Shown piece by piece: positions 1-64,000 of a stretch of 64,000 nt of DNA. Within the stretch, counting starts at the first letter, position 1. Every line of letters starts with the position of its first letter. The translations under genes and the position numbers were made by a program. The stretch comes from Formosa algae (GTDB lineage: Bacteria > Bacteroidota > Bacteroidia > Flavobacteriales > Flavobacteriaceae): the NCBI RefSeq assembly GCF_001439665.1, contig NZ_LMAK01000063.1, positions 1 to 64,000 of the forward strand, given 5' to 3'. The notes under the pieces were generated by a model. The model saw nothing but the letters and a program-made list of their open reading frames with translations, made no database searches and was not told the DNA's origin.

Positions 1-361
1 AAATTATATAAAATATTACAAGTTTAAAATAGAGATTAAAATCGAAAATCACCTGAGATAAAAACAGTATGTATTTATGTTTTTAGGTGTATGGCTTTTG
101 AAAATAAATTAGGCAGTTAAGACGTAATTCTGGAGCTCTTATACCTATCAATAATAAGTAATAGGATTTAAAGTGGCTGCAATATGCTATAATAATCTTA
201 ATTGGCATAAAAAAAGTGCAATACAAATTGATGAATTTTAGAATGTCTCTCATCAAAGTAATGTTAAATACGATTTCATTTTCATACATATTTTATAACT
301 TTAATAACTGAAGCGGTTTAATAAGCTATTAAAGAATCGCTATTTAAAAAGGATAAAATGC
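1..361. other. Intergenic stretch before the SDR gene
   Basis: This very AT-rich stretch holds no gene I can support. A 68-codon open frame on the minus strand (83-289) has a hydrophobic, low-complexity translation and resembles no family I know, so I left it out. A short inverted repeat, TTTAATA at 317-323 and TATTAAA at 327-333, lies about 30 bases before the SDR start and could be an operator, but such repeats are frequent in AT-rich DNA. The stretch presumably carries the SDR promoter, though I see no convincing TAnnTTTG element. Confidence 0.4.
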
Positions 362-1054
362 ATGAGAAATTATATAGTTATTGGAGGGTCTTCTGGAATT
401 GGTGAACAAATTGTAAATGTACTCGAGGCGGAAGGTTCCAACGTTAATGCAACTTACCATACTCAGGCTGCTCAAGATCGGGAGCACGTAAAGTACATAA
501 GTTTTGATGCCATAACAGATACTCTAGACTTAGATGATTTGCCAAGTGAAATTCATGGTTTAGCATATTGTCCCGGAAGTATTAATTTAAAACCGTTTCA
601 TCGTTTTAAAGAAGAAGATTTTGTAAACGATTTTAAACTTCAGGTTACAGGAGCAATTAAAGTGATACAAGATCTTTTGCCTAGATTAAAAGCAAGCGGA
701 GATGCCTCTTTGGTATTGTTTTCTACAGTAGCTGTACAACAAGGTTTTAGTTTTCATTCGCAAGTCTCTATATCTAAAGGCGCTATCGAGGGATTAACCA
801 GAGCTTTAGCTGCAGAATTAGCACCAACCATTAGGGTTAATGCGATTGCACCTTCTCTTACAGATACTAAATTGGCCGGTCGTTTATTAAGCACTCCAGA
901 AAAAAAAGAGAATCAATCTAAAATGAATCCATTAAAAAAAGTAGGAGACCCTTTAGATATTGCTAAAACAGCTCAGTTTTTATTATCGCCAAATTCATCT
1001 TGGATTACAGGACAAATTCTTCATGTAGATGGAGGTGTTTCGGCCATAAAATAG
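362..1054 (+). CDS. SDR family protein with substituted catalytic Tyr
   Basis: Short-chain dehydrogenase/reductase fold, 230 aa, a normal length for classical SDRs. The N-terminal Rossmann dinucleotide motif GGSSGIG is at residues 8-14, and the usual C-terminal stretch with PSLTDT and GQILHVDGG follows. In classical SDRs the active site is Ser-x12-Tyr-x3-Lys. Here the Lys is present (K139), the Ser position is S121/T122, but the Tyr position is Val (V135, in VSISK). NAD(P)H binding is therefore likely, while ordinary carbonyl reduction is doubtful; it may be a non-classical SDR or a binding protein. It converges on oxyR with only six bases between the genes. No signal peptide; cytoplasmic. 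Confidence 0.85.
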   Translation: MRNYIVIGGSSGIGEQIVNVLEAEGSNVNATYHTQAAQDREHVKYISFDAITDTLDLDDLPSEIHGLAYCPGSINLKPFHRFKEEDFVNDFKLQVTGAIKVIQDLLPRLKASGDASLVLFSTVAVQQGFSFHSQVSISKGAIEGLTRALAAELAPTIRVNAIAPSLTDTKLAGRLLSTPEKKENQSKMNPLKKVGDPLDIAKTAQFLLSPNSSWITGQILHVDGGVSAIK

Positions 1055-1060
1055 TTGAAT

Positions 1061-1984
1061 TTACCTCCAATTAATTTTAATAAATCGTTCGTTTTTAGTG
1101 AACGATTTTGGGGTGTGTTCTAGTATTTCTATACGTAAAGCATCTAGTAATACATCTTTAGAAAATGTGTGATGGGTTACTAAACTCACTTCTCTAATGG
1201 GTTTAGGTGCTGCAAAATGAATAACTTGTCCACCGTCATTTGTGTCTATGGCCATTTCTGGTACTAACGTAAATCCGCCGTAATGATCTACCATTTTTTT
1301 CAATGCTTCAATAGAGCCACTCTGGAATTGTATAGATTTATTGTTTTTATGTTGTCCGCATATATTCAGCACCTGATTTCTAAAACAATGTCCTTTTTCT
1401 AAAAGCCATATATTTTCCAATTGTTCTATTTCATGCACAGAAATACTGGACTTTTCTCCTTCAAAAAAATCTTTGTGTCCGTAAAATATAAAAGGCTCGT
1501 TGTATAGTTTTGTCTCTCTTATAAAAGGTTCGTTCAACGGCGTTACCAAAATACCAATATCTATTTCTTTTTTCTGAAGCGCGAGTATAATCTGGTCGCT
1601 TTCTAGTTCTTCAATTTTTAAAATGGTATGGGGATATTTTTTAGAGAATTCGCCAGAAATTAAAGGGATTAAATACGAAGAAATAGTTGGAATTACAGCC
1701 ATACGGAATTCGCCTTCTAAATTGTCTAATTCAATATTTACCATATTTTTTAGTTCGCTTACTTCGCGTAAGATTTCTTTAGATTTTAAAATAAAGATTT
1801 CTCCTAAATCTGTCGGTTTTATGGGGAATTTACTCTTATCGAAAATTAAAAATCCGATTTCTTCCTCTAGTTTCTTCACCTGAATGGTTATTGTGGGTTG
1901 CGTTACAAAGCATTTTTCTGCAGCTGTAACAAAGTGTCTATAAGTGTCTAAGGCGATTACATACTGTAGTTGCTGTAAGGTCAT
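1061..1984 (-). CDS. oxyR: OxyR-type LysR peroxide regulator
   Basis: LysR-type activator of 307 aa. An N-terminal winged helix-turn-helix spans roughly residues 1-60 (LQQLQYVIALDTYRHFVTAA start), followed by a periplasmic-binding-protein-like sensor domain. The redox pair of OxyR is visible: GHCFRNQVLNIC places Cys200 and Cys209 nine residues apart, as in E. coli OxyR Cys199/Cys208. Oxidation by H2O2 forms the disulfide and switches on peroxide defence genes. The gene is divergent from the catalase gene at 2095, with about 110 bases between them, the classical arrangement for a regulator and its target. I could not identify an operator confidently in that gap. Confidence 0.92.
   Translation of the reverse strand: MTLQQLQYVIALDTYRHFVTAAEKCFVTQPTITIQVKKLEEEIGFLIFDKSKFPIKPTDLGEIFILKSKEILREVSELKNMVNIELDNLEGEFRMAVIPTISSYLIPLISGEFSKKYPHTILKIEELESDQIILALQKKEIDIGILVTPLNEPFIRETKLYNEPFIFYGHKDFFEGEKSSISVHEIEQLENIWLLEKGHCFRNQVLNICGQHKNNKSIQFQSGSIEALKKMVDHYGGFTLVPEMAIDTNDGGQVIHFAAPKPIREVSLVTHHTFSKDVLLDALRIEILEHTPKSFTKNERFIKINWR
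1082..1108. terminator. Hairpin between convergent SDR and oxyR, inside oxyR codons
   Basis: A perfect 9-base inverted repeat, AAATCGTTC at 1082-1090 and GAACGATTT at 1100-1108, has a 9-base loop. It lies in the last codons of oxyR, just past the SDR stop. On the plus strand it ends in a short T run, so it may terminate the SDR transcript from within the oxyR coding sequence. The short T tract makes this only moderately likely. Confidence 0.35.
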
Positions 1985-2094
1985 TCTAGTGTCTGTATTA
2001 ATTTTTACAATGCAAGTATATAAAGTATTAATTTGATTTATAAGTGCTTGTGATTGAATTTTACACCATCCTTATAAATAAAATTGATATAAAA

Positions 2095-3615
2095 ATGATG
2101 AAAAAATTAGCAACGCTTTTTATGCTGTCTTTCGTTTGGATTGGGTTCTCTCAAACTAACGAAACAATAACAACAAATGGAGGAGTACCTGTTGGAGACA
2201 ATCAAAACTCGAAAACTGTTGGCGAATATGGTCCAGTATTATTAGAAGATATTTATTTAGTTGAAAAATTAGCTGCTTTTGATAGAGAGCGTATACCAGA
2301 ACGTGTGGTACACCCAAGAGGTGCTGGGGCTTCTGGATATTTTGAAGCGACTAAAGATATGTCTCCTTACACAAAAGCAGTATTGTTTTCTGATGCGGGA
2401 AAGAAAACAGATTTAGCAGTACGATTTTCTACTGTAATCCATGGTAAAGGATCGCCAGAAACAGCGAGAGATCCTAGAGGTTTTGCAGTAAAGTTTTATA
2501 CAGAACAAGGGAATTATGATATAGTAGGTAACAATTTGCCAATTTTTTTTATTAGAGATGCTATTAAATTCCCTGATATGGTGCATTCTTTAAAACCTTC
2601 TCCTGTAACGAATAAACAAGATCCGAATCGTTTTTTCGATTTCTTCTCACATGTTCCAGAATCTACGCATATGATTACAAGATTGTACACCGATTTGGGG
2701 ATTCCTAAAGGGTATCAATACATGAATGGTAGCAGTGTGCATGGTTATAAATGGATTAATGCAGCAGGAGAAGTAACTTATGTAAAATATTCGTGGGTGA
2801 CTAAGCAAGGAGAACAAAATTTAACGGTTGAAGAAGCGTCAATTCAGCAAGGTAAAGACTGGCAACATGCAACCATGAGTTTGCGCAAAGATATAGCCGA
2901 TAAAAACTTTCCGCAATGGGATTTGTATGTACAAATGATTAAACCAGAAGACATACATAGCTTCGATTTTTGGCCTTTAGATGCTACCAAAGATTGGCCA
3001 GCAGATCAGATTGAAAAGATTAAGATTGGGACAATGACCTTAAATCAGAATCCTGTGAATTATTTCGAGCAAGTAGAAAGTATTGCCTTTTCTCCAGGTG
3101 CTTTAATTCCGGGTGTAGAACCGTCTGAAGATAAATTGTTACAAGGTCGTTTATTCTCGTATTTCGATACGCAAAGACACCGTTTAGGTCCGAATTTTTT
3201 ACAGTCAGAAATTAATAAGCCATTACAAGATCCTAAAAATTACAATTCAGATAGTTGGAGTAGTGCTGGAAATAAAAGATTTGATAATCCAGATGTAAAC
3301 TATCAGCCAAGTAGTAAAGCGGCTTTAAAAGAAGATGCACAATACAAGCAGGTAGAAACTACACTTACTAATGTAACTATCACGCAAAAGAAGATTTCTA
3401 AAACAAATGATTTTGCTCAAGTAGGAGATTTTTATAGATCACTTACTAAAGTAGAACAAGATCATTTAATTAAAAACTTAGTTGGTGATTTGGGTCAGGT
3501 TACAGATAAAAATATTCAAAAAACCATGATTGGCTATTTCTATCAATCAGACAGAGATTACGGTATGCGTGTAGCAAAAGCCTTAGGTTTCTCTCAGAAA
3601 GATTTTATGAATTAA
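2095..3615 (+). CDS. katA: Heme catalase with signal peptide
   Basis: Mono-functional heme catalase (2 H2O2 to 2 H2O + O2), 506 aa from the ATG at 2095; an in-frame GTG at 2044 would add 17 residues in front of the signal peptide and is less likely. Residues 1-20 form a Sec signal peptide ending IGFSQ, so the enzyme probably acts in the periplasm. Distal heme residues are His73 (VVHPRGAGASG) and the Asn of VGNNLPIFFIRD (about 147). The proximal heme-ligand Tyr is Y356 in RLFSYFDTQRHRLGPNF. Divergent oxyR suggests peroxide induction. The downstream ankyrin gene probably belongs to the same function, although a terminator-like hairpin lies between them. Confidence 0.95.
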   Translation: MMKKLATLFMLSFVWIGFSQTNETITTNGGVPVGDNQNSKTVGEYGPVLLEDIYLVEKLAAFDRERIPERVVHPRGAGASGYFEATKDMSPYTKAVLFSDAGKKTDLAVRFSTVIHGKGSPETARDPRGFAVKFYTEQGNYDIVGNNLPIFFIRDAIKFPDMVHSLKPSPVTNKQDPNRFFDFFSHVPESTHMITRLYTDLGIPKGYQYMNGSSVHGYKWINAAGEVTYVKYSWVTKQGEQNLTVEEASIQQGKDWQHATMSLRKDIADKNFPQWDLYVQMIKPEDIHSFDFWPLDATKDWPADQIEKIKIGTMTLNQNPVNYFEQVESIAFSPGALIPGVEPSEDKLLQGRLFSYFDTQRHRLGPNFLQSEINKPLQDPKNYNSDSWSSAGNKRFDNPDVNYQPSSKAALKEDAQYKQVETTLTNVTITQKKISKTNDFAQVGDFYRSLTKVEQDHLIKNLVGDLGQVTDKNIQKTMIGYFYQSDRDYGMRVAKALGFSQKDFMN

Positions 3616-3630
3616 TGCTTAAAAATATAA

Positions 3631-3662
3631 AAAAAGAGGATGTGTAACATGTCCTCTTTTTT
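3631..3662 (+). terminator. Rho-independent terminator after the catalase gene
   Basis: An A-rich arm with AGAGGA (3635-3640), then TCCTCT (3652-3657) and a T run, forms an A/T-extended hairpin about 15 bases past the catalase stop. It may be leaky, since the ankyrin gene starts 15 bases later. Confidence 0.7.
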
Positions 3663-3676
3663 AAACCTAATACACT

Positions 3677-4192
3677 ATGAAATATATATTTATACTACTT
3701 ATCCTTCTTGTTGGAACAACCAGTTACAGTCAGTCGGTTTTTGATGCGTCTAGAAGTGGCGATTTAGAAAATCTTAAGGCACTCTATGCTGCAAATCCTA
3801 CAGTTGTCAATTCAGCCGATAGTAAAGGATTTACGCCTTTAATTTTAGCTGCATATAATAATCAAACAGCTATTGTAAGCTATTTATTAGAAAATGGTAG
3901 CGATGTAAATGCAAAAGATCTCTCAGGCAATACAGCTTTAATGGGTGTGTGTTTTAAAGGGAATCTAGCTATCGCCAAAATGCTTATCGATAATGGTGCT
4001 AATGTAAATCAGCAAAATTTTAATGAGGCTACAGCTTTAATTTATGCTAGTACGTTTGGCCATACAGCTATTGCTGAATATTTACTTAAAAATAAGGCAA
4101 ATACAAGAATTACAGATAATAGAGGGAATACTGCATTAAAACATGCTGAAATGCAAGGAAATTCTGAAATCATTGCCCTTCTTAAATCATAA
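3677..4192 (+). CDS. Exported ankyrin-repeat protein
   Basis: 171 aa. A Sec signal peptide (residues 1-19, ending TSYSQ) is followed by about four ankyrin repeats filling the mature protein, with typical G-x-TPLxLA, TALMGVC and TALIYAS stretches spaced about 33 residues apart. There is no other domain. Ankyrin proteins sit next to catalases in several bacteria: AnkB with KatB in Pseudomonas aeruginosa, and Cj1386 of Campylobacter, reported to help deliver heme to KatA. The matching export signals on catalase and ankyrin protein suggest a comparable partner role in the periplasm. That role is inference from context. Confidence 0.88.
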   Translation: MKYIFILLILLVGTTSYSQSVFDASRSGDLENLKALYAANPTVVNSADSKGFTPLILAAYNNQTAIVSYLLENGSDVNAKDLSGNTALMGVCFKGNLAIAKMLIDNGANVNQQNFNEATALIYASTFGHTAIAEYLLKNKANTRITDNRGNTALKHAEMQGNSEIIALLKS

Positions 4193-4352
4193 TTGTTAAT
4201 TATTTCAATGTTTTGAGTCATAAAACACTATATTTTAAATAAAAGATAAATTTATCCTTTGAAAAAAGCCCTTATGTAAGTAAAAAAGTAGGAAAATAGG
4301 CAGTATTTTTGCAAACTAAATCTGACAAATTAATTTAAAGCAAAAATAAATA

Positions 4353-6599
4353 ATGAGAAAGCCCTTGTTGTTATCATCGCCTACTTTTCAATTTTTAATA
4401 TGTGTTTTTGGTATAGTATTTAGCTCTCAAATGTTTGGTCAGAAGGAGATTAACGTTAAATATGTGTCTGGAGATTCATTTAAAATTGATGGTGTTTTAG
4501 ATGAGCCTATGTGGCAAAATGCAATTCCTACAAGTAATTTTACCGAGTATTTTCCTACAGATAATAAGGAAACAGCCTATCAGACAGAAATAAGTATGCT
4601 TTATAACGAAGCGTATTTATATGTAGCGATTAAAGGATATGCTCCTGGAGAACAATATAAAACACCGTCTTATGAGCGTGATTATAGCATAAGTGGTGCA
4701 GATATTGTTAATTTAATGTTTGATACCTACAGCGACCGTACCAATGCCTTTTTATTTGGTATAAACCCATTTGGGGTATTGCGGGAAGGTATTATTTATG
4801 GTGGTGGTGTAGATGGGGATTTAGATTTAAATTGGCACACAAAATGGATTGGAGAATCTAAAATTTATGAGGGTTATTTTATTTCTGAAGTAAAAATCCC
4901 GATGTCGGCTTTTAAATTTAAAGAAGGTGTAGATAGATGGAAGTTCAATACAATGAGATCAGACACCCAATCTAACACCAAAAGTTCTTGGTCAAAAGTT
5001 CCGCAGAATCTGAATCAATTTAATCAAGGTTTTTTCGGCGATTTAATTTTTGAAAGACCACTAAAGCAAACCAAAAGTCCGATTTCTGTTATTCCTTATG
5101 TAACGCCTTCATTTAATAAAGATTATGTGAATAATGAAGAGTCTTTCGAGTTTAAAGCTGGTTTTGATGCTAAAATACCTGTTAAAAATAGTTTTATGTT
5201 AGACTTGACTGTGAATCCTGATTTCTCTAGTGAAGATGTTGCTGCAAGTCAGAATAATGTTACTCAATTTGAAATTAAACAAGATGAAACACGTCAGTTT
5301 TTTATAGATAATGGTGATTTATTTAATGGATTTGGAGACACAAATAATGCTCTTCCTTTTTATTCTAGACGTATTGGTGTAGATACCGATAATGACGGAA
5401 ATACTGTTATTGTAGATGTTAATGCTGGAGCAAAATTTACTGGAAAAATAAATAATAAACTAAGAATTGGAGCTTTAGATGTGCAAACCGGAGGAGGTAA
5501 AGGCGACTATATTCCTGCAAATAATAATTTAATTGTTGCAGCAGAACATAAAATACTTAAAAAATCTAATGTGAGTGCATTTTTTGTAAACAGACAAGCA
5601 ACTAATTACGACGATGTTTATGAAGGTGTGCCGGATTCTATAAGTAGAAAAACAAGATATAATCGTGTTGTTGGTTCAGATTTTAATTTCTTTTCTGAAG
5701 ATAATACTATAGACGCTCTTGTATATGTGCATAAATCTTTTACTCCAGGGATATCTACTAATGCAATTTCTGCAGGAACAGATTTAAATGTTGAAAAAAG
5801 AAAATATTCTCTTGGTTTAACAACCCAGTATGTAGATGAAGGATTTCAGTCAGACCTTGGTTACACTAAACGTGTAGACATATTAAGAGCAAATCCTAAT
5901 GCAAAATTTAGACTATATCCTGAAAATGGTACTATAAATACAATTGAATTTAGTGCGAGCAACAATTCATATTGGAGAGCTTCAGATGATTTATCTCCAA
6001 GGGAAATATATAATGCAGCATATGTAAAGTTTAATTTTACTAGTGGGGCCATGCTCTCTCTTACGGGAAACAATAGTTTTATTCGTTTAAGTAAGGCTTT
6101 TGATCCGGTAGGAACATCTGATGACGCTATTTCTTTGCCAATAGGCGATTATAATTATAATGATTTAGAATTAGGTTTTCAATCCGATAAAAGAAATGCT
6201 CTTTGGACAGAAGGTTCTGCGATGTATGGAGCTTTTTACAACGGTCATAAATTTACTGCAGATGTAACGTTTCAATACAGATTTCAGCCGTACTTTACAT
6301 TAGAATTACAGGCACAATATGACGATATACAATTACCAGAACCCTACTCTACAGATCAATTATGGTATTTAGGGCCAACATTTAATTTTACATTCACTAA
6401 AAGTTTATTTTTCAAAACAGATATACAGTACAGTTCTCAAGCAGAAAGCTTTTTGTTGGTCTCTAGGTTGCAGTGGCGATATGCTCCGTTGTCTGATATA
6501 TTTTTAACTTATAATGATGTGAAAACAACTTCGCCATACGAACCAGTACAAAAAGGAATTTATTTAAAAATTAATTATTGGTTCGATATTAATAGATAA
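4353..6599 (+). CDS. DUF5916-type outer-membrane beta-barrel protein
   Basis: 748 aa. A signal peptide (about residues 1-29, ending SQMFGQ) is followed by a CBM9-like beta-sandwich (about 35-240, with FKIDGVLDEPMWQNA, the usual opening of this family). A long C-terminal part of aromatic-rich alternating beta strands ends in a terminal aromatic-x-aromatic stretch (NYWFDINR), as expected for an outer-membrane barrel. The architecture matches DUF5916 proteins, common in Bacteroidota and of unknown precise function; transport or binding at the outer membrane is inferred. It is transcribed alone, about 160 bases past the ankyrin gene and closed by its own terminator. A TAttTTTG element at 4304-4311 may be its -7 box. 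Confidence 0.82.
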   Translation: MRKPLLLSSPTFQFLICVFGIVFSSQMFGQKEINVKYVSGDSFKIDGVLDEPMWQNAIPTSNFTEYFPTDNKETAYQTEISMLYNEAYLYVAIKGYAPGEQYKTPSYERDYSISGADIVNLMFDTYSDRTNAFLFGINPFGVLREGIIYGGGVDGDLDLNWHTKWIGESKIYEGYFISEVKIPMSAFKFKEGVDRWKFNTMRSDTQSNTKSSWSKVPQNLNQFNQGFFGDLIFERPLKQTKSPISVIPYVTPSFNKDYVNNEESFEFKAGFDAKIPVKNSFMLDLTVNPDFSSEDVAASQNNVTQFEIKQDETRQFFIDNGDLFNGFGDTNNALPFYSRRIGVDTDNDGNTVIVDVNAGAKFTGKINNKLRIGALDVQTGGGKGDYIPANNNLIVAAEHKILKKSNVSAFFVNRQATNYDDVYEGVPDSISRKTRYNRVVGSDFNFFSEDNTIDALVYVHKSFTPGISTNAISAGTDLNVEKRKYSLGLTTQYVDEGFQSDLGYTKRVDILRANPNAKFRLYPENGTINTIEFSASNNSYWRASDDLSPREIYNAAYVKFNFTSGAMLSLTGNNSFIRLSKAFDPVGTSDDAISLPIGDYNYNDLELGFQSDKRNALWTEGSAMYGAFYNGHKFTADVTFQYRFQPYFTLELQAQYDDIQLPEPYSTDQLWYLGPTFNFTFTKSLFFKTDIQYSSQAESFLLVSRLQWRYAPLSDIFLTYNDVKTTSPYEPVQKGIYLKINYWFDINR

Positions 6600-6680
6600 G
6601 CCTCCTTACAATAATTACATTATAAATAGAAGACAAATAAAAATTTGTATATAGGTTATAAGGTTAACCATATCAAAATT

Positions 6681-6710
6681 AAAAACGAACATCACTGTTC
6701 GTTTTTTTTT
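6681..6710 (+). terminator. Strong terminator after the DUF5916 gene
   Basis: AACGAACA (6684-6691) and TGTTCGTT (6696-6703) form a perfect 8-bp stem with a 4-base loop, followed by an unbroken T run. It separates the DUF5916 gene from the sigma-factor locus. Confidence 0.88.
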
Positions 6711-7108
6711 GTTGTTTAAGTTTTAAAATAAATAAGATTTATTTTAAAAAATGTTGTCTATAACATGGCGTTTATTTGCTTTTGTTATTATAGGGTTAAT
6801 CTTGTTTTTAATTTACAATTCGCTATAGAAACAGCGTAACAATATGTAGAATTCCTACGGTATTTGTAGGCTATAGTTAGGTTTGTTGAAGAAAAACCGT
6901 ACATAATAGAAGGGAATTAAGATGTGGAATTAACAAAATTTATAAATTAATTTTAATAAAAGATTAACTTTACTTCATTATTTTGTTAATCTCGTTTTTT
7001 TTGTTAAAAACTTAAAAATTCGGTCTATAGACCTGTAATGATTTACTTAATTTAATGTGTAGCAGTTGCTGCATTGTAAATTCAACTACAATAGTAAATC
7101 GAAAGTTT
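6711..7108. other. Upstream region of the sigma-factor locus
   Basis: About 400 bases of AT-rich sequence with no supported gene. It holds two structures. AGATTAAC (6961-6968) and GTTAATCT (6985-6992) form an 8-bp inverted repeat followed by a T-rich run. GGTCTATAGACC (7022-7033) is a perfect 12-base palindrome with half GC content in an AT-rich setting. The promoter for the sigma factor is expected here. If the sigma-factor frame starts at 7055, the last 54 bases are coding. Confidence 0.5.
7022..7033. promoter_or_regulatory. Perfect palindrome upstream of the sigma-factor gene
   Basis: GGTCTATAGACC reads the same on both strands. It stands 21 bases before the earliest possible ATG of the sigma factor (7055) and is the only GC-containing palindrome of this length that I noticed in the region. 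A dimeric regulator or an ECF promoter element could use it; I recognise no known binding motif. Confidence 0.35.
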
Positions 7109-7786
7109 ATGCAAGAATATGGAGAATTAGCTTTGGCTCTAGTCGCAAAAAACAATATTGATATTGATTCGTCTGTTATTAATCAAGTACCGGAATCCAG
7201 TGCAAATATTATGCATTCTGAAGAGAAATCGGACGCTGTAATCTGGAAACAATTAAAGGAGGGGAATAAGTTGGCTTTGGGAGAACTATACGATAGATAT
7301 GTAAACATATTATTTTCTTACGGTATGTATCATTCTAAAGATAGAGGCTATGTTATGGATTGTATTCACGATTTATTTGTAGACCTGTTTAAGTATAGAA
7401 ATAACTTGTCTAAAACAGATAATGTAAAATATTATTTATTTAAGTCGCTTAAACGAAAAATCAATAAAAAATACAATAAAAAGAATGCTTCTGTGTCTTT
7501 AGACGAATTTGATTATGAGATTGATGCCATGACCAAAAAGCATTCAGATTCTTGCGAAAAAGATATCATAACTGAAGAGCATATTTCTGAACGTAATAAA
7601 AAGTTAAGAGATGCCATGAAAACGTTAAGTGATAAGCAACGCAAAGTTTTAGCACTTCGATTTGAGGAAGAAAAAACGTATGAAGAAATTTCTGAAATGA
7701 TAGGCGTTTCTGTACAATCTGCAAGAACCTCAATTTACCGCGCAATTAAAGCTTTAAGAAAGTTGAATTTCTTTTTTCTATTCTAG
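7109..7786 (+). CDS. ECF-type RNA polymerase sigma factor
   Basis: Sigma-70 family factor of the group that pairs with FecR and SusC in Bacteroidota. Region 2 begins around IWKQLKEGNKLALGELYDRY; region 4 is the helix-turn-helix LSDKQRKVLALRFEEEKTYEEISEMIGVS with SVQSARTSIYRAIKAL. The frame opens at 7055, but the first 18 residues look unlike coding sequence. I give 7109 (225 aa), which has an AG-rich stretch before it. An ATG at 7211 would give 191 aa, closest to the usual family length, so the start is unsettled. The fecR gene follows after about 115 bases. It probably directs transcription of the susC locus when the receptor signals. Confidence 0.85.
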   Translation: MQEYGELALALVAKNNIDIDSSVINQVPESSANIMHSEEKSDAVIWKQLKEGNKLALGELYDRYVNILFSYGMYHSKDRGYVMDCIHDLFVDLFKYRNNLSKTDNVKYYLFKSLKRKINKKYNKKNASVSLDEFDYEIDAMTKKHSDSCEKDIITEEHISERNKKLRDAMKTLSDKQRKVLALRFEEEKTYEEISEMIGVSVQSARTSIYRAIKALRKLNFFFLF

Positions 7787-7900
7787 AAATCAACCGCTTT
7801 TCCAATTAAAGTTAAAACTTTATGTCTATATAAAGTAAAAAAGTTACTATTAATAACAGAGGGAGTTTTTTAATATTACTAATACAGCATACAACACATT

Positions 7901-8956
7901 ATGAAAGATAATGGATCTAATAAAGTCAAAATTTTACCTATAACTAATTTAGAGAAGGTGGCTTTAAAAAATAAAATATTTCATTCGGTCGATAAGCTCG
8001 ATCAGAAAAAGAAACACAAAGGTTTAGCTATGGGGTTAGCGTTTTCGTTAGTGTTTTTGGCAGGGAGTTTTATTTATTTTTATAATGCGCCAACTACATC
8101 TATAACAGACATTGTAAATACAACAGAACAAATAGATTTTAGTAAATCTAACGAGGTTGTTTTAATCTTGGGTGATGGGGAAAACTTAAAAATAGGTGAA
8201 GACGAAAGTTCTATCAATTATTCAAATTCGGGGAGAACATTAACCATCGGAGACTCGAAAGAAATAGAACAAGAAACGTCTAGAAATAATAAAACATCGT
8301 ACAATACGCTTATAATTCCTTACGGAAAACGTTCTAAAATTAATCTATCAGACGGAACTGTAGTATGGTTAAATTCAGGATCAAAACTTGTGTATCCTGT
8401 GGCATTTAATGGCGATAAAAGGGAGATTTATTTAGAGGGGGAAGCCATTTTTGATGTGGCTCACGATAAAAGTCATCCTTTTATAGTAAAGTCTAAAGAC
8501 CAGGAAGTTGAGGTTTTAGGAACCGTTTTCGGTGTCACAAGCTACTCTGAAGAAGAAGCGGTTAATACTGTTTTAAAAAGTGGAAGTGTAATGATTAGTT
8601 ATCACAACAATCCTAAAACGCAGAAATACTCAGATAAGATTAAAATTACACCGGGTACAAAAGCAACGTATAATAAAGCGACTCAAGGTATAGTTTCAGA
8701 AAAAGTAAATGTTAACAATTATTTTTCTTGGAGAGATGGAGTGTTGGTGTTTCAAAATAACGACTTAGAACATGTAACAAATAGAATTTCTAGATATTAT
8801 AATATTGATATTGATATTAAAAATGAAGATTTAGCCAAAGAGAGTTTTTCTGGGTATTTAGATCTAAATGAAAATATAGAGAAGGTAATTCAAAATATAA
8901 GCGCAAGTACAAACATGAGTTATACAATTGAAAAAGATAAAATAATAATTAATTAA
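7901..8956 (+). CDS. FecR-family anti-sigma factor
   Basis: 351 aa. A short cytoplasmic N-terminus (1-40) that would hold the sigma factor is followed by one membrane helix (about residues 41-61) and a periplasmic FecR domain (about 135-245, with LSDGTVVWLNSGSKL and EGEAIFDVAHDKSHPFIVKS). A C-terminal DUF4974 domain lies at about 275-351. In this family the periplasmic part senses the STN domain of a TonB-dependent receptor and releases the sigma factor. The SusC downstream carries such an STN domain, completing the three-part trans-envelope switch. Confidence 0.93.
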   Translation: MKDNGSNKVKILPITNLEKVALKNKIFHSVDKLDQKKKHKGLAMGLAFSLVFLAGSFIYFYNAPTTSITDIVNTTEQIDFSKSNEVVLILGDGENLKIGEDESSINYSNSGRTLTIGDSKEIEQETSRNNKTSYNTLIIPYGKRSKINLSDGTVVWLNSGSKLVYPVAFNGDKREIYLEGEAIFDVAHDKSHPFIVKSKDQEVEVLGTVFGVTSYSEEEAVNTVLKSGSVMISYHNNPKTQKYSDKIKITPGTKATYNKATQGIVSEKVNVNNYFSWRDGVLVFQNNDLEHVTNRISRYYNIDIDIKNEDLAKESFSGYLDLNENIEKVIQNISASTNMSYTIEKDKIIIN

Positions 8957-9004
8957 TCCTAAATAGTTTTATGAAGTAAACAATTATTTGAATTAGTCTT
9001 AAAG

Positions 9005-9039
9005 GCCAGAAGATGCGCCAACATCCTCTGGCTTATTTT
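9005..9039 (+). terminator. Hairpin between fecR and susC
   Basis: GCCAGA (9005-9010) pairs with TCTGGC (9027-9032), and GATG (9012-9015) with CATC (9022-9025), separated by one A/C mismatch, with loop CGCCAA. A weak TTATTTT run follows. It probably ends the sigma/anti-sigma transcript so that susC expression depends on a separate promoter, or it acts as an attenuator. Confidence 0.6.
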
Positions 9040-9046
9040 AAACACA

Positions 9047-9065
9047 TTGCTGTAAAGTACAGCAA
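9047..9065 (+). promoter_or_regulatory. Second hairpin in the susC leader
   Basis: TTGCTGT (9047-9053) and ACAGCAA (9059-9065) form a perfect 7-bp stem with a 5-base loop, 23 bases before the susC ATG and directly after the first hairpin. It lacks a T tract, so it is not a terminator. It could be a leader structure affecting translation or mRNA stability, or an operator. Confidence 0.4.
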
Positions 9066-9088
9066 CAATTAATAATCAAACCAAAAAT

Positions 9089-12000
9089 ATGAAAAAAAAC
9101 TTAAACATAGGAATTCTAATGCTTATGAGAATATTTCTATTATTTATTAGTTTAGGACTCACAGCAGGTTACGCAAATCCGTTGCTGGGACAAACAAAAA
9201 TCGATATTGATGTAAAAAGTATATCAATAGAAGAATTTTTTAAAGAAATTCAAGGCTCTAGTGATTACATTTTCTTTTATAAAGATGATGTTTTAAAGAC
9301 CGGTAAAAAGGTCTCTTTAAAATTTACAGATGCTAATATTAATAAGGTGTTAGATAAAGCCTTTTCTAAAACCAACTTAAGCTATACTATAGAAGGAGAG
9401 CAAGTTGTAGTTAAAAACATGGGTAAAGAAGCAAACTTAGCGGTTGCAGAAGCTACTTTAAAAGTACAAGAACGAGAAGTTTCTGGTACGGTAACTGGTC
9501 CTGACGGACTGCCTTTGCCAGGAGTAAATATTCATATTAAAGGCACATCTGCAGGAACGCAAACCAATTTTGATGGGGAGTATACTTTAGCGGTTACAAA
9601 CGAATCTGTTCTAGTTTTTTCTTTTATGGGAATGGTTTCACAGACTATTAAAGTTGGAGAAAAGCTTACCATTAATATTGTAATGGAAGAAGACGCTGCA
9701 TCTTTAGAGGAAGTCGTTTTAGTAGGTTATGGCTCTCAAAAGAAAGAAGCTATCACTGGAGCTGTTGCTGTGGTTGATGGCGCAGAGTTAGAGCAGGCCC
9801 CAACATCTTCATTCGAGCAATCTCTACGTGGAAGTGTCGCTGGTATTCAGGCCTCTGCACTAGATGGTGCACCGGGTGCTAATACAGAAGTTAGAGTAAG
9901 AGGTATAGGATCTATAAACGCATCAAGCGAGCCTTTATATGTTATAGATGGTATTCCTGTTTCTGCCGGTAGCCAGTCTTTAAATGATAATGATGGTGCA
10001 AGTTCTAACGTCATGGCATCTATCAATCCAAATGATATTGAAAGTATAAGTATTCTAAAAGATGCTGCTTCTACAGCAATTTATGGCTCTAGAGGAGCTA
10101 ACGGAGTTATTTTAATTAATACTAAGCAAGGTAAATCTGGTAAGGCAACCATACAATTAAAAACACTAACAGGTTTTAATTCTCAGGCTTCTAAAAATAT
10201 TTTGAAACCATTAAATGCTGCACAATACAAAGAATTATATATTGAAGGTTATGTAAATCTAGGACTTACAACTGCTGAAGCACAAGCCCAAATGGATAAT
10301 TTATATACACAACAAATAGATCCATCTACAGGAGAAGCAACAGATACCGATTGGTTAGATGCGATTACGCGTACAGGTATAACACAAAGTTACGATTTAA
10401 GTGTGCGAGGAGGTACAGATAAGGTGAAGTACTTTATGTCTGCCGGTTACATGGATCAAGAAAGTTATATTATAGGTTACGGTTTTAATAGATTTAGTAC
10501 ACGTGCTAATTTAGAGTATAAAGCAAGTGATTTTTTAACCATTTCAAACAACATATCTATTTCAGATATTACATCTAGTACAGCGCCAGATGCAGGATCT
10601 TGGAATAATCCGTTTAAATCTACTTTAGAGTTATCACCATTAATTCCTATTTACGATGAAGAAGGTGAATACAATGCAGAGCATGTGGCTTATTTCCCAA
10701 TTGGGAGTAATCCTGTGGGGAGTTTAAGTGGAGATGATTTATGGGAGACAAAGACTAACAGAATTATTGATAATTTTGCAATATCGCTTAATCTTTTAGA
10801 TAATTTAGTGTTTAGATCGCAATGGAATTTTGATATTCTTAGTATAAATGAGTCTACATATTATAACCGTCGCTATGGTTCTGGTTACGAAACCAATGGA
10901 TATGCTTACGAAGGGAATGTGAGTCAAAAAACATGGGTAGGAACACAAACTTTAGACTATAATTTTTCTTTAGGTGAAAGTCATGACTTTAATGTTCTTG
11001 CGGGTTATGAAGCTCAGCAAACTATTAATGAATCATTTTCTGCTTCTGGAACAGATTTCCCAAACGACATTGTCAAAACATTAAGTACTGCGGCTTCAGA
11101 ATTTGCAATTTCAGGAACAAAAAGTGAATATACGTTTAGTTCTATGTTTTTAAGAGCGAACTACGATTTCGACAATAAATACTTCTTATCTGCAAGTGTA
11201 AGAAATGATGGTTCTTCTCGATTTGGTGCAGATAATAGATATGGAACTTTTTATTCTGTAGGTGCAAGTTGGAACATTACAAAAGAAAATTTCTTAGACA
11301 ATGCAACTTTTATCGATTTACTAAAATTAAGAAGTTCATACGGTTTAACGGGTAACGCTGCTATTGGTAACTTCGCTTCTTTAGGATTATATGGTTATGG
11401 AAACGATTATGATGGATCTCCAGGAGGAACACCTTCTCAGTTAGAAAATGCAGATTTAACCTGGGAAACACAAGAAAATTTCAACATTGGTTTAGACTTT
11501 GGATTATTTAAGAGAGTTAACGGTACGGTTGAATACTTTAAGAGAAAATCTTCAGATCTTATTTTAGATGTACCAATTTCTCCAACAACTGGTTTTACTG
11601 AATTGACACAAAATTTTGGGTCTATGAGTAATACTGGTTTAGAATTGACGCTAAACGTAAATATTATCGATAAAAAAGATTTAAGATGGAGTGTTGGTTT
11701 TAATGCCACCTTCTTGAAAAATGAAATTACACAACTAGATGATGATTATACAGATGGAGCGTTTAGAAGACAAGTTGGAGAAGATTTTCAATCTTATTAT
11801 ATGTACGGTTGGGCAGGTGTAAATCAGGAAACGGGAGATGTACAATATTATACAGATGCAACAGAAACGACTATAACAAATGATATAGGAGATGCAGAAC
11901 GTTATTTAATAGGCAAGTCTGCAACACCAGATTTTTACGGTGGTTTTAATACATCTATATCTTATAAAGGGTTTAGTTTAAATGCCAATTTCATGTATTC

Positions 12001-12424
12001 TTCAGGAAATTATTTACATGATAGTAGAGCTGTAGGTTCTTTAGGAGATGGTCGATTAACACCAAGAAGTACCGCAACGTATTTATACGAGAATAGATGG
12101 GTTGAAGGAAAAACAGATGCTTTATTCCCGAAATTTCAATGGGGTGGGCAATCTGGTAGTAACCAAGCCAATGTTACAAGATGGCTTTACGATGGTAGTT
12201 ACATTCGTTTAAAAGACTTAACGGTAGCCTATAGCTTGCCTTCTAAGGTGACATCTGTGCTACGTCTTAACACTGCAAGAGTGTATGCTAGAGGAACAAA
12301 TATCTTGACATTTACAAAAGATAAAGATTTGTATATAGATCCTGAACAATCTATAAATGGACGTTATAATGGACTTACTCCAGCAATAAAAACCATATCG
12401 TTAGGATTAGATATTCAACTGTAA
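9089..12424 (+). CDS. SusC/RagA TonB-dependent receptor with STN domain
   Basis: Outer-membrane importer, 1111 aa. The signal peptide covers about residues 1-34. An STN (secretin/TonB short N-terminal) signalling domain lies at about 41-110, a carboxypeptidase-regulatory-like beta domain at about 130-202 (VSGTVTGPDGLPLPGVNIHI), a TonB-box-like stretch LEEVVLVGYG at 206-215, then the plug and a 22-strand-type barrel. The STN domain is the part that talks to FecR, so this receptor both imports and reports its ligand. It pairs with SusD, whose gene starts 15 bases later. The ligand cannot be read from the sequence; neighbouring enzymes point to a peptide or amide compound rather than a glycan. 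Confidence 0.95.
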   Translation: MKKNLNIGILMLMRIFLLFISLGLTAGYANPLLGQTKIDIDVKSISIEEFFKEIQGSSDYIFFYKDDVLKTGKKVSLKFTDANINKVLDKAFSKTNLSYTIEGEQVVVKNMGKEANLAVAEATLKVQEREVSGTVTGPDGLPLPGVNIHIKGTSAGTQTNFDGEYTLAVTNESVLVFSFMGMVSQTIKVGEKLTINIVMEEDAASLEEVVLVGYGSQKKEAITGAVAVVDGAELEQAPTSSFEQSLRGSVAGIQASALDGAPGANTEVRVRGIGSINASSEPLYVIDGIPVSAGSQSLNDNDGASSNVMASINPNDIESISILKDAASTAIYGSRGANGVILINTKQGKSGKATIQLKTLTGFNSQASKNILKPLNAAQYKELYIEGYVNLGLTTAEAQAQMDNLYTQQIDPSTGEATDTDWLDAITRTGITQSYDLSVRGGTDKVKYFMSAGYMDQESYIIGYGFNRFSTRANLEYKASDFLTISNNISISDITSSTAPDAGSWNNPFKSTLELSPLIPIYDEEGEYNAEHVAYFPIGSNPVGSLSGDDLWETKTNRIIDNFAISLNLLDNLVFRSQWNFDILSINESTYYNRRYGSGYETNGYAYEGNVSQKTWVGTQTLDYNFSLGESHDFNVLAGYEAQQTINESFSASGTDFPNDIVKTLSTAASEFAISGTKSEYTFSSMFLRANYDFDNKYFLSASVRNDGSSRFGADNRYGTFYSVGASWNITKENFLDNATFIDLLKLRSSYGLTGNAAIGNFASLGLYGYGNDYDGSPGGTPSQLENADLTWETQENFNIGLDFGLFKRVNGTVEYFKRKSSDLILDVPISPTTGFTELTQNFGSMSNTGLELTLNVNIIDKKDLRWSVGFNATFLKNEITQLDDDYTDGAFRRQVGEDFQSYYMYGWAGVNQETGDVQYYTDATETTITNDIGDAERYLIGKSATPDFYGGFNTSISYKGFSLNANFMYSSGNYLHDSRAVGSLGDGRLTPRSTATYLYENRWVEGKTDALFPKFQWGGQSGSNQANVTRWLYDGSYIRLKDLTVAYSLPSKVTSVLRLNTARVYARGTNILTFTKDKDLYIDPEQSINGRYNGLTPAIKTISLGLDIQL

Positions 12425-12439
12425 ATTAAAAAAAGACTT

Positions 12440-13849
12440 ATGAAAAATTATAATAAAATAATATTATTGATTATGATAGGACTTTTCTTATCATGTTCAG
12501 AATCATTTCTAGAAATCACACCTCAATCTTCAGTTTCTAGTGATGAAGCAATTACAAATTTGGAAGATCTTGAAGTGTCTGTTACGGGTGTTTACGACGA
12601 GATTTCAGGTGCATATTACTACGGTAGATACATGATAATGATACCAGATGTAATGGCCGATGATGTAAAACAAAACTTATCTGCCAACAGAATTGTAGAT
12701 TTTGCAGAACACGTACAAAATGTAGACGATGCTCAAGCAAACGCATTATGGTCAGGTATGTATTTTGCTAATAATGCACTAAATAATATCATCAATTCAG
12801 ATGTAGAAGTTACAGAATCTACTCAAGACGAAAAAGATCATATCATTGGTGAAGCTTACGCCTTAAGAGGTTTAGTGTATTTCGATTTGGTAAAACTTTT
12901 TGCACAACATTATACTTATACAGCAGATGCTAGTCATGCAGGAGTGCCAATTATATTGGATTTTGACCCTACGTTAGAGCCAACAAGAAATACGGTTAAA
13001 GAAGTTTACGACCAAGTTATTTCAGATATGACTATGGCTATATCGTTAATGGATGACACTTCTAGAAGTTCTAATTCTAATACACTTTCAGCAACATCTG
13101 TAAAAGCATTATTATCAAGAGTGTATTTATACAAAGAAGACTGGGCTAATGCAGAAGCTATGGCAACCGAAGTTATTAATTCAGGATACAGCCTAGTTAG
13201 CAATGCGAACTACCTAACAGTGTGGTCTGAAGATAATAGTACAGAATCTATATTTGAAATTGCAATGACCGAAACAGATAACGTTGGTGGGAATAGTATT
13301 GCAGGTTTATATCTTGCACCAGCAGTAGGTGGTTATGGCGATTATTTACCCTCTAACGATGTGGTGTCTTTGTATGAAGATGGCGATGCGAGGTTAGATG
13401 TATTTATAGACGATTTACTTTTAGCTGGAGATTATGCGCCATATAGAGTAAACAAATATCCAGAAGTTCTGGGTTACGATAATGTAAAAGTGATGCGTTT
13501 ACCAGAATTGTATTTAATCAGAGCAGAAGCTAGAGCAGAACTTGGTACTGATATCTCTGGAGCTCAATCCGATTTAAATGTGGTACGTCAAAGAGCGCTT
13601 CCAACTGCTGAAGATGTGACGGCAACTGGAGAAGATCTTATGAATGAAATCATGCTTGAAAGACGATTAGAATTATGTTTTGAAGGACACAGACTTTGGG
13701 ACTTAATGAGAAAAAAGGAAGATATAGTAAGAACCCAATGTACATCTAGCATTTGCGAGATTCCATACGGCGACGATACTAATATTTTACCAATACCTCA
13801 GGATGAAACAGATGTGAATCCTAATATAGAACAAAATCCAGGATACTAA
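12440..13849 (+). CDS. SusD/RagB nutrient-binding lipoprotein
   Basis: 469 aa. A lipoprotein signal with lipobox LFLSC places Cys19 as the lipidated residue. The rest is a SusD-type TPR-rich fold with the typical features: an N-terminal LEITPQSSVS stretch, ALRGLVYFDLVKLFAQ near residue 140, MRLPELYLIRAEARAELG near 355, and the C-terminal LERRLELCFEGHRLWDLMR. It forms the lid on SusC at the cell surface and captures the ligand. The family is best known for glycans, but RagB-type members bind oligopeptides. It is encoded 15 bases after susC, clearly in the same operon. Confidence 0.95.
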   Translation: MKNYNKIILLIMIGLFLSCSESFLEITPQSSVSSDEAITNLEDLEVSVTGVYDEISGAYYYGRYMIMIPDVMADDVKQNLSANRIVDFAEHVQNVDDAQANALWSGMYFANNALNNIINSDVEVTESTQDEKDHIIGEAYALRGLVYFDLVKLFAQHYTYTADASHAGVPIILDFDPTLEPTRNTVKEVYDQVISDMTMAISLMDDTSRSSNSNTLSATSVKALLSRVYLYKEDWANAEAMATEVINSGYSLVSNANYLTVWSEDNSTESIFEIAMTETDNVGGNSIAGLYLAPAVGGYGDYLPSNDVVSLYEDGDARLDVFIDDLLLAGDYAPYRVNKYPEVLGYDNVKVMRLPELYLIRAEARAELGTDISGAQSDLNVVRQRALPTAEDVTATGEDLMNEIMLERRLELCFEGHRLWDLMRKKEDIVRTQCTSSICEIPYGDDTNILPIPQDETDVNPNIEQNPGY

Positions 13850-13873
13850 TTTAGTAGCCTACTGATACATACT

Positions 13874-13930
13874 CTTGTTGCACACATTATTAGACTCATG
13901 TTCTTTTCAATGTGTGTACAAGATTTATTT
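13874..13930 (+). terminator. Bulged hairpin after susD
   Basis: CTTGT (13874-13878) pairs with ACAAG (13918-13922), and CACACATT (13881-13888) with AATGTGTG (13909-13916), around a 20-base loop. ATTTATTT follows. It may partly terminate after susCD and lower expression of the enzyme genes. Confidence 0.5.
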
Positions 13931-14007
13931 CGCACAAGTAATAGGTCTTAAACAGACAAATTAATTGTCTCTATTAACGTAATTTCAAACAGAAATAAAT
14001 AAATACT

Positions 14008-15162
14008 TTGGAACAAAATCGTAGAAACTTAGTAAAACTATTGTCATTGAGTGCCTTTTTTCCAGGTCAAGTGGCAAGTGCGTTAACATCAATATTACAG
14101 TCTGTAGATGTTCACCCAAATCAGCTTACAGCAAATAATTTACTTACAGATCTTAAAGACGAGAAAATAGAAGCGCTTTATAAAAAAGCTTTGGTTATAG
14201 ATGGTTTAATTATACCAAAAGGATGGAATGAAGATTCTTTTAAGGCTTTAAAGCAATCTGGATATTCAGGGTTTAGTACATCGTTACTTTCAGGTAGCTT
14301 AAAATCTGCTTTAAAAAATATTGGAGAATGGGACGAGCGTATTAAAAACAACTCCGATGTTCTAATAAAAGCCACGACTGCAGACGATTTTATTCGTGCT
14401 AAAAAAGAAAATAAAACAGCGGTATTATACGGATTTCAAAATGCCACGATGATGGAGAAATCTATCGATAATCTAGATACGTTATACAATGCTGGTACGC
14501 GATGGATTCAATTAACGTACAATCAAAGAAATTTGTTGGGAGATGGAAGTACAGAACGTACCGATTGCGGATTATCAGATTTTGGTATTGAAGCTGTAGA
14601 GCGTATGAATGAGCTTGGTATTATGATTGATTTATCGCACTGTGGATCTCAAACCACTTACGATGGTATTAAATTCAGTAAAACAGGTGCATGTTTTAAT
14701 CATACCATGTGTGAAGCTTTACACAAAGGGCATCCGCGATCTAAAACAGACGATCAAATAAAGGCCATGGCCGATAAGGGTGGTATAATGGGTATAATTT
14801 GTTTGGGCTATATGATTGGTCCTGATTTAGGAACAAAAACAACCTTAGAAACTTATGTAGATCATATAGATCATGCAGTTAAAATTGCAGGGATAGATCA
14901 TGTTGGTGTTGCAGCAGATTTTGCCATTCAAGGCCTTGAAGCTACAGGTGCAACTCGAGAAAATTGGTATGTACCAAGATTAACACGTTTTAAACCGTCT
15001 TATAATGTACAATGGCCACCATGGATTCCAGAATTAGATAAGCCAGACCGTTATTTACAAGTCGCAAAAGTCTTAGATAAAAGAGGATATAGCACCGGCG
15101 ATATTGAAAAAATATTAGGACTGAATTGGTTGCGATACTTTAAAGAAACTTTAAAATCGTAA
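14008..15162 (+). CDS. M19 membrane-dipeptidase-like protein with degraded metal site
   Basis: 384 aa from a TTG start; there is a stop 10 bases upstream and no ATG nearby. An RR-containing start (NRRNLVKLLSLSAF) resembles a Tat signal. The fold is peptidase family M19. GIMIDLSHCGS gives His211, FNHTMCEAL gives His232, HPRSKTDDQIKA gives Arg244, and GIDHVGVAADF gives Asp304. The N-terminal His-x-Asp metal motif of active M19 dipeptidases is missing: VIDGLIIP stands where DGHxD is expected. The bridging Glu position looks like Gln144 (YGFQ). One of the two metal sites is therefore probably lost, and chemistry different from dipeptide hydrolysis is possible. Its place after susD suggests it acts on the imported compound. 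Confidence 0.82.
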   Translation: MEQNRRNLVKLLSLSAFFPGQVASALTSILQSVDVHPNQLTANNLLTDLKDEKIEALYKKALVIDGLIIPKGWNEDSFKALKQSGYSGFSTSLLSGSLKSALKNIGEWDERIKNNSDVLIKATTADDFIRAKKENKTAVLYGFQNATMMEKSIDNLDTLYNAGTRWIQLTYNQRNLLGDGSTERTDCGLSDFGIEAVERMNELGIMIDLSHCGSQTTYDGIKFSKTGACFNHTMCEALHKGHPRSKTDDQIKAMADKGGIMGIICLGYMIGPDLGTKTTLETYVDHIDHAVKIAGIDHVGVAADFAIQGLEATGATRENWYVPRLTRFKPSYNVQWPPWIPELDKPDRYLQVAKVLDKRGYSTGDIEKILGLNWLRYFKETLKS

Positions 15163-15214
15163 TACCCATGTTTTAAATCGTACTACCTTTTCACTTAAAC
15201 TACTCTAAACCTTT

Positions 15215-17209
15215 ATGAAATATATCTGTTCTCTTTTATTTGTGTTATTAATCACTCAAAGTTGTAAGAAATCTTTAAATGAAAATAGTACAGCAGAAAC
15301 AGTTGTTTACGACGTTGTATTTAGGGAGAGTTTAGCGGGGACTTATAAAAAGACTCAAACAGCAAAGGGGCAGTATTCATATTATTACACCTATACAGAC
15401 AGAGGTCGTGGGCCGGAATATAACGAAGACATTACGCTCAATGCTAATAATTTTATTACCAATCAAACTGTAAAGGGCATCAATTACTCGAAAGTAGCAA
15501 TAGATGAATCGTTTTCAAGTGCAGATGGTACGGCTAAAAGTGAGAATTTATTTGGAACGTCTACTGCTAGCTTTAACGGCGATCAATTGTATTTCCGTTT
15601 TGATGGTTCTCCAGCTATTTACGAAGTGCTTGCCCAATTGTTATTAAAATCTAAAACAGGCAAAATTGCACTTTACCCAAAAGGCGAAGCCGAACTCATT
15701 AAAAACATACCGTTAACCTTAGATAACGGAACCACTCTAGAGCTTTTAGTAATTAAGGGGTTAGATTTAAATGCAACTTACGTCTGGATGCAAGGCGATC
15801 AAATGGTTTGTAAAATTTCTGGTAACCTTCATATTGTTAGAAAGGATTTTAGTGACAGCCGACTTGAAATGAAAAAGCGTCAAGATGGTATTGAAGACGA
15901 CAGTCTGATAGAAGTCGCAAAAGAACTAACGCATGAAGTAGATAAGGTTATCATTCAAAATGTAAATGTTTTTACAAAAAACGGTGAGTTACTTCCTAAT
16001 CGGGATGTCGTTATAGAAAATAATACTATACAAGCCATTTATAAAACAGCTGAGCAGTCTGTAGATCAAGACGCGCTGTTAATTGATGGTACAGATAAAA
16101 CCTTAATGCCAGGTATGTTTGATATGCATACGCATAACGATAAATTTAGAGGGTTACTTCATCTCGCAGGAGGTGTAACTTCGGTTAGAGATTTGGCAAA
16201 TAATAAGCAACTTAAAACATTAGCAGATCAATTTGAAAATAATGAAATTATTGGTCCGCATATTGTAACCTATTGCGGTATTATAGATGGTCCTGGACCA
16301 TTCGCGAATCAAAGAAATGTTGTAGAAACGTTAGAAGAGGGATTAGCAGAAATTCAAGATTACAAAAATTTAGGCTATCAGCAAATTAAATTATACAGCT
16401 CGATTAAGCCAGAATGGGTCACACCATTAACTAATAAAGCACATGACTTAGGTATGCGAGTAAGCGGGCATATTCCTGCTTTTATGGATGCGACTCAAGC
16501 AATAAACCAAGGGTATAACGAGATTCAGCATATTAATATGTTATTTCTTAATTTCCTTTCAGATACTATAGATACGCGTACGCCACTTCGGTTTACAATG
16601 CCAGCACAACATGGTGCAGATCTAGACTTAAAGTCAAAAAAATATACAGATTTTGTAACACTGCTGCGTGAAAAAAATATACTTATAGATCCTACTGCAG
16701 CTATTTTCGAAAATAAGTTTTTAGCTCAAGTTGGTCAGGTAAGTCCAACGTATAGCATGGTAGAAGATAGATTTCCTATTATCTATCAGCGTAGTTTTTA
16801 TGCTGGAGGTCTACCTCAAGAAGGCGAGAAAATACAGCGTTATAATGCCAGTTTTAATAAAATGCTAGAGGTCATTGCAGACTTATATAATAAAGGAGTG
16901 CAAATTGTTCCGGGAACAGATGGCTTACCTGGGTTTTTATATCATCGTGAATTAGAACTGTATGTAAAAGCAGGTATACCGGTAAACGAAGTTCTAAAAT
17001 TGGCGACTATAACATCTGCAGAAATTACTGGCGTTTCAGATTTATATGGTTCTATTGAGAAGGGTAAAAAAGCCGACCTAATCTTAATAGACGGTAATCC
17101 TTTGCAAGACATTAGTGATATACGTAAGGTAGAATGGACTATGACTGGGGGAAATTTGTTTTATGCTCAAGAATTGTATCAAGCTAAAGGGATAAAACAC
17201 TTTAAATAA
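15215..17209 (+). CDS. Lipoprotein amidohydrolase (first copy)
   Basis: 664 aa. The lipoprotein signal ends ITQSC (Cys17). An N-terminal beta-rich extension of about 230 residues precedes a metal-dependent amidohydrolase TIM barrel of the imidazolonepropionase/prolidase-like group. Metal-site residues visible are HTH at 305-307 (GMFDMHTHND), the Lys of QIKLYSS, the His of VSGHIPA, the His of IQHIN and the Asp of VPGTDG. The C-terminal beta domain ends with the family's GKKADLILIDGNPLQDI. Such enzymes hydrolyse cyclic or linear amide bonds, including X-Pro dipeptides. Export to the periplasm or outer membrane, together with the SusCD pair, points to breakdown during uptake. A paralogue lies at 18483. 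Confidence 0.88.
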   Translation: MKYICSLLFVLLITQSCKKSLNENSTAETVVYDVVFRESLAGTYKKTQTAKGQYSYYYTYTDRGRGPEYNEDITLNANNFITNQTVKGINYSKVAIDESFSSADGTAKSENLFGTSTASFNGDQLYFRFDGSPAIYEVLAQLLLKSKTGKIALYPKGEAELIKNIPLTLDNGTTLELLVIKGLDLNATYVWMQGDQMVCKISGNLHIVRKDFSDSRLEMKKRQDGIEDDSLIEVAKELTHEVDKVIIQNVNVFTKNGELLPNRDVVIENNTIQAIYKTAEQSVDQDALLIDGTDKTLMPGMFDMHTHNDKFRGLLHLAGGVTSVRDLANNKQLKTLADQFENNEIIGPHIVTYCGIIDGPGPFANQRNVVETLEEGLAEIQDYKNLGYQQIKLYSSIKPEWVTPLTNKAHDLGMRVSGHIPAFMDATQAINQGYNEIQHINMLFLNFLSDTIDTRTPLRFTMPAQHGADLDLKSKKYTDFVTLLREKNILIDPTAAIFENKFLAQVGQVSPTYSMVEDRFPIIYQRSFYAGGLPQEGEKIQRYNASFNKMLEVIADLYNKGVQIVPGTDGLPGFLYHRELELYVKAGIPVNEVLKLATITSAEITGVSDLYGSIEKGKKADLILIDGNPLQDISDIRKVEWTMTGGNLFYAQELYQAKGIKHFK

Positions 17210-17315
17210 TCTGTTTTTTCAAAAAAATAAAAATCAGCAATTAAATACTGTCTATAAAAGTATACACTGTTGCTTATTCATAATAGTAGTCTCAAACTAA
17301 ATTAATTTCTAAGTT

Positions 17316-18437
17316 ATGAAGTACATCTTCTTTGCGCTGTTTTCAAGCTGCATGCTTTCTGTGCATTCTCAAAAGTCAAGTTTTTTTAATAATAGTAGGA
17401 CAATTCTTGGCATCCATAAGGAGCGCACAGCGTCTATGGGTATTGGAGATATCGATAAAGATGGCGATTTAGATATTGTTATTGCTAATGGAAGACATTG
17501 GCCAGGACAGAATCGTGTTTTTATAAATAACGGTCGCGGTATTTTTACAGTTTCTAAAGCTCTAGGTACAGAACAAGAAACCAGTTATTCTACAGAACTA
17601 GCCGATTTTGATGGCGATGGCGATTTAGATATCGCAGTTGGAAACGATATGGCGCCTAATTATATTTTTATAAACGACGGAAATGGCGATTTTACAAAAG
17701 GTGCTAGTTTTGGCGAAAAATACGGACATACAAGAAATATAGTTGTTGCAGATATAGACAGCGATGGTGATTTAGATATTTTAATTACCAACAGAGGAAG
17801 CCAAAATGAAATCTGTTTAAATAATGGAAAAGGCGAGTTTACTGAAGTTATTGGTTTTGGAAACCAAAAAGATTCTACTATAGATGTTGAGGTTGCAGAT
17901 ATGAACGGTGATGGGCATTTAGATTTAATTTTAGCAAACAGAGACGATCAGCCTAACTACGTGTATTTAAACGATGGGCATTTAAATTTCAATACAAAAA
18001 TAGCATATGGTACGGGTAACGATGTTACGCGATCTGTAGCGGTTACAGATATAGATACAGATGGTTTCAAGGATATTATTACTGCAAATATAGGTGAGCC
18101 TAACGTGATTTATTTCGGAAGTAAAAAAGGAGCCTACGACCGTAAAGTGGTGTTCGATCCGAGTGCAGATAAATCGTATGCGTTGTCTATTGGCGACTTA
18201 AATGGAGATGGGAATACAGACATTGCCATAGGTAATGTAGGTGGTCCAAATACTGTGTTTATTAATTCTGGAGACGCTAAAACTTGGGAGAAAATAGAAT
18301 TAAATAAGCAAGATTTTAGTACTTACGATATTCTGATGTACGATCTTAATGGTGATCATAAATTAGATATTATTGAAAGTAATTCAGACGAGTTAAACCT
18401 CTTTTATTTCAACAGATTCACACCTAAATTTCCTTGA
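17316..18437 (+). CDS. Exported FG-GAP/VCBS repeat protein
   Basis: 373 aa. A Sec signal peptide (about residues 1-18, ending SVHSQ) precedes six to seven FG-GAP/VCBS repeats of about 50 residues, each with a calcium-binding-like loop such as DIDKDGDLDIVIANG or DFDGDGDLDIAVGND. This predicts a seven-bladed beta-propeller without an enzyme motif. It could bind a ligand or partner protein at the surface. It sits between the two amidohydrolase genes in the same direction, with about 105 bases before it and 45 after, so it is probably part of the same unit. Its role there is unknown. Confidence 0.85.
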   Translation: MKYIFFALFSSCMLSVHSQKSSFFNNSRTILGIHKERTASMGIGDIDKDGDLDIVIANGRHWPGQNRVFINNGRGIFTVSKALGTEQETSYSTELADFDGDGDLDIAVGNDMAPNYIFINDGNGDFTKGASFGEKYGHTRNIVVADIDSDGDLDILITNRGSQNEICLNNGKGEFTEVIGFGNQKDSTIDVEVADMNGDGHLDLILANRDDQPNYVYLNDGHLNFNTKIAYGTGNDVTRSVAVTDIDTDGFKDIITANIGEPNVIYFGSKKGAYDRKVVFDPSADKSYALSIGDLNGDGNTDIAIGNVGGPNTVFINSGDAKTWEKIELNKQDFSTYDILMYDLNGDHKLDIIESNSDELNLFYFNRFTPKFP

Positions 18438-18482
18438 TTTCATGTGTGAAACCTCTCAATTAAAACAATAAAAAAATCCAAA

Positions 18483-20540
18483 ATGATATATAATAAATCA
18501 AATTTTAAACTGAATAAAGCAAGTCATTTCTTAAAAATTGGTGTGTTGCTTTTAGTTACAGGATGTTCAACCGCTCCTTCAAAATGGGAGAATATTAATG
18601 AAGAAGGAACTTTTCTGGTGTATAGAAGGCAGTCTTTAATTGGGGAAGAATCGTATTCTATTACATCGACTAAAGACTCTATTTTAGTAAAATCTCTTCA
18701 GGGAGAAAATGAAAGAGGACGTATTACAGGTGTAGAAGCAGAGTTGCATTTAGATATGAATTTAGAACCTTCGTATTATCTAAACAGACGCTTAACGGAC
18801 AAGGATACCATTGTTAATTTGGAAGTTAAAAAAACGACTGAAGGTATTTCGGTTTGGGAAAAAAACAGAGATTTTGTAGAGGCAAAAAATCAAGAATTTT
18901 TCCCTGTACATAGTAATATTCCTGCTGGTATAGAAATGATGTTATACCATTATTACTTTAAAAAAGGTGGTAAAGGCAGTCTTCCTATTTTACCAAGAGG
19001 AGAAATATCTATGAATTTTATTAAAAAAGATACAGCGCAAATTAAAGGCGAGAATGTCATTTTAGATCGCTATGTGGTAGAAGGTATAAACTGGGGAGGT
19101 AGAACCATTTGGGTAGATCAGTCTCAAAATTTAGTAGCTCTTGTAAAAGCCAATACCCAGATAAGAGAGTACATTAAAAAAGGTTATGAAGAAGCAAAAC
19201 CTCTTTTTGTTCAAGGAAATGTTGAAGAACAAATGGCGGCTTTATCTAAATACACCACAGATTTAAAAGGCACTCAAGCGGAAGTGAAAGCTTTAGTAGG
19301 TGGAAATTTAGTAGATGGTTTAAGCGATGTGACTCAAGAAGACATGACGTTAATTATTACAGATGGACGCATTTCAAAAATTGGAAAACGATCTGAAGTA
19401 GCCATTCCAGAAGGTGCAGAAGTTATAGATGTTGCGGGTAAAACGTTAATTCCAGGCTTATGGGATATGCATGCACATTCTAATCAAGTGCAATGGGCAC
19501 CAGCATATTTAGCCGGTGGAGTCACTACGATTCGTGATAATGGAAACGAGCTTGAGTTTGCAACATCATTTAGAGATGCTGTTGCTAAAGATGGTGCTCT
19601 AGGACCAGATATTTTATTAGCGGGAATGACGGATGGTGCCGGAATTCAAGGTAATGGAGTGGTAAGAGCACGAACAGAACAAGAGGCAAAAGAGGTTGCT
19701 AATATGTACTTTTCAAACGGATATAAACAAATAAAAATATACTCGTCTGTAAGTGAAGACTTAACTAAAGTTTTAGCAGAAGAAGGCCATAAACGCGGGA
19801 TGACAATTACAGGTCATGTACCAAATGCAATTGGTAATGCTCGTGGCGCTATTGAAGCGGGAATGGATATGTTAAGTCACCGTTCTAGAATATTAACGGT
19901 TTTATTTCCAGGACAGGATGTAAAAGAATTAGGAAGTAATTATATTTTAAAGAATGACATTAGTCAAGATCAAATAGATGAAGCTACTGCGTTCCTTTTA
20001 GATCATAAAACAGTTTTAGATGTTACAATTGCTTTAGATGTTGCTAGAGCAATGCCAAAAGGAGATGTGCTTGAGAGTATAGAGCCTTTTTCAGATAGAA
20101 TGGCTTACGAGTTGTTTGAAGGTAAACGATTTAGAAGTGGTTTGTCCCCAGCTCGTGCTAAAGATGCTAAAGCAGATTATATTAAAGCGATGGGTATTCT
20201 TGGGCAATTTCATAAGGCGGGAGTTCCAATTGTAGCCGGGACAGACAATATTGTACCGGTATTTGGCTTGTATTTAGAGATTGAAACGTATCAGAAATAC
20301 GGAGATATGTCTCCTTTAGAAGCGCTAAAAACAGCTACAATTATTCCAGCAAAAGCTATGGGATTAGATAAGGAAACAGGAACTTTAGAGGTTGGTAAAG
20401 AAGGCGACATTGCCATCTTAGATAAAAACCCTTTAGAAAATATTAGTAACATTAGAACCGTAGAGGCTGTGGTAACTAACGGAAATTATTACAGAAGTAA
20501 TCCGTTATGGGAAGCTGCAGATTTTATACCTAATAAGTAA
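18483..20540 (+). CDS. Lipoprotein amidohydrolase (second copy)
   Basis: 685 aa. The lipobox LVTGC follows a long N-terminus; an internal start cannot be excluded. An N-terminal beta domain of about 230 residues shares a PRGE and VWVDQ-type pattern with the first copy. The amidohydrolase barrel has HAH at 330-332 (GLWDMHAHSN), Lys in QIKIYSS, His in ITGHVPN, His in MLSHRS and Asp in VAGTDN. The C-terminus EVGKEGDIAILDKNPL is typical. Differences around the barrel loops suggest a related but distinct substrate, for example sequential steps on one compound. The RidA gene follows 40 bases later. Confidence 0.88.
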   Translation: MIYNKSNFKLNKASHFLKIGVLLLVTGCSTAPSKWENINEEGTFLVYRRQSLIGEESYSITSTKDSILVKSLQGENERGRITGVEAELHLDMNLEPSYYLNRRLTDKDTIVNLEVKKTTEGISVWEKNRDFVEAKNQEFFPVHSNIPAGIEMMLYHYYFKKGGKGSLPILPRGEISMNFIKKDTAQIKGENVILDRYVVEGINWGGRTIWVDQSQNLVALVKANTQIREYIKKGYEEAKPLFVQGNVEEQMAALSKYTTDLKGTQAEVKALVGGNLVDGLSDVTQEDMTLIITDGRISKIGKRSEVAIPEGAEVIDVAGKTLIPGLWDMHAHSNQVQWAPAYLAGGVTTIRDNGNELEFATSFRDAVAKDGALGPDILLAGMTDGAGIQGNGVVRARTEQEAKEVANMYFSNGYKQIKIYSSVSEDLTKVLAEEGHKRGMTITGHVPNAIGNARGAIEAGMDMLSHRSRILTVLFPGQDVKELGSNYILKNDISQDQIDEATAFLLDHKTVLDVTIALDVARAMPKGDVLESIEPFSDRMAYELFEGKRFRSGLSPARAKDAKADYIKAMGILGQFHKAGVPIVAGTDNIVPVFGLYLEIETYQKYGDMSPLEALKTATIIPAKAMGLDKETGTLEVGKEGDIAILDKNPLENISNIRTVEAVVTNGNYYRSNPLWEAADFIPNK

Positions 20541-20580
20541 TTTACAGAATTAAAAAATACAAAGACATTAAACCCAAACA

Positions 20581-21132
20581 ATGATGAGTAAAATATTAAA
20601 TCTATTTTTTGTAGCCATGATAATGGTGAGTTGTGCAAAACAAGAATCTAAAGAAACACCAGAAGCAGATTATAACCCTGAAGCCAAGTTAGAAGCCTTA
20701 AATATTGTATTGCCAAGTCCGCCACAACCTGTAGCAAATTATGTAAACGGTGTTAGAACCGGTAACCTTATCTTTTTAGCAGGAAAAGGGCCTAAACATG
20801 TAGATGGTTCAGAAATTACAGGAAAATTAGGTCAGGATATAACTATAGATGAAGGTTATGCGGCTGCGCGATTAACTGCTATTAATCAATTGGCGGTACT
20901 AAAAACCATGCTAGGCGATTTAAGTAAAGTGAAGCGTGTTGTAAAAGTGTTAGGTTTGGTAAATTCAGATCCTAATTTTGTAGAACAGCCTAAAGTTATT
21001 AACGGGTTTTCAGATTTAATGGTAGATGTTTTTGGTGAAAGAGGGAAACATGCACGTGCTGCAATTGGAGTCGCTTCTTTACCGCGTGCACAGGCTGTAG
21101 AGATAGAATTGATAGTTGAGGTTTACGAATAA
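20581..21132 (+). CDS. RidA/YjgF-family protein with lipoprotein signal
   Basis: 183 aa. Residues 1-18 form a lipoprotein signal (MIMVSC, Cys18), followed by a RidA domain of the longer subgroup (PVANYVNGVRTGNLIFLAGKG, and HARAAIGVASLP with Arg159 in the position of the conserved substrate-binding Arg). RidA proteins hydrolyse reactive enamine/imine intermediates to ketones and ammonia and normally work in the cytoplasm. Here the signal predicts membrane anchoring outside the cytoplasm. In this operon it may process an imine or enamine formed by the amidohydrolases; this is inference. It lies 40 bases after the amidohydrolase and 36 before the metallo-beta-lactamase-fold gene. Confidence 0.9.
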   Translation: MMSKILNLFFVAMIMVSCAKQESKETPEADYNPEAKLEALNIVLPSPPQPVANYVNGVRTGNLIFLAGKGPKHVDGSEITGKLGQDITIDEGYAAARLTAINQLAVLKTMLGDLSKVKRVVKVLGLVNSDPNFVEQPKVINGFSDLMVDVFGERGKHARAAIGVASLPRAQAVEIELIVEVYE

Positions 21133-21168
21133 GATTTCAACATTACATCAAAACAAAAAGAATTTATA

Positions 21169-22125
21169 ATGCTTAAAAATATAAAGAATTCGAGTCTAAA
21201 GTCAATATCGCTTTTAAAATGCGTTATGGTGTTATTAATGACGTGTGCGTTTACGCAATATAGTCATGCTCAGGAATTAAAATTAAAATATTTTGGTGGC
21301 GCGGGTTGGGAAATGTCTGACGGAAATGTAACTATTTTAGTCGATCCGTATATCTCTAGATTAAAATTAGGAGATAGCCCATCGAACAGTAAAGACGATA
21401 CGCGAAAACCTTATTACCCTGAAGATGTGTATCAATCAGATACAGTAACTATAAATAAAGTCCTAAATAAAAAAGTAGATTATATTTTAGTGCATCACTC
21501 GCATTTAGATCATTTGGCCGATGTCCCTTATATTGCAAAAAAAACAGGTGCAATGGTTATTGCTACAGAAACCAGTTGTAAGATTTTAAAAGCATATGGC
21601 ATTCCAGAGTCGCAGTTATTAAGAGTTAGAGGAGGAGAAGATTATCAATTTGATGCCTTTTCTGTACGTGTTATTCCATCGATTCATTCCGCTTTAAACG
21701 ACAAGCATTATTACGACTCGCGAACGCATGACGAAGACATTGATTTACCATTAAAATTAGAAGATTTTATAGAAGGGAAATCTTTAATGTTTTTAGTTCG
21801 TTTTAAAGATCATAAGGTGCTTACTGCGGGATCTATGAATTTCTTAGAACGAGAAGTAGACGGATTAAAACCGGATGTAATATTGCCAGGTGTTAATTTT
21901 TCAAGACTAGAAATTTATAAATATACCGAGCGTTTAATGAAGTTAACTAATTACCCTAAAATCGTGATTCCAACGCATTGGGATAATTTTAGAGTGCCTT
22001 ACGGATTTTCGCAAGACGATGCTATTGAGAAAAAAATTAAACCTTTTTTAGAAGAAATGAAGCAAGCGTCGCCAAATTCTAAAGTGATTGTACCTGTGCA
22101 TTTAGAGACCATAACGATTAAATAA
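21169..22125 (+). CDS. Exported metallo-beta-lactamase-fold hydrolase
   Basis: 318 aa. A signal peptide covers about residues 1-34 (ends SHAQ). The metal motif HHSHLDH at 109-115 provides the HxHxDH signature; GGAGWEMSDGNVTILVDPY opens the fold, and further metal ligands are expected at His174 (IPSIHSA) and near PTHWDNF. It resembles UlaG/YycJ-like hydrolases rather than true beta-lactamases. Such enzymes open lactones, lactams or phosphoesters. The gene ends one base before the asparaginase start, so the two are co-translated or at least co-transcribed. Confidence 0.87.
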   Translation: MLKNIKNSSLKSISLLKCVMVLLMTCAFTQYSHAQELKLKYFGGAGWEMSDGNVTILVDPYISRLKLGDSPSNSKDDTRKPYYPEDVYQSDTVTINKVLNKKVDYILVHHSHLDHLADVPYIAKKTGAMVIATETSCKILKAYGIPESQLLRVRGGEDYQFDAFSVRVIPSIHSALNDKHYYDSRTHDEDIDLPLKLEDFIEGKSLMFLVRFKDHKVLTAGSMNFLEREVDGLKPDVILPGVNFSRLEIYKYTERLMKLTNYPKIVIPTHWDNFRVPYGFSQDDAIEKKIKPFLEEMKQASPNSKVIVPVHLETITIK

Positions 22126-22126
22126 A

Positions 22127-22612
22127 ATGAAGCTAGTATTTATTCAAACCGGAGGAACAATCGATAAAGATTATCCGCAAAAAACTAAAGGGTGGGCTTT
22201 TGAATTTGGCGAGCCCGCAACTACTCGGATTCTAGAAAAATTAAATCCGTCGTTTGAATATGAAATCATTACTGCCTTTCAGAAAGATAGTTTAGAGATA
22301 ACTGATGAGGATCGATTGAATCTTGCTCAGTTAATTAATAGCCGCAGTGAACAAAAATTTATAATAACGCACGGCACAGATACCATGATAGAAACGGCTA
22401 AATGTCTTACGGAACACATAAAAGATAAATTAATTGTAATAACAGGAGCTATGCTTCCGGAGCGATTTTATAATTCTGATGCACCTATACAATTAGGGGC
22501 TGCAATTGCAGCAACTAGCTTATTAAAGACAGGAGTCTTTATTGCCATGCATGGTATTGTAAAGTCTAGTGCAACTATTAAAAGGAATTTAGATACCGGT
22601 CTGTATTATTAA
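22127..22612 (+). CDS. Single-domain asparaginase-like protein
   Basis: 161 aa, about half the length of a normal L-asparaginase. It corresponds to the N-terminal domain only: TGGTID at 8-13 contains the first catalytic Thr, and HGTDTM at 82-87 holds the second Thr-Asp pair; the Lys position is occupied by a VITGAMLPE stretch. The C-terminal domain of classical enzymes is absent without sign of a frameshift, and short stand-alone members of this kind are known as asparaginase-domain proteins. There is no signal peptide, so it would work in the cytoplasm, releasing ammonia from an imported amide. It is the last gene of the locus. Confidence 0.85.
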   Translation: MKLVFIQTGGTIDKDYPQKTKGWAFEFGEPATTRILEKLNPSFEYEIITAFQKDSLEITDEDRLNLAQLINSRSEQKFIITHGTDTMIETAKCLTEHIKDKLIVITGAMLPERFYNSDAPIQLGAAIAATSLLKTGVFIAMHGIVKSSATIKRNLDTGLYY

Positions 22613-22729
22613 AATGAAAAAATATCAATTGGAAAAGTTGATAATTAGATATAAACCACTCTGTTGCTTATTCTAGTGAATAAGGTCAGAAAACTTTCAA
22701 TAGTATTGAATGTTGGTTTGTTTTGTTAT

Positions 22730-22766
22730 GGGATATCATATTTAAAATATGATATCCCTTTTTTTA
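22730..22766 (+). terminator. Long perfect terminator hairpin
   Basis: GGGATATCATATTT (22730-22743) and AAATATGATATCCC (22745-22758) form a 14-base perfect inverted repeat, with the central bases open as a loop, followed by seven T. It ends the SusCD-amidohydrolase locus about 120 bases after the asparaginase stop. Confidence 0.85.
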
Positions 22767-22871
22767 TTCGTATTCAAAATATTTCAATTAAGTCTATTCA
22801 ATTACGGAAAACCCGTAAGTGTAATCCTTTTCAAAGCTTTATCTTTGCCCCGAAATTTTAGAATAGATAGC

Positions 22872-23732
22872 ATGGATAAAATCGGTTTAAAGAAGGGAGC
22901 GTGGATTAGAGTATTAATACTAATTCTTCCGTATTTAATCGTTGTAGGATTGTTTCAGTTTTTCGGAATGCTTTTGTCGGGTGTAGATGTTATGAATCCA
23001 GAATTTGAAAAAACAACTTTGCAGTATGTTGCTATAAAATGGTTCGATTTAATGGGGACGTTTTTATTGCTTTGGCTGTTTATGAAAAAATTAGATAATG
23101 AGCCCTTTATTAATCTTGGATTTCAAATAAAAAACAGACAAAAAGATATTCTAATTGGCTTAGGTGTTGGTTTAATAATTATGTCTTTTGGTTACGGGAT
23201 TTTAGAGTTTTTTAAAGAAATATTTTTCGTAAAAATTAATTTCGATATTAAAGAAGCCTTAATTACAATATTGCTTTTTACGTTAGTTGCCATTGTTGAA
23301 GAAACACTTTTAAGAGGCTATATTTTAAGGAATTTAATGTATTCGTTTAATAATTATATAGCGCTAATGGTGTCTTCTGTATTATTTGCAGCCATGCATT
23401 TAGGAAATCCTAATATCGATCTCTTTGCATTGTTTAATTTGTTTTTAGCAGGTATTCTTTTAGGGTTGTCTTACATTCACACAAAGAACTTGTGGTTTCC
23501 TATAGCATTGCATTTAAGTTGGAATTTGTTTCAATCTTTTTTAGGTTTCAATGTTAGCGGATTAGACGCCTATTCAATATTAGAGTTCAAAATTATTGAT
23601 CCTAATCAGTTTAACGGTGGTGCGTTTGGTTTTGAAGGGTCTTACTTATCAATCTTAGCCCAAATTATTACCATAGTTGGTATAGCAATTTATTTTGAAA
23701 AACATCCAACTAAAAAAATAGACTTATCCTAA
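22872..23732 (+). CDS. CPBP (Abi/CAAX-like) intramembrane protease
   Basis: 286 aa from the ATG at 22872. The frame is open from 22749, but that part overlaps the terminator, and a TATCTTTG promoter-like element at 22840-22847 lies just before 22872. About eight hydrophobic helices are predicted. The CPBP motifs are present: EE-xxx-R in VEETLLRGYILR, a second-helix His in AAMHLGNP, and ALHLSWN. The family cleaves proteins within the membrane or acts in bacteriocin self-protection; the substrate here is unknown. It appears to be a single-gene unit. Confidence 0.9.
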   Translation: MDKIGLKKGAWIRVLILILPYLIVVGLFQFFGMLLSGVDVMNPEFEKTTLQYVAIKWFDLMGTFLLLWLFMKKLDNEPFINLGFQIKNRQKDILIGLGVGLIIMSFGYGILEFFKEIFFVKINFDIKEALITILLFTLVAIVEETLLRGYILRNLMYSFNNYIALMVSSVLFAAMHLGNPNIDLFALFNLFLAGILLGLSYIHTKNLWFPIALHLSWNLFQSFLGFNVSGLDAYSILEFKIIDPNQFNGGAFGFEGSYLSILAQIITIVGIAIYFEKHPTKKIDLS

Positions 23733-23948
23733 GGTTTTAAGAAAATCATTACACTATAAAGCAATATAATTATAATAAATGCGATTTATATGGTAGTGTT
23801 TTTCAGGAGTTTTCCATATGTCGTAAAGCGTTGAATAAATGTATGAGTTTTCATTAAAATCGATAGACTTTATTACTTTTGCAAATTCAATAATTTCAGG
23901 GTTAAAAATGATGTTTTTTATATTAAAAAGTTAAAATTTAAAGTATAA

Positions 23949-25313
23949 GTGGGTACATTCAAACAAGGCAGATATTCAGGGTATTTAAGACCCATTTCGT
24001 ATGCAATAGATTTGTGTATTATAAATGGATTGGCTTTGATGTTTTTCTTTAAGCATGTTAATGTTAATCCTGTGTTGTTTATAACAGTGATGTCTTCTTC
24101 ATGGATTATCTTGTCTTTATATTCTAATTTTTATGAAGTATATCGATTTACCAGGGCGGTAACCATAATGTCTTTATTGGTAAAACAAGCGCTATTATTC
24201 ACATTAATAATTTTTGCATACTTTGGTTATAGGCATAATTTAGATGTAGATAGTGGTATTGTATTAAAGTATGTAGGACTTGCGTTTTTACTTATTTGTA
24301 TAGCAAAATTTACTATATATTATTTGCTACAGAAATACCGTGCTTCTTTTGGTGGGAATGTTAGAAATACTGTTATTATTGGTAAAAATAGACAGACTAA
24401 TGCTCTGGAAACTTTCTTTAAAAACAATCCTGAGTATGGGTATTCCCTCAAAAAAATATTTAATCTTAGAGATAAAAGTCAGAACTCACTCGACGAATGT
24501 TTAAGATTTATTAAAGAAACTAAAATTGATGAAATTTACTGTTCTATTACCGAATTATCTAATAGTCAGATTTTGCAAGTTGTGAGTTTTGCAGATAATA
24601 ACTTAAAAATCTTAAAGTTCTTACCAGACAATAAAGAAATTTATTCTAAAAAACTGAAATACGAATATTACGATTTTATTCCTATTTTGTCGCTACGTGA
24701 TATTCCTTTACAAGAAGATGTTAATCAATTCTTTAAAAGGCTGTTCGATATTGTTTTTTCTGTTTTAATCATTGTATTTGTGCTTTCATGGTTAACTCCA
24801 GTTTTGGCTATTATTATTAAATTAGAATCTAAAGGACCTGTGTTTTTTAAGCAGTCTAGAAATGGTTTTAATTACAAAGAATTTAAGTGCTTTAAATTCC
24901 GTTCTATGATGCCTAATACAGATGCCCATCTAAACCAAGCTACAAAAGGTGATCTAAGAGTAACTAAAGTTGGAAAGTTTATTAGGAAAACAAGTATAGA
25001 CGAATTGCCTCAGTTTTATAATGTGTTTTTCGGAGATATGTCTGTTGTTGGACCACGACCACATATGGTTAGCCATACACATATGTATGCCAAGCGAATT
25101 GATAAATTCATGGTGCGCCATTTTGTAAAACCTGGTATTACCGGTTTGGCGCAAGTAAGCGGATTTAGAGGTGAAGTAGAGACCGATAAAGACATTATAA
25201 ATCGAGTGAAATACGACATCTTTTATGTTGAAAACTGGTCGATTCTTTTAGATCTTAAAATTGTGTTTCAAACCATGTTAAATGCTGTAAAAGGAGAAGA
25301 TAAAGCGTACTAA
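23949..25313 (+). CDS. Undecaprenyl-phosphate sugar phosphotransferase (WcaJ-like)
   Basis: 454 aa from a GTG start. Four N-terminal membrane helices (about 15-125) and a Rossmann-like central part (about 135-250) are followed by a fifth helix and a bacterial sugar-transferase domain (about 260-454) with KRLFDIVFSV, CFKFRSMM, KTSIDELPQFYNVFFGDMS, VGPRP and KPGITGLAQVSG. It transfers a sugar 1-phosphate to undecaprenyl phosphate, the first membrane step of exopolysaccharide or capsule assembly. A TActTTTG element at 23874-23881 may be its -7 box. The GT2 gene begins on the base after its stop codon. Confidence 0.93.
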   Translation: MGTFKQGRYSGYLRPISYAIDLCIINGLALMFFFKHVNVNPVLFITVMSSSWIILSLYSNFYEVYRFTRAVTIMSLLVKQALLFTLIIFAYFGYRHNLDVDSGIVLKYVGLAFLLICIAKFTIYYLLQKYRASFGGNVRNTVIIGKNRQTNALETFFKNNPEYGYSLKKIFNLRDKSQNSLDECLRFIKETKIDEIYCSITELSNSQILQVVSFADNNLKILKFLPDNKEIYSKKLKYEYYDFIPILSLRDIPLQEDVNQFFKRLFDIVFSVLIIVFVLSWLTPVLAIIIKLESKGPVFFKQSRNGFNYKEFKCFKFRSMMPNTDAHLNQATKGDLRVTKVGKFIRKTSIDELPQFYNVFFGDMSVVGPRPHMVSHTHMYAKRIDKFMVRHFVKPGITGLAQVSGFRGEVETDKDIINRVKYDIFYVENWSILLDLKIVFQTMLNAVKGEDKAY

Positions 25314-26105
25314 ATGAATGAGATGTCTAAACCTTTAGTTTCCGTAGTAACGCCTGTTTATAATGCAGAGAAGTTTATTGCACATACTATCCAAAGTGTC
25401 TTATCTCAAACATATTCTAATTGGGAACTTATTCTTGTAGATGATGGTTCTACAGATCAATCATTAGACATTATTTCAGACTTTCAAAAAGCACATAGTA
25501 ATATTTTACTATTTAAAAATCCTGAAAATTCTGGCGCAGCCATTACTAGAAATAGAGGTATGGCAGAAGCTAAAGGAAAATATATAGCCTTTTTAGATGC
25601 AGATGATTATTGGTTTACTAATAAGCTTGAAATCCAAATCGGACTCATGGAAACTAGGCAGCTAGATGTTTGTTTTTCAAGTTATAATCTAATGGATGCT
25701 AACGGAAAAAATTTAGGTAAACAAGTAAAGGCTTTAAATGAATTAACATATAGTAAGCTTCTAAAATGTAACTATGTTGGTAATTTAACAGGAGTGTACA
25801 ATGCTGAAAGTCTAGGGAAAATTTATACTAAAAACTTAAGAAAAAGACAAGATTGGTTATTGTGGTTAGCTGCTGTTAAGAGCACCAAACAGCCCGTTAT
25901 TGGAATACAGGAACCATTAGCAAATTACAGATTACAACCAGATTCTATGTCGGCTAACAAACTTGGACTAATCAAATACAATTATTTGGTTTATAAAACG
26001 GGACTCAATTTTTCTACAGTAAAATCTGTCTATTGTATGGCTCTCTTTTTGTATGAATATCTTTTTGTGAAGTCTAAAAATACTATTGACTTACCAAAGA
26101 CTTAA
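25314..26105 (+). CDS. Family 2 glycosyltransferase
   Basis: 263 aa, GT-A fold. The N-terminal VSVVTPVYNAEKFI, the VDDGSTD nucleotide-sugar stretch, RNRGMAEAKGKYIAFLDADD with the metal-binding DxD, and RKRQDWLLWL are typical for GT2 enzymes such as WaaV/KdtX-like and EPS transferases. It probably adds a sugar to the lipid-linked intermediate made by the preceding enzyme. The ATG directly follows the TAA of the upstream gene, indicating coupling. Its last 23 bases overlap the convergent CapK-like gene. Confidence 0.92.
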   Translation: MNEMSKPLVSVVTPVYNAEKFIAHTIQSVLSQTYSNWELILVDDGSTDQSLDIISDFQKAHSNILLFKNPENSGAAITRNRGMAEAKGKYIAFLDADDYWFTNKLEIQIGLMETRQLDVCFSSYNLMDANGKNLGKQVKALNELTYSKLLKCNYVGNLTGVYNAESLGKIYTKNLRKRQDWLLWLAAVKSTKQPVIGIQEPLANYRLQPDSMSANKLGLIKYNYLVYKTGLNFSTVKSVYCMALFLYEYLFVKSKNTIDLPKT

Positions 26106-27450
26106 ACTGTTTTAACTTACCACTTTTAGAGCGTTTTAAAGCGTCATGTTTTTCAAAAGTAATAATTAAACCATCTTCTAAATAGCGCTTCATTTCTGAA
26201 ATAATAGCCTGTTGTTTAGTTTCAGAAATTTCAGATTTTCCAACAAAATCTATTTTAAATTCAGACCTGGTTTTTTGAGTTATAATAAACTCTTTTACAT
26301 TACCATCATCTTCAATTATAGCTTTCGTGATATAATAAAAAGTAAGTCCGGCAGCACGCGTTCCGCTTGGTAAAATGGCCATGTCGTTGGTTCTGCCTAC
26401 TAATTTTTCTAAAACCGGTTTTTGTAATGTACTTGTTTTAGATAGTATGCCAATGTCTCCTAAATTGTATCTTATAAATGGGTGTGCTGTGTTGTATAAT
26501 GATGTAATGACCACACGGCCTTCTTCGCCATTAGGTACGGGTTGATTCTTCTCGTTCAAAATTTCCACAAACAAGGTGTCGCTGTTTACTTGCCAAACAT
26601 CGTCTGGATTTTGAAAGGCGATTAAATCCAATTCAGAAGCGCCATATTCGTTAATCACTGGAACTCCAAACTGCTGTTCTAAAAGTTTTTTATCGTCCGG
26701 AAATAGCATTTCAGAAGTTACCACACAACATTTTAAAGTAGGGCAAATCGTTTTTAATATTAGGCCTTTATCTTTTAAATATTTGGCAAATTGTACAATA
26801 GCGCTGGTGTAACCATTAATGTAATCAAATGGTTTGCTTTTAAAAAGGTCTAAATAGTTTGCTAAAGCGGTATCGCTTAAATCGAAAATAGAGAACCGGT
26901 AACGATTACTTAATTTGTCTTTAAAGCGTTCTTTGTAATACCCTATTTTATCTAACGGAATACCGTAAAACCGAGCTTGTAACGAGCTGTTAAAATCTAT
27001 ACCATACCATCCAAATCTATTCTGAATTTCTGCCCAAGTTAAAGCGTGACAAAACTTATCTTTTGCAAAAACAAAAGGATCTCCAGACGAACCCGAAGTT
27101 TTATTTATATATACATTTTTTGGAGTAAATCCGTCGGATAAACGCAGGGCTAAAGGCTGCTGTAAATCGCGCTTAGTCATTACTGGAACTGTATTCCAAT
27201 CGTTAATGTTAATGTGCTGCCCTAACTGCTTGTAAAAAGAATTGTGTGCTAAATGATGCGTTAAAATGTCTTGTTTTTTTTGAAGTAAATAAGACTCAAA
27301 TTCAACTTCATTTTTATCCTGAATCGTATTTAAAACCTGTTTGGCTTTCGCGAGCGGAAATCCGTTAAGGTGTAAGGTAAAGTCGAATAGTTTCAAGCTA
27401 AAAAAGATTTTTTGTAAAGTAAATAAAAAATATTCGTGTAATCGTAGCAT
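26083..27450 (-). CDS. CapK-like adenylate-forming enzyme (PaaK family)
   Basis: 455 aa from the ATG at 27450; an upstream ATG (27477) would add nine residues. The shorter start is preferred because the purD -7 element (27457-27464) falls in between. The phosphate-binding loop KTSGSSGDPF (about residues 117-126), EYGASELD and VITSLYNTAHPFIRYNLGD mark the phenylacetate-CoA-ligase/CapK family of AMP-forming enzymes. CapK members accompany capsule and exopolysaccharide genes and are thought to activate acyl groups for decoration. The two convergent glycosyltransferase genes next to it fit this use. Confidence 0.88.
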   Translation of the reverse strand: MLRLHEYFLFTLQKIFFSLKLFDFTLHLNGFPLAKAKQVLNTIQDKNEVEFESYLLQKKQDILTHHLAHNSFYKQLGQHININDWNTVPVMTKRDLQQPLALRLSDGFTPKNVYINKTSGSSGDPFVFAKDKFCHALTWAEIQNRFGWYGIDFNSSLQARFYGIPLDKIGYYKERFKDKLSNRYRFSIFDLSDTALANYLDLFKSKPFDYINGYTSAIVQFAKYLKDKGLILKTICPTLKCCVVTSEMLFPDDKKLLEQQFGVPVINEYGASELDLIAFQNPDDVWQVNSDTLFVEILNEKNQPVPNGEEGRVVITSLYNTAHPFIRYNLGDIGILSKTSTLQKPVLEKLVGRTNDMAILPSGTRAAGLTFYYITKAIIEDDGNVKEFIITQKTRSEFKIDFVGKSEISETKQQAIISEMKRYLEDGLIITFEKHDALKRSKSGKLKQFKSLVSQ

Positions 27451-27456
27451 TAGTTT

Positions 27457-27464
27457 TATTTTTG
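27457..27464 (+). promoter_or_regulatory. Probable -7 element for purD
   Basis: TATTTTTG matches the Bacteroidota TAnnTTTG -7 consensus and lies 25 bases before the purD ATG. No clear -33 TTTG is visible at the right distance, so this is a partial match. Confidence 0.35.
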
Positions 27465-27488
27465 CTCGAAACATCATAACGTATTATC

Positions 27489-28760
27489 ATGACAATTTTA
27501 ATTTTAGGGTCTGGCGGAAGAGAACACACTTTTGCTTGGAAAATTTCTCAAAGTCCATTATGTAATAAGCTTTTGGTAGCTCCAGGTAATTCTGGAACAG
27601 CTGCTATTGCAGAAAATGTTGCCATAAGTGTAACCGATTTTGAAGCGATTAAAACTCTAGTTTTAGAACATAATATAGATATGGTTGTTGTGGGGCCAGA
27701 AGATCCTTTAGTACAAGGCGTTCACGATTTCTTCCTAAATGATGAAAAGTTGAAACATGTTGCAGTAATTGGGCCAGAAAAAGCTGCAGCAGAATTAGAA
27801 GGAAGTAAAGAATTCGCTAAAGAATTTTTATTCAGACATAATATACCAACAGCTGCATACCAGAGTTTCAACAAATCTAATGTTGAAGACGGTTATGCAT
27901 TTCTTGAAACTTTAACGGCACCGTATGTATTAAAAGCAGATGGTTTAGCTGCAGGAAAAGGGGTGTTAATTTTAAATGATTTAGATGAAGCTAAAGCAGA
28001 GTTAAAAGCGATGCTAGTCGATTCTAAATTTGGTGCAGCGAGTACTAAAGTAGTTATTGAAGAATTTTTAGATGGTATAGAATTAAGTTGTTTTGTGTTA
28101 ACCGATGGTAAAAATTACAAAGTACTACCAACAGCAAAAGATTACAAACGTATTGGCGAAGGTGATACAGGTTTAAATACAGGTGGAATGGGAGCAGTGT
28201 CTCCAGTGCCATTTGCTACAGACGAATTTTTAGAAAAGATTGAAACACGTATTGTTAAGCCAACTATTGAAGGTTTACTTAAAGATAATTTACCATACAA
28301 AGGTTTTGTGTTTATCGGATTGATAAAAGTAGGAGACGATCCTATGGTTATCGAGTATAATGTAAGAATGGGAGATCCAGAAACCGAAGTGGTTTTACCA
28401 AGATTGAAAAACGATTTTGTTGAATTATTACAAGCGGTTGCTAATGGTACTTTAAACCAAATTGATTTAGAAATTGACGAGAGAGCAGCAACTACCGTAA
28501 TGACAGTGTCTGGAGGTTACCCTGAAGCTTACGAGAAAGGAAAAGAAATTACGGGCTTAGAAGCTATTGAAGATTCTATTCCGTTTCATGCTGGAGCCGA
28601 TTTAAAAGATGGCAAAGTCGTAACTACAGGAGGGCGCGTATTAGCGATGACCTCTTACGGAAATACGTACCAAGAGGCCATAAAAAAATCTTACCAGAAT
28701 ATAGAAAAACTACATTTTGATAAGATGTATTATCGTAAAGATATTGGATTCGATTTATAG
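27489..28760 (+). CDS. purD: Phosphoribosylamine-glycine ligase
   Basis: 423 aa, full length for PurD (GARS), the second step of de novo purine synthesis: 5-phosphoribosylamine + glycine + ATP to GAR. The N-terminal GSGGREHTFAWK is the family signature. The ATP-grasp domain follows, with PYVLKADGLAAGKGV, GLNTGGMGAVSPVP and YNVRMGDPETEVVLPRL (metal-binding region), and the C-terminal GGYPEAYEKG domain closes the protein. It is divergent from the CapK-like gene. Its last six bases overlap the end of the small DUF6341-like gene on the other strand. Confidence 0.97.
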   Translation: MTILILGSGGREHTFAWKISQSPLCNKLLVAPGNSGTAAIAENVAISVTDFEAIKTLVLEHNIDMVVVGPEDPLVQGVHDFFLNDEKLKHVAVIGPEKAAAELEGSKEFAKEFLFRHNIPTAAYQSFNKSNVEDGYAFLETLTAPYVLKADGLAAGKGVLILNDLDEAKAELKAMLVDSKFGAASTKVVIEEFLDGIELSCFVLTDGKNYKVLPTAKDYKRIGEGDTGLNTGGMGAVSPVPFATDEFLEKIETRIVKPTIEGLLKDNLPYKGFVFIGLIKVGDDPMVIEYNVRMGDPETEVVLPRLKNDFVELLQAVANGTLNQIDLEIDERAATTVMTVSGGYPEAYEKGKEITGLEAIEDSIPFHAGADLKDGKVVTTGGRVLAMTSYGNTYQEAIKKSYQNIEKLHFDKMYYRKDIGFDL

Positions 28761-28982
28761 AAATGAGTGAGAAGAAATACTTTTATCTTCTTCGTTGTTG
28801 TCGTTAAATCCTTTTAATTGAAGCATCCAGTACACAAAAAATCCCATACCGATTAATATAAAAATCCATGAGAATGTATTGGCTGCAAACCAATTTTCAA
28901 GTTCTAATGCTCTTAAAGCATCTAAAGGTGCGAATAATACGTTAACAAATAAATCCTGTATCGCGTAAAAAAAATCTTTCAT
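28755..28982 (-). CDS. Small DUF6341-like membrane protein
   Basis: 75 aa. One long hydrophobic helix (about residues 36-56, WIFILIGMGFFVYWML) follows an amphipathic N-terminal part, and a charged tail ends the protein. The opening FFYAIQDLFVNVLFAPLDALRALELENWF is, from memory, a conserved flavobacterial pattern (DUF6341). The function is unknown; an inner-membrane location is likely. It ends inside the last codons of purD on the opposite strand, and its start faces the DUF6427 gene, so it lies in a compact divergent/convergent arrangement. Confidence 0.75.
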   Translation of the reverse strand: MKDFFYAIQDLFVNVLFAPLDALRALELENWFAANTFSWIFILIGMGFFVYWMLQLKGFNDNNEEDKSISSHSFL

Positions 28983-29022
28983 AGTATGGTATATTTACAA
29001 AACAAAAATACAAAAAGAGTTA

Positions 29023-29946
29023 ATGATTACAAGTATTTTTAGTAAATCTAAGCCAATAAACTTTATAGTGGTGTTCGCTATAACAGTTGGAACATTTTTT
29101 ATTGCACATTTTAAATATGCTGGAGGTTCAGATTTACTGCAACATTATATAAAATATTTCTTTATTTTTTGTGCCAGTTTCTGCTCTATTTTAGTCTTAG
29201 ATTTTTTAGTAAGTAAGAATAAATTAACGCAGAAAAGTAGTTACGAAATTTTGCTATATGCTTTATTTTTAATGACTTTGCCACAAACCATGCTAAATGA
29301 AAATATAGTATATGCTAACTTTTTTATTCTTTTAGCACTGCGTAGAATTCTAAGTTTACGATCACAGATCGATGTAAAAAAGAAACTGCTAGATGCTGCG
29401 TTTTGGATTGCTATTGCATCATTATTTTATTTTTGGTCTATACTTTTTATTTTCCTTATTTATGTGGCCTTATTGTTTCATTCTAATACAAACTTAAAAG
29501 AATGGATTATTCCTATATTGGGTGTAGCTGCTGTATTTGTGTTAGGGGTTTGCTATTCTATAATAGTGTATAACGATTTTTTTAAGGCTCTAGATTTATT
29601 GCCCGTAGTAAATTTAAACTTTAATAGTTATAACACATTGCAATACATTGTAGGCGTTACCTTATTAGTGTCTTTCGGAATTTGGTCTTCAGTGTTTTAT
29701 ATTAGGACTATTAAATCTAAAAAGAGCGATTTTAAACCCGCTTACAAAGTTGTCTTAGTTGCTGCGCTTATTGCATTTAGTCTTATGATTTTGTCGCCCA
29801 AAAAAGAAGGTGGTGAATTTTTATTTTCATTTGCACCTTTAGCCATCATTATCACTAATTATTTAGAGACTATTCAGGATAAATGGTTTAAAGAAATCTT
29901 TCTTGGACTCTTAATTTTTGTACCCTTCGGCTTGTTATTGTTGTAG
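29023..29946 (+). CDS. DUF6427-like polytopic membrane protein
   Basis: 307 aa, with about ten predicted membrane helices covering nearly the whole length and no soluble domain. The start SIFSKSKPINFIVVF and the overall pattern fit the flavobacterial DUF6427 family. The function is unknown. The hydrophobic pattern resembles membrane proteins of lipid-linked glycan metabolism in a general way, but I see no motif to support that. It converges with upp and overlaps it by 12 bases. Confidence 0.78.
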   Translation: MITSIFSKSKPINFIVVFAITVGTFFIAHFKYAGGSDLLQHYIKYFFIFCASFCSILVLDFLVSKNKLTQKSSYEILLYALFLMTLPQTMLNENIVYANFFILLALRRILSLRSQIDVKKKLLDAAFWIAIASLFYFWSILFIFLIYVALLFHSNTNLKEWIIPILGVAAVFVLGVCYSIIVYNDFFKALDLLPVVNLNFNSYNTLQYIVGVTLLVSFGIWSSVFYIRTIKSKKSDFKPAYKVVLVAALIAFSLMILSPKKEGGEFLFSFAPLAIIITNYLETIQDKWFKEIFLGLLIFVPFGLLLL

Positions 29947-30594
29947 TTTTTGTCCAAAACATAAATCGCCGGCATCCCCAAGACCAGGAACAATATAACC
30001 TTTTTCATTCAGTTTTTCATCTATAGTAGAAATCCATAAATGTGTGTTTTCATTAAAATGATTAGAGACATAGTCTACACCTTCTTCTGCACCAATAACA
30101 CTTACTAGATGTATTTCTTTGGGTGTTCCAAATGGTTTTAGAGCTTCGTAGGTGGCAACCATGGATTGTCCAGTGGCTAACATCGGATCTGCTAGAATTA
30201 AAGTCTTGTTTTCTAGAGACGGACATGCTAAATATTCAACGACAATTTCAAAACTTTCAGGCGAAGATTTGTGATGTCTGTAGGCTGAAATAAAAGCATT
30301 TTCTGCCGCATCAAAATAATTTAAAAGTCCGTTGTGCAACGGAATTCCAGCACGTAAAATAGAGCAAATAACAATGTCGTTTTCAGGTAAGCTTATTTCC
30401 GTTGTATCTAAAGGCGTCTCAACCGTTTTTGTTTTAAAATGTAGAGATTTACTTAATTCGTAAGCTAAAATTTCTCCAATACGTTCAATATTTCGTCTAA
30501 AACGCATGTTGTCGGTTTGAATGGTTTTATCTCGTAATTCTGACATAAATACATTTAAAATGGTGTTTTCTTTAGATAAATTGTGAATCTGCAT
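29935..30594 (-). CDS. upp: Uracil phosphoribosyltransferase
   Basis: 219 aa. Salvage enzyme: uracil + PRPP to UMP + PPi. The PRPP-binding loop LILADPMLATGQSM and the uracil-binding C-terminal region VPGLGDAGDLCFG are clear; CSILRAGIPLHNGLL is the family's substrate-loop region. No signal peptide; cytoplasmic. It overlaps the DUF6427 gene by 12 bases at its 3' end and is divergent from the DUF4254 gene across a 68-base gap. Confidence 0.95.
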   Translation of the reverse strand: MQIHNLSKENTILNVFMSELRDKTIQTDNMRFRRNIERIGEILAYELSKSLHFKTKTVETPLDTTEISLPENDIVICSILRAGIPLHNGLLNYFDAAENAFISAYRHHKSSPESFEIVVEYLACPSLENKTLILADPMLATGQSMVATYEALKPFGTPKEIHLVSVIGAEEGVDYVSNHFNENTHLWISTIDEKLNEKGYIVPGLGDAGDLCFGQKLQQ

Positions 30595-30662
30595 GGTTCT
30601 CTTTTATAGTGTCTGGTAAAGTTAATTAAATAGAAGTATATTTGTGCTTTAAAATAAAAATC

Positions 30663-31271
30663 ATGTTTACAACTAAGGCAAATACCATATTTCAGGAAGT
30701 TATAAATACGTATCACGTAATAAATACGGTAGATCAAGAGTTTTCAAATCCGTATAGTAAAGCAGATGATTTATTGGGGCATTTATTATATAGAAAATGT
30801 TGGATTGATACGGTGCAATGGCATTACGAAGATATTATTCGCGATCCGCAAATAGATCCTGTTGCCGCGTTAACATTAAAACGTAAGATTGATGCTTCTA
30901 ACCAAGATCGTACAGATATGGTGGAGTATATTGATAGTTATTTTTTAGAAGAATATAAAAATGTTACACCTAAAGTAGGCGCTACAATTAATACAGAAAG
31001 TCCAGCTTGGGGTGTAGACAGATTGTCTATTTTAGCATTAAAAGTATACCATATGGAAGAAGAAGCGACTCGTGAAGATGCTTCTGATGCTCATAAAGCT
31101 GCTTGCCAAACCAAGTTAGATATTCTTTTGGAACAACGTGTAGATTTGTCTACAGCAATTGATACGTTGTTGAATGATATTGCGTCTGGAGATAAATACA
31201 TGAAAGTGTACAAGCAAATGAAAATGTACAACGACGACGAGCTTAATCCGGTATTACGTTCACAAAAATAA
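30663..31271 (+). CDS. DUF4254 family protein
   Basis: 202 aa from the ATG at 30663. The open frame begins at 30642, but that start lies inside a TATATTTG promoter-like element (30637-30644). The helical protein has NPYSKADDLLGHLLYRKCWIDTVQWHYEDIIRDP and SPAWGVDRLSILALKVYHMEEE, the conserved stretches of DUF4254. There is no transmembrane helix. The function is unknown; members often sit next to heptosyltransferase-like genes, as here, where the GT9 gene begins on the base after the stop. A role in lipopolysaccharide or cell-surface glycan assembly is a guess from this neighbourhood. Confidence 0.85.
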   Translation: MFTTKANTIFQEVINTYHVINTVDQEFSNPYSKADDLLGHLLYRKCWIDTVQWHYEDIIRDPQIDPVAALTLKRKIDASNQDRTDMVEYIDSYFLEEYKNVTPKVGATINTESPAWGVDRLSILALKVYHMEEEATREDASDAHKAACQTKLDILLEQRVDLSTAIDTLLNDIASGDKYMKVYKQMKMYNDDELNPVLRSQK

Positions 31272-32291
31272 GTGACAAAATACACACAACATATATTGGT
31301 TATACGTCTCTCAGCAATGGGAGACGTTGCTATGTCTGTACCTGTTTTAAGAGCACTTACCACGCAATATCCAAATTTAAAAGTTACTGTTTTAACACGT
31401 CCGTTTTTTAAGCCTTTTTTTCGCGATCTAGATCAGGTTTCTGTTTTCGGAGCAGATTTAAAAGGCGAGCATAAAGGCGTTTTTGGTTTATATAAACTCT
31501 CGAAATCACTCAAGGTGTTAAGTGTCGATGCTGTAGCAGATATACATAATGTACTGAGAACTAAGATTCTTAAAATGTTCTTTTTAGGAACTGCGTTTGT
31601 TCAAATTGATAAAGGAAGAGCAGAAAAGAAAGCTTTAACCAAAGGGATAGTGTTTAAGCAGTTACCAACTACGGTTGAGCGCTATGCAGAAGTGTTTAAA
31701 AAATTAGGTTTCCCTGTAAATTTGTCTCAACCTACATTTCCTAAAGCAGTAGTGTTATCAGAAAAACTAAAAACAATTACTGGAAATCACGATGTAAAAT
31801 GGATTGGGATTGCACCTTTTGCAGCTCATGAAAGTAAAATGTATCCTATCCATAAAATGGAAATTGTTATTGAAGCACTTTCAAAAGAATACAATGTGTT
31901 TTTATTTGGTGGTGGCGCTAAAGAAGTTGAAATTTTAAATGGGTTTCAATCTAAATTTAATAACGTCGTAAATTTGGCTGGACAATTAAATTTTAATGAA
32001 GAATTAGATATTATTTCTAATTTGGATGTCATGTTATCTATGGATTCTGGTAACGGACATATGGCGGCTATGTTAGGCAAAAAAGTAATCACAATTTGGG
32101 GTGTTACCCATCCGTTTGCTGGTTTTGCCCCATTTAATCAACCAGATGATTATGCGTTAACTGCCGATAGAGAGAAATTTCCACGTATACCAACTTCAAT
32201 TTACGGAAACAAATTTCCTGAAGGGTATGAAAAGGCTTCTGGAACTATTGCTCCAGAAACCATTGTAAATAAAATTAAATCTGTAATTTAA
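31272..32291 (+). CDS. Family 9 glycosyltransferase (heptosyltransferase-like)
   Basis: 339 aa from a GTG directly after the preceding stop codon. A GT-B fold of the ADP-heptose:LPS heptosyltransferase family is shown by VIRLSAMGDVAMSVPVLRAL at the start and by SMDSGNGHMAAMLGKKVITIWGVTHP in the C-terminal sugar-nucleotide domain. It probably adds a sugar to lipopolysaccharide core or a related surface glycan. The absence of an intergenic gap indicates co-transcription with DUF4254. Its 3' end overlaps the reductase gene on the other strand by four bases. Confidence 0.92.
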   Translation: MTKYTQHILVIRLSAMGDVAMSVPVLRALTTQYPNLKVTVLTRPFFKPFFRDLDQVSVFGADLKGEHKGVFGLYKLSKSLKVLSVDAVADIHNVLRTKILKMFFLGTAFVQIDKGRAEKKALTKGIVFKQLPTTVERYAEVFKKLGFPVNLSQPTFPKAVVLSEKLKTITGNHDVKWIGIAPFAAHESKMYPIHKMEIVIEALSKEYNVFLFGGGAKEVEILNGFQSKFNNVVNLAGQLNFNEELDIISNLDVMLSMDSGNGHMAAMLGKKVITIWGVTHPFAGFAPFNQPDDYALTADREKFPRIPTSIYGNKFPEGYEKASGTIAPETIVNKIKSVI

Positions 32292-33346
32292 ACGTCGTCG
32301 TAATCTACAACTATAGTTGGTGTAGTTGGGTGAGCTTGACACGTTAATACGAGGCCTTCTGCCAATTCGTTTTCAGTTAAAATATTGTTTTGCGTCATGG
32401 TTGCAGAGCCTTCAGTAACTCGAGCAATACAACTACTACAAATTCCACCCTGACAAGAATAAGGCGCATCTATTTGTTTAGCAATAGCGGCTTCAAGAAT
32501 AGATTGTTTTTGAGACATAACAAATTCTGTTTCTTCGTCGTCTACAATAATTTTTATGGCAGTAGACCCGTCACTAACAGCTACAGGATTTGTTTTTGAT
32601 TCTGCTGCAACAGGAACCGAAAATAATTCGAAATGTATGTATGCTTCATCCACTCCAAAATCTTTTAAAACTTCTTTTGTTGTGGTAATCATACCTTCTG
32701 GACCACAAAGATAGAACGTATCTATTTTTTTGTGTTTATATGTGTTTTTCAGTAAGAAATTAATAGTGCTTTTTTCAATACGACCAAACATGGCATCTTC
32801 TTCTTGAGATTGGCTAAATATCATTTGTATAGAAAAACGATCTACATATTCGTGATGTAATGCTAATAATTCTTTGAAAAAGATGGTGTCTTTAGGTGTT
32901 TTGTTTCCGTAAATCAGAATAAAATGACTGTTAGGTTCTTCTTCTAAAATAGTTTTAGCAATACTCATAATAGGTGTTATACCACTACCCGCTGCAAACG
33001 CAGCAACCGTTCTAGTTTTAGAAGCATCTGCTTCAAAAACAAAACGGCCATTAGGTTCTGCGACCTCTAAAATATCTCCTTTTTTTAAGGTTGTATTGGC
33101 GTATTTAGAGAAGAAACCATTTTCTACTGCTTTAACGGCAACAGTTAACTCTCCACTTTTTGGAGATGAGCAAATAGAGTAGTCTCTGCGTACTTCTTTG
33201 CCGTCAATTTCTGTTTTTAATGTAATGTATTGTCCAGCTTTAAAGCTGAATTTATCTTTTAAAGATGAAGGAACGTCGAAGCTAATTGTTACTGCTGCTG
33301 CTGTTTCTTTATCTATATTTTGTATTGCAAGTTTATGGAATGCCAT
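32288..33346 (-). CDS. Flavin/2Fe-2S ferredoxin reductase (PaaE-like)
   Basis: 352 aa. There are three parts in order: an FAD domain (RRDYSICSSP near residue 55), an NAD(P) domain (AAGSGITPIMSIAKTILEEE near 115), and a C-terminal plant-type 2Fe-2S domain with CQGGICSSC and a final Cys in LVLTCQAHP. The arrangement matches the PaaE/ferredoxin-NADP reductase-like enzymes that feed electrons from NAD(P)H to an oxygenase or desaturase. No oxygenase gene is next to it, so the partner is unknown. It is divergent from the PadR gene. Confidence 0.92.
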   Translation of the reverse strand: MAFHKLAIQNIDKETAAAVTISFDVPSSLKDKFSFKAGQYITLKTEIDGKEVRRDYSICSSPKSGELTVAVKAVENGFFSKYANTTLKKGDILEVAEPNGRFVFEADASKTRTVAAFAAGSGITPIMSIAKTILEEEPNSHFILIYGNKTPKDTIFFKELLALHHEYVDRFSIQMIFSQSQEEDAMFGRIEKSTINFLLKNTYKHKKIDTFYLCGPEGMITTTKEVLKDFGVDEAYIHFELFSVPVAAESKTNPVAVSDGSTAIKIIVDDEETEFVMSQKQSILEAAIAKQIDAPYSCQGGICSSCIARVTEGSATMTQNNILTENELAEGLVLTCQAHPTTPTIVVDYDDV

Positions 33347-33462
33347 TGAAATTCTTTTTTACAAATTTAGTGAAGCTAAAAGGTTTATAAATATAATTAA
33401 GAAAAAAAATAATACATCAGATTCTTATGTATATAAAATTAATCCCTATATTTAACGGTATT

Positions 33463-33801
33463 ATGGCAAAAAATAATTTATATAAAGGGAGTTTAAATAC
33501 TATCATTCTAAAGTTGTTACAAGAAACAGATAGTATGTATGGTTATGAAATTACTCAGAAAGTTAAGGCTTTAACTCAGGGTGAATTATCTATTACCGAA
33601 GGTGCTTTGTATCCTGCATTGCATAAGTTAGAAGCTGATGGGTTTTTAGAGGTTGAGGTTGTGAAAGTAGATAACCGTTTGCGAAAATATTATAAGTTAA
33701 CCGAGCGAGGAACAAAAGAAACAGCCGATAAATTATCGGAATTAGAACGCTATATAGAAACAATGAAAGTATTGGTGAATCCTAAATTTAGTTTAGAGTA
33801 A
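33463..33801 (+). CDS. PadR family transcriptional regulator
   Basis: 112 aa from the ATG at 33463; an upstream ATG at 33427 is unlikely because the family starts at LYKGSLNTIILKLL. The winged helix contains YGYEITQKVK and SITEGALYPALHKLEADGFL, and the short C-terminal helix fits the small PadR-s1 type. PadR proteins usually repress a neighbouring transporter or stress operon. It is followed after two bases by the membrane-protein pair and then an ABC exporter, the likely target unit. Confidence 0.92.
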   Translation: MAKNNLYKGSLNTIILKLLQETDSMYGYEITQKVKALTQGELSITEGALYPALHKLEADGFLEVEVVKVDNRLRKYYKLTERGTKETADKLSELERYIETMKVLVNPKFSLE

Positions 33802-33803
33802 TT

Positions 33804-34418
33804 ATGAAGTTATCGACAAATGAAATAAGACAGATTGAAACATATCTTGATTCAAAAGGGATTATTTATGTGGATTTAAGATTTGAAATTTTGGATCATA
33901 TAATACTGCAAATAGAAGAAGAAGTTAATGGTTCGGGGATTGAGTTCGAGTCTGCTTTTCTTCATGTTACAAAGCAATGGAATGCTCATTTTTATGAAAC
34001 TAATAGTTTGCTGTTTGGGTTAATGTTTACTGCACCGAAACTGATTCTTGATAAAGCAAAAAAAATATATTTGAAGTATTTTATAATTTACACGTTATCA
34101 TGCTTCCTTTTTCCTTTTCCTAATATAGAAGTTGAAATATCCGCATTATTAAAGTTTGTTATTATTGGGGTTGCACTTCTATTCTCAATTATTTCATTAG
34201 TTAATTTTAATAAAGTTAGAAAGTCTACTAGAAAGACTGTTTATAGTTTTATTGCAAGAACTCAAATATGGAGCGTTTTATTTTTTCCTGTAATCATATC
34301 CGTTGTTGGTCAAGGGTTAAATACATCAATATGGTTTTTGTTTAATATTTTCTTGATTTACTATAGTTCTATTGTGTTTTTAAAAAAGCATAAACAAATC
34401 GTAAAACAGTTTAATTAA
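33804..34418 (+). CDS. Membrane protein of the PadR operon, first of two
   Basis: 204 aa. A soluble N-terminal helical domain (about 1-70: LSTNEIRQIETYLDSKG, then LRFEILDHIILQIEEEV) is followed by four predicted membrane helices. The N-terminal part resembles the HAAS-like helical domain found with PadR regulators. It shares its layout with the next gene product, so the two look like diverged duplicates. No enzyme motif is visible. It lies two bases after padR and one base before the next gene. It may act as the membrane partner or sensor for PadR; that is inference. Confidence 0.8.
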   Translation: MKLSTNEIRQIETYLDSKGIIYVDLRFEILDHIILQIEEEVNGSGIEFESAFLHVTKQWNAHFYETNSLLFGLMFTAPKLILDKAKKIYLKYFIIYTLSCFLFPFPNIEVEISALLKFVIIGVALLFSIISLVNFNKVRKSTRKTVYSFIARTQIWSVLFFPVIISVVGQGLNTSIWFLFNIFLIYYSSIVFLKKHKQIVKQFN

Positions 34419-34419
34419 T

Positions 34420-35112
34420 ATGACGTTGTCGGCAGAGCAAATAGAAAAATTATATCAATTCACAAGAAAACATTTTGTTGAATTTTACGATGTGCAAACA
34501 GAGTTAGTCGATCACTTGGCGAACGATATTGAAGAACAATGGGAAACGAATCCTGAGGACACTTTTGAAGCCGCTCTAGATATTTCCTTTAAAAAGTTTG
34601 GTGTTTTTGGTTTTCAAGAGGTGTTAGAAGCTAAGGCAAAAGCATTAAACAAATACTATTGGCGTGCCGTTTGGGATATTTATAAGTGCTTTTTTACACT
34701 TCCAAAATTGATGTTCACATTAGCTATGTGTTGCCTGTCATTTTTAATTTTAAAATACACGCCACATTTTGGTTATACTTTAGGTGCTATTGCTGTAGCT
34801 TTTTTTGCATTGTACTTGGGGCAAGTTATGCTATTAAATAAAGCTATTAAGCAGGAGCAAAAAAAAACTGGGCGTAAATGGATGTATCAAGAGTTGCTAG
34901 GGAACCTTGGTGGTTTGATCGGTTTAGCTGGTGCGTTTGTTCAGGGTTTAGCTAGGCTTCCTAAGTTTCGAGAAGGGTATCACGATTATAGTATAATGCT
35001 GATAAGCATAGGTGTTGTTGGGGTAGCACTTTTAAGTTACGTCACTTTATTTATATTACCCGAAAAAATTACAACCTACTTAAAAGAAGAATATAAAGCA
35101 TATTATGTGTAA
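34420..35112 (+). CDS. Membrane protein of the PadR operon, second of two
   Basis: 230 aa. An N-terminal helical domain (LSAEQIEKLYQFTRKHFVEF, then VQTELVDHLANDIEEQW) matches the pattern of the preceding protein: helix, a ELxDHxxxxIEE stretch, an aromatic FEAAL segment. About four membrane helices follow. The function is unknown. It is placed tightly after the first copy and about 50 bases before the exporter permease. Confidence 0.8.
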   Translation: MTLSAEQIEKLYQFTRKHFVEFYDVQTELVDHLANDIEEQWETNPEDTFEAALDISFKKFGVFGFQEVLEAKAKALNKYYWRAVWDIYKCFFTLPKLMFTLAMCCLSFLILKYTPHFGYTLGAIAVAFFALYLGQVMLLNKAIKQEQKKTGRKWMYQELLGNLGGLIGLAGAFVQGLARLPKFREGYHDYSIMLISIGVVGVALLSYVTLFILPEKITTYLKEEYKAYYV

Positions 35113-35164
35113 CATTTAATATATTAGATCTACCTATATAAAAACCTAACCAACCATCTTAATT

Positions 35165-36643
35165 ATGATTACACATTTTTTAAACCTGGAATGGAAGCAA
35201 TTTACCAGGTCTGCAAGCTTCGGTAAGAGCTTAGGACTAAAAATATTGATGGGCTTTTTCGCTTTGTATTTTATTATCATATTCTTAGCATTAGGTGTAG
35301 GCATGTTTCCGATGCTTAAAAAGATATTTCCAGAAAGCGATCCTTTTGTAATGTTTAATAGCTTTATTTTCTATTGGATTTTAGGAGACTTAGTGATTCG
35401 TTTTTTCTTTCAAAAATTACCGGTAATGAACGTAAAACCTTTACTTACTTTGCCGCTAAAACGTAAGAAGGTGGTGAATTTTGTGTTGGGAAAATCGGCG
35501 TTATCCTTCTTTAATTTTTTACCACTATTTGCAATTGTGCCTTTTGGTGTTACACTTATTTTTAAAGATTATAATGTATCTGTGGTTTTAGTTTGGATGC
35601 TTACCATTGTAATTATAACACTTATAAATAACTATCTAAATTTTATTATTGAAAGCCTGTCTGCTAAAACAGAATTATCATTTCTACCCATTATACTTTT
35701 ATCAGGAGGGCTTTTTGTTTTAAATCATTTCGAAATTATTAATATTTCAGAACTATTAGCTGTCGGAATCCAATCTATAGCTAGCAATCCGTTGTATTTA
35801 GTTGTTCCTGTTTTAATTTTGGTTGGATTATACATATTCAATTTTAAAATTCTTCGCGATAAACTCTTTTTAGATAGTTCATTAAAAACTAAAACGCAGG
35901 AAGTTCATGCGTCTAACTTAGAATGGACCAAGAAGTTTGGAGATATCGCGCCTTTTATGCAATTAGACTTAAAGTTACTTTGGCGAAATAAAAGGCCAAA
36001 ATCTTCGGTTTGGATGTTGATTTTGGGGTTGTTATATGGGTTAGTGTTTTATCCAAATCCTGAATATCAAGATAAAGAATTTTTCTTTGCCTTTGTAGGG
36101 ATATTTATAACAGGAATTTTTCTTATCAATTTTGGACAATTTATTCCGGCTTGGGATAGTGGCTACTATAAACTGTTGATGAGTCAAAATATTAAGTATA
36201 AGCAATATTTAAAATCTAAGTATACATTAATGACATTTAGTGTTATTATTTTGTTTGTATTAAGTATTCCTTATGTCTATTTTGGGTGGAAGATTTTGCT
36301 AGCACATTTTGCGGCAGCTATTTATAATATTGGTGTAAATACTCATGTTATTTTAATAGGTGGATCTTTTAATCGAAAAAAAATAAATCTAAATGAAAGA
36401 GCGGCTTTTAATTTTCAAGGTACAGGTGCAGTACAATGGATTATTGGGTTGCCATTATTAATTTTACCTATGGCAATTTTTGGAATTGCTAATTGGTTAT
36501 TTAGTTTTGAAATAGGTATTACTGTGTTAATATTTTTAGGTGTCCTAGGAATAGTTTTACATGAAAAACTAATGAAATTTATAACAAAAAAATACTTAGC
36601 CTCTAAATATAAAATGATCGCAGCTTTCGATCAGGATAACTAA
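35165..36643 (+). CDS. DUF5687-type ABC exporter permease
   Basis: 492 aa with about twelve predicted membrane helices in two groups separated by a loop near residues 235-275. The pattern (opening HFLNLEWKQFTRSASFGKSL) fits the DUF5687 family, ABC-2-like permeases of Bacteroidota encoded next to an ATPase. The substrate is unknown. The ATPase gene follows 11 bases later, so the pair forms one exporter; the PadR gene upstream suggests the unit is regulated by a small-molecule or envelope signal. Confidence 0.85.
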   Translation: MITHFLNLEWKQFTRSASFGKSLGLKILMGFFALYFIIIFLALGVGMFPMLKKIFPESDPFVMFNSFIFYWILGDLVIRFFFQKLPVMNVKPLLTLPLKRKKVVNFVLGKSALSFFNFLPLFAIVPFGVTLIFKDYNVSVVLVWMLTIVIITLINNYLNFIIESLSAKTELSFLPIILLSGGLFVLNHFEIINISELLAVGIQSIASNPLYLVVPVLILVGLYIFNFKILRDKLFLDSSLKTKTQEVHASNLEWTKKFGDIAPFMQLDLKLLWRNKRPKSSVWMLILGLLYGLVFYPNPEYQDKEFFFAFVGIFITGIFLINFGQFIPAWDSGYYKLLMSQNIKYKQYLKSKYTLMTFSVIILFVLSIPYVYFGWKILLAHFAAAIYNIGVNTHVILIGGSFNRKKINLNERAAFNFQGTGAVQWIIGLPLLILPMAIFGIANWLFSFEIGITVLIFLGVLGIVLHEKLMKFITKKYLASKYKMIAAFDQDN

Positions 36644-36654
36644 AATAGTATAGT

Positions 36655-37362
36655 ATGATAACAACAACAAATCTTTCAAAAAAATATAACGGCAATCAAG
36701 TTTTAAACATAGCGCATTTAGAGATTCCTAAAGGTCAGAGTTTTGGTTTGGTAGGAAATAATGGTGCTGGAAAAACCACGTATTTTAGCTTATTACTCGA
36801 TTTAATTCAGCCTACAACAGGCCATATTACAAGCAATGATATTCAGGTTGATTTAAGTGAAGATTGGAAACCCTTTACCTCGTCTTTTATAGACGAAAGT
36901 TTTTTAATTGGCTATTTAACAGCAGAAGAATATTTCTACTTTATTGGCGAACTTAGAGGTCAGAATAAAGCAGATGTAGATGCACTTGTAAATCAGTTTG
37001 AAGATTTCTTTCATGGCGAAATTTTAAAGCAAAAAAAATATCTTAGAGATTTAAGTAAAGGAAATCAGAAAAAAGCTGGGATTGTGGCTGCGCTTATCGG
37101 AAATCCAGAAGTTATTATCTTAGACGAGCCGTTTGCTAATTTAGATCCTACTACGCAAATTAGACTCAAAAAAATTATAAAAGATTTAGGCGAACAAAAA
37201 GGTGTTACCGTGTTGGTTTCAAGTCACGATTTATCTCATGTTACCGATGTTTGCGAACGCATAGTCGTTTTAGAAAAAGGAGAAGTTGTAAAAGATATTG
37301 TAACTAGTGGCGAAACGCTTAAGGAATTAGAATCGTATTTTGCTGGTACGTTAGAAGTTTAA
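36655..37362 (+). CDS. ABC exporter ATP-binding protein
   Basis: 235 aa. Walker A is GNNGAGKTT (near residue 36), the signature region is LSKGNQKKAGIV (a variant of LSGGQ), Walker B is EVIILDEPFANLD, and the switch His is in VSSHDLSH. The short size and the C-terminal ending fit the ABC-2 exporter type. It energises the DUF5687 permease encoded upstream. It ends the PadR-controlled unit; about 100 bases separate it from sprE. Confidence 0.95.
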   Translation: MITTTNLSKKYNGNQVLNIAHLEIPKGQSFGLVGNNGAGKTTYFSLLLDLIQPTTGHITSNDIQVDLSEDWKPFTSSFIDESFLIGYLTAEEYFYFIGELRGQNKADVDALVNQFEDFFHGEILKQKKYLRDLSKGNQKKAGIVAALIGNPEVIILDEPFANLDPTTQIRLKKIIKDLGEQKGVTVLVSSHDLSHVTDVCERIVVLEKGEVVKDIVTSGETLKELESYFAGTLEV

Positions 37363-37468
37363 ATGTCAATCCATTTTTATAGGTTAATCAAAAAAGATGC
37401 TTATTTTTACGGCTTTGCATAATAATAGCAAGAGTTTATAGTTATTTATTTGATTAAATACCCCAGCG

Positions 37469-40036
37469 TTGAAAACATCTTTTAAGGTTATTTTTGTAGC
37501 ATGTCTGTCTGCATTTCTATTGGTAAATTGTTCTAGAAAAAAGGACAAATTTATTAGTAGAAATTTTCATGCCATGGCTACAGAATATAATGTGCTGTAT
37601 AATGGTAATATTGCTTTAGAAGAAGGACGTGATCGACTTAATGAAGATTATCAAGACGATTATTGGAATGTGCTTCAGGTAGAGCGTTTAGATTTTACTG
37701 AAGACGCTATGCTTCCGGGTCAATCTAAAAATGAAAGTTTTTCTAGAGCCGAAGAAAAAGCGGTAAAAGCCATACAAAAGCATTCCATGAATATTAAGGG
37801 GAAAGAGAAAAACCCTCAAATGGACGAGGCTTATTTATTACTCGGAAAAGCTAGATATTTCGATCAGCGATTTGTACCGGCATTAGAAGCTCTTAATTAT
37901 ATTCTCTACAAATATCCGTTAAGCGATAAAATTAATGTGGCTCGTGTATGGCGAGAAAAAACTAACATGCGCTTAGATAACGACGAGCTTGCCATAAAAA
38001 ACTTAAAACGCTTATTAAAATTAGAGCATCTTAAAGGCCAGGAATTGGCAGATGCAACTTCTACTTTAGCCCAAGCCTATTTAAATATTAAAGTTGTAGA
38101 TACTGCAATTGCTTATTTAGAAATAGCTGCAGAATCTACTGCAAAACACGAAGAGCGCGGCCGTTATTTATTTATTAAAGGCCAGTTGTATAATACTTTG
38201 GGTTATAAGGATAGTGCAAATATTACTTTTGATCGTGTTATAGATATGCACCGTAAAATCCCTAGAGATTATTATATCGGAGCCTATGTAGAAAAAGCTA
38301 AAAATTTCGATTATGAGAATGGTGATAAATTACTGTTTTCAGAAACTTTAGCTATGCTAGAAGAAGATCGAGAAAATCGGCCGTATTTGGGACGAATTTA
38401 CCACCAAGTTGGCGAGTATTATTTGGCAACACATAACGATTCTTTAGGTATTGCTTACTATAATAAATCCTTAAGGACAGAGCGAAGAGATAAAGAGTTA
38501 AATGCAAGAAATTATAAAATTCTAGGCGATTTAAGTTTCAATGATGCCGAGTATAAAACGGCAGGTGCTTATTTTGATAGTACACTTACCAATCTCACCC
38601 TTAATTCTAAAAAATACAGAACGGTTAAGCGGGAACGCGATAACTTAGATGATGTTATTTATTATGAAGATATTTCTAAAGTAAACGACAGTATTTTACG
38701 TTTGGTAAATTTACCAGAATCTGAACGTTTAGCGTATTTCGAAGCCTATACAGAACATTTAAAAGAAGCTGCAGAAATAGAACGAGAACGCCAAGAGGCA
38801 GAAGCTAGAGCGCAAGAAATGTTAAACTCTAATAGTGGCTTTAATGTAAATACTAAAACCTCTGCTTTTCAAGATCGCGAAAGTGCTACACAAATAGCAA
38901 ATACTTTTTATTTTTATAATACTACTACAGCAGCGTATGGTAAGAATGAGTTTATTAAAATTTGGGGGAATCGAGAAAATGAAGACAATTGGCGTTGGTC
39001 TAATATGAATTTCTCAGGCCCTACTGCAATAGCAGTCGCAACAGATGGAGATGGAATAAATTTTGATGCAGACATTTATCAGCCTCAATTTTATTTAGAT
39101 CAAATTCCTTCAGACGAAAAAATAATAGATAGTATTGGTAAAGAACGTAACTATGCCTATTATCAATTAGGTGTAATTTATAAAGAAAAATTTAGCGATT
39201 ACGAATTGTCTAAAGATAAGCTACAGTTACTGTTAAAGCGTAATCCGGAAGACCGATTAATTGTGCCTGCAAAATATAATTTATATAAAGATTACGAATT
39301 ATTAGGGCAGTTGGGTGAGGCCGAAATTCTGAAATCAGATATTATTAACAATCATTCAGAGTCGCGCTATGCAGAACTCTTGCGTAATCCAGATCAGGCC
39401 GTAGCTCAAGATTCAAACAGTCCGGAAAGTGTTTACCAAAACACTCATAAGCTCTTTAATGCTCAGAAATACACTGAAGTTATTGCGTTATGTGAAGAGA
39501 ATATTAAGGTTTTTGAAGGTGAAGATATTGTTGCTAAATTTGATTTATTAAAAGCAACAGCTATAGGTAGATTGTATGGTTATGATGAATATAGTAAAGC
39601 CTTAAACGATGTGGCGCTGTCTTATCCTAACTTACCGGAAGGACAACGTGCAGAAGAGTTAAGACGAAATGTGTTACCAAAAATAAGATATTCAGGATTT
39701 ATAGATTACGAAAGCGGTAAGCGATTTAATGTGGTGTATCAATTCGATAATGCTTCAAAAGAAGATATAGACGCTTTTGTAGAGCAACTAAATACCCAAC
39801 TCGAAAAAATTAGATATTACGATTTAACATCATCTAAAGACGTGTATTCCCCAACCACCACCTTTGTTATTGTTCACGGTTTTACTAATTTAGTGGTCGC
39901 AGAAGGTTTTAAGGATTTATTCAAGAAAAATGATAAGAATCGGATTACAAAACCTTACAATGTCATTTCATCTGAAAATTATCAAATCATTCAGATACAT
40001 AAAAATTTAGACACATATTTTAGTGAAATTAAATAA
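37469..40036 (+). CDS. sprE: SprE/PorW-like T9SS lipoprotein with TPR repeats
   Basis: 855 aa from a TTG start. The lipobox is LLVNC with Cys21. Many TPR-like helical pairs fill residues 100-750, with SKNESFSRAEEKAVKAIQKH near 100 and repeated AY..LG.A.Y stretches. The overall length and the N-terminal KKDKFISRNFHAMATEYN match SprE of Flavobacterium johnsoniae and PorW of Porphyromonas, an outer-membrane lipoprotein needed for type IX secretion and gliding, thought to bridge parts of the T9SS machine. The T9SS-tailed proteins at 59058 and 62463 would be its clients. The bactofilin gene follows 27 bases later. Confidence 0.88.
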   Translation: MKTSFKVIFVACLSAFLLVNCSRKKDKFISRNFHAMATEYNVLYNGNIALEEGRDRLNEDYQDDYWNVLQVERLDFTEDAMLPGQSKNESFSRAEEKAVKAIQKHSMNIKGKEKNPQMDEAYLLLGKARYFDQRFVPALEALNYILYKYPLSDKINVARVWREKTNMRLDNDELAIKNLKRLLKLEHLKGQELADATSTLAQAYLNIKVVDTAIAYLEIAAESTAKHEERGRYLFIKGQLYNTLGYKDSANITFDRVIDMHRKIPRDYYIGAYVEKAKNFDYENGDKLLFSETLAMLEEDRENRPYLGRIYHQVGEYYLATHNDSLGIAYYNKSLRTERRDKELNARNYKILGDLSFNDAEYKTAGAYFDSTLTNLTLNSKKYRTVKRERDNLDDVIYYEDISKVNDSILRLVNLPESERLAYFEAYTEHLKEAAEIERERQEAEARAQEMLNSNSGFNVNTKTSAFQDRESATQIANTFYFYNTTTAAYGKNEFIKIWGNRENEDNWRWSNMNFSGPTAIAVATDGDGINFDADIYQPQFYLDQIPSDEKIIDSIGKERNYAYYQLGVIYKEKFSDYELSKDKLQLLLKRNPEDRLIVPAKYNLYKDYELLGQLGEAEILKSDIINNHSESRYAELLRNPDQAVAQDSNSPESVYQNTHKLFNAQKYTEVIALCEENIKVFEGEDIVAKFDLLKATAIGRLYGYDEYSKALNDVALSYPNLPEGQRAEELRRNVLPKIRYSGFIDYESGKRFNVVYQFDNASKEDIDAFVEQLNTQLEKIRYYDLTSSKDVYSPTTTFVIVHGFTNLVVAEGFKDLFKKNDKNRITKPYNVISSENYQIIQIHKNLDTYFSEIK

Positions 40037-40063
40037 ATATTAAATCCCCCAAAATTAATTACT

Positions 40064-40471
40064 ATGTTCAAGGATAGCAAAAAAGAAAAACAACAAAGCG
40101 TAGAGTCTTCAGGAAATCAAAATATTATAGCACAAGGCACCAAAATTGTAGGTGATGTTAGCAGCGAAGGCGGGTTTAGAATTGATGGTGAAATAGAAGG
40201 TAACTTAAAAACACCAGGAAAAGTTGTTGTAGGTAAAACCGGTTTTATTAACGGGACTTTAGAAGGAACAGACGCGTATTTTGAAGGTCGTTTTTCTGGA
40301 AAATTAGAATTATCGGGGACGTTAACTTTAAAATCTAGTGCAGACATTCAAGGCGATGTTATTGTGGCTAAATTAGCTGTAGATCCAGGTGCTAATTTTG
40401 ATGTAACTTGTGTGATGAAAAGTGGCGTTAAAGCTATAAAGAATGATAGATCCAAAGAAAAAACAGCTTAA
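40064..40471 (+). CDS. Bactofilin (polymer-forming cytoskeletal protein)
   Basis: 135 aa. A central right-handed beta-helix (about 25-115) is built from short glycine-rich turns such as GEIEGNLKTPGKVVVGKTG and FSGKLELSGTL, with disordered ends; this is the bactofilin pattern. Bactofilins polymerise without nucleotide at the membrane and organise cell-wall or motility proteins. It is placed between sprE and the atp genes. Its last 29 bases overlap the AtpZ-like gene. Confidence 0.92.
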   Translation: MFKDSKKEKQQSVESSGNQNIIAQGTKIVGDVSSEGGFRIDGEIEGNLKTPGKVVVGKTGFINGTLEGTDAYFEGRFSGKLELSGTLTLKSSADIQGDVIVAKLAVDPGANFDVTCVMKSGVKAIKNDRSKEKTA

Positions 40472-40673
40472 TAAATACATTAGGTTTACAACTATGGCGC
40501 TCCAAATGGGCTTAACCATTTATTTGGGAAGCGTGTTGGGAGAATGGTTGGATGTGAAATTTGAAAATGAAGACCAACTCTATTTTAAAATAGTAACATT
40601 GGTCGCTGTTTTTATAGCCATGTTTTCAGTAATAAGGCAGGTGCTAAATATTACCAATAACGATAAAAAATGA
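40443..40673 (+). CDS. AtpZ/AtpI-like small membrane protein
   Basis: 76 aa with two membrane helices (about 18-35 and 46-66). The opening KKQLNKYIRFTTMALQMGLTIYLGSVLGEWLD fits AtpZ/AtpI proteins that accompany F-ATPases and assist assembly of the c-ring or take up magnesium and calcium. It starts inside the bactofilin coding sequence; an ATG at 40494, after the bactofilin stop, exists but would cut the conserved N-terminus, so the earlier start is preferred. Confidence 0.85.
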   Translation: MIDPKKKQLNKYIRFTTMALQMGLTIYLGSVLGEWLDVKFENEDQLYFKIVTLVAVFIAMFSVIRQVLNITNNDKK

Positions 40674-41041
40674 TTAAAAGAATACTCGTCTTTTTACTAT
40701 CTATTCTTCTACTTTTTGCAATAGCATTTACCATTCATAACTATTTTATGACAGAAGTCATGTCTTTTAAGTTATGGCAAGTGTATCTTTATCACCTTAT
40801 AGCAACACTCATTGTATATATAAGTATGGAAGCGGTATCAAGTACTCTTCCTAACCAAGCAGGTTATTCTTATTTGGTACTTATGTTTATAAAACTGGGT
40901 GTTTTTGTTTTGATATTTAAACATTCGGTATTTGAAAATGATCAGTTAACGCAAACAGAACGATTTGCTTTAGTTATACCCTTATTTATGTTTTTAACGG
41001 CAGAAGCTGTAGCAGTTGCAAAACTGCTAAACAACAAATAG
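40670..41041 (+). CDS. Small membrane protein upstream of atpB (DUF6168-like)
   Basis: 123 aa, four predicted membrane helices in pairs (about 5-25, 38-58, 68-86 and 100-120). It overlaps the AtpZ-like gene by four bases (ATGA), so translation is coupled. It recalls flavobacterial proteins (possibly DUF6168) in the position where other bacteria carry AtpI; it may help ATP synthase assembly. No functional motif can be seen. It is followed by the atpB promoter. Confidence 0.7.
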   Translation: MIKRILVFLLSILLLFAIAFTIHNYFMTEVMSFKLWQVYLYHLIATLIVYISMEAVSSTLPNQAGYSYLVLMFIKLGVFVLIFKHSVFENDQLTQTERFALVIPLFMFLTAEAVAVAKLLNNK

Positions 41042-41105
41042 TTGAAGTTTTTTTGTGGAAAATTGTAAATTCAGCACTAGAATTTAAACATATGTAAAAA
41101 AAGGG

Positions 41106-41135
41106 TTTGGGTTTTTAAATTATTGTTTACATTTG
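41106..41135 (+). promoter_or_regulatory. Promoter of the atp operon
   Basis: TTTG at 41106-41109, an 18-base spacer and TACATTTG at 41128-41135 match both the -33 (TTTG) and -7 (TAnnTTTG) elements known for Bacteroidota sigma-ABfr promoters. The site lies about 40 bases before the atpB ATG and is the clearest promoter in the window. Confidence 0.65.
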
Positions 41136-41175
41136 CACAAAATTTTAGAGAGCGTAATTCATTAGTTAGAAAAAT

Positions 41176-42300
41176 ATGATGGTAGCAAAAAAATCTATCA
41201 AGTTTATTGCAATTTTAGTTTTATTGATGACTACTGTCTCAACCTTCGCAAACGAGGGTGGAGAAGATAATCAACATCATGAAAAAGGGAATAAGGTAGA
41301 TACTCCTGAAGAAATTAAAGAATATATTGCGCATCACTTAAAAGATTCTCACGATTTTCATTTATTTTCGAATAATGAAACAGGTACACATGTAAGCTTT
41401 CCTTTACCTGTAATAGTATGGTCTAGCGATGGATTGAGAATGTTTATGTCTTCAGAATTTCACCACGACGATAACGGTCATGTTATTGTTGAAAAAGATG
41501 GTGTTAAATTAACAAAAATTCACAGTAAAATATACGAGTTAGAAGCTGGTGCAGAGGCCGTTGCTTTTGATGAACATCACCATGCAGAAAACGCACACAA
41601 AGTATTAGATTTATCGATTACAAAAAGTGTATTTGGTATGTTAATCGCAGGAATCTTAATGTTCTTAGGATTTGGTGCTTTAGCTAAAGGATACAAAAAA
41701 GGACCAATCCCAACTGGAGTTGGAAGAGTATTAGAGCCTTTAGTATTGTATGTGCGCGACGAGATTGCACGTCCTAATATAGGAGAGAAAAAATACATGA
41801 AATTCATGCCGTTTTTATTAACTGTGTTTTTCTTTATCTGGATTTTAAACTTATTAGGTTTAACACCGCTAGGTTTTAACGTAACTGGACAAATTGCTGT
41901 TACAGCATGTTTAGCCATTTTTACTATGATTATTTATTTAACTAATGGTAGTAAAGATTTCTGGATGCATACATTATGGATGCCAGGTGTACCTTATATT
42001 TTAAGACCTATTTTAGCAGTTATAGAATTAATTGGTTTTGTAATTATTAAACCATTCTCTTTACTAGTGCGTTTATTTGCAAACATGACAGCAGGACACT
42101 TTGTTGTTATGAGCTTAATCGCCTTAGTAATATTAATGAAAGAAGCTTTTGGACCGGTAGCATCAACAGGTGTATCGTTAATACTAGCTTTATTTATTAC
42201 GGTTATCGAAATATTGGTAGCCTTTTTACAAGCATTTATTTTCACGATGTTATCATCGTTATTTATAGGAATGGCAGTTGAAGAACATGACCATCATTAA
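41176..42300 (+). CDS. atpB: ATP synthase F0 subunit a
   Basis: 374 aa, longer than the E. coli protein (271) because of an N-terminal signal peptide (about 1-25, ending STFA) and a His-rich periplasmic segment (about 26-135), as is usual in Bacteroidota. Five to six membrane helices follow. The essential proton-path Arg is in LLVRLFANMTAGHF, and the last helices contain LVAFLQAFIFTMLSSLFI. It forms the half-channels beside the c ring. It is the first gene of atpB-E-F-H-A-G. Confidence 0.96.
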   Translation: MMVAKKSIKFIAILVLLMTTVSTFANEGGEDNQHHEKGNKVDTPEEIKEYIAHHLKDSHDFHLFSNNETGTHVSFPLPVIVWSSDGLRMFMSSEFHHDDNGHVIVEKDGVKLTKIHSKIYELEAGAEAVAFDEHHHAENAHKVLDLSITKSVFGMLIAGILMFLGFGALAKGYKKGPIPTGVGRVLEPLVLYVRDEIARPNIGEKKYMKFMPFLLTVFFFIWILNLLGLTPLGFNVTGQIAVTACLAIFTMIIYLTNGSKDFWMHTLWMPGVPYILRPILAVIELIGFVIIKPFSLLVRLFANMTAGHFVVMSLIALVILMKEAFGPVASTGVSLILALFITVIEILVAFLQAFIFTMLSSLFIGMAVEEHDHH

Positions 42301-42327
42301 TAAGAATTTGTTTAATTAATATTTTAA

Positions 42328-42528
<201 letters not shown>

Positions 42529-42550
42529 TCCTAACAATAAACAAAGCAAG

Positions 42551-42589
42551 AACAGTATTCTGCAACGGTTGGTTGCAGAAGCTGTTTTT
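42551..42589 (+). terminator. Terminator-like hairpin between atpE and atpF
   Basis: AACAG (42551-42555) pairs with CTGTT (42582-42586), and TTCTGCAAC (42558-42566) pairs perfectly with GTTGCAGAA (42572-42580) around a GGTTG loop; TTTTT follows. It sits in the 106-base gap inside the operon. It may stop part of the transcripts, or protect the 3' end of atpE mRNA, to favour subunit c over the single-copy subunits. Confidence 0.75.
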
Positions 42590-42634
42590 AAAAAATTAAA
42601 CAAAACAGAAGTAAAACTTTTTATTTAATCACAC

Positions 42635-43135
42635 ATGGATACGTTATTAAACGATTTTTCACCAGGATTGTTCATCATGCAAACCATTATCCTTATAATC
42701 TTAATTGTATTATTAGGTAAATTTGCTTGGAAACCTATATTAGGGTCTTTAGCGACTAGAGAAGACGGAATTAAAGATGCTATTGAAGCTGCAGAAAAAG
42801 CAAAATTAGAATTGCAAAATCTTCAAGCTGATAATGCAAAATTATTAAATGAAGCTAGAGTAGAACGTGATGCGATGCTTAAAGAAGCACGCGAGATGAA
42901 AGATAAAATGATTCTTGATGCTAAAGATGAAGCTCAAGTTCAAGCTAATAACATGATTGAAGCTGCAAAGCACGCTATAGAAAGTGAAAAGAAAACTGCT
43001 ATGGTAGAGATTAAAAATCACGTTGCAGAATTATCTTTAGAAATCGCTGAAAAAGTAGTGCGTGGAGAATTATCTAATAAAGACAAACAATTACAATTGG
43101 TTGATACTTTATTAGGTGAAAGTACTTTAAATTAA
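42635..43135 (+). CDS. atpF: ATP synthase F0 subunit b
   Basis: 166 aa. One N-terminal membrane helix (about 12-30) is followed by a long charged coiled coil (about 45-150), rich in Ala, Glu and Lys. It is the peripheral stalk that holds F1 against F0. Length and GKFAWKPILGSLATRE are typical of the family. atpH follows after seven bases. Confidence 0.95.
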   Translation: MDTLLNDFSPGLFIMQTIILIILIVLLGKFAWKPILGSLATREDGIKDAIEAAEKAKLELQNLQADNAKLLNEARVERDAMLKEAREMKDKMILDAKDEAQVQANNMIEAAKHAIESEKKTAMVEIKNHVAELSLEIAEKVVRGELSNKDKQLQLVDTLLGESTLN

Positions 43136-43142
43136 GAAGGAC

Positions 43143-43679
43143 ATGGCAGGATCAAGAGCAGCAATACGTTACGCAAAAGCAGTTTTAGAATTAGCAACAA
43201 GTAGTAATTCAGCAGAAGCTGTAAATACAGACATGACTTTAATTGCTAAAACTATTTCAGATAGTAAAGACTTAAGCGCTATGCTTCATAGTCCTGTAGT
43301 AAGATCTGCTATTAAAAAATCGGCGTTATTAGAAATATTTAATTTTATCACGCCTTTAACTGTTAATCTATTCGATACCTTAATTGAAAATAAAAGACTA
43401 TCGGTTTTAGAAGATGTTGCTATAAAATACATGCAGTTGTTTGAACAGGCATCTGGTAAAGAAATAGCAATAGTAACAACAGTTGTACCTTTAACAAGCG
43501 ATTTAGAAACTAAAGTTTTAGCAAAACTAAAATCGTTAACAGGAAAAGCTGTTGATATTAAAAATGTAATAGACGAAAGCATTATTGGTGGTTTTGTATT
43601 ACGTGTTGGCGATATGCAGTACGATGCAAGTGTGGCAAACAAATTGAATAAAATAAAACAAGAATTTTCATTAAATTAA
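43143..43679 (+). CDS. atpH: ATP synthase F1 subunit delta
   Basis: 178 aa. The N-terminal helical bundle (GSRAAIRYAKAVLELA start) binds the top of alpha; the C-terminal part includes VTTVVPLTSDLETKVLAKL and IIGGFVLRVGDMQYDASVANKL, the family's conserved ending. It connects the b stalk to the alpha3beta3 head. It sits between atpF and atpA in the standard order. Confidence 0.95.
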   Translation: MAGSRAAIRYAKAVLELATSSNSAEAVNTDMTLIAKTISDSKDLSAMLHSPVVRSAIKKSALLEIFNFITPLTVNLFDTLIENKRLSVLEDVAIKYMQLFEQASGKEIAIVTTVVPLTSDLETKVLAKLKSLTGKAVDIKNVIDESIIGGFVLRVGDMQYDASVANKLNKIKQEFSLN

Positions 43680-43732
43680 TTTTATAAATTTTTTAATCGG
43701 AATGTTCCGGTTAGAGCTTATATCTAAATAAA

Positions 43733-45313
43733 ATGGCAGAAGTAAAACCAGCTGAAGTAACAGCAATCCTAAAGCAACAACTACAAGGTTTTGAAGCGGG
43801 AGCAACCTTAAATGAAGTAGGAACAGTATTAACTGTTGGAGATGGTATTGCACGTGTTTACGGATTAGCTAATGCACAATACGGTGAATTAGTAGATTTC
43901 GGAGACGGTCTTGAAGGAATTGTATTAAACCTTGAAGAAGACAATGTAGGTGTAGTATTATTAGGACCTTCAAAATTTGTTAAAGAAGGAACAACAGTAA
44001 AACGTACCGAACGTATCGCATCTATTAAAGTAGGTGAAGGTATTGTTGGTCGTGTTGTAGATACTTTAGGAAACCCTATTGATGGTAAAGGACCTATCAC
44101 TGGTGAAACTTACGAAATGCCTTTAGAGCGTAAAGCTCCTGGTGTTATCTTTAGAGAGCCAGTAACCGAGCCATTACAAACTGGTATTAAAGCTATTGAT
44201 GCGATGATTCCTGTAGGTAGAGGGCAGCGTGAGTTGGTTATTGGAGATAGACAAACAGGTAAAACTGCAGTTTGTATTGATGCCATTTTAAATCAAAAAG
44301 AATTTTACGATGCAGGTGAGCCTGTATATTGTATATATGTAGCGGTTGGGCAAAAAGCATCAACAGTTGCTTTAATTGCTAAAACTCTTGAAGAAAAAGG
44401 AGCTTTAGCTTACACTACAATAGTAGCTGCAAATGCATCAGATCCTGCTGCAATGCAAGTATATGCACCATTTACAGGAGCATCTATTGGAGAGTATTTT
44501 AGAGATACTGGTAGACCAGCTTTAATTGTTTTTGATGATTTATCTAAACAGGCCGTTGCTTACCGTGAGGTATCTTTATTATTAAGACGTCCACCAGGAC
44601 GTGAGGCATATCCTGGAGATGTATTTTACTTACACTCTCGTTTATTAGAGCGTTCTGCAAAAGTGATTAATAATGATGAAATTGCTAAAGACATGAACGA
44701 CCTTCCAGATTCTATTAAAGGAATCGTAAAAGGTGGTGGTTCTTTAACAGCTTTACCAATTATTGAAACACAAGCGGGTGACGTTTCTGCATATATCCCA
44801 ACAAACGTAATTTCTATTACAGATGGGCAAATTTTCTTAGATGGAGATTTATTTAACTCTGGTGTACGTCCAGCAATTAACGTAGGTATTTCTGTATCTC
44901 GTGTTGGTGGTAATGCTCAGATTAAATCTATGAAAAAAGTATCTGGTACTTTAAAATTAGACCAAGCACAATACCGTGAGTTAGAAGCTTTCGCTAAGTT
45001 TGGATCAGATTTAGATGCTGTAACTTTAAACGTAATTAACAAAGGTAAACGTAACGTAGAGATCTTAAAGCAAGGTCAAAACGATCCGTTTAAAGTAGAA
45101 GATCAGATTGCAATTATTTATGCAGGATCTAAAAACTTGTTAAAAGACGTTCCTGTTGACAAAGTAAAAGAATTTGAAAGTGATTATCTTGAGTTTTTAA
45201 AAGCGAAACATTCAGATGTATTAGCGACTTTAAAATCAGGAAAATTAACTGATGCTGTTACAGATACATTAGCTGCTGTAGCAAAAGAATTATCAGTAAA
45301 ATATAAAGCTTAA
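43733..45313 (+). CDS. atpA: ATP synthase F1 subunit alpha
   Basis: 526 aa. The P-loop GDRQTGKTA lies near residue 170, and [27 protein letters not shown] and the [14 protein letters not shown] signature are present. It forms the non-catalytic nucleotide sites of the F1 head and pairs with beta, whose gene (atpD) is not in this window. Full length and intact. An 80-base gap with a large hairpin separates it from atpG. Confidence 0.98.
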
Positions 45314-45322
45314 TTAGATTTT

Positions 45323-45376
45323 AGTATTGAGTAGTGAGGTTGTAAAGTACCACTTCACTACTGAATACTCAATACT
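45323..45376 (+). repeat. Large inverted repeat in the atpA-atpG gap
   Basis: AGTATTGA (45323-45330) pairs with TCAATACT (45369-45376), GTAGTGA (45331-45337) with TCACTAC (45355-45361), and GGT with ACC, leaving a bulge and an internal loop. There is no T run. The words AGTATTGAGTAGTGAG and ACTACTGAATACTC look like units of a dispersed flavobacterial intergenic repeat. It may set mRNA stability within the operon or be a REP-like element. Confidence 0.6.
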
Positions 45377-45393
45377 TTATTCTAGTATAAAAC

Positions 45394-46254
45394 ATGGCAA
45401 ATTTAAAAGAAATACGTAACAGAATAGCTTCAGTATCTTCAACGATGCAGATTACCAGTGCCATGAAAATGGTTTCTGCTGCAAAGTTAAAGAAAGCACA
45501 AGATGCTATTACTGCTATGCGTCCTTATTCAGACAAGCTTTCAGAACTTTTACAAACCTTAAGTGCAACTATAGATTCTGAAATCTCTAACGAGTATTCA
45601 GAACAAAGAGAAGTTAACAAAGTGCTTATTATAGCGGTTACTTCTAACAGAGGTTTGTGTGGTGCGTTTAACTCTAATATCATTAAAGAGGTAAACAACT
45701 TGGCCAAAACAAAGTACGCTGGGAAAGACGTATCTTACCTTGTAGTTGGTAAAAAAGCTAACGATGCATTTAAAAAGACCAATAAAATTGTAGGTAACAA
45801 AAGTGATATTTTCGATGATTTATCATTTGAAAATGTAGCTGAAATTGCTGAGTCTTTAATGCAAAAGTTCGTTGCTGGCGAGTATGACAGAATTGATATG
45901 GTTTACAATCAATTTAAAAATGCAGCAACTCAAATAGTAACTACAGAGCAATTCTTACCTATTTCACCTATTGAAGTAGAAAAAGATGTGAATACGGATT
46001 ATATTTTTGAGCCAACAAAATTAGAAATCATTCAACAATTGATTCCTAAATCTTTAAAAAATCAGTTATTTAAAGGTCTTAGAGATTCTTTTGCAAGTGA
46101 GCATGGTGCACGTATGACGGCGATGCATAAAGCGACAGATAATGCAACAGAATTAAGAGATCAATTAAAATTAACATATAACAAAGCACGTCAAGCAGCA
46201 ATTACTAACGAAATTTTAGAAATTGTTGGTGGTGCAGAAGCCCTAAATAATTAG
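45394..46254 (+). CDS. atpG: ATP synthase F1 subunit gamma
   Basis: 286 aa. Both ends show the family's coiled-coil helices: N-terminal NLKEIRNRIASVSSTMQITSAMKMVSAAKL and C-terminal ARMTAMHKATDNATELRDQL...KARQAAITNEILEIVGGAEAL. The central Rossmann-like part contains VTSNRGLCGAFNSNI. It is the rotating shaft between c ring and head. It is the last atp gene here; a terminator follows. Confidence 0.97.
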   Translation: MANLKEIRNRIASVSSTMQITSAMKMVSAAKLKKAQDAITAMRPYSDKLSELLQTLSATIDSEISNEYSEQREVNKVLIIAVTSNRGLCGAFNSNIIKEVNNLAKTKYAGKDVSYLVVGKKANDAFKKTNKIVGNKSDIFDDLSFENVAEIAESLMQKFVAGEYDRIDMVYNQFKNAATQIVTTEQFLPISPIEVEKDVNTDYIFEPTKLEIIQQLIPKSLKNQLFKGLRDSFASEHGARMTAMHKATDNATELRDQLKLTYNKARQAAITNEILEIVGGAEALNN

Positions 46255-46327
46255 TCACTCTAATTGATAAAAAAGGGTATCGATTTTAGATAATAGTCTA
46301 AACATTAATGTCACATATATACTATAT

Positions 46328-46357
46328 AAAAGCCTTGCATATCGCGAGGCTTTTTTT
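46328..46357 (+). terminator. Terminator of the atp operon
   Basis: AAAAGCCTTGC (46328-46338) and GCGAGGCTTTT (46344-46354) form an 11-bp stem with one wobble pair and a 5-base loop, followed by T residues. It closes atpB-E-F-H-A-G, and it also shows that the next gene does not start at the upstream frame opening (46308). Confidence 0.88.
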
Positions 46358-46400
46358 ATGCAGTAACTTTACTATCTTTAGTACTTACAAAATGTGTGAT

Positions 46401-46898
46401 ATGAAACTTTTTAAAGTCCTTTTTTTATATAGTATTATACTGTGCTCCATAAGTAATTGTGCTTCTCAGAAACTTGAGAAAGTTCCACCTGTAGGTATCA
46501 AAGAAATTTACACACAACATTGGAGCTCTGGAGTAAAATCAGGTGGTTCTGGAACTAATGTTTTTATTGTTTTAGATGCTGAGTTGCCACAACATATTAG
46601 TTTAGATAGTATTTATTTCAAAACATTACAATTGCCTTTAGCGCCAGATACGCGTAACCCATTGTTATTTGCCGGACGTAAAGTTTATCCAGCAGACAGT
46701 AAATACACATCTATAAAAGGTAATGCTGTAACAGATCAAAAAGTTTCCGAAAATATTCAAAAAGAACCTAAATTTACGCTTGAAGATAACCAATGCGTAA
46801 TTCAGTATACAGTATCAGGAGACGTTAAGTATTTTATTTACGACCAGTTATACGCTAAACAATCACCTCCTATTCCTAATGCTAGGCCTAAACCGTAA
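46401..46898 (+). CDS. Lipoprotein of unknown function
   Basis: 165 aa from the ATG at 46401; the longer frame from 46308 crosses the atp terminator and is rejected. The lipoprotein signal is LCSISNC (Cys20). The mature part is beta-rich, with WSSGVKSGGSGTNVFIVLD, FAGRKVYPADSKY and a terminal proline-rich IPNARPKP. I recognise no named domain, though similar short lipoproteins appear common in Flavobacteriaceae. It is transcribed separately from the atp operon and about 70 bases before the flippase gene. Confidence 0.75.
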   Translation: MKLFKVLFLYSIILCSISNCASQKLEKVPPVGIKEIYTQHWSSGVKSGGSGTNVFIVLDAELPQHISLDSIYFKTLQLPLAPDTRNPLLFAGRKVYPADSKYTSIKGNAVTDQKVSENIQKEPKFTLEDNQCVIQYTVSGDVKYFIYDQLYAKQSPPIPNARPKP

Positions 46899-46967
46899 TA
46901 ATCGGTTGGTTTCCTTTTTTAGTTCTTTTACTTTCAATACTTTTAGCCTCTTAGAATTCCATATATA

Positions 46968-48428
46968 TTGAGCACTTTACAACGCCTTTTTAAACAGACA
47001 TTTATTTACGGTTTAGCAACAGTGTTGCCACGTATGCTTAATTTCTTTTTGGTGCCTTTATATACGTCGCCAGGGGTTTTAAATTCGGTTGCCGAGTATG
47101 GTACAGTATCGGTTATTTTCTCTTGGTTTGTTATATTTAATGTGGTGCTTGCTTATGGTATGGAAACCGCTTTTTTTAGATTTTTTAATAAAGAGAAAAA
47201 TCAGGACAACGTTATAGGAACATCTACTATTTCTTTAATTATTTCGTCGCTGGGTTTCTTTGCATTGGCGTTAGTATTTCAGAACCAGATTGCATATATC
47301 ACAGAGATTAAAGTTGAATACATTAAACTCGTTATTTGGATTTTACTGCTAGATGCGCTCGTTATCATTCCATTTGCATGGTTGCGTGCCACTGAGAAAT
47401 CCATGACTTATGCTGTTATTAAAATAGTAAATGTTGCGATAAATTTAGGACTGAATTTATTCTTCCTTTTGGCCTTAAAAGATTGGTCTTATCATATTGA
47501 TTTTCTGGATAATATTTGCAAAGAAGATTATCAAATCAACTATATTTTTATCGCAAATTTAATCGCTAGTGCGGTGACATTACTTTTACTATTATCCTTT
47601 TATGTAAAGGTGAAATTTCGTTTTGATGCCGATTTATGGAAACGTATGATGCGATATGCATTCCCTGTTTTAATTGCTGGAATTGCTTTTTCTGTAAATG
47701 AAACATTCGATAGAATTTTACTTAGTAAATTATTACCTGAAGATATTGCAGATACTCAAGTTGGTATGTATTCGGCATGTTATAAACTCGCTTTGTTTAT
47801 GACGCTGTTTGCCACGGCCTATCGATTAGGAATAGAACCGTTCTTTTTTAGTCATGCAAACACCAAAAATCCGCAAAAAAACTACGCCAAAATTTTAGAG
47901 TTTTTTGTCACTATAGGCTCTTTAATTTTATTGGGGGTTATAGTGTTTGCAGATGTGTTAAAAATTATAGTAATTAGAAGTGAAGCCTATTGGGAAGCCA
48001 TGTCTGTTGTGCCCATTATATTATTAGCGTATTTGTTTTTAGGGATGTATCATAACCTTTCTGTGTGGTATAAAATTACAGATCGTACTAAATTTGGAGC
48101 ATACATTTCTATTTTTGGAGCCGTGGTTACTTTAGTTTTAAACTTCTGGCTTATTCCAATTATTAGTTATAAAGGTTCAGCAATTGCTACCTTAGCGGCG
48201 TATGCTAGTATGGTATTGTTGTCCTATTATTTCGGGAGAAAGTATTATCCTATTCCGTATAATATCAAAAAAATTAGTGCTTATATATTAACATCAGTAA
48301 TATTTTCTATCCTTTCATTTTATTTCTTTAGAGAGAATTATGTGGTTGGAATTGGATTACTCATTGTATTTGTTTTGATTATATATAAGTTTGAAAAACA
48401 AGACATAAAAAATTTATTAAAGAGATAA
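46968..48428 (+). CDS. Wzx-like polysaccharide flippase
   Basis: 486 aa from a TTG start. About 14 predicted membrane helices form the MATE-like oligosaccharide flippase pattern ([20 protein letters not shown] start, [21 protein letters not shown] in the middle). It moves undecaprenyl-linked oligosaccharides across the inner membrane for O-antigen or exopolysaccharide assembly. It begins a run with dut and the nucleotidyltransferase; dut starts one base after its stop. Confidence 0.92.
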
Positions 48429-48429
48429 T

Positions 48430-48864
48430 ATGGTAGTAAGAATTATAAATAAATCGAACAATGCGTTGCCTCATTACGAAACAGAAGCCTCTGCAGGAAT
48501 GGATGTACGTGCATTTACATCCGAACCAATAATATTAAAACCTTTAGAACGTACAATTGTTAAAACAGGGTTATTTATAGAATTACCTGTGGGTTTCGAA
48601 GCACAAGTACGACCAAGAAGCGGCCTCGCAGCCAAATATGGGATTACCGTTTTAAACGCTCCAGGAACTATCGATGCCGATTATAGAGGAGAAATTGGAG
48701 TGATACTAGTAAATTTATCAAACGAAAACTTTACTATTGAAAATGGCGAACGTATTGCGCAATTGGTGTTTGCAAAACATGAACAAGCACAATTTATAGA
48801 AGTTGAAACTCTTTCTGAAACAGACAGAGGTGAAGGTGGCTTTGGTAGTACAGGGAAAAAGTAA
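48430..48864 (+). CDS. dut: dUTP diphosphatase
   Basis: 144 aa, trimeric dUTPase. The motifs in order are [43 protein letters not shown] and the C-terminal [10 protein letters not shown] arm. It hydrolyses dUTP to dUMP and keeps uracil out of DNA. Full length. It is placed between the flippase and nucleotidyltransferase genes, probably transcribed with them. Confidence 0.97.
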
Positions 48865-48959
48865 TTCAATCTTATATTCCAAAGCTTAAAAATTTAAAAC
48901 AAAACAAATAACAACTAAAATAAAAATCATGTCTGTAAGAGATGATTTGTTCAAAACTT

Positions 48960-49979
48960 ATGAAAATTATTGTACCAATGGCTGGTCGCGGCTCGCGATT
49001 ACGCCCACACACGTTAACCGTACCTAAACCTTTAATTCCTGTTGCAGGACAACCCATTGTACACCGTTTGGTAAAAGATATTGCCAAAGTAATCAATCAA
49101 CCCATAGAAGAAGTCGCCTTTATTTTAGGAGACCCTGCTTTCTTTGGCGACGATGTCGTAGCTAGTTTAACCAAACTCGCCAACGATCTAGGTGCTAAAG
49201 CATCCATTTATCGTCAAGACCAACCTCTAGGTACAGGCCATGCCATCATGAGTGCTAAAGACTCTTTGTCTGGCCCAGCAGTTGTGGCGTATGCAGATAC
49301 GTTAATTCGTGCCGATTTTAATTTAGATCCAGAGGCAGATGCTGTTATTTGGGTAAAGCAAGTAGAAAAACCAGAAGCATTTGGCGTAGTAAAATTAAAC
49401 GAATGCGACGAAATTGTAGAGTTGGTAGAAAAGCCAGAAACCTTTGTGAGCGATTTAGCGGTAATAGGCATATACTATTTTAAAGATATTGCCGTTCTTA
49501 AAGACGAACTTCAGCATGTACTAGATCATAACATTATTAATGGTGGTGAATACCAGATTAACGATGGAATTAAAGGGATGATGGCTAAAGGAAAGGTGTT
49601 TAAAACAGGTCAAGTAGACGAGTGGATGGACTGCGGAAACAAAGCTGTAACTGTAGAAACTAATGGTAAAATGTTAGGATTCCTTAAAGCTGATGGTGAA
49701 GAGCAGTTGGTAGATGATAGTGTGGTATTAAACAATTCAAAAATCATTGAACCTTGTTTTATTGGTAAAGATGTCGTTTTAAATCATTCTACTGTTGGTC
49801 CAAATGTATCTATCGGGATAGGTTGTGTTTTAGAATATTCAACCGTTAAAAATACCATAATTAGTAATCATTCAACTATTAAAAATGCTAATTTAGATGA
49901 TGCAATGATTGGAAATTATGTAGAATTCGATGGGAATTTTAAAACCATCAGTATTGGAGATTATTCCGTATTAAAATAA
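48960..49979 (+). CDS. Sugar nucleotidyltransferase with left-handed beta-helix
   Basis: 339 aa from the ATG at 48960; the six-residue extension to 48942 lies before the start motif KIIVPMAGRGSRLRPHTLT. The N-terminal nucleotidyltransferase domain has the GxGxRLRPxT and PKPLIPVAGQPIV signatures of RmlA/GlmU-type enzymes that make NDP-sugars. A C-terminal hexapeptide-repeat beta-helix (about 250-339: CFIGKDVVLNHSTVGPNVSIGIG) follows. The exact sugar cannot be read. It probably supplies surface glycan synthesis along with the flippase. Confidence 0.88.
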   Translation: MKIIVPMAGRGSRLRPHTLTVPKPLIPVAGQPIVHRLVKDIAKVINQPIEEVAFILGDPAFFGDDVVASLTKLANDLGAKASIYRQDQPLGTGHAIMSAKDSLSGPAVVAYADTLIRADFNLDPEADAVIWVKQVEKPEAFGVVKLNECDEIVELVEKPETFVSDLAVIGIYYFKDIAVLKDELQHVLDHNIINGGEYQINDGIKGMMAKGKVFKTGQVDEWMDCGNKAVTVETNGKMLGFLKADGEEQLVDDSVVLNNSKIIEPCFIGKDVVLNHSTVGPNVSIGIGCVLEYSTVKNTIISNHSTIKNANLDDAMIGNYVEFDGNFKTISIGDYSVLK

Positions 49980-49993
49980 CAGACAATTACAAC

Positions 49994-51361
49994 ATGAGCA
50001 TGAGGTTTAAAACCCTTTTTAAACTTGGTATTATGGGACTATTTTTAGTGTCCACGATTTCTCATGCTCAAGTTGAAAATACAACTGCGCCTTTAGACGA
50101 TTTAGGTGAAGTAGATGATCAGTTTCAAGAATTATTTTTTGAAGCCTTAAAACAAAAAGGGATCGAAAACTACAAGCGTTCTGTAGAGGCGCTCCAAAAA
50201 TGTATTGCCATAGATAATACGCAATCTGTGCTTTACTTTGAAATGGGAAAAAATTACAACAAACTCAAAAATTTTGGAGAAGCCGAAGAAGCCTTAAAAA
50301 AAGCCGTAAAAATAGAACCTGGTAACGAGTGGTATTTAGACGAGCTTTATGATGTATACGCACAGCAAAACGAATATGATAAGGCTATAAAAACCTTGAA
50401 ACAATTGGTGGAGTATCATCCAGATTACAGAGAAGATTTGGCTGCTTTATATGTACGTACTAAAGATTATGACGAAGCGATTAAAGTTTTAGATGAATTG
50501 GATCAAGAATTTGGTCTGTCTTTAAGTCGTGACTTTTTAAGAAATCAGATTTATGATGCTACGGGTCAGAAAAAAGAACAAATCGAAAATCTTGAAGAGC
50601 GCGTGGTTAATAATCCAGATCAGCAATCTAATTACCTGGCATTAATTTATCGCTATAGTGAAAGTGGAGATACTGAAAAGGCTTTCGAGACGGCTAAAAA
50701 ACTCTTAGAAATTAATCCGGAATCTCAATTAGTACATTTGGCTTTGTATAAATTTTATTTAGATGATAATGAACCTGAAAAGGCCATAAAATCTATGGAA
50801 ATTGCCATGAAAAGTCCGCAAATAAAAGCAGAAGCCAAAGTCTTGGTTCTTGCAGATTTTGTGAGATTTGTTGGCGAAAATCCAGAGTATGAAGATGAGC
50901 TTGTTGCGGTCTCGACTATGGTAGGCGATTCTAAAGATGGTAAAACGCTAGTAGAATTAGCGCAATATTATTTAACAAAAGGCGATAAGGAAAAAGCAAT
51001 TACGTATTATACAGAGGCACTACAATTAGAAGGCGATAATTACGGTATTTCTAGAAATATAATTGTGCTTAATATCGATTTACAACATTTTGATATTGCT
51101 TATAAACAAGCAGCTGAAACATTAGTTAAATATCCTTCTCAACCTGAATTATATTTAATGGCGGGCTTATCTTTAAATAAATTAAATCGTTTTAAAGATG
51201 CTATCGAACAACTAAATATGGGTTTAGATTACATTATAGATAATAAAAAAATGGAGGGCGATTTTTATTACCAAATCGCACAATCTTACTTAGGGTTAAA
51301 TCAACCCAAAGAAGCAAAACGCTTTACAGATAAAGCAAATAAAATTGAAATTTCAGAGTAA
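49994..51361 (+). CDS. Exported TPR protein
   Basis: 455 aa. A signal peptide covers about residues 1-25 (ending SHAQ). The remainder is about ten tetratricopeptide repeats (for example NYNKLKNFGEAEEALKKAVKIEP and KALEYHP-type helices). There is no catalytic domain. It is a scaffold in the periplasm or outer membrane. It overlaps the DUF4292 start by one base (TAATG) and so forms an operon with that gene and the EnvC-like gene, suggesting an envelope-building role. Confidence 0.88.
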   Translation: MSMRFKTLFKLGIMGLFLVSTISHAQVENTTAPLDDLGEVDDQFQELFFEALKQKGIENYKRSVEALQKCIAIDNTQSVLYFEMGKNYNKLKNFGEAEEALKKAVKIEPGNEWYLDELYDVYAQQNEYDKAIKTLKQLVEYHPDYREDLAALYVRTKDYDEAIKVLDELDQEFGLSLSRDFLRNQIYDATGQKKEQIENLEERVVNNPDQQSNYLALIYRYSESGDTEKAFETAKKLLEINPESQLVHLALYKFYLDDNEPEKAIKSMEIAMKSPQIKAEAKVLVLADFVRFVGENPEYEDELVAVSTMVGDSKDGKTLVELAQYYLTKGDKEKAITYYTEALQLEGDNYGISRNIIVLNIDLQHFDIAYKQAAETLVKYPSQPELYLMAGLSLNKLNRFKDAIEQLNMGLDYIIDNKKMEGDFYYQIAQSYLGLNQPKEAKRFTDKANKIEISE

Positions 51362-52131
51362 TGAAACACCTACTTCGTATTATAATCGTATCCGTTTTAA
51401 TGATCACTGTTGGTTGTAAATCGGCAAAGACTTTAACAAACACAGATGCGAATCTTACATTAAACACTAAACAATTAATAAAAGAAAACTCTAGACAAGC
51501 TGCTAACTTTAAAACCTTATCTGCTAAAGTTAAAGCCGTGTATTCTGAAGGTGATAATTCCAAATCTGTAGCCATAAATTTTCGCCTAGAAAAAGATAAA
51601 ACCATTTGGTTAAATGGTCCATTTTCTGCTGCAAGATTGTTAATTACACCAGATAAAGTGAGTTTCTATAATAAATTAGATAATACTTTTTTTGAAGGCG
51701 ATTATGCATTATTAAGTGATTTTTTAGGTACTACATTAGATTTTAATAAGGTTCAGAATTTGTTGTTAGGTGAAGCGCTTTTCAACTTAAAAGAATCAGC
51801 TTATGTGTCTTCTGTATATGATGATACGTATTTATTACAACCAGAAAATCAGAACGCTTTATTTGAATTGTTTTATATTATAAATCCAGCCTATTTTAAA
51901 ATTGTGTCTCAGCAATTATCTCAGCCTAAAGATCAGCGTATATTACAAATAGATTATCTAAAATATCAAGAAGTAGATTCTGAAATAATTCCTGAGCAAA
52001 TTAAAATAAATGCAGTTGAAGCTAGTAGCGAAACTATTATAGAATTGGAATTCAAATCTGTATCTTTGAATGAAAAATTAAATTTCCCTTTTAAAATTCC
52101 TTCAGGTTTTGAAGCTATAGAATTGAAATGA
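51361..52131 (+). CDS. DUF4292 lipoprotein
   Basis: 256 aa. The lipobox is MITVGC (Cys19 or nearby). The fold appears LolA/LolB-like, with ANFKTLSAKVKAVYSEGDNSKSVAINFRLEKDKTIWL near residues 45-80, the usual DUF4292 opening. It may carry lipid or lipoprotein cargo at the outer membrane; this is inference from fold resemblance. It starts on the last base of the TPR gene and overlaps the EnvC-like gene by four bases, so the three are translated together. Confidence 0.85.
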   Translation: MKHLLRIIIVSVLMITVGCKSAKTLTNTDANLTLNTKQLIKENSRQAANFKTLSAKVKAVYSEGDNSKSVAINFRLEKDKTIWLNGPFSAARLLITPDKVSFYNKLDNTFFEGDYALLSDFLGTTLDFNKVQNLLLGEALFNLKESAYVSSVYDDTYLLQPENQNALFELFYIINPAYFKIVSQQLSQPKDQRILQIDYLKYQEVDSEIIPEQIKINAVEASSETIIELEFKSVSLNEKLNFPFKIPSGFEAIELK

Positions 52132-53357
52132 TTAAAACACAGTTTACATATAAATTAGTTATTGTTTTTTTCTGTTTAATAAGCAGTATCTCTGTGTGTT
52201 CTCAAAGTAAAAAACAACAGGAGTTAGAAAACCGCCGTCAAGAATTGCGTAACGAAATTGAACAAATAAACAGTATGTTGTTCAAAAATAAATCGAAAGA
52301 GAAATCGCAGTTGTCTTTAATAGAAGATTTAAATCATAAAATAAATGTGCGTAGTAACTTAATTAAAGTGACTAACCAGCAGGCTAATTTATTAACTCGA
52401 GAGATTGGTGTAAACCAGCGAGAAATTACCCAACTTCGTCAAGATTTAGAGACTCTTAAAGCAGACTATGCAGAAATGATTGTACACTCGTATAAAAGTA
52501 GGAGTGAGCAAAGTCGTGTGATGTTTTTAATGTCGTCTTCCAATTTTCAGCAAGCCTATAAGCGTTTGCAATACATTACACAGTATACCAATTACCAAAA
52601 AGAACAAGCTGCAAATATTAAAATTAAAACCGAAGATTTAAAAGTTGCCAATACAAACTTGTTAAAACAAAAGGCAGACAAGCAGGAATTAATTAAAGAG
52701 AATAGTATTGCACAAGGGCAGTTGGAGCTAGAACGTAAGCAACAACGTAGTTTAATGGCATCTATACAGAAGGATTTAAAAACGTATTCCTCTCAAATCA
52801 GGGAAAAGCAACAAGAAGCAGATCGGATAGATCGTGAAATTGAAAAATTAATTCGCGAAGCCATTGCTTCATCTAATAAAAAAGCAGGTAAAAGTACAGG
52901 TTCAACTGGTTTTGCATTAACACCTGAAGCTAAAAATTTAGCGGCAAGTTTTGTTTCTAATAAAGGGAAATTGCCTTGGCCTGTAGAAAAAGGTGTGGTT
53001 AAATTGGGGTATGGCGATCAACCACATCCTATTGTAAAATCTGCAACAATACATAGTAATGGGGTACGTATAGCTACGAGTCCAGGAGCAGAAGTTAAAG
53101 CTGTGTTTAATGGCGAGGTGTACGCGATTATAGTTCAGAAAAAAGGAAATCCAACGGTACTCGTTCAGCATGGTAATTACTTTACCGCGTATAAGAATTT
53201 ATCTAAAGTATACGTAAAAAAAGGTGATAAAGTAACTACTAGGCAGGCTATTGGACAAGTGTTTACAAATAGTGCAACAGGAGATACAACTTTAAGTTTT
53301 AGTATTTTTAAAGAAAGTACAACACAGAATCCAGCATCGTGGTTATATAGAATGTAA
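52128..53357 (+). CDS. EnvC-like murein hydrolase activator
   Basis: 409 aa. A signal peptide (about 1-26) and a long N-terminal coiled coil (about 30-250, LENRRQELRNEIEQINSMLF start) precede a LytM/M23 domain (about 295-409). The metal ligands of active M23 peptidases are not kept: HGNYFTAYKNL lacks the HxH His, and LSFSIFK replaces LHFEI. It therefore probably activates amidases at the division site, as EnvC and NlpD do, rather than cutting peptidoglycan itself. It is the last gene of the TPR-DUF4292-EnvC unit. Confidence 0.9.
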   Translation: MIKTQFTYKLVIVFFCLISSISVCSQSKKQQELENRRQELRNEIEQINSMLFKNKSKEKSQLSLIEDLNHKINVRSNLIKVTNQQANLLTREIGVNQREITQLRQDLETLKADYAEMIVHSYKSRSEQSRVMFLMSSSNFQQAYKRLQYITQYTNYQKEQAANIKIKTEDLKVANTNLLKQKADKQELIKENSIAQGQLELERKQQRSLMASIQKDLKTYSSQIREKQQEADRIDREIEKLIREAIASSNKKAGKSTGSTGFALTPEAKNLAASFVSNKGKLPWPVEKGVVKLGYGDQPHPIVKSATIHSNGVRIATSPGAEVKAVFNGEVYAIIVQKKGNPTVLVQHGNYFTAYKNLSKVYVKKGDKVTTRQAIGQVFTNSATGDTTLSFSIFKESTTQNPASWLYRM

Positions 53358-53367
53358 CCTAAAAGAT

Positions 53368-53886
53368 TTAATCTTCCTTTAAGAATAGAGCTTTTAATTC
53401 TGTCGCTTCATTTGGCTTCATTCTACCAGCTAATACTAAGCTTAATTGTTTGCGGCGTAAAGCAGCTTCGTAGCGTTCTTTTTCTAGTTTAGTTTCAGGA
53501 ATAAGTTCTGGTACAGGAATTGGTCGTCCGCTTTCATTTACAGCAACAAACGTGTAAATGGCAATATTTGCCTTGGTTTTAAGCCCCGATTCGCGATCTT
53601 CTGTCCAAACATCTATATAAACCTCCATAGAGCTTTTAAAAGCTCTAGAAACCTTAGCTTCAACAATTACGACACTACCTAATGGTATGGCATGGTTAAA
53701 AGCTACATGGTTTACAGAAGCAGTAACAACAATTCGTCTTGAGTGTCTACGCGCAGCAATACTTGCAGCACGATCCATACGTGCTAGTAATTCCCCTCCA
53801 AACATGTTGTTTAAAGGATTTGTCTCGCTTGGTAACACAAGGTCTGTTAATGTTGTTTTAGTAGCTTCTGCTGTTTTTGGTTCCAT
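53368..53886 (-). CDS. Acyl-CoA thioesterase (hotdog fold)
   Basis: 172 aa. The hotdog domain has the family stretch PLNNMFGGELLARMDRAASIAARRHS and VTASVNHVAFNHAIPLGSVVIVEAKV, where Asn and Asp residues form the active site of the YciA/ACOT type. It hydrolyses acyl-CoA to free acid and CoA; the chain-length preference is unknown. Cytoplasmic. It converges on the EnvC-like gene with a 10-base gap. Confidence 0.92.
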   Translation of the reverse strand: MEPKTAEATKTTLTDLVLPSETNPLNNMFGGELLARMDRAASIAARRHSRRIVVTASVNHVAFNHAIPLGSVVIVEAKVSRAFKSSMEVYIDVWTEDRESGLKTKANIAIYTFVAVNESGRPIPVPELIPETKLEKERYEAALRRKQLSLVLAGRMKPNEATELKALFLKED

Positions 53887-53954
53887 AAATGTGTATTTGG
53901 GTTAAAGGTACAAAGTGAGTGATGACTTGCAAATTTAAATTTAACTTTACGATA

Positions 53955-53990
53955 TAAAAAAAGCGTTATAAGAAAATCTCATAACGCTTT
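53955..53990 (-). terminator. Terminator of the HU/SPOR gene
   Basis: AAAGCGTTAT (53960-53969) and ATAACGCTTT (53981-53990) form a perfect 10-bp stem. Read on the minus strand it is followed by a T run (the A run at 53955-53962), so it ends the gene at 54009-54947. Confidence 0.8.
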
Positions 53991-54008
53991 GTATAATTTA
54001 GATGTAAG

Positions 54009-54947
54009 TTATTCTAAAGTTTTTATGAGTACCCAGGCATCTGGATTATTGTTTTTTCTAATGTCATTCAGTGCTTTAAATGCATCTTCTCTGTTTTCAT
54101 AACTATCGTAAACCACTTGGTGTAAACCATATTTATTTACGCCAATTTTTCTGGCATTAAAGCCTTGAGCTTTTAAGTTTGAAACAATTTTATCGCAATT
54201 TTCTTCTACACGAAACGCACCAGCAATAATGTGGTAAGATCCCACAGGCTTAGTGACAATTAAATTTACAGCAGGTAACGGATTTTCAATTACAAAAGTA
54301 GCTTCCTGAATTTTATGCTCTAATTGTGAGTTTGCAGATTCTTGTGCAATTTGGTTATGACTTTCAACCTCATTTACATAATATTTAGATCCTAAAAAAC
54401 CACTAATGCCTAAAGCTAAAACAGCTACTGCGGCATAACGCAAGTATGGTCTAGATTTACGTTTTTCTGGTGTAATAGTAAGCGGAATTACCTTCTCGAT
54501 AGATTCTACTTCACGCTTATATTCTTCTCTAGCAATTGCAGGAGATACCATTTGGCTTAATCCAAAAGCATCGGTTAAATAATTTAACTGATTAAAAGGT
54601 TCGAAAGTAATTTTTCCATCCTCATTTAATGCCAATTGTCCAATTTTTTCTAATGAAATAGACTCCTTTTCAACCAATTGTGACTTGATTGAAACTACAC
54701 GTTTTTTGATTTTCTCTAATGCGATTTCAAAAGGAATTTTCTCAACATCGGCAATGTAATGCGCTAAAAGACCATCGTTTTGCTGAATTTGTTCATTAAA
54801 AGAAATGGCTTTTTTAGGTGGATAAAACGTGTTAGAGCTTGCATTAATTTTAGCTGAAACACGTTGTGTTAAAAACGCTCCAAACTCGGGAACGACAACA
54901 CATTCGTATCTATATAATAAGTCGCTTATGTAGTTTTCTAATTGCAT
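54009..54947 (-). CDS. HU-like/SPOR membrane protein
   Basis: 312 aa. The N-terminal half (about 1-135) resembles the CCDC81-type prokaryotic HU-fold domains (LENYISDLLYRYECVVVPEFGAFL and LEKIGQLALNEDGKITFEPF). A single membrane helix lies at about 168-189, and a C-terminal SPOR domain at about 235-312 (GSYHIIAGAFRVEENCDKIVSNLKAQG). SPOR domains bind bare glycan strands at the septum. The combination suggests a link between a cytoplasmic HU-fold domain and cell-wall division sites. The gene is single, with its own terminator. Confidence 0.85.
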   Translation of the reverse strand: MQLENYISDLLYRYECVVVPEFGAFLTQRVSAKINASSNTFYPPKKAISFNEQIQQNDGLLAHYIADVEKIPFEIALEKIKKRVVSIKSQLVEKESISLEKIGQLALNEDGKITFEPFNQLNYLTDAFGLSQMVSPAIAREEYKREVESIEKVIPLTITPEKRKSRPYLRYAAVAVLALGISGFLGSKYYVNEVESHNQIAQESANSQLEHKIQEATFVIENPLPAVNLIVTKPVGSYHIIAGAFRVEENCDKIVSNLKAQGFNARKIGVNKYGLHQVVYDSYENREDAFKALNDIRKNNNPDAWVLIKTLE

Positions 54948-55048
54948 AAATGCAAAGTTAACTAAATATTAATGCGTTCAAAGTCGACCCTTAAATTTTT
55001 ATTAACAGCACACAAAATAGTTTGTTGTGGGTTAAAAATCAATAGATT

Positions 55049-55062
55049 AATTTACGTAAATT
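55049..55062. promoter_or_regulatory. Palindrome upstream of dprA
   Basis: AATTTACGTAAATT is a perfect 14-base palindrome in the gap between the divergent HU/SPOR and dprA genes, about 45 bases before the dprA ATG. ATCAAT and ATTGAT flank it imperfectly. It may be an operator; no known regulator is indicated. Confidence 0.3.
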
Positions 55063-55106
55063 GATAAAAATTGCTCTGTTTTAGTAGTAAACAGCTTTGA
55101 ATAACT

Positions 55107-56207
55107 ATGACTGAAGACGAAATTTTATATGTTTTAGCATTGCAACATGTCTCTAATGTGGGAGATTTAGGTGCCAAAAAATTAATTGCACATTGTGGCT
55201 CTGCAGAAGCGGTGCTTAAAGAGAAAAAACATGTGCTCGCTAAAATAGATGGTATTGGTAAAGTGAGACTTAACGATTTGGTGTCGGGAACACATTTAAA
55301 AGCCGCCGAAGAAGAATTGCTATTTATTAAAGCAAACAATATTGAGTGTTTGTATTTTGAAGATTCTAATTATCCTGAAAAATTAAAACATTGTATTGAT
55401 GGACCTATTTTACTCTTTCAATCAGGAACAGTTAATTTACAATCGCAACGCATTATTAGTATAGTAGGTACACGTAAAATAACAACAGCAGGTATTGCTT
55501 TTTGTGAAAAATTAGTTGAAGAGTTAGCGTCTTTTAACCCTGTTATTGTATCTGGTTTTGCTTATGGTACAGATATTACTGCCCATAAATCTGCTATAAA
55601 AAATGGATTGCAAACAGTAGGATGTTTGGCACATGGATTAAACCAAATCTATCCTAAAGTGCACAAAAAACATGTTGCAGATGTTGATAAAAATGGTGGG
55701 TTTTTAACAGATTTTTGGAGCTCTTCTGTTTTTGATCGGAATAATTTTTTAAAACGAAACCGTATCATCGCGGGCTTAAGTTCTGCAACTATTGTGATAG
55801 AATCTGCTGTACGAGGCGGTAGTTTGGTAACAGCAGATATTGCAAATTCTTATAATAGAGACGTGTTTGCAGTACCTGGCAGACCAACAGATCACTTAAG
55901 TATAGGATGTAATAATTTAATAAAACAGCAAAAAGCGCAGTTGTTATCTACGCCTTTAGATATTGCTTATATGCTTAATTGGGAATTAGAAACCGAACAA
56001 AAAGTCATTCAAAAACAACTGTTTGTAGAATTAGATGCTCAAGAGCAAATCATTTTTGATTTCTTAAAAATACAAGACAAACAATTATTAGATGTTATTG
56101 CTCTAGGTTGTAATTTACCTACATTTAAAACAGCTAGTTTATTGTTGAATATGGAGTTAAAAGGGGTCATTCGTCCCTTACCAGGCAAGCTGTTTGAATT
56201 AATTTAG
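55107..56207 (+). CDS. dprA: DNA-processing protein DprA
   Basis: 366 aa. An N-terminal helix-hairpin-helix-like part (about 1-75) is followed by the Rossmann DprA/Smf domain (VSGFAYGTDITAHKSAIKNG, GCLAHGLNQIYP, NRIIAGLSSATIVIESAVRGGSLVTADIA and VFAVPG) and a C-terminal winged-helix domain. DprA binds incoming single-stranded DNA and loads RecA in transformation. It suggests possible competence, although the gene is widespread even in non-competent bacteria. It converges on the 56212 gene with a four-base gap. Confidence 0.95.
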   Translation: MTEDEILYVLALQHVSNVGDLGAKKLIAHCGSAEAVLKEKKHVLAKIDGIGKVRLNDLVSGTHLKAAEEELLFIKANNIECLYFEDSNYPEKLKHCIDGPILLFQSGTVNLQSQRIISIVGTRKITTAGIAFCEKLVEELASFNPVIVSGFAYGTDITAHKSAIKNGLQTVGCLAHGLNQIYPKVHKKHVADVDKNGGFLTDFWSSSVFDRNNFLKRNRIIAGLSSATIVIESAVRGGSLVTADIANSYNRDVFAVPGRPTDHLSIGCNNLIKQQKAQLLSTPLDIAYMLNWELETEQKVIQKQLFVELDAQEQIIFDFLKIQDKQLLDVIALGCNLPTFKTASLLLNMELKGVIRPLPGKLFELI

Positions 56208-56211
56208 AACC

Positions 56212-57669
56212 TTACATGTTTATCTTTAAGACCCAAATGTCTTCAAAATAATCGAGTCGAGAGAGTTCGCGTTGTTTTAAATATACCACGTTTGGATCTT
56301 CGCTCATCTCTAAATAAATGTAGTCCCAATTGTTTATCGGGTTTTTATAAGATCTGGCGTTATGCCCTTTTTCTGATAAGAATTTCTTCCAGTTGGTAGC
56401 ATTTTTTTCAACAGAAAACACGTTTGTAACAAGGTAATATCCCGGTTCTAAATTAGGAATAGTAATAGAATTAAGGTTTTCAATTTTCAGAATATCTTCA
56501 TTCTGAGGCAGTGCATAAGTCTCGATATCTACCGTCATATAAAAATCTTCATTTTTGTTTTCTAAATAAATCGGACTAATTTCAGTCTCGAAAGCGACAA
56601 AGAACGCATAATAACGATCTGCTTTTGTTTTTAATTGGATAGTTAATTCTGAACTGTTGTTAGACAGAATGCTATTGTTTTCGTTGGGGATTGTAAGTTT
56701 AGCGAGATCGAAACCTAAAGTATTCATACTATTTGGCGTACGATCTTTAAAATATTTATCGTCTATTGTAATAGTGCTATTAAAAAAATTGTCTTTTGCT
56801 CTTAAGCTGCTAGATAGTGGAATAAATTTATTGGTTTGTTTGTTGTAAACCGATAAGATATCTGATTTAAATTTTTGATCACCTTCTAAAGCGCCTATAG
56901 CAAGCGAAGTTTTTATGTCGCCTATTTCGTCTGTTTTAAAGTTAGCAAAAGAGATGTTTACTTCGTCCTTATCAACTTCTATAAAGCCATTGTAAGTTGT
57001 AAAATATTTTGGCTTATCGTCTGGATTTTCATAGATAACATATAATAACCAGCCGCCTGAGCATCCGCCAGAAACATATCCTTCTGTTGCTTTAATGTTG
57101 GCAACGGTATAAGTTCCATTTACAGTATCTGTGTTTTGGAGTAACTCTGTGACATCTGCATAGCAGACATAGGGTTTAGAGTCGTTAAAAGTAGAATTTA
57201 AATAGCTATCGTAAACTTTTAATCCTTCAATATCATTGTATTCACCTTGCGGTATTTTAAAACGTATTTTGTTAACGTCTAGAGAACGCTCGTCATTGCC
57301 TTTATAGATAACTTGGTTGTTTATGGTTCGCGTAACACCTTTATCATATTTATAAATGGCACTCCAATAGAGTGCAGCATAAGCGATTTTTTCAGAATGC
57401 TTTGGAAGCGTTAAAACAGCCTGACTAGAACTAAATGTAGATTTATCTTCGTCTACATCTATATATTCCATTTTAATTTTATCGTTGTAAATAGATCTGT
57501 CATCGAAAGGGTCGACATCGTCTTCACTTAAAATATTGTTACCTATTAGAGCAGAGTTTCCTTTAAGGTATAATTGATTATTAACAGAAAAATGTAAACC
57601 TTCTTGTGCGTATACAAAATGCATACCCACAAAAAGGAATAGCAGTAAAGAGGAGGTTAAACGAAGCAT
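56212..57669 (-). CDS. Secreted protein with C-terminal SPOR-like domain
   Basis: 485 aa. A signal peptide covers about residues 1-22 (ending FVYAQ). A large beta-rich region (about 25-395) resembles the N-terminal part of Bacteroidota surface adhesins (DUF3344-like: SEKIAYAALYWSAIYKYD, and VSGGCSGGWLLYVIYE). The C-terminus (about 407-485: PGYYLVTNVFSVEKNATNWKKF) is SPOR-like, as in gliding-motility-associated proteins. It may sit at the surface or bind peptidoglycan; the exact role is unknown. It converges tightly with dprA. Confidence 0.7.
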   Translation of the reverse strand: MLRLTSSLLLFLFVGMHFVYAQEGLHFSVNNQLYLKGNSALIGNNILSEDDVDPFDDRSIYNDKIKMEYIDVDEDKSTFSSSQAVLTLPKHSEKIAYAALYWSAIYKYDKGVTRTINNQVIYKGNDERSLDVNKIRFKIPQGEYNDIEGLKVYDSYLNSTFNDSKPYVCYADVTELLQNTDTVNGTYTVANIKATEGYVSGGCSGGWLLYVIYENPDDKPKYFTTYNGFIEVDKDEVNISFANFKTDEIGDIKTSLAIGALEGDQKFKSDILSVYNKQTNKFIPLSSSLRAKDNFFNSTITIDDKYFKDRTPNSMNTLGFDLAKLTIPNENNSILSNNSSELTIQLKTKADRYYAFFVAFETEISPIYLENKNEDFYMTVDIETYALPQNEDILKIENLNSITIPNLEPGYYLVTNVFSVEKNATNWKKFLSEKGHNARSYKNPINNWDYIYLEMSEDPNVVYLKQRELSRLDYFEDIWVLKINM

Positions 57670-57735
57670 ATATTAGAATTAAGGGGGAATACAATATAAA
57701 CTAAAAATACAAATGTATTATTGTGCTATCGTCGT

Positions 57736-58707
57736 TTAATACCCTATTTTTTCTCTAACACGTGCTAAAGTGCTATCTGCGACAGTTCTAGCTTTTTCTG
57801 CACCTATAGCTAAAGCTTTTTCTATTTCTTCAATATTGTTCATGTAATAGCTAAAACGTTCACGTTCGGTAGCGAATTTTTCAACAATAAGTTCAAAAAG
57901 TGCTTGTTTTGCGTGCCCATAACCATAATTACCTTGCTCATAATTAGCTTTCATGCTAGCAATTTGAGCTTCTGTTGCCAATAGGCTATAAATAGCAAAA
58001 CAGTTACAAGTGCTCCAGTCTTTAGGTTCTTCTAAAGGCGTGCTATCGGTTTGTATGCTCATAACTTGTTTGCGTAATTTCTTATCGTCTTGGAAAATAT
58101 TGATAAGGTTATCCTTACTCTTACTCATTTTAGAGCCGTCGGTTCCTGGGATAAGCATGCCGTTTTCTAGCATTTTTCCTTCTGGAAGTACGAAGGTTTC
58201 ACCGCCCATTTTAGCATGGAAACGAGAGGCTACATCACGTGTCATTTCAATATGTTGAAGCTGATCTTTTCCAACAGGGATAATTTCAGCATCGTATAAT
58301 AAAATATCGGCAGCCATTAGCATGGGATATGTAAATAATCCAGCATTAACATCTTCTAAACGGTCGGCTTTATCTTTAAAACCATGAGCTAATGTTAAAC
58401 GCTGATAAGGAAAAAAACAGCTTAAATACCAACTTAACTCTGTAGTTTGAGGAATGTCACTTTGTCTGTAGAATACTACCTTTTCAATGTCTAAACCACA
58501 CGCAAGCCAAGTTGCAGCCACACTATATGTATTGTGTCTTAAAGTCTCGGCATCTTTAATTTGAGTTAAAGAGTGCATGTCGGCGATAAATAAATACGAG
58601 TCGTTTGTGTCTGCTTCCGACATTCTTATTGCTGGAAGTATTGCTCCTAAAATGTTTCCTAAATGTGGAGTTCCTGTACTTTGAACACCAGTTAAAATTC
58701 TTGCCAT
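57736..58707 (-). CDS. trpS: Tryptophan-tRNA ligase
   Basis: 323 aa, normal length for bacterial TrpRS. The class I signatures are PHLGN at 14-18 (HIGH equivalent) and GSKMSKSKDNLI (KMSKS loop). Charges tRNA-Trp. The gene is single; the preceding and following gaps show no hairpin leader I could recognise. Confidence 0.97.
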   Translation of the reverse strand: MARILTGVQSTGTPHLGNILGAILPAIRMSEADTNDSYLFIADMHSLTQIKDAETLRHNTYSVAATWLACGLDIEKVVFYRQSDIPQTTELSWYLSCFFPYQRLTLAHGFKDKADRLEDVNAGLFTYPMLMAADILLYDAEIIPVGKDQLQHIEMTRDVASRFHAKMGGETFVLPEGKMLENGMLIPGTDGSKMSKSKDNLINIFQDDKKLRKQVMSIQTDSTPLEEPKDWSTCNCFAIYSLLATEAQIASMKANYEQGNYGYGHAKQALFELIVEKFATERERFSYYMNNIEEIEKALAIGAEKARTVADSTLARVREKIGY

Positions 58708-59057
58708 GTTAATTGTAATTATTGAAAAACAAAGGTACTTTTTTTTAATAAAAAAAGATATGTTTATAATTAAAGACTTGTGGTATTAATTTAGAGGTGA
58801 ATGCCTATGTTTACTCTATTTTTCGACAATAATTACATGGTTTTTACTAAAGTATTATTACTGCTAAATATGCATGAAACTTGCTGTTTGTTCTTTAAAA
58901 CTCTAAAAATTAGTATTTCATAGGAATTAATTTGCATCTGGACTAAATTTTTTGTCCCAGCCACCGTACTTCTTAAATTTATGTGAAATTTTACCAATAC
59001 AGCCTCTCCTCCTTATGTATCTGGTTAGTTTAAAAAGAACCTAATAATTATTTTGCT
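58708..59057. other. Intergenic stretch before the surface-protein genes
   Basis: About 350 bases with no supported gene. TTAATTTG (58927-58934) is one base off the TAnnTTTG element and may be the -7 box for the surface-protein gene, though no -33 element stands at the right distance. Just before the start, a stretch around 59027-59045 (TTTAAAAAGAACCTAATAA) resembles the leader of the second surface-protein gene, a sign of duplication. Confidence 0.4.
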
Positions 59058-62000
59058 ATGATAAAAATTACTTCTTTTATGCGTTTCCGCATAATTATTA
59101 AACAGTTATTACCTTTAATCTTCTTGTTTTTGAGCCTGTCTTTTTATGGACAAACGGTGACAGATGTGTTTCCAACTCGAGTAACCTACCAAACTAAAGT
59201 TACTGTTATTGGTACAGGGTTTGATAGTACTTCGCTTTCTAATTTGACTTGTTATGGAATGAGTATCCAAAATAAGACATTGGTAAGTTCAATAGAAATG
59301 ACATTTACAATTGGAAAGAATAGTTATGATGATGATACTCAAGATTTAATAATAAATTCTGTAGATACCATGTTTGACATAGATTACGTTGGTTCTACAT
59401 TGAAAATTTTAAAAAATGGTAATGAGTCTACTGTTACAAAAATCACGGAAATTTACACAAAACTTGAAGTGAATGGTAGCTCTCCAGTATTTTGGAGATC
59501 AACAGGTACAACAGATCCAGATAACAGTCATGATTTAATAGGTTTTAAGTTTAATGGTATTGTGTATTCTACAGGTGTAGATGATGATATGTTAACAACA
59601 AATTTGAGTTCGGAAATAGATATAACTTCAACTTCTGAATATGTAAAACAAGACTTTAGAGCATATTCAACGAATGGTATATCTGGAAACGTGCATAGCA
59701 GTAATTATATTGTTACTGGAGATTGGGTGGATGGAATAATTGGAGAAGGTTCAACAACAATTAACTCAAACGTTATTAAAGGTCTTACTGCTTATGATGT
59801 CATTACAGATGGAGTAAATGGTTTAGACTTAGGTACAGGAATAACGAATTTTAACCAAACAGCAAGTATAAAGTTTTTTAGTGGTAACGGGCAGCCTGGA
59901 GCTATAGGTGATGATATTCCAGATTTATTAATTTCTCAAATAGCCCAACCAGGAGGTACAGATGTTTATTATTATGCAGATGAAGAGGGAAATGTTGTAG
60001 GAAGGCCAATAAAATTACAAATAGTAGATCAAGGTTCTGGAGATGCATTATTAACAAATTGGGATTTAGATTTGTTTAATATGTATTCAGGCTCTTATGC
60101 AACTTCTACTCCAAAGCAATATGATTTAAATTCATATTACACTAGTTATTCTGAAACTAGACCTCTAAGAATGGTTGCTTTAAAATTAGAAGATTTTGGT
60201 ATTTCAGGAGATTCTTCAAATAGCAATGCATACGTCGGTAATGTTAATAATATTAATATGATGGCAGGAGGGTCTTCAGACATGGCTTTTTTAGCCTACA
60301 ATAAGAGCGCATTCGAAATTAAAGCGCCTGTTGCAGATGCTTTATTGCCTAGATACGTTTGTAGATTACCAAGTACAACAGATATTACGTTTTCAGTTTC
60401 TGCAGATGTAGATGGAGGAGGAACTGGTAGTTCTAGCGAAACTTTAACTTATGAATGGTCAAAATATAATGAAGATCTGTCGGTTTCAGGAACATCTTTA
60501 ACTATAAATAATGTTAAAGAAGATGATTTAGCGACGTATAATGTTAGAGTATATAATGATTTTGGATCTATAATAGTGCCAGTTACTTTAGAGCAAGGCG
60601 GTACGCCTACCGCTTGGGATGGTACATCATGGAGTGTCCCATCGGCCTACAGTAGTGCTGGGATAACAATAAGCGATGAAGACAAAAGTTTAATTTTTTA
60701 TGATGATTACAATAAAGCTTTAGATCTTGAAGGTTGTGATTGTACAGTTAAGGCAGGTACAAATGTGGTTATTCCTTCTGGACAAACATTAAAGCTTTAT
60801 GATGATCTTATAGTAGAGCCTTATCAAGCGGCTTATACAGATTCTGATGGTAACACTATATCTGCAGTTTCAGCAGGATCTTTCACCTTAAAAAATAATG
60901 CAAGTTTGGTGCAAATAAAAGATACCGAAGGTAATATTAACGAGGGTGTTATTAATATAGAACGTTTAGCAGATAATTTACATGCCTCGGATTATGTGTA
61001 TTGGTCGTCTCCAGTAGAAGATTTTTATGTAACGGGTATTCCAAATTCAAGAATATATAAATGGGATCCTACAGAAGCTAATGCAAAAGGAACGACTGGA
61101 GACTGGGTTTATGTCAGTTCTGAAATTATGGGAGCAGGAGAAGGCTATATCGTTCGTGTTCCTAGCGCATCATCTTTTACGACGAGTTTTAATGGTAGAC
61201 CTAATAATGCAACAATAGATGTTGCTGTTAAAAAATCTACAGGAACTATGCCTGCTGAAGAAAGTAGACATTTTAATCTAATAGGTAACCCATATCCATC
61301 TTCAATAAATACTATTAAATTCTTAACAGATAACGAGATTATAGAAGGACACGTTAGTTTATGGATGCATAATTCTGAAATTTCTAATACAGAAACGAGT
61401 AGTTTTTATGAGGACTATGGCTATAATTATGGAGATCAATATGTGGTATATAATGCTACTGGTGCAACACCTGCCAATGCTTTTGATGGTAATATTGCTT
61501 CGGGTCAAGCCTTTTTTGTAAAAGTAGACGACTCTAAATCTAATGGCAATGTCACTTTTACAAACGATATGCGTTATGATGCAACAGAATCGAGTTACGA
61601 TAATTCAGAATTTTTTAGATCTGCAGACGAAACTGAAACTACTTCTTTAGAAAAACAATTGGTTTGGTTAAGCTTAATAAATAGTGAAGATGTGTCGGTA
61701 AGCACATTAGTAGGATATTTAGACGGTGCAACTAATGAAAAAGACAGAATGTTCGATGCGTATATAAATGATGATGCATTTAAAATTTACTCATTAATTT
61801 CAGATCGTAAAATAGTAATTCAAGGACGTGCGCTACCATTTTTAAATGAAGATGAGGTGCCATTAGGTATAGATGTATCTACAGACGGAATTTATAAAAT
61901 TGGTATAGATAATCTTGAAGGGTCTATTTTCTTAGATGAAAGTCAAGATATTTATTTAAGAGATACTTATTTAAATGTTGAACACAATTTGAAAGAATCG

Positions 62001-62324
62001 GCTTATAGTTTTACTGCAGTTGCAGGGGCTACTAAAGACCGTTTTGTATTAATTTATGAACCAACAAGTAGTGTTTTATCTGTAGATGATGAGGTGTTAA
62101 ACAATACGTTTGTCTATATAAAACAAGGTACTCTATATGTGAAATCTGCAGAAAATATTGAGACCATTCAAGTTTACGATATAAGCGGGAAACAATTAAT
62201 AAATTACACTCCTAAAACACAAACTAATCAATTAAACAGACCTTTTGCATTTTCAAAAGGGGGTTACATTATAGCAATCACATTAGATGAAGGGCATGTG
62301 GTTACTAAAAAATTAATTAATTAA
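59058..62324 (+). CDS. T9SS-secreted surface protein with IPT/TIG and Ig-like domains
   Basis: 1088 aa. The signal peptide covers about residues 1-32. An IPT/TIG-like domain comes first (TVTDVFPTRVTYQTKVTVIGTGF), then a region of about 300 residues shared with the next gene, an Ig-like domain (about 440-525: LTYEWSKYNEDLSVSGTSL), more beta structure, and a T9SS type A sorting tail (about 1020-1088: IQVYDISGKQLINY and GGYIIAITLDEG). It is thus sent through the type IX system, of which SprE (37469) is part, and cut at the surface. It probably binds a surface or polymer; it has no enzyme motif. Confidence 0.88.
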   Translation: MIKITSFMRFRIIIKQLLPLIFLFLSLSFYGQTVTDVFPTRVTYQTKVTVIGTGFDSTSLSNLTCYGMSIQNKTLVSSIEMTFTIGKNSYDDDTQDLIINSVDTMFDIDYVGSTLKILKNGNESTVTKITEIYTKLEVNGSSPVFWRSTGTTDPDNSHDLIGFKFNGIVYSTGVDDDMLTTNLSSEIDITSTSEYVKQDFRAYSTNGISGNVHSSNYIVTGDWVDGIIGEGSTTINSNVIKGLTAYDVITDGVNGLDLGTGITNFNQTASIKFFSGNGQPGAIGDDIPDLLISQIAQPGGTDVYYYADEEGNVVGRPIKLQIVDQGSGDALLTNWDLDLFNMYSGSYATSTPKQYDLNSYYTSYSETRPLRMVALKLEDFGISGDSSNSNAYVGNVNNINMMAGGSSDMAFLAYNKSAFEIKAPVADALLPRYVCRLPSTTDITFSVSADVDGGGTGSSSETLTYEWSKYNEDLSVSGTSLTINNVKEDDLATYNVRVYNDFGSIIVPVTLEQGGTPTAWDGTSWSVPSAYSSAGITISDEDKSLIFYDDYNKALDLEGCDCTVKAGTNVVIPSGQTLKLYDDLIVEPYQAAYTDSDGNTISAVSAGSFTLKNNASLVQIKDTEGNINEGVINIERLADNLHASDYVYWSSPVEDFYVTGIPNSRIYKWDPTEANAKGTTGDWVYVSSEIMGAGEGYIVRVPSASSFTTSFNGRPNNATIDVAVKKSTGTMPAEESRHFNLIGNPYPSSINTIKFLTDNEIIEGHVSLWMHNSEISNTETSSFYEDYGYNYGDQYVVYNATGATPANAFDGNIASGQAFFVKVDDSKSNGNVTFTNDMRYDATESSYDNSEFFRSADETETTSLEKQLVWLSLINSEDVSVSTLVGYLDGATNEKDRMFDAYINDDAFKIYSLISDRKIVIQGRALPFLNEDEVPLGIDVSTDGIYKIGIDNLEGSIFLDESQDIYLRDTYLNVEHNLKESAYSFTAVAGATKDRFVLIYEPTSSVLSVDDEVLNNTFVYIKQGTLYVKSAENIETIQVYDISGKQLINYTPKTQTNQLNRPFAFSKGGYIIAITLDEGHVVTKKLIN

Positions 62325-62407
62325 GTCAACTGTTATATAAAGGTATTCTCAGTGCCTTTACTATTAAAATCATAAAAATTTTATTTGCTATTAATCAACC
62401 TTTAATT

Positions 62408-62440
62408 CCTAATAGGTTCTTTTAAAAAGAATCTATTAGG
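62408..62440 (+). promoter_or_regulatory. Inverted repeat in the leader of the second surface-protein gene
   Basis: CCTAATAGGTTCTTTT (62408-62423) and AAAAGAATCTATTAGG (62425-62440) form a hairpin of 15 pairs and one G/T wobble, with its inner pairs necessarily open. It lies 22 bases before the ATG and has no T run after it. It could be a termination structure for the first surface gene or a leader that controls translation. Confidence 0.5.
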
Positions 62441-62462
62441 GGTTATCTTAAACATTCAATTC

Positions 62463-64000
62463 ATGTCAAGAAAAATTACTCAAACTAGAATGATTAACCC
62501 GCTTAAATATTTGCTTTTAGCCTTCGTTTTTACGGCTTTTGCAAATCGTATTCAAGCCCAAACTGTTACCGAAGTCTATCCTTCAAGGGTAACAACCAAA
62601 TCTCAAGTCACTTTGGTCGGATCTGGTTTTACATCAGCAACTACCATCAGTGTATCAGGTGTTTCTATTAGCGATAAAACGCTAGTCAGTGAAACAGAAA
62701 TGACTTTCGAAATCTCTTATACAGGGACAAGCGATAAGTCTGCTGAATTAAATGTAGGTGGCACAGCTACTGGATTTAGTTTAGATTATGTGGCCCCAAC
62801 TTCAAAAACGTTAAAAAACGGAACATCAAGTAATGTGACTAAAATTACAGAAATTTTTACCACCTATAATGGGTTTTGGAGATCGTCGGATTGGAAAGCA
62901 GATCCAACAAATCAAGATTTAAAGCCTAATTCTAGTCATGATTTATTAGCGTTTACTTATGATGGTGTAACCTATTCAACCGGAGTAGACGATGATTTAC
63001 TTACTGCTAATAGAGTTACTTTCGACTCTCAATTATTTTACGCGTATAGCACAAATGGTGTCGATGGAATTACTCACGACGGTAACTATTTAGCTATGGG
63101 AGATCTTGTTGATGGGGAAGTTGGTGAAGGCACATCAATTACGTCTCCAGAAATTTTAAGTGCTTCTATTTATGAAGTGCTAATAGATGGAACTAATGGA
63201 TTAGATATTGGTACAGGAGTAACAAACTTTAATCAATTATCAGATGTAGAATTTTACAGCAGTGGTGGGCAGTTAGGTGCTATAAACGATGCTGCACCAG
63301 ACTTTTTAATTTCTCAAATCGCTCAAGCAGGTAGTACAGATATTTATTATTATGCAGATAATTCTGGAAATGTGGTTGGCCGACCTATTAAATTAACAAT
63401 AGTTCAAGAAGAAGACACAGATGGCGATGCTTTATTAGCCAATTGGAGATTAGATTTATATTCTTTTGCCTCAGGAATTAATTATGGTTTAGCAGAACCA
63501 AAAGTGCGCGCTTTTTCTTCAAACGAAGAAAGACCATTGCGTATGGCTGCATTTAGATTTGAAGATTTTGGGATTACTGCAGATAATATTGCAGACATTA
63601 ATAATATTAATATGGTTGCAGGTGGAACCGCAGATCTTGCTTTCCTAGCATACAACCGTGGATCTTTTGATATTAAAACACCAGTGTTCGATCAGTATCC
63701 GGTGTCTAGTTATGTGTGCGATATTCCATCAACTAAGAACATTACATTTGCTGCAACAGCAGAGGTTTCGGGTACAGCCACTGGTGCCGCAGAAGAAACA
63801 TTAACTTACCAATGGTACAAATATAATACTGCTATTCCTGGAGCAACATCTAATACTTACACCATTACAGATGATATAGAGTTGGACGATATAGGAACCT
63901 ATAAATTGTTAGTGTCTAATAGTTTTGGATCTGTAATAGTACCAGTATCTTTAATTCAAGGAGGAACACCTGTGTTTTGGGATGGAAGTAACTGGCAATT
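62463..64000 (+). CDS. Tandem paralogue of the T9SS surface protein (cut by window end)
   Basis: At least 512 codons, open to the last base of the window, so the true stop lies beyond. The signal peptide ends near residue 35 (NRIQAQ). The N-terminal order matches the preceding protein: IPT/TIG-like TVTEVYPSRVTTKSQVTLVGSGF, the shared HDLLAFTYDGVTYSTGVDDDLL and DFLISQIAQAG regions, then an Ig-like segment. The two share many motifs but differ throughout, so the duplication is not recent. A T9SS tail is expected in the missing part. Confidence 0.9.
   Translation, partial: MSRKITQTRMINPLKYLLLAFVFTAFANRIQAQTVTEVYPSRVTTKSQVTLVGSGFTSATTISVSGVSISDKTLVSETEMTFEISYTGTSDKSAELNVGGTATGFSLDYVAPTSKTLKNGTSSNVTKITEIFTTYNGFWRSSDWKADPTNQDLKPNSSHDLLAFTYDGVTYSTGVDDDLLTANRVTFDSQLFYAYSTNGVDGITHDGNYLAMGDLVDGEVGEGTSITSPEILSASIYEVLIDGTNGLDIGTGVTNFNQLSDVEFYSSGGQLGAINDAAPDFLISQIAQAGSTDIYYYADNSGNVVGRPIKLTIVQEEDTDGDALLANWRLDLYSFASGINYGLAEPKVRAFSSNEERPLRMAAFRFEDFGITADNIADINNINMVAGGTADLAFLAYNRGSFDIKTPVFDQYPVSSYVCDIPSTKNITFAATAEVSGTATGAAEETLTYQWYKYNTAIPGATSNTYTITDDIELDDIGTYKLLVSNSFGSVIVPVSLIQGGTPVFWDGSNWQ

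Follow-up and report, generated by a model that had tools for sequence, protein, structure and literature searches.

A locus of 11 genes built around a SusC/SusD pair, located in the window (the whole stretch of 64,000 nucleotides analysed), may encode the inducible uptake and degradation of an amide-linked non-glycan compound, peptide-like or an N-acyl conjugate, whose breakdown would yield an acidic, aspartate-family amino acid; we hold this sequence-based reading with about even confidence. Sugar uptake is the role usually assigned to SusCD systems. If the reading is true, marine Bacteroidota also turn SusCD machinery to one class of dissolved organic nitrogen, and the locus supplies defined genes for finding which compound of that class is concerned. 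A literature search returned no description of the gene set of this locus.

Table 1. Coordinates of the genes, predicted RNA elements and terminators of the locus
Feature	Position	Strand	Details
Terminator-like hairpin upstream of the locus	6681..6706		scored on both strands
ECF sigma factor	7055..7786	+	PF08281; TIGR02937, 79 bits
FecR-type anti-sigma factor	7901..8956	+	FecR and FecR_C domains
Predicted DonS-like antisense RNA, ~80 nt	8997..9078	-	ends inferred
Inverted repeat conserved in the fecR–susC gap	9005..9032	.	intrinsic-terminator form on the - strand
Predicted antisense -7 box, TATTTTTG (TAnnTTTG)	9082..9089	-	overlaps the susC start codon
SusC/RagA TonB-dependent transporter with STN signalling domain	9089..12424	+
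SusD/RagB surface lipoprotein	12440..13849	+	SusD_RagB and SusD-like_3
M19-like protein, Tat-type signal	14008..15162	+	PF01244, 243 bits; nearest solved relative 2i5g
AH1, lipoprotein amidohydrolase	15215..17209	+	COG1228 prolidase/carboxypeptidase clade
Exported FG-GAP/VCBS propeller	17316..18437	+
AH2, second lipoprotein amidohydrolase	18483..20540	+
Lipoprotein Rid protein (Rid1-like)	20581..21132	+
Exported metallo-beta-lactamase (MBL)-fold hydrolase, UPF0173/UlaG-like	21169..22125	+	HxHxDH intact in 13/13
Cytosolic single-domain asparaginase-like protein	22127..22612	+	161 aa, N-terminal domain only
Intrinsic terminator, locus end	22730..22758	+

All 11 ORFs lie on the + strand between 7055 and 22612, with intergenic gaps of 1–158 bp, and are flanked by two terminators, as the first-pass annotation had described. 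Shuffled sequences lead to an expectation of about 8 terminator-like sites over the region, and the two at 6681–6706 and 22730–22758 are the strongest by stem length. The families named in that annotation are matched by domain searches, which return ECF sigma (PF08281), FecR with FecR_C, SusC, SusD, Peptidase_M19, Amidohydro_1 in two lipoproteins, FG-GAP_3, YjgF_endoribonc (RidA type), Lactamase_B_3 and the asparaginase N-terminal domain. The same searches find no glycosidase, lyase or sulfatase among the 11 locus genes, again in agreement with the annotation, and the linked glycoside hydrolases, lyases or sulfatases that mark a glycan PUL are missing from the conserved unit in the window and in its relatives.

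The SusC-type TonB transporter adjoins the SusD lipoprotein, the arrangement of a SusCD nutrient-uptake locus, and the three elements of trans-envelope signalling (ECF sigma factor, FecR and STN-bearing TonB transporter) are all adjacent. The sigma-factor ORF has two possible starts, at 7055 or internally at 7109, and SusC contains STN, CarbopepD_reg_2 and Plug domains (TIGR04056, 853 bits). In most relatives, a sigma factor and/or fecR is situated upstream of susC. Both the sigma-fecR-susC-susD order and the STN domain are shared with Bacteroides STN-SusC loci under ECF sigma/FecR control, but those loci carry glycosidases, whereas the cargo of the present locus consists of amide and amino-acid enzymes. 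RagAB of Porphyromonas gingivalis is likewise a SusC/SusD-family pair for non-glycan, nitrogen-containing oligomers, and RagA and RagB are found among the PDB sequence matches of the window SusC and SusD; however, RagAB imports oligopeptides and has no amidohydrolase, Rid or MBL genes dedicated to it, and the window SusC is not especially near RagA, the closest solved SusC being the SusC homolog 8aa4. Peptide and glycan uptake cannot be told apart from these nearest solved structures. The sigma/FecR/STN elements would also suit a FecIR-type iron circuit for scavenging a xenosiderophore with a hydroxyaspartate or peptide backbone, and a BhcB-like hydroxyaspartate dehydratase occurs in a few loci. 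Such a role is highly improbable, since it is contradicted by the SusD partner and the degradative lipoproteins, by the conserved gene set, which includes no iron reductase, no FeoB and no siderophore ABC transporter, and by the DASS symporter of relatives, which transports carboxylates, not ferric complexes.

In a genome scan anchored on AH2, the order fecR-susC-susD-M19-AH1-FG-AH2-RidA/MBL is repeated in about 20 Flavobacteriaceae loci from many genera, with 60–90% identity; because these loci lie on independent contigs, the order is more than chance. The first-pass annotation had made its proposal dependent on such synteny, and on this point the proposal holds. Most of the genera named for the relatives are marine. 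Saprospiraceae, Roseivirga and Paraglaciecola carry a core of M19, AH2 and RidA that is not accompanied by SusCD, and AH2 and the M19-like gene, present in 5 and 6 of 249 genomes, respectively, share 5 of them (hypergeometric p 8e-10). In the same-genus genome G245, both locus flanks are missing in an empty-site comparison. Accessory genes in relatives include a DASS dicarboxylate symporter (20 loci), a creatininase (14 loci) and an Asp/Glu racemase (12 loci), mostly an extracytoplasmic lipoprotein with both catalytic Cys present, together with the rarer NadX aspartate dehydrogenase (4 loci) and BhcB-like enzyme (3 loci plus G170). In Cyclobacteriaceae, AH2 lies beside genes for a Glu/Asp-or-C4 symporter, an aminotransferase, a further Rid protein and an M19 enzyme of canonical type. 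The aspartate accessory genes are absent from the Saprospiraceae core loci, and the window retains the asparaginase alone.

The racemase, aspartate dehydrogenase, hydroxyaspartate dehydratase and DASS of the relatives, combined with the asparaginase, point to an acidic product of the aspartate family. The earlier reading of a peptide- or amide-utilisation locus is partly upheld by the conservation of SusCD with amide and amino-acid genes in place of carbohydrate enzymes, but the cyclic or modified peptide that it suggested becomes one option among others. We consider it unlikely that this is an unusual glycan locus, whose enzymes would only strip or recycle amide or aminoacyl decorations of a glycan while its glycosidases are encoded elsewhere. 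SusCD with STN and sigma/anti-sigma control is the usual glycan architecture, 8aa4 precedes RagA among solved SusC proteins, and in three loci of Cellulophaga the DASS gene is followed by a GH63-like gene, treated here as lineage-specific; nevertheless, the conserved unit of the SusCD loci contains no recurrent glycosidase, lyase or sulfatase, the core occurs without SusCD, and the accessory genes are amino-acid genes.

The active site of COG1228 enzymes (HxH, carbamylated Lys, two His and Asp) is intact in 19/19 AH1 and 43/43 AH2 sequences, both proteins being placed at the cell surface or in the periplasm. The best NCBIfam match of both proteins is Xaa-Pro dipeptidase, under its cut-off, and the top fold matches are to prolidase, Arg carboxypeptidase and ochratoxinase; enzymes of these kinds split an amide to free an amino acid, in keeping with the amide model. 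The binuclear metal-site residues and the TIM-barrel fold are shared with the Caulobacter prolidase/Cc2672 arginine carboxypeptidase, ochratoxinase and molinate hydrolase. Compared with these characterised enzymes, AH1 and AH2 carry about 230 additional N-terminal residues that form a lipoprotein beta domain and show only 18–26% identity, and AH2 adjoins the FG-GAP propeller or, in two Saprospirales relatives (L057 and L061), is fused to it.

The M19-like protein belongs to the M19 family by fold and sequence, as annotated at first, but the ordinary dipeptidase that the name suggests loses its support, since three canonical ligands of the binuclear zinc site, equivalent to human His20, Asp22 and Glu125, are replaced (DGL.., GFQN). 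This loss is common to the window protein and every aligned subfamily ortholog, in which the equivalents of H198 and H219 are kept; an ordinary dipeptidase role is therefore improbable for it. The IDGLI and GFQNA motifs and the kept His/His/Arg/Asp set are shared with the 2i5g subfamily (PDB title 'amidohydrolase'), from which the window protein differs in being Tat-exported and situated in a SusCD operon. Another candidate substrate is a peptide with abundant D-, iso- or beta-linked aspartate, derived from aged protein or peptidoglycan or belonging to the beta-Asp dipeptides of cyanophycin type, from which the racemase and aspartate dehydrogenase would turn D- or L-Asp into usable forms. The extracytoplasmic racemase, NadX and asparaginase agree with such a substrate, as does the canonical M19 next to AH2 in L032 and L033, for M19 enzymes can favour C-terminal D-amino acids (Sco3058). 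Nevertheless, it seems unlikely, as the main-family M19 protein lacks its metal ligands, domain searches of the locus and relatives return no cyanophycinase or IadA-type family match, and simple peptide hydrolysis offers no evident task for RidA.

The catalytic Arg by which Rid proteins are judged from sequence (RidA Arg105 equivalent; PMC5619798) is kept in 24 of 24 sequences. Rid1 proteins (PA0814 and ACIAD3089) are measured imine deaminases, acting on 2-aminoacrylate and other imines (PMC5619798), and the window RidA shares with them this Arg and the PDB relatives 3d01, 9bk9 and 9bkb. Unlike the Rid1 subfamily, the window clade and Saprospiraceae contain Rid as an exported lipoprotein. Among the 11 loci in which RidA and DASS occur together, 10 have a RidA that lacks a signal peptide, and all 15 DASS-free loci have a RidA that carries one. 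This correlation is suggestive only, because the RidA tree reduces it to a single switch and the AH2 tree to two independent pairs, and its use as statistical proof was dropped after the tree tests. A substrate with an enamide, dehydroamino acid or imine (for example, a dehydropeptide or mycosporine-like amino acid), from which AH2 would directly yield the enamine or imine for exported RidA, would match both the minimal conserved unit of M19-like protein, AH2 and exported RidA and the marine character of most genera. It appears quite improbable, as no enzyme specific to such compounds is present and a literature search on mycosporine degradation turned up nothing; in addition, mycosporine-like amino acids contain no amide bond, and compounds of their small size do not require SusCD. 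RidA could also be a housekeeping gene travelling with the operon.

The lactam or lactone chemistry suggested earlier gains no specific support, the MBL protein being UPF0173/UlaG-like. The asparaginase lacks one of the two domains of Type I/II enzymes; it is retained in Formosa relatives and G170, with 68–77% conservation in relatives, and may act on something else.

In the favoured amide model, substrate bound at SusC would set off a signal that reaches the sigma factor by way of STN and FecR. Release of the amino-acid part, on the outer side of the inner membrane, would fall to AH1 and AH2, which the propeller and M19-like protein may assist as binding or accessory subunits. RidA would then hydrolyse an imine or enamine derived from that part, outside in the window type and after import in DASS-bearing relatives, and the asparaginase, racemase, NadX or BhcB-like enzymes would channel the product to aspartate, iminosuccinate and oxaloacetate. 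An exported imine hydrolase paired with amidohydrolases is unusual and testable. We put forward, tentatively and short of even confidence, an extended reading: an undescribed non-carbohydrate SusCD catabolism of marine Bacteroidota, in which an acidic-amino-acid conjugate is degraded via an imine, a DonS-type RNA controls susC, and a 'compartment switch' separates a lineage that exports RidA from another that imports the intermediate by DASS and has cytosolic RidA.

The fecR–susC gap probably encodes a small DonS-like antisense RNA, which would probably repress the system without substrate. The inverted repeat has the form of an intrinsic terminator on the - strand, with a U-run that is weak in this genome (CTTTAAGA), and the antisense box over the susC start is written as CATATTTTTG. 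This start context is found in 15 of 21 susC genes and in 1 of 340 other ORF starts; conservation is the evidence behind the predicted antisense terminator and promoter. A plain sense-strand RNA leader is less likely, because the U-run is antisense, the loop is seen in either orientation, and covarying pairs are almost exclusively Watson-Crick, with one GU cell (alignment A3) as the only G-U exception. The hairpin has no match in Rfam, and a riboswitch or Rfam family was rejected on this ground. A two-hairpin leader peculiar to this locus was also rejected, as it stands ahead of many fecR-linked susC genes. A phylum-wide search by the hairpin alone returns mostly ordinary terminators outside the family.

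To our knowledge, DonS-type antisense RNA has so far been described in Bacteroides. The family members there are 78–128 nt long and provide a precedent for susC repression (PMC7366714); the window RNA, predicted from sequence, would resemble them in its length and its position over the susC start. If true, the hairpin and antisense promoter would extend antisense SusC control from gut Bacteroides to marine Flavobacteriaceae, the family in which the covarying hairpin and antisense -7 box are widespread in the fecR–susC gap.

Eleven genes lie on the + strand of the window between terminator-like hairpins, with intergenic gaps of 1-158 bp, as the first-pass annotation had described (one direction, two bounding terminators). 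Their Pfam and NCBIfam families are also those it had named: ECF sigma, FecR, STN-bearing SusC, SusD, M19, two amidohydrolases (AH1 and AH2, lipoproteins), an FG-GAP propeller, YjgF/Rid, a metallo-beta-lactamase fold (MBL), and a single asparaginase domain. Likewise in agreement, the eleven-gene unit contains no carbohydrate-active enzyme. The transporter/regulator module is that of an ordinary STN-SusCD system, but the absent glycan enzymes, the conserved amide set, and the unusual exported Rid protein make the complete locus a variant of it. No description of this gene set was found in the open literature, which is weak evidence, as subscription journals lie mostly outside that scope.

Coordinates of the locus features and of the related loci
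Feature	Sequence	Coordinates	Strand
Upstream terminator-like hairpin	window	6681-6706	
Eleven-gene locus	window	7055-22612	+
Inverted repeat plus antisense -7 box	window	8994-9091	
Predicted antisense RNA	window	8997-9078	-
Conserved inverted repeat	window	9005-9032	
Downstream terminator-like hairpin	window	22730-22758	
Propeller-AH2 fusion, Saprospirales	L057	4112-7201	
Propeller-AH2 fusion, Saprospirales	L061	8891-11986	
Core, Paraglaciecola marina	L058	68-8246	
Lone M19-like protein, genome G065	L095	9414-10508	
Split susC, Cellulophaga baltica DSM 24729	L024	616-3948	
Leader, susC and SusD, Aureibaculum flavum	L036	343-5402	

Used as the query against 84,980 species genomes, AH2 yields 43 loci; their ORFs were matched to the proteins of the window and then clustered. 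The gene order, which had been proposed for a search in other Flavobacteriaceae, recurs in about 20 loci of that family as fecR-susC-susD-M19-AH1-FG-AH2 followed by RidA and/or MBL, with M19 or AH1 absent from a few; these loci belong to Formosa, Cellulophaga, Maribacter, Muricauda/Allomuricauda, Arenibacter, Polaribacter, Tamlana, and Aureibaculum. A smaller M19-AH2-RidA unit without SusCD exists in Saprospiraceae, Roseivirga, Portibacter, Winogradskyella, some Maribacter, and the gammaproteobacterium Paraglaciecola marina. The Paraglaciecola core (M19, AH2, RidA, MBL, FG, and a dicarboxylate symporter, DASS) comes with an unrelated FecR-like protein and a TonB receptor, and its presence there suggests transfer between phyla. 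Of 249 sampled family genomes, 5 encode an AH2 ortholog, and all of these are among the 6 with a member of the M19-like subfamily (p 8e-10). Genome G065 has a solitary member of that subfamily (~62-65% identity) near sulfatase-like genes, accompanied by neither AH2 nor RidA.

The HxH, Lys, His, His, and Asp residues of AH1 and AH2 are intact in every ortholog. Propeller and AH2 form one protein, a natural fusion, in two Saprospirales loci; as modeled by AlphaFold (mean pLDDT 84, pTM 0.64), the L061 fusion comprises a propeller and an all-beta domain as well as a TIM barrel, with the barrel closest to the solved folds of prolidase, Arg/Lys carboxypeptidase, and ochratoxinase. The MBL protein, closest to UPF0173, conserves HxHxDH plus further histidines. 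The M19-like protein carries a Tat-type RR signal and groups with 2i5g. In the window and all aligned subfamily relatives, other residues (IDGL.., GFQN) stand in place of the HxD motif and the bridging Glu, whereas His, His, Arg, and Asp further along the chain are retained (residue roles as in human dipeptidase 1); because of these replacements, the protein should not be named a dipeptidase. Unlike it, a canonical M19 adjoins AH2 in two Cyclobacteriaceae loci (L032 and L033).

The closest matches of the Rid protein are 3d01 and PA0814/ACIAD3089, the latter being members of Rid1 whose imine deaminase activity has been measured (PMC5619798). The Arg required for activity is kept in all 24 Rid proteins. 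RidA carries a signal peptide in 15/15 loci lacking DASS and lacks one in 10 of the 11 loci having both, the sole exception being Paraglaciecola, where RidA is exported with DASS adjacent. Because the signal peptide tracks the absence of DASS, RidA and DASS are suggested to act on the same intermediate, although this is not statistical proof: the pattern is one switch on the RidA tree, and on the AH2 tree, where DASS loci surround the window clade, it comes down to two independent pairs in the same direction.

Operon extensions in relatives include a creatininase (14 loci), a BPSS1187-family alpha/beta hydrolase (12), an Asp/Glu racemase (12; mostly with a lipoprotein signal, both catalytic Cys present), and the DASS sodium-dicarboxylate symporter (20). 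DASS is followed by NadX aspartate dehydrogenase (4) or a BhcB-like 3-hydroxyaspartate dehydratase (3, plus genome G170, which combines DASS, asparaginase, and the BhcB-like gene). The neighborhood in L033 contains an enzyme resembling aspartate aminotransferase, a symporter of the GltP/DctA type, and a further Rid protein, and the short asparaginase is retained in the window and its closest relatives. These independent additions converge on an aspartate-family acid. Iminosuccinate is the product of both NadX and BhcB and is a plausible Rid substrate. The locus substrate is quite probably amide-linked and non-glycan; for an aspartate-family product the chances are about even. The signal would pass from the SusC STN domain through FecR to sigma, substrate binding and amide hydrolysis would be extracytoplasmic, RidA would hydrolyze the imine outside in the window type and inside in the DASS type, and the product would enter aspartate/oxaloacetate. 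What the sequence itself shows is which parts are present and in what order, which active sites are intact or lost, and which proteins are fused.

In the fecR-susC gap, the alignment of relatives reveals a conserved inverted repeat and a smaller hairpin, whose compensatory changes exceed all shuffles; Rfam has no match to this leader. Hits of its covariance model (R1) lie directly before susC in 27 of 28 checked loci across family genomes, very different susC genes included, with fecR recognized upstream in 26 of the 27. An A-run (at least 5 of 8) precedes the hairpin in 41/46 copies, compared with 4/46 on the sense side, so that, on the opposite strand, the hairpin is built like an intrinsic terminator. 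The Bacteroidota -7 box is TAnnTTTG, and on the antisense strand it overlies the susC start codon in 31/46 copies. The same context surrounds the start of 15/21 susC genes and of 1/340 unrelated ORFs (p 7e-21, kinship ignored), and no other gene of the locus has it. Such a promoter and terminator would yield an antisense RNA of ~80 nt over the susC start, probably DonS-like. It would resemble, in its predicted size and orientation, the DonS type of 78-128-nt antisense RNAs repressing susC homologs in Bacteroides (PMC7366714). The palindrome may also work at the DNA level, and the start context may serve translation. In 33 diverse copies, double changes affect 10/11 pairs and G-U none, and the C[GT]NNAA-like loop outnumbers its reverse complement 31 to 16 among 49 classified. 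With a two-way loop and near-absent G-U covariation, a reading as RNA alone does not fully explain the leader.

In Aureibaculum flavum, the conserved leader precedes a susC that is divergent (34% identity) and inserted next to a partial SusD ortholog; the SusCD pair looks as though it had been exchanged. In Cellulophaga baltica, susC is split into two ORFs, which may reflect an assembly error, a pseudogene, or a frameshift.
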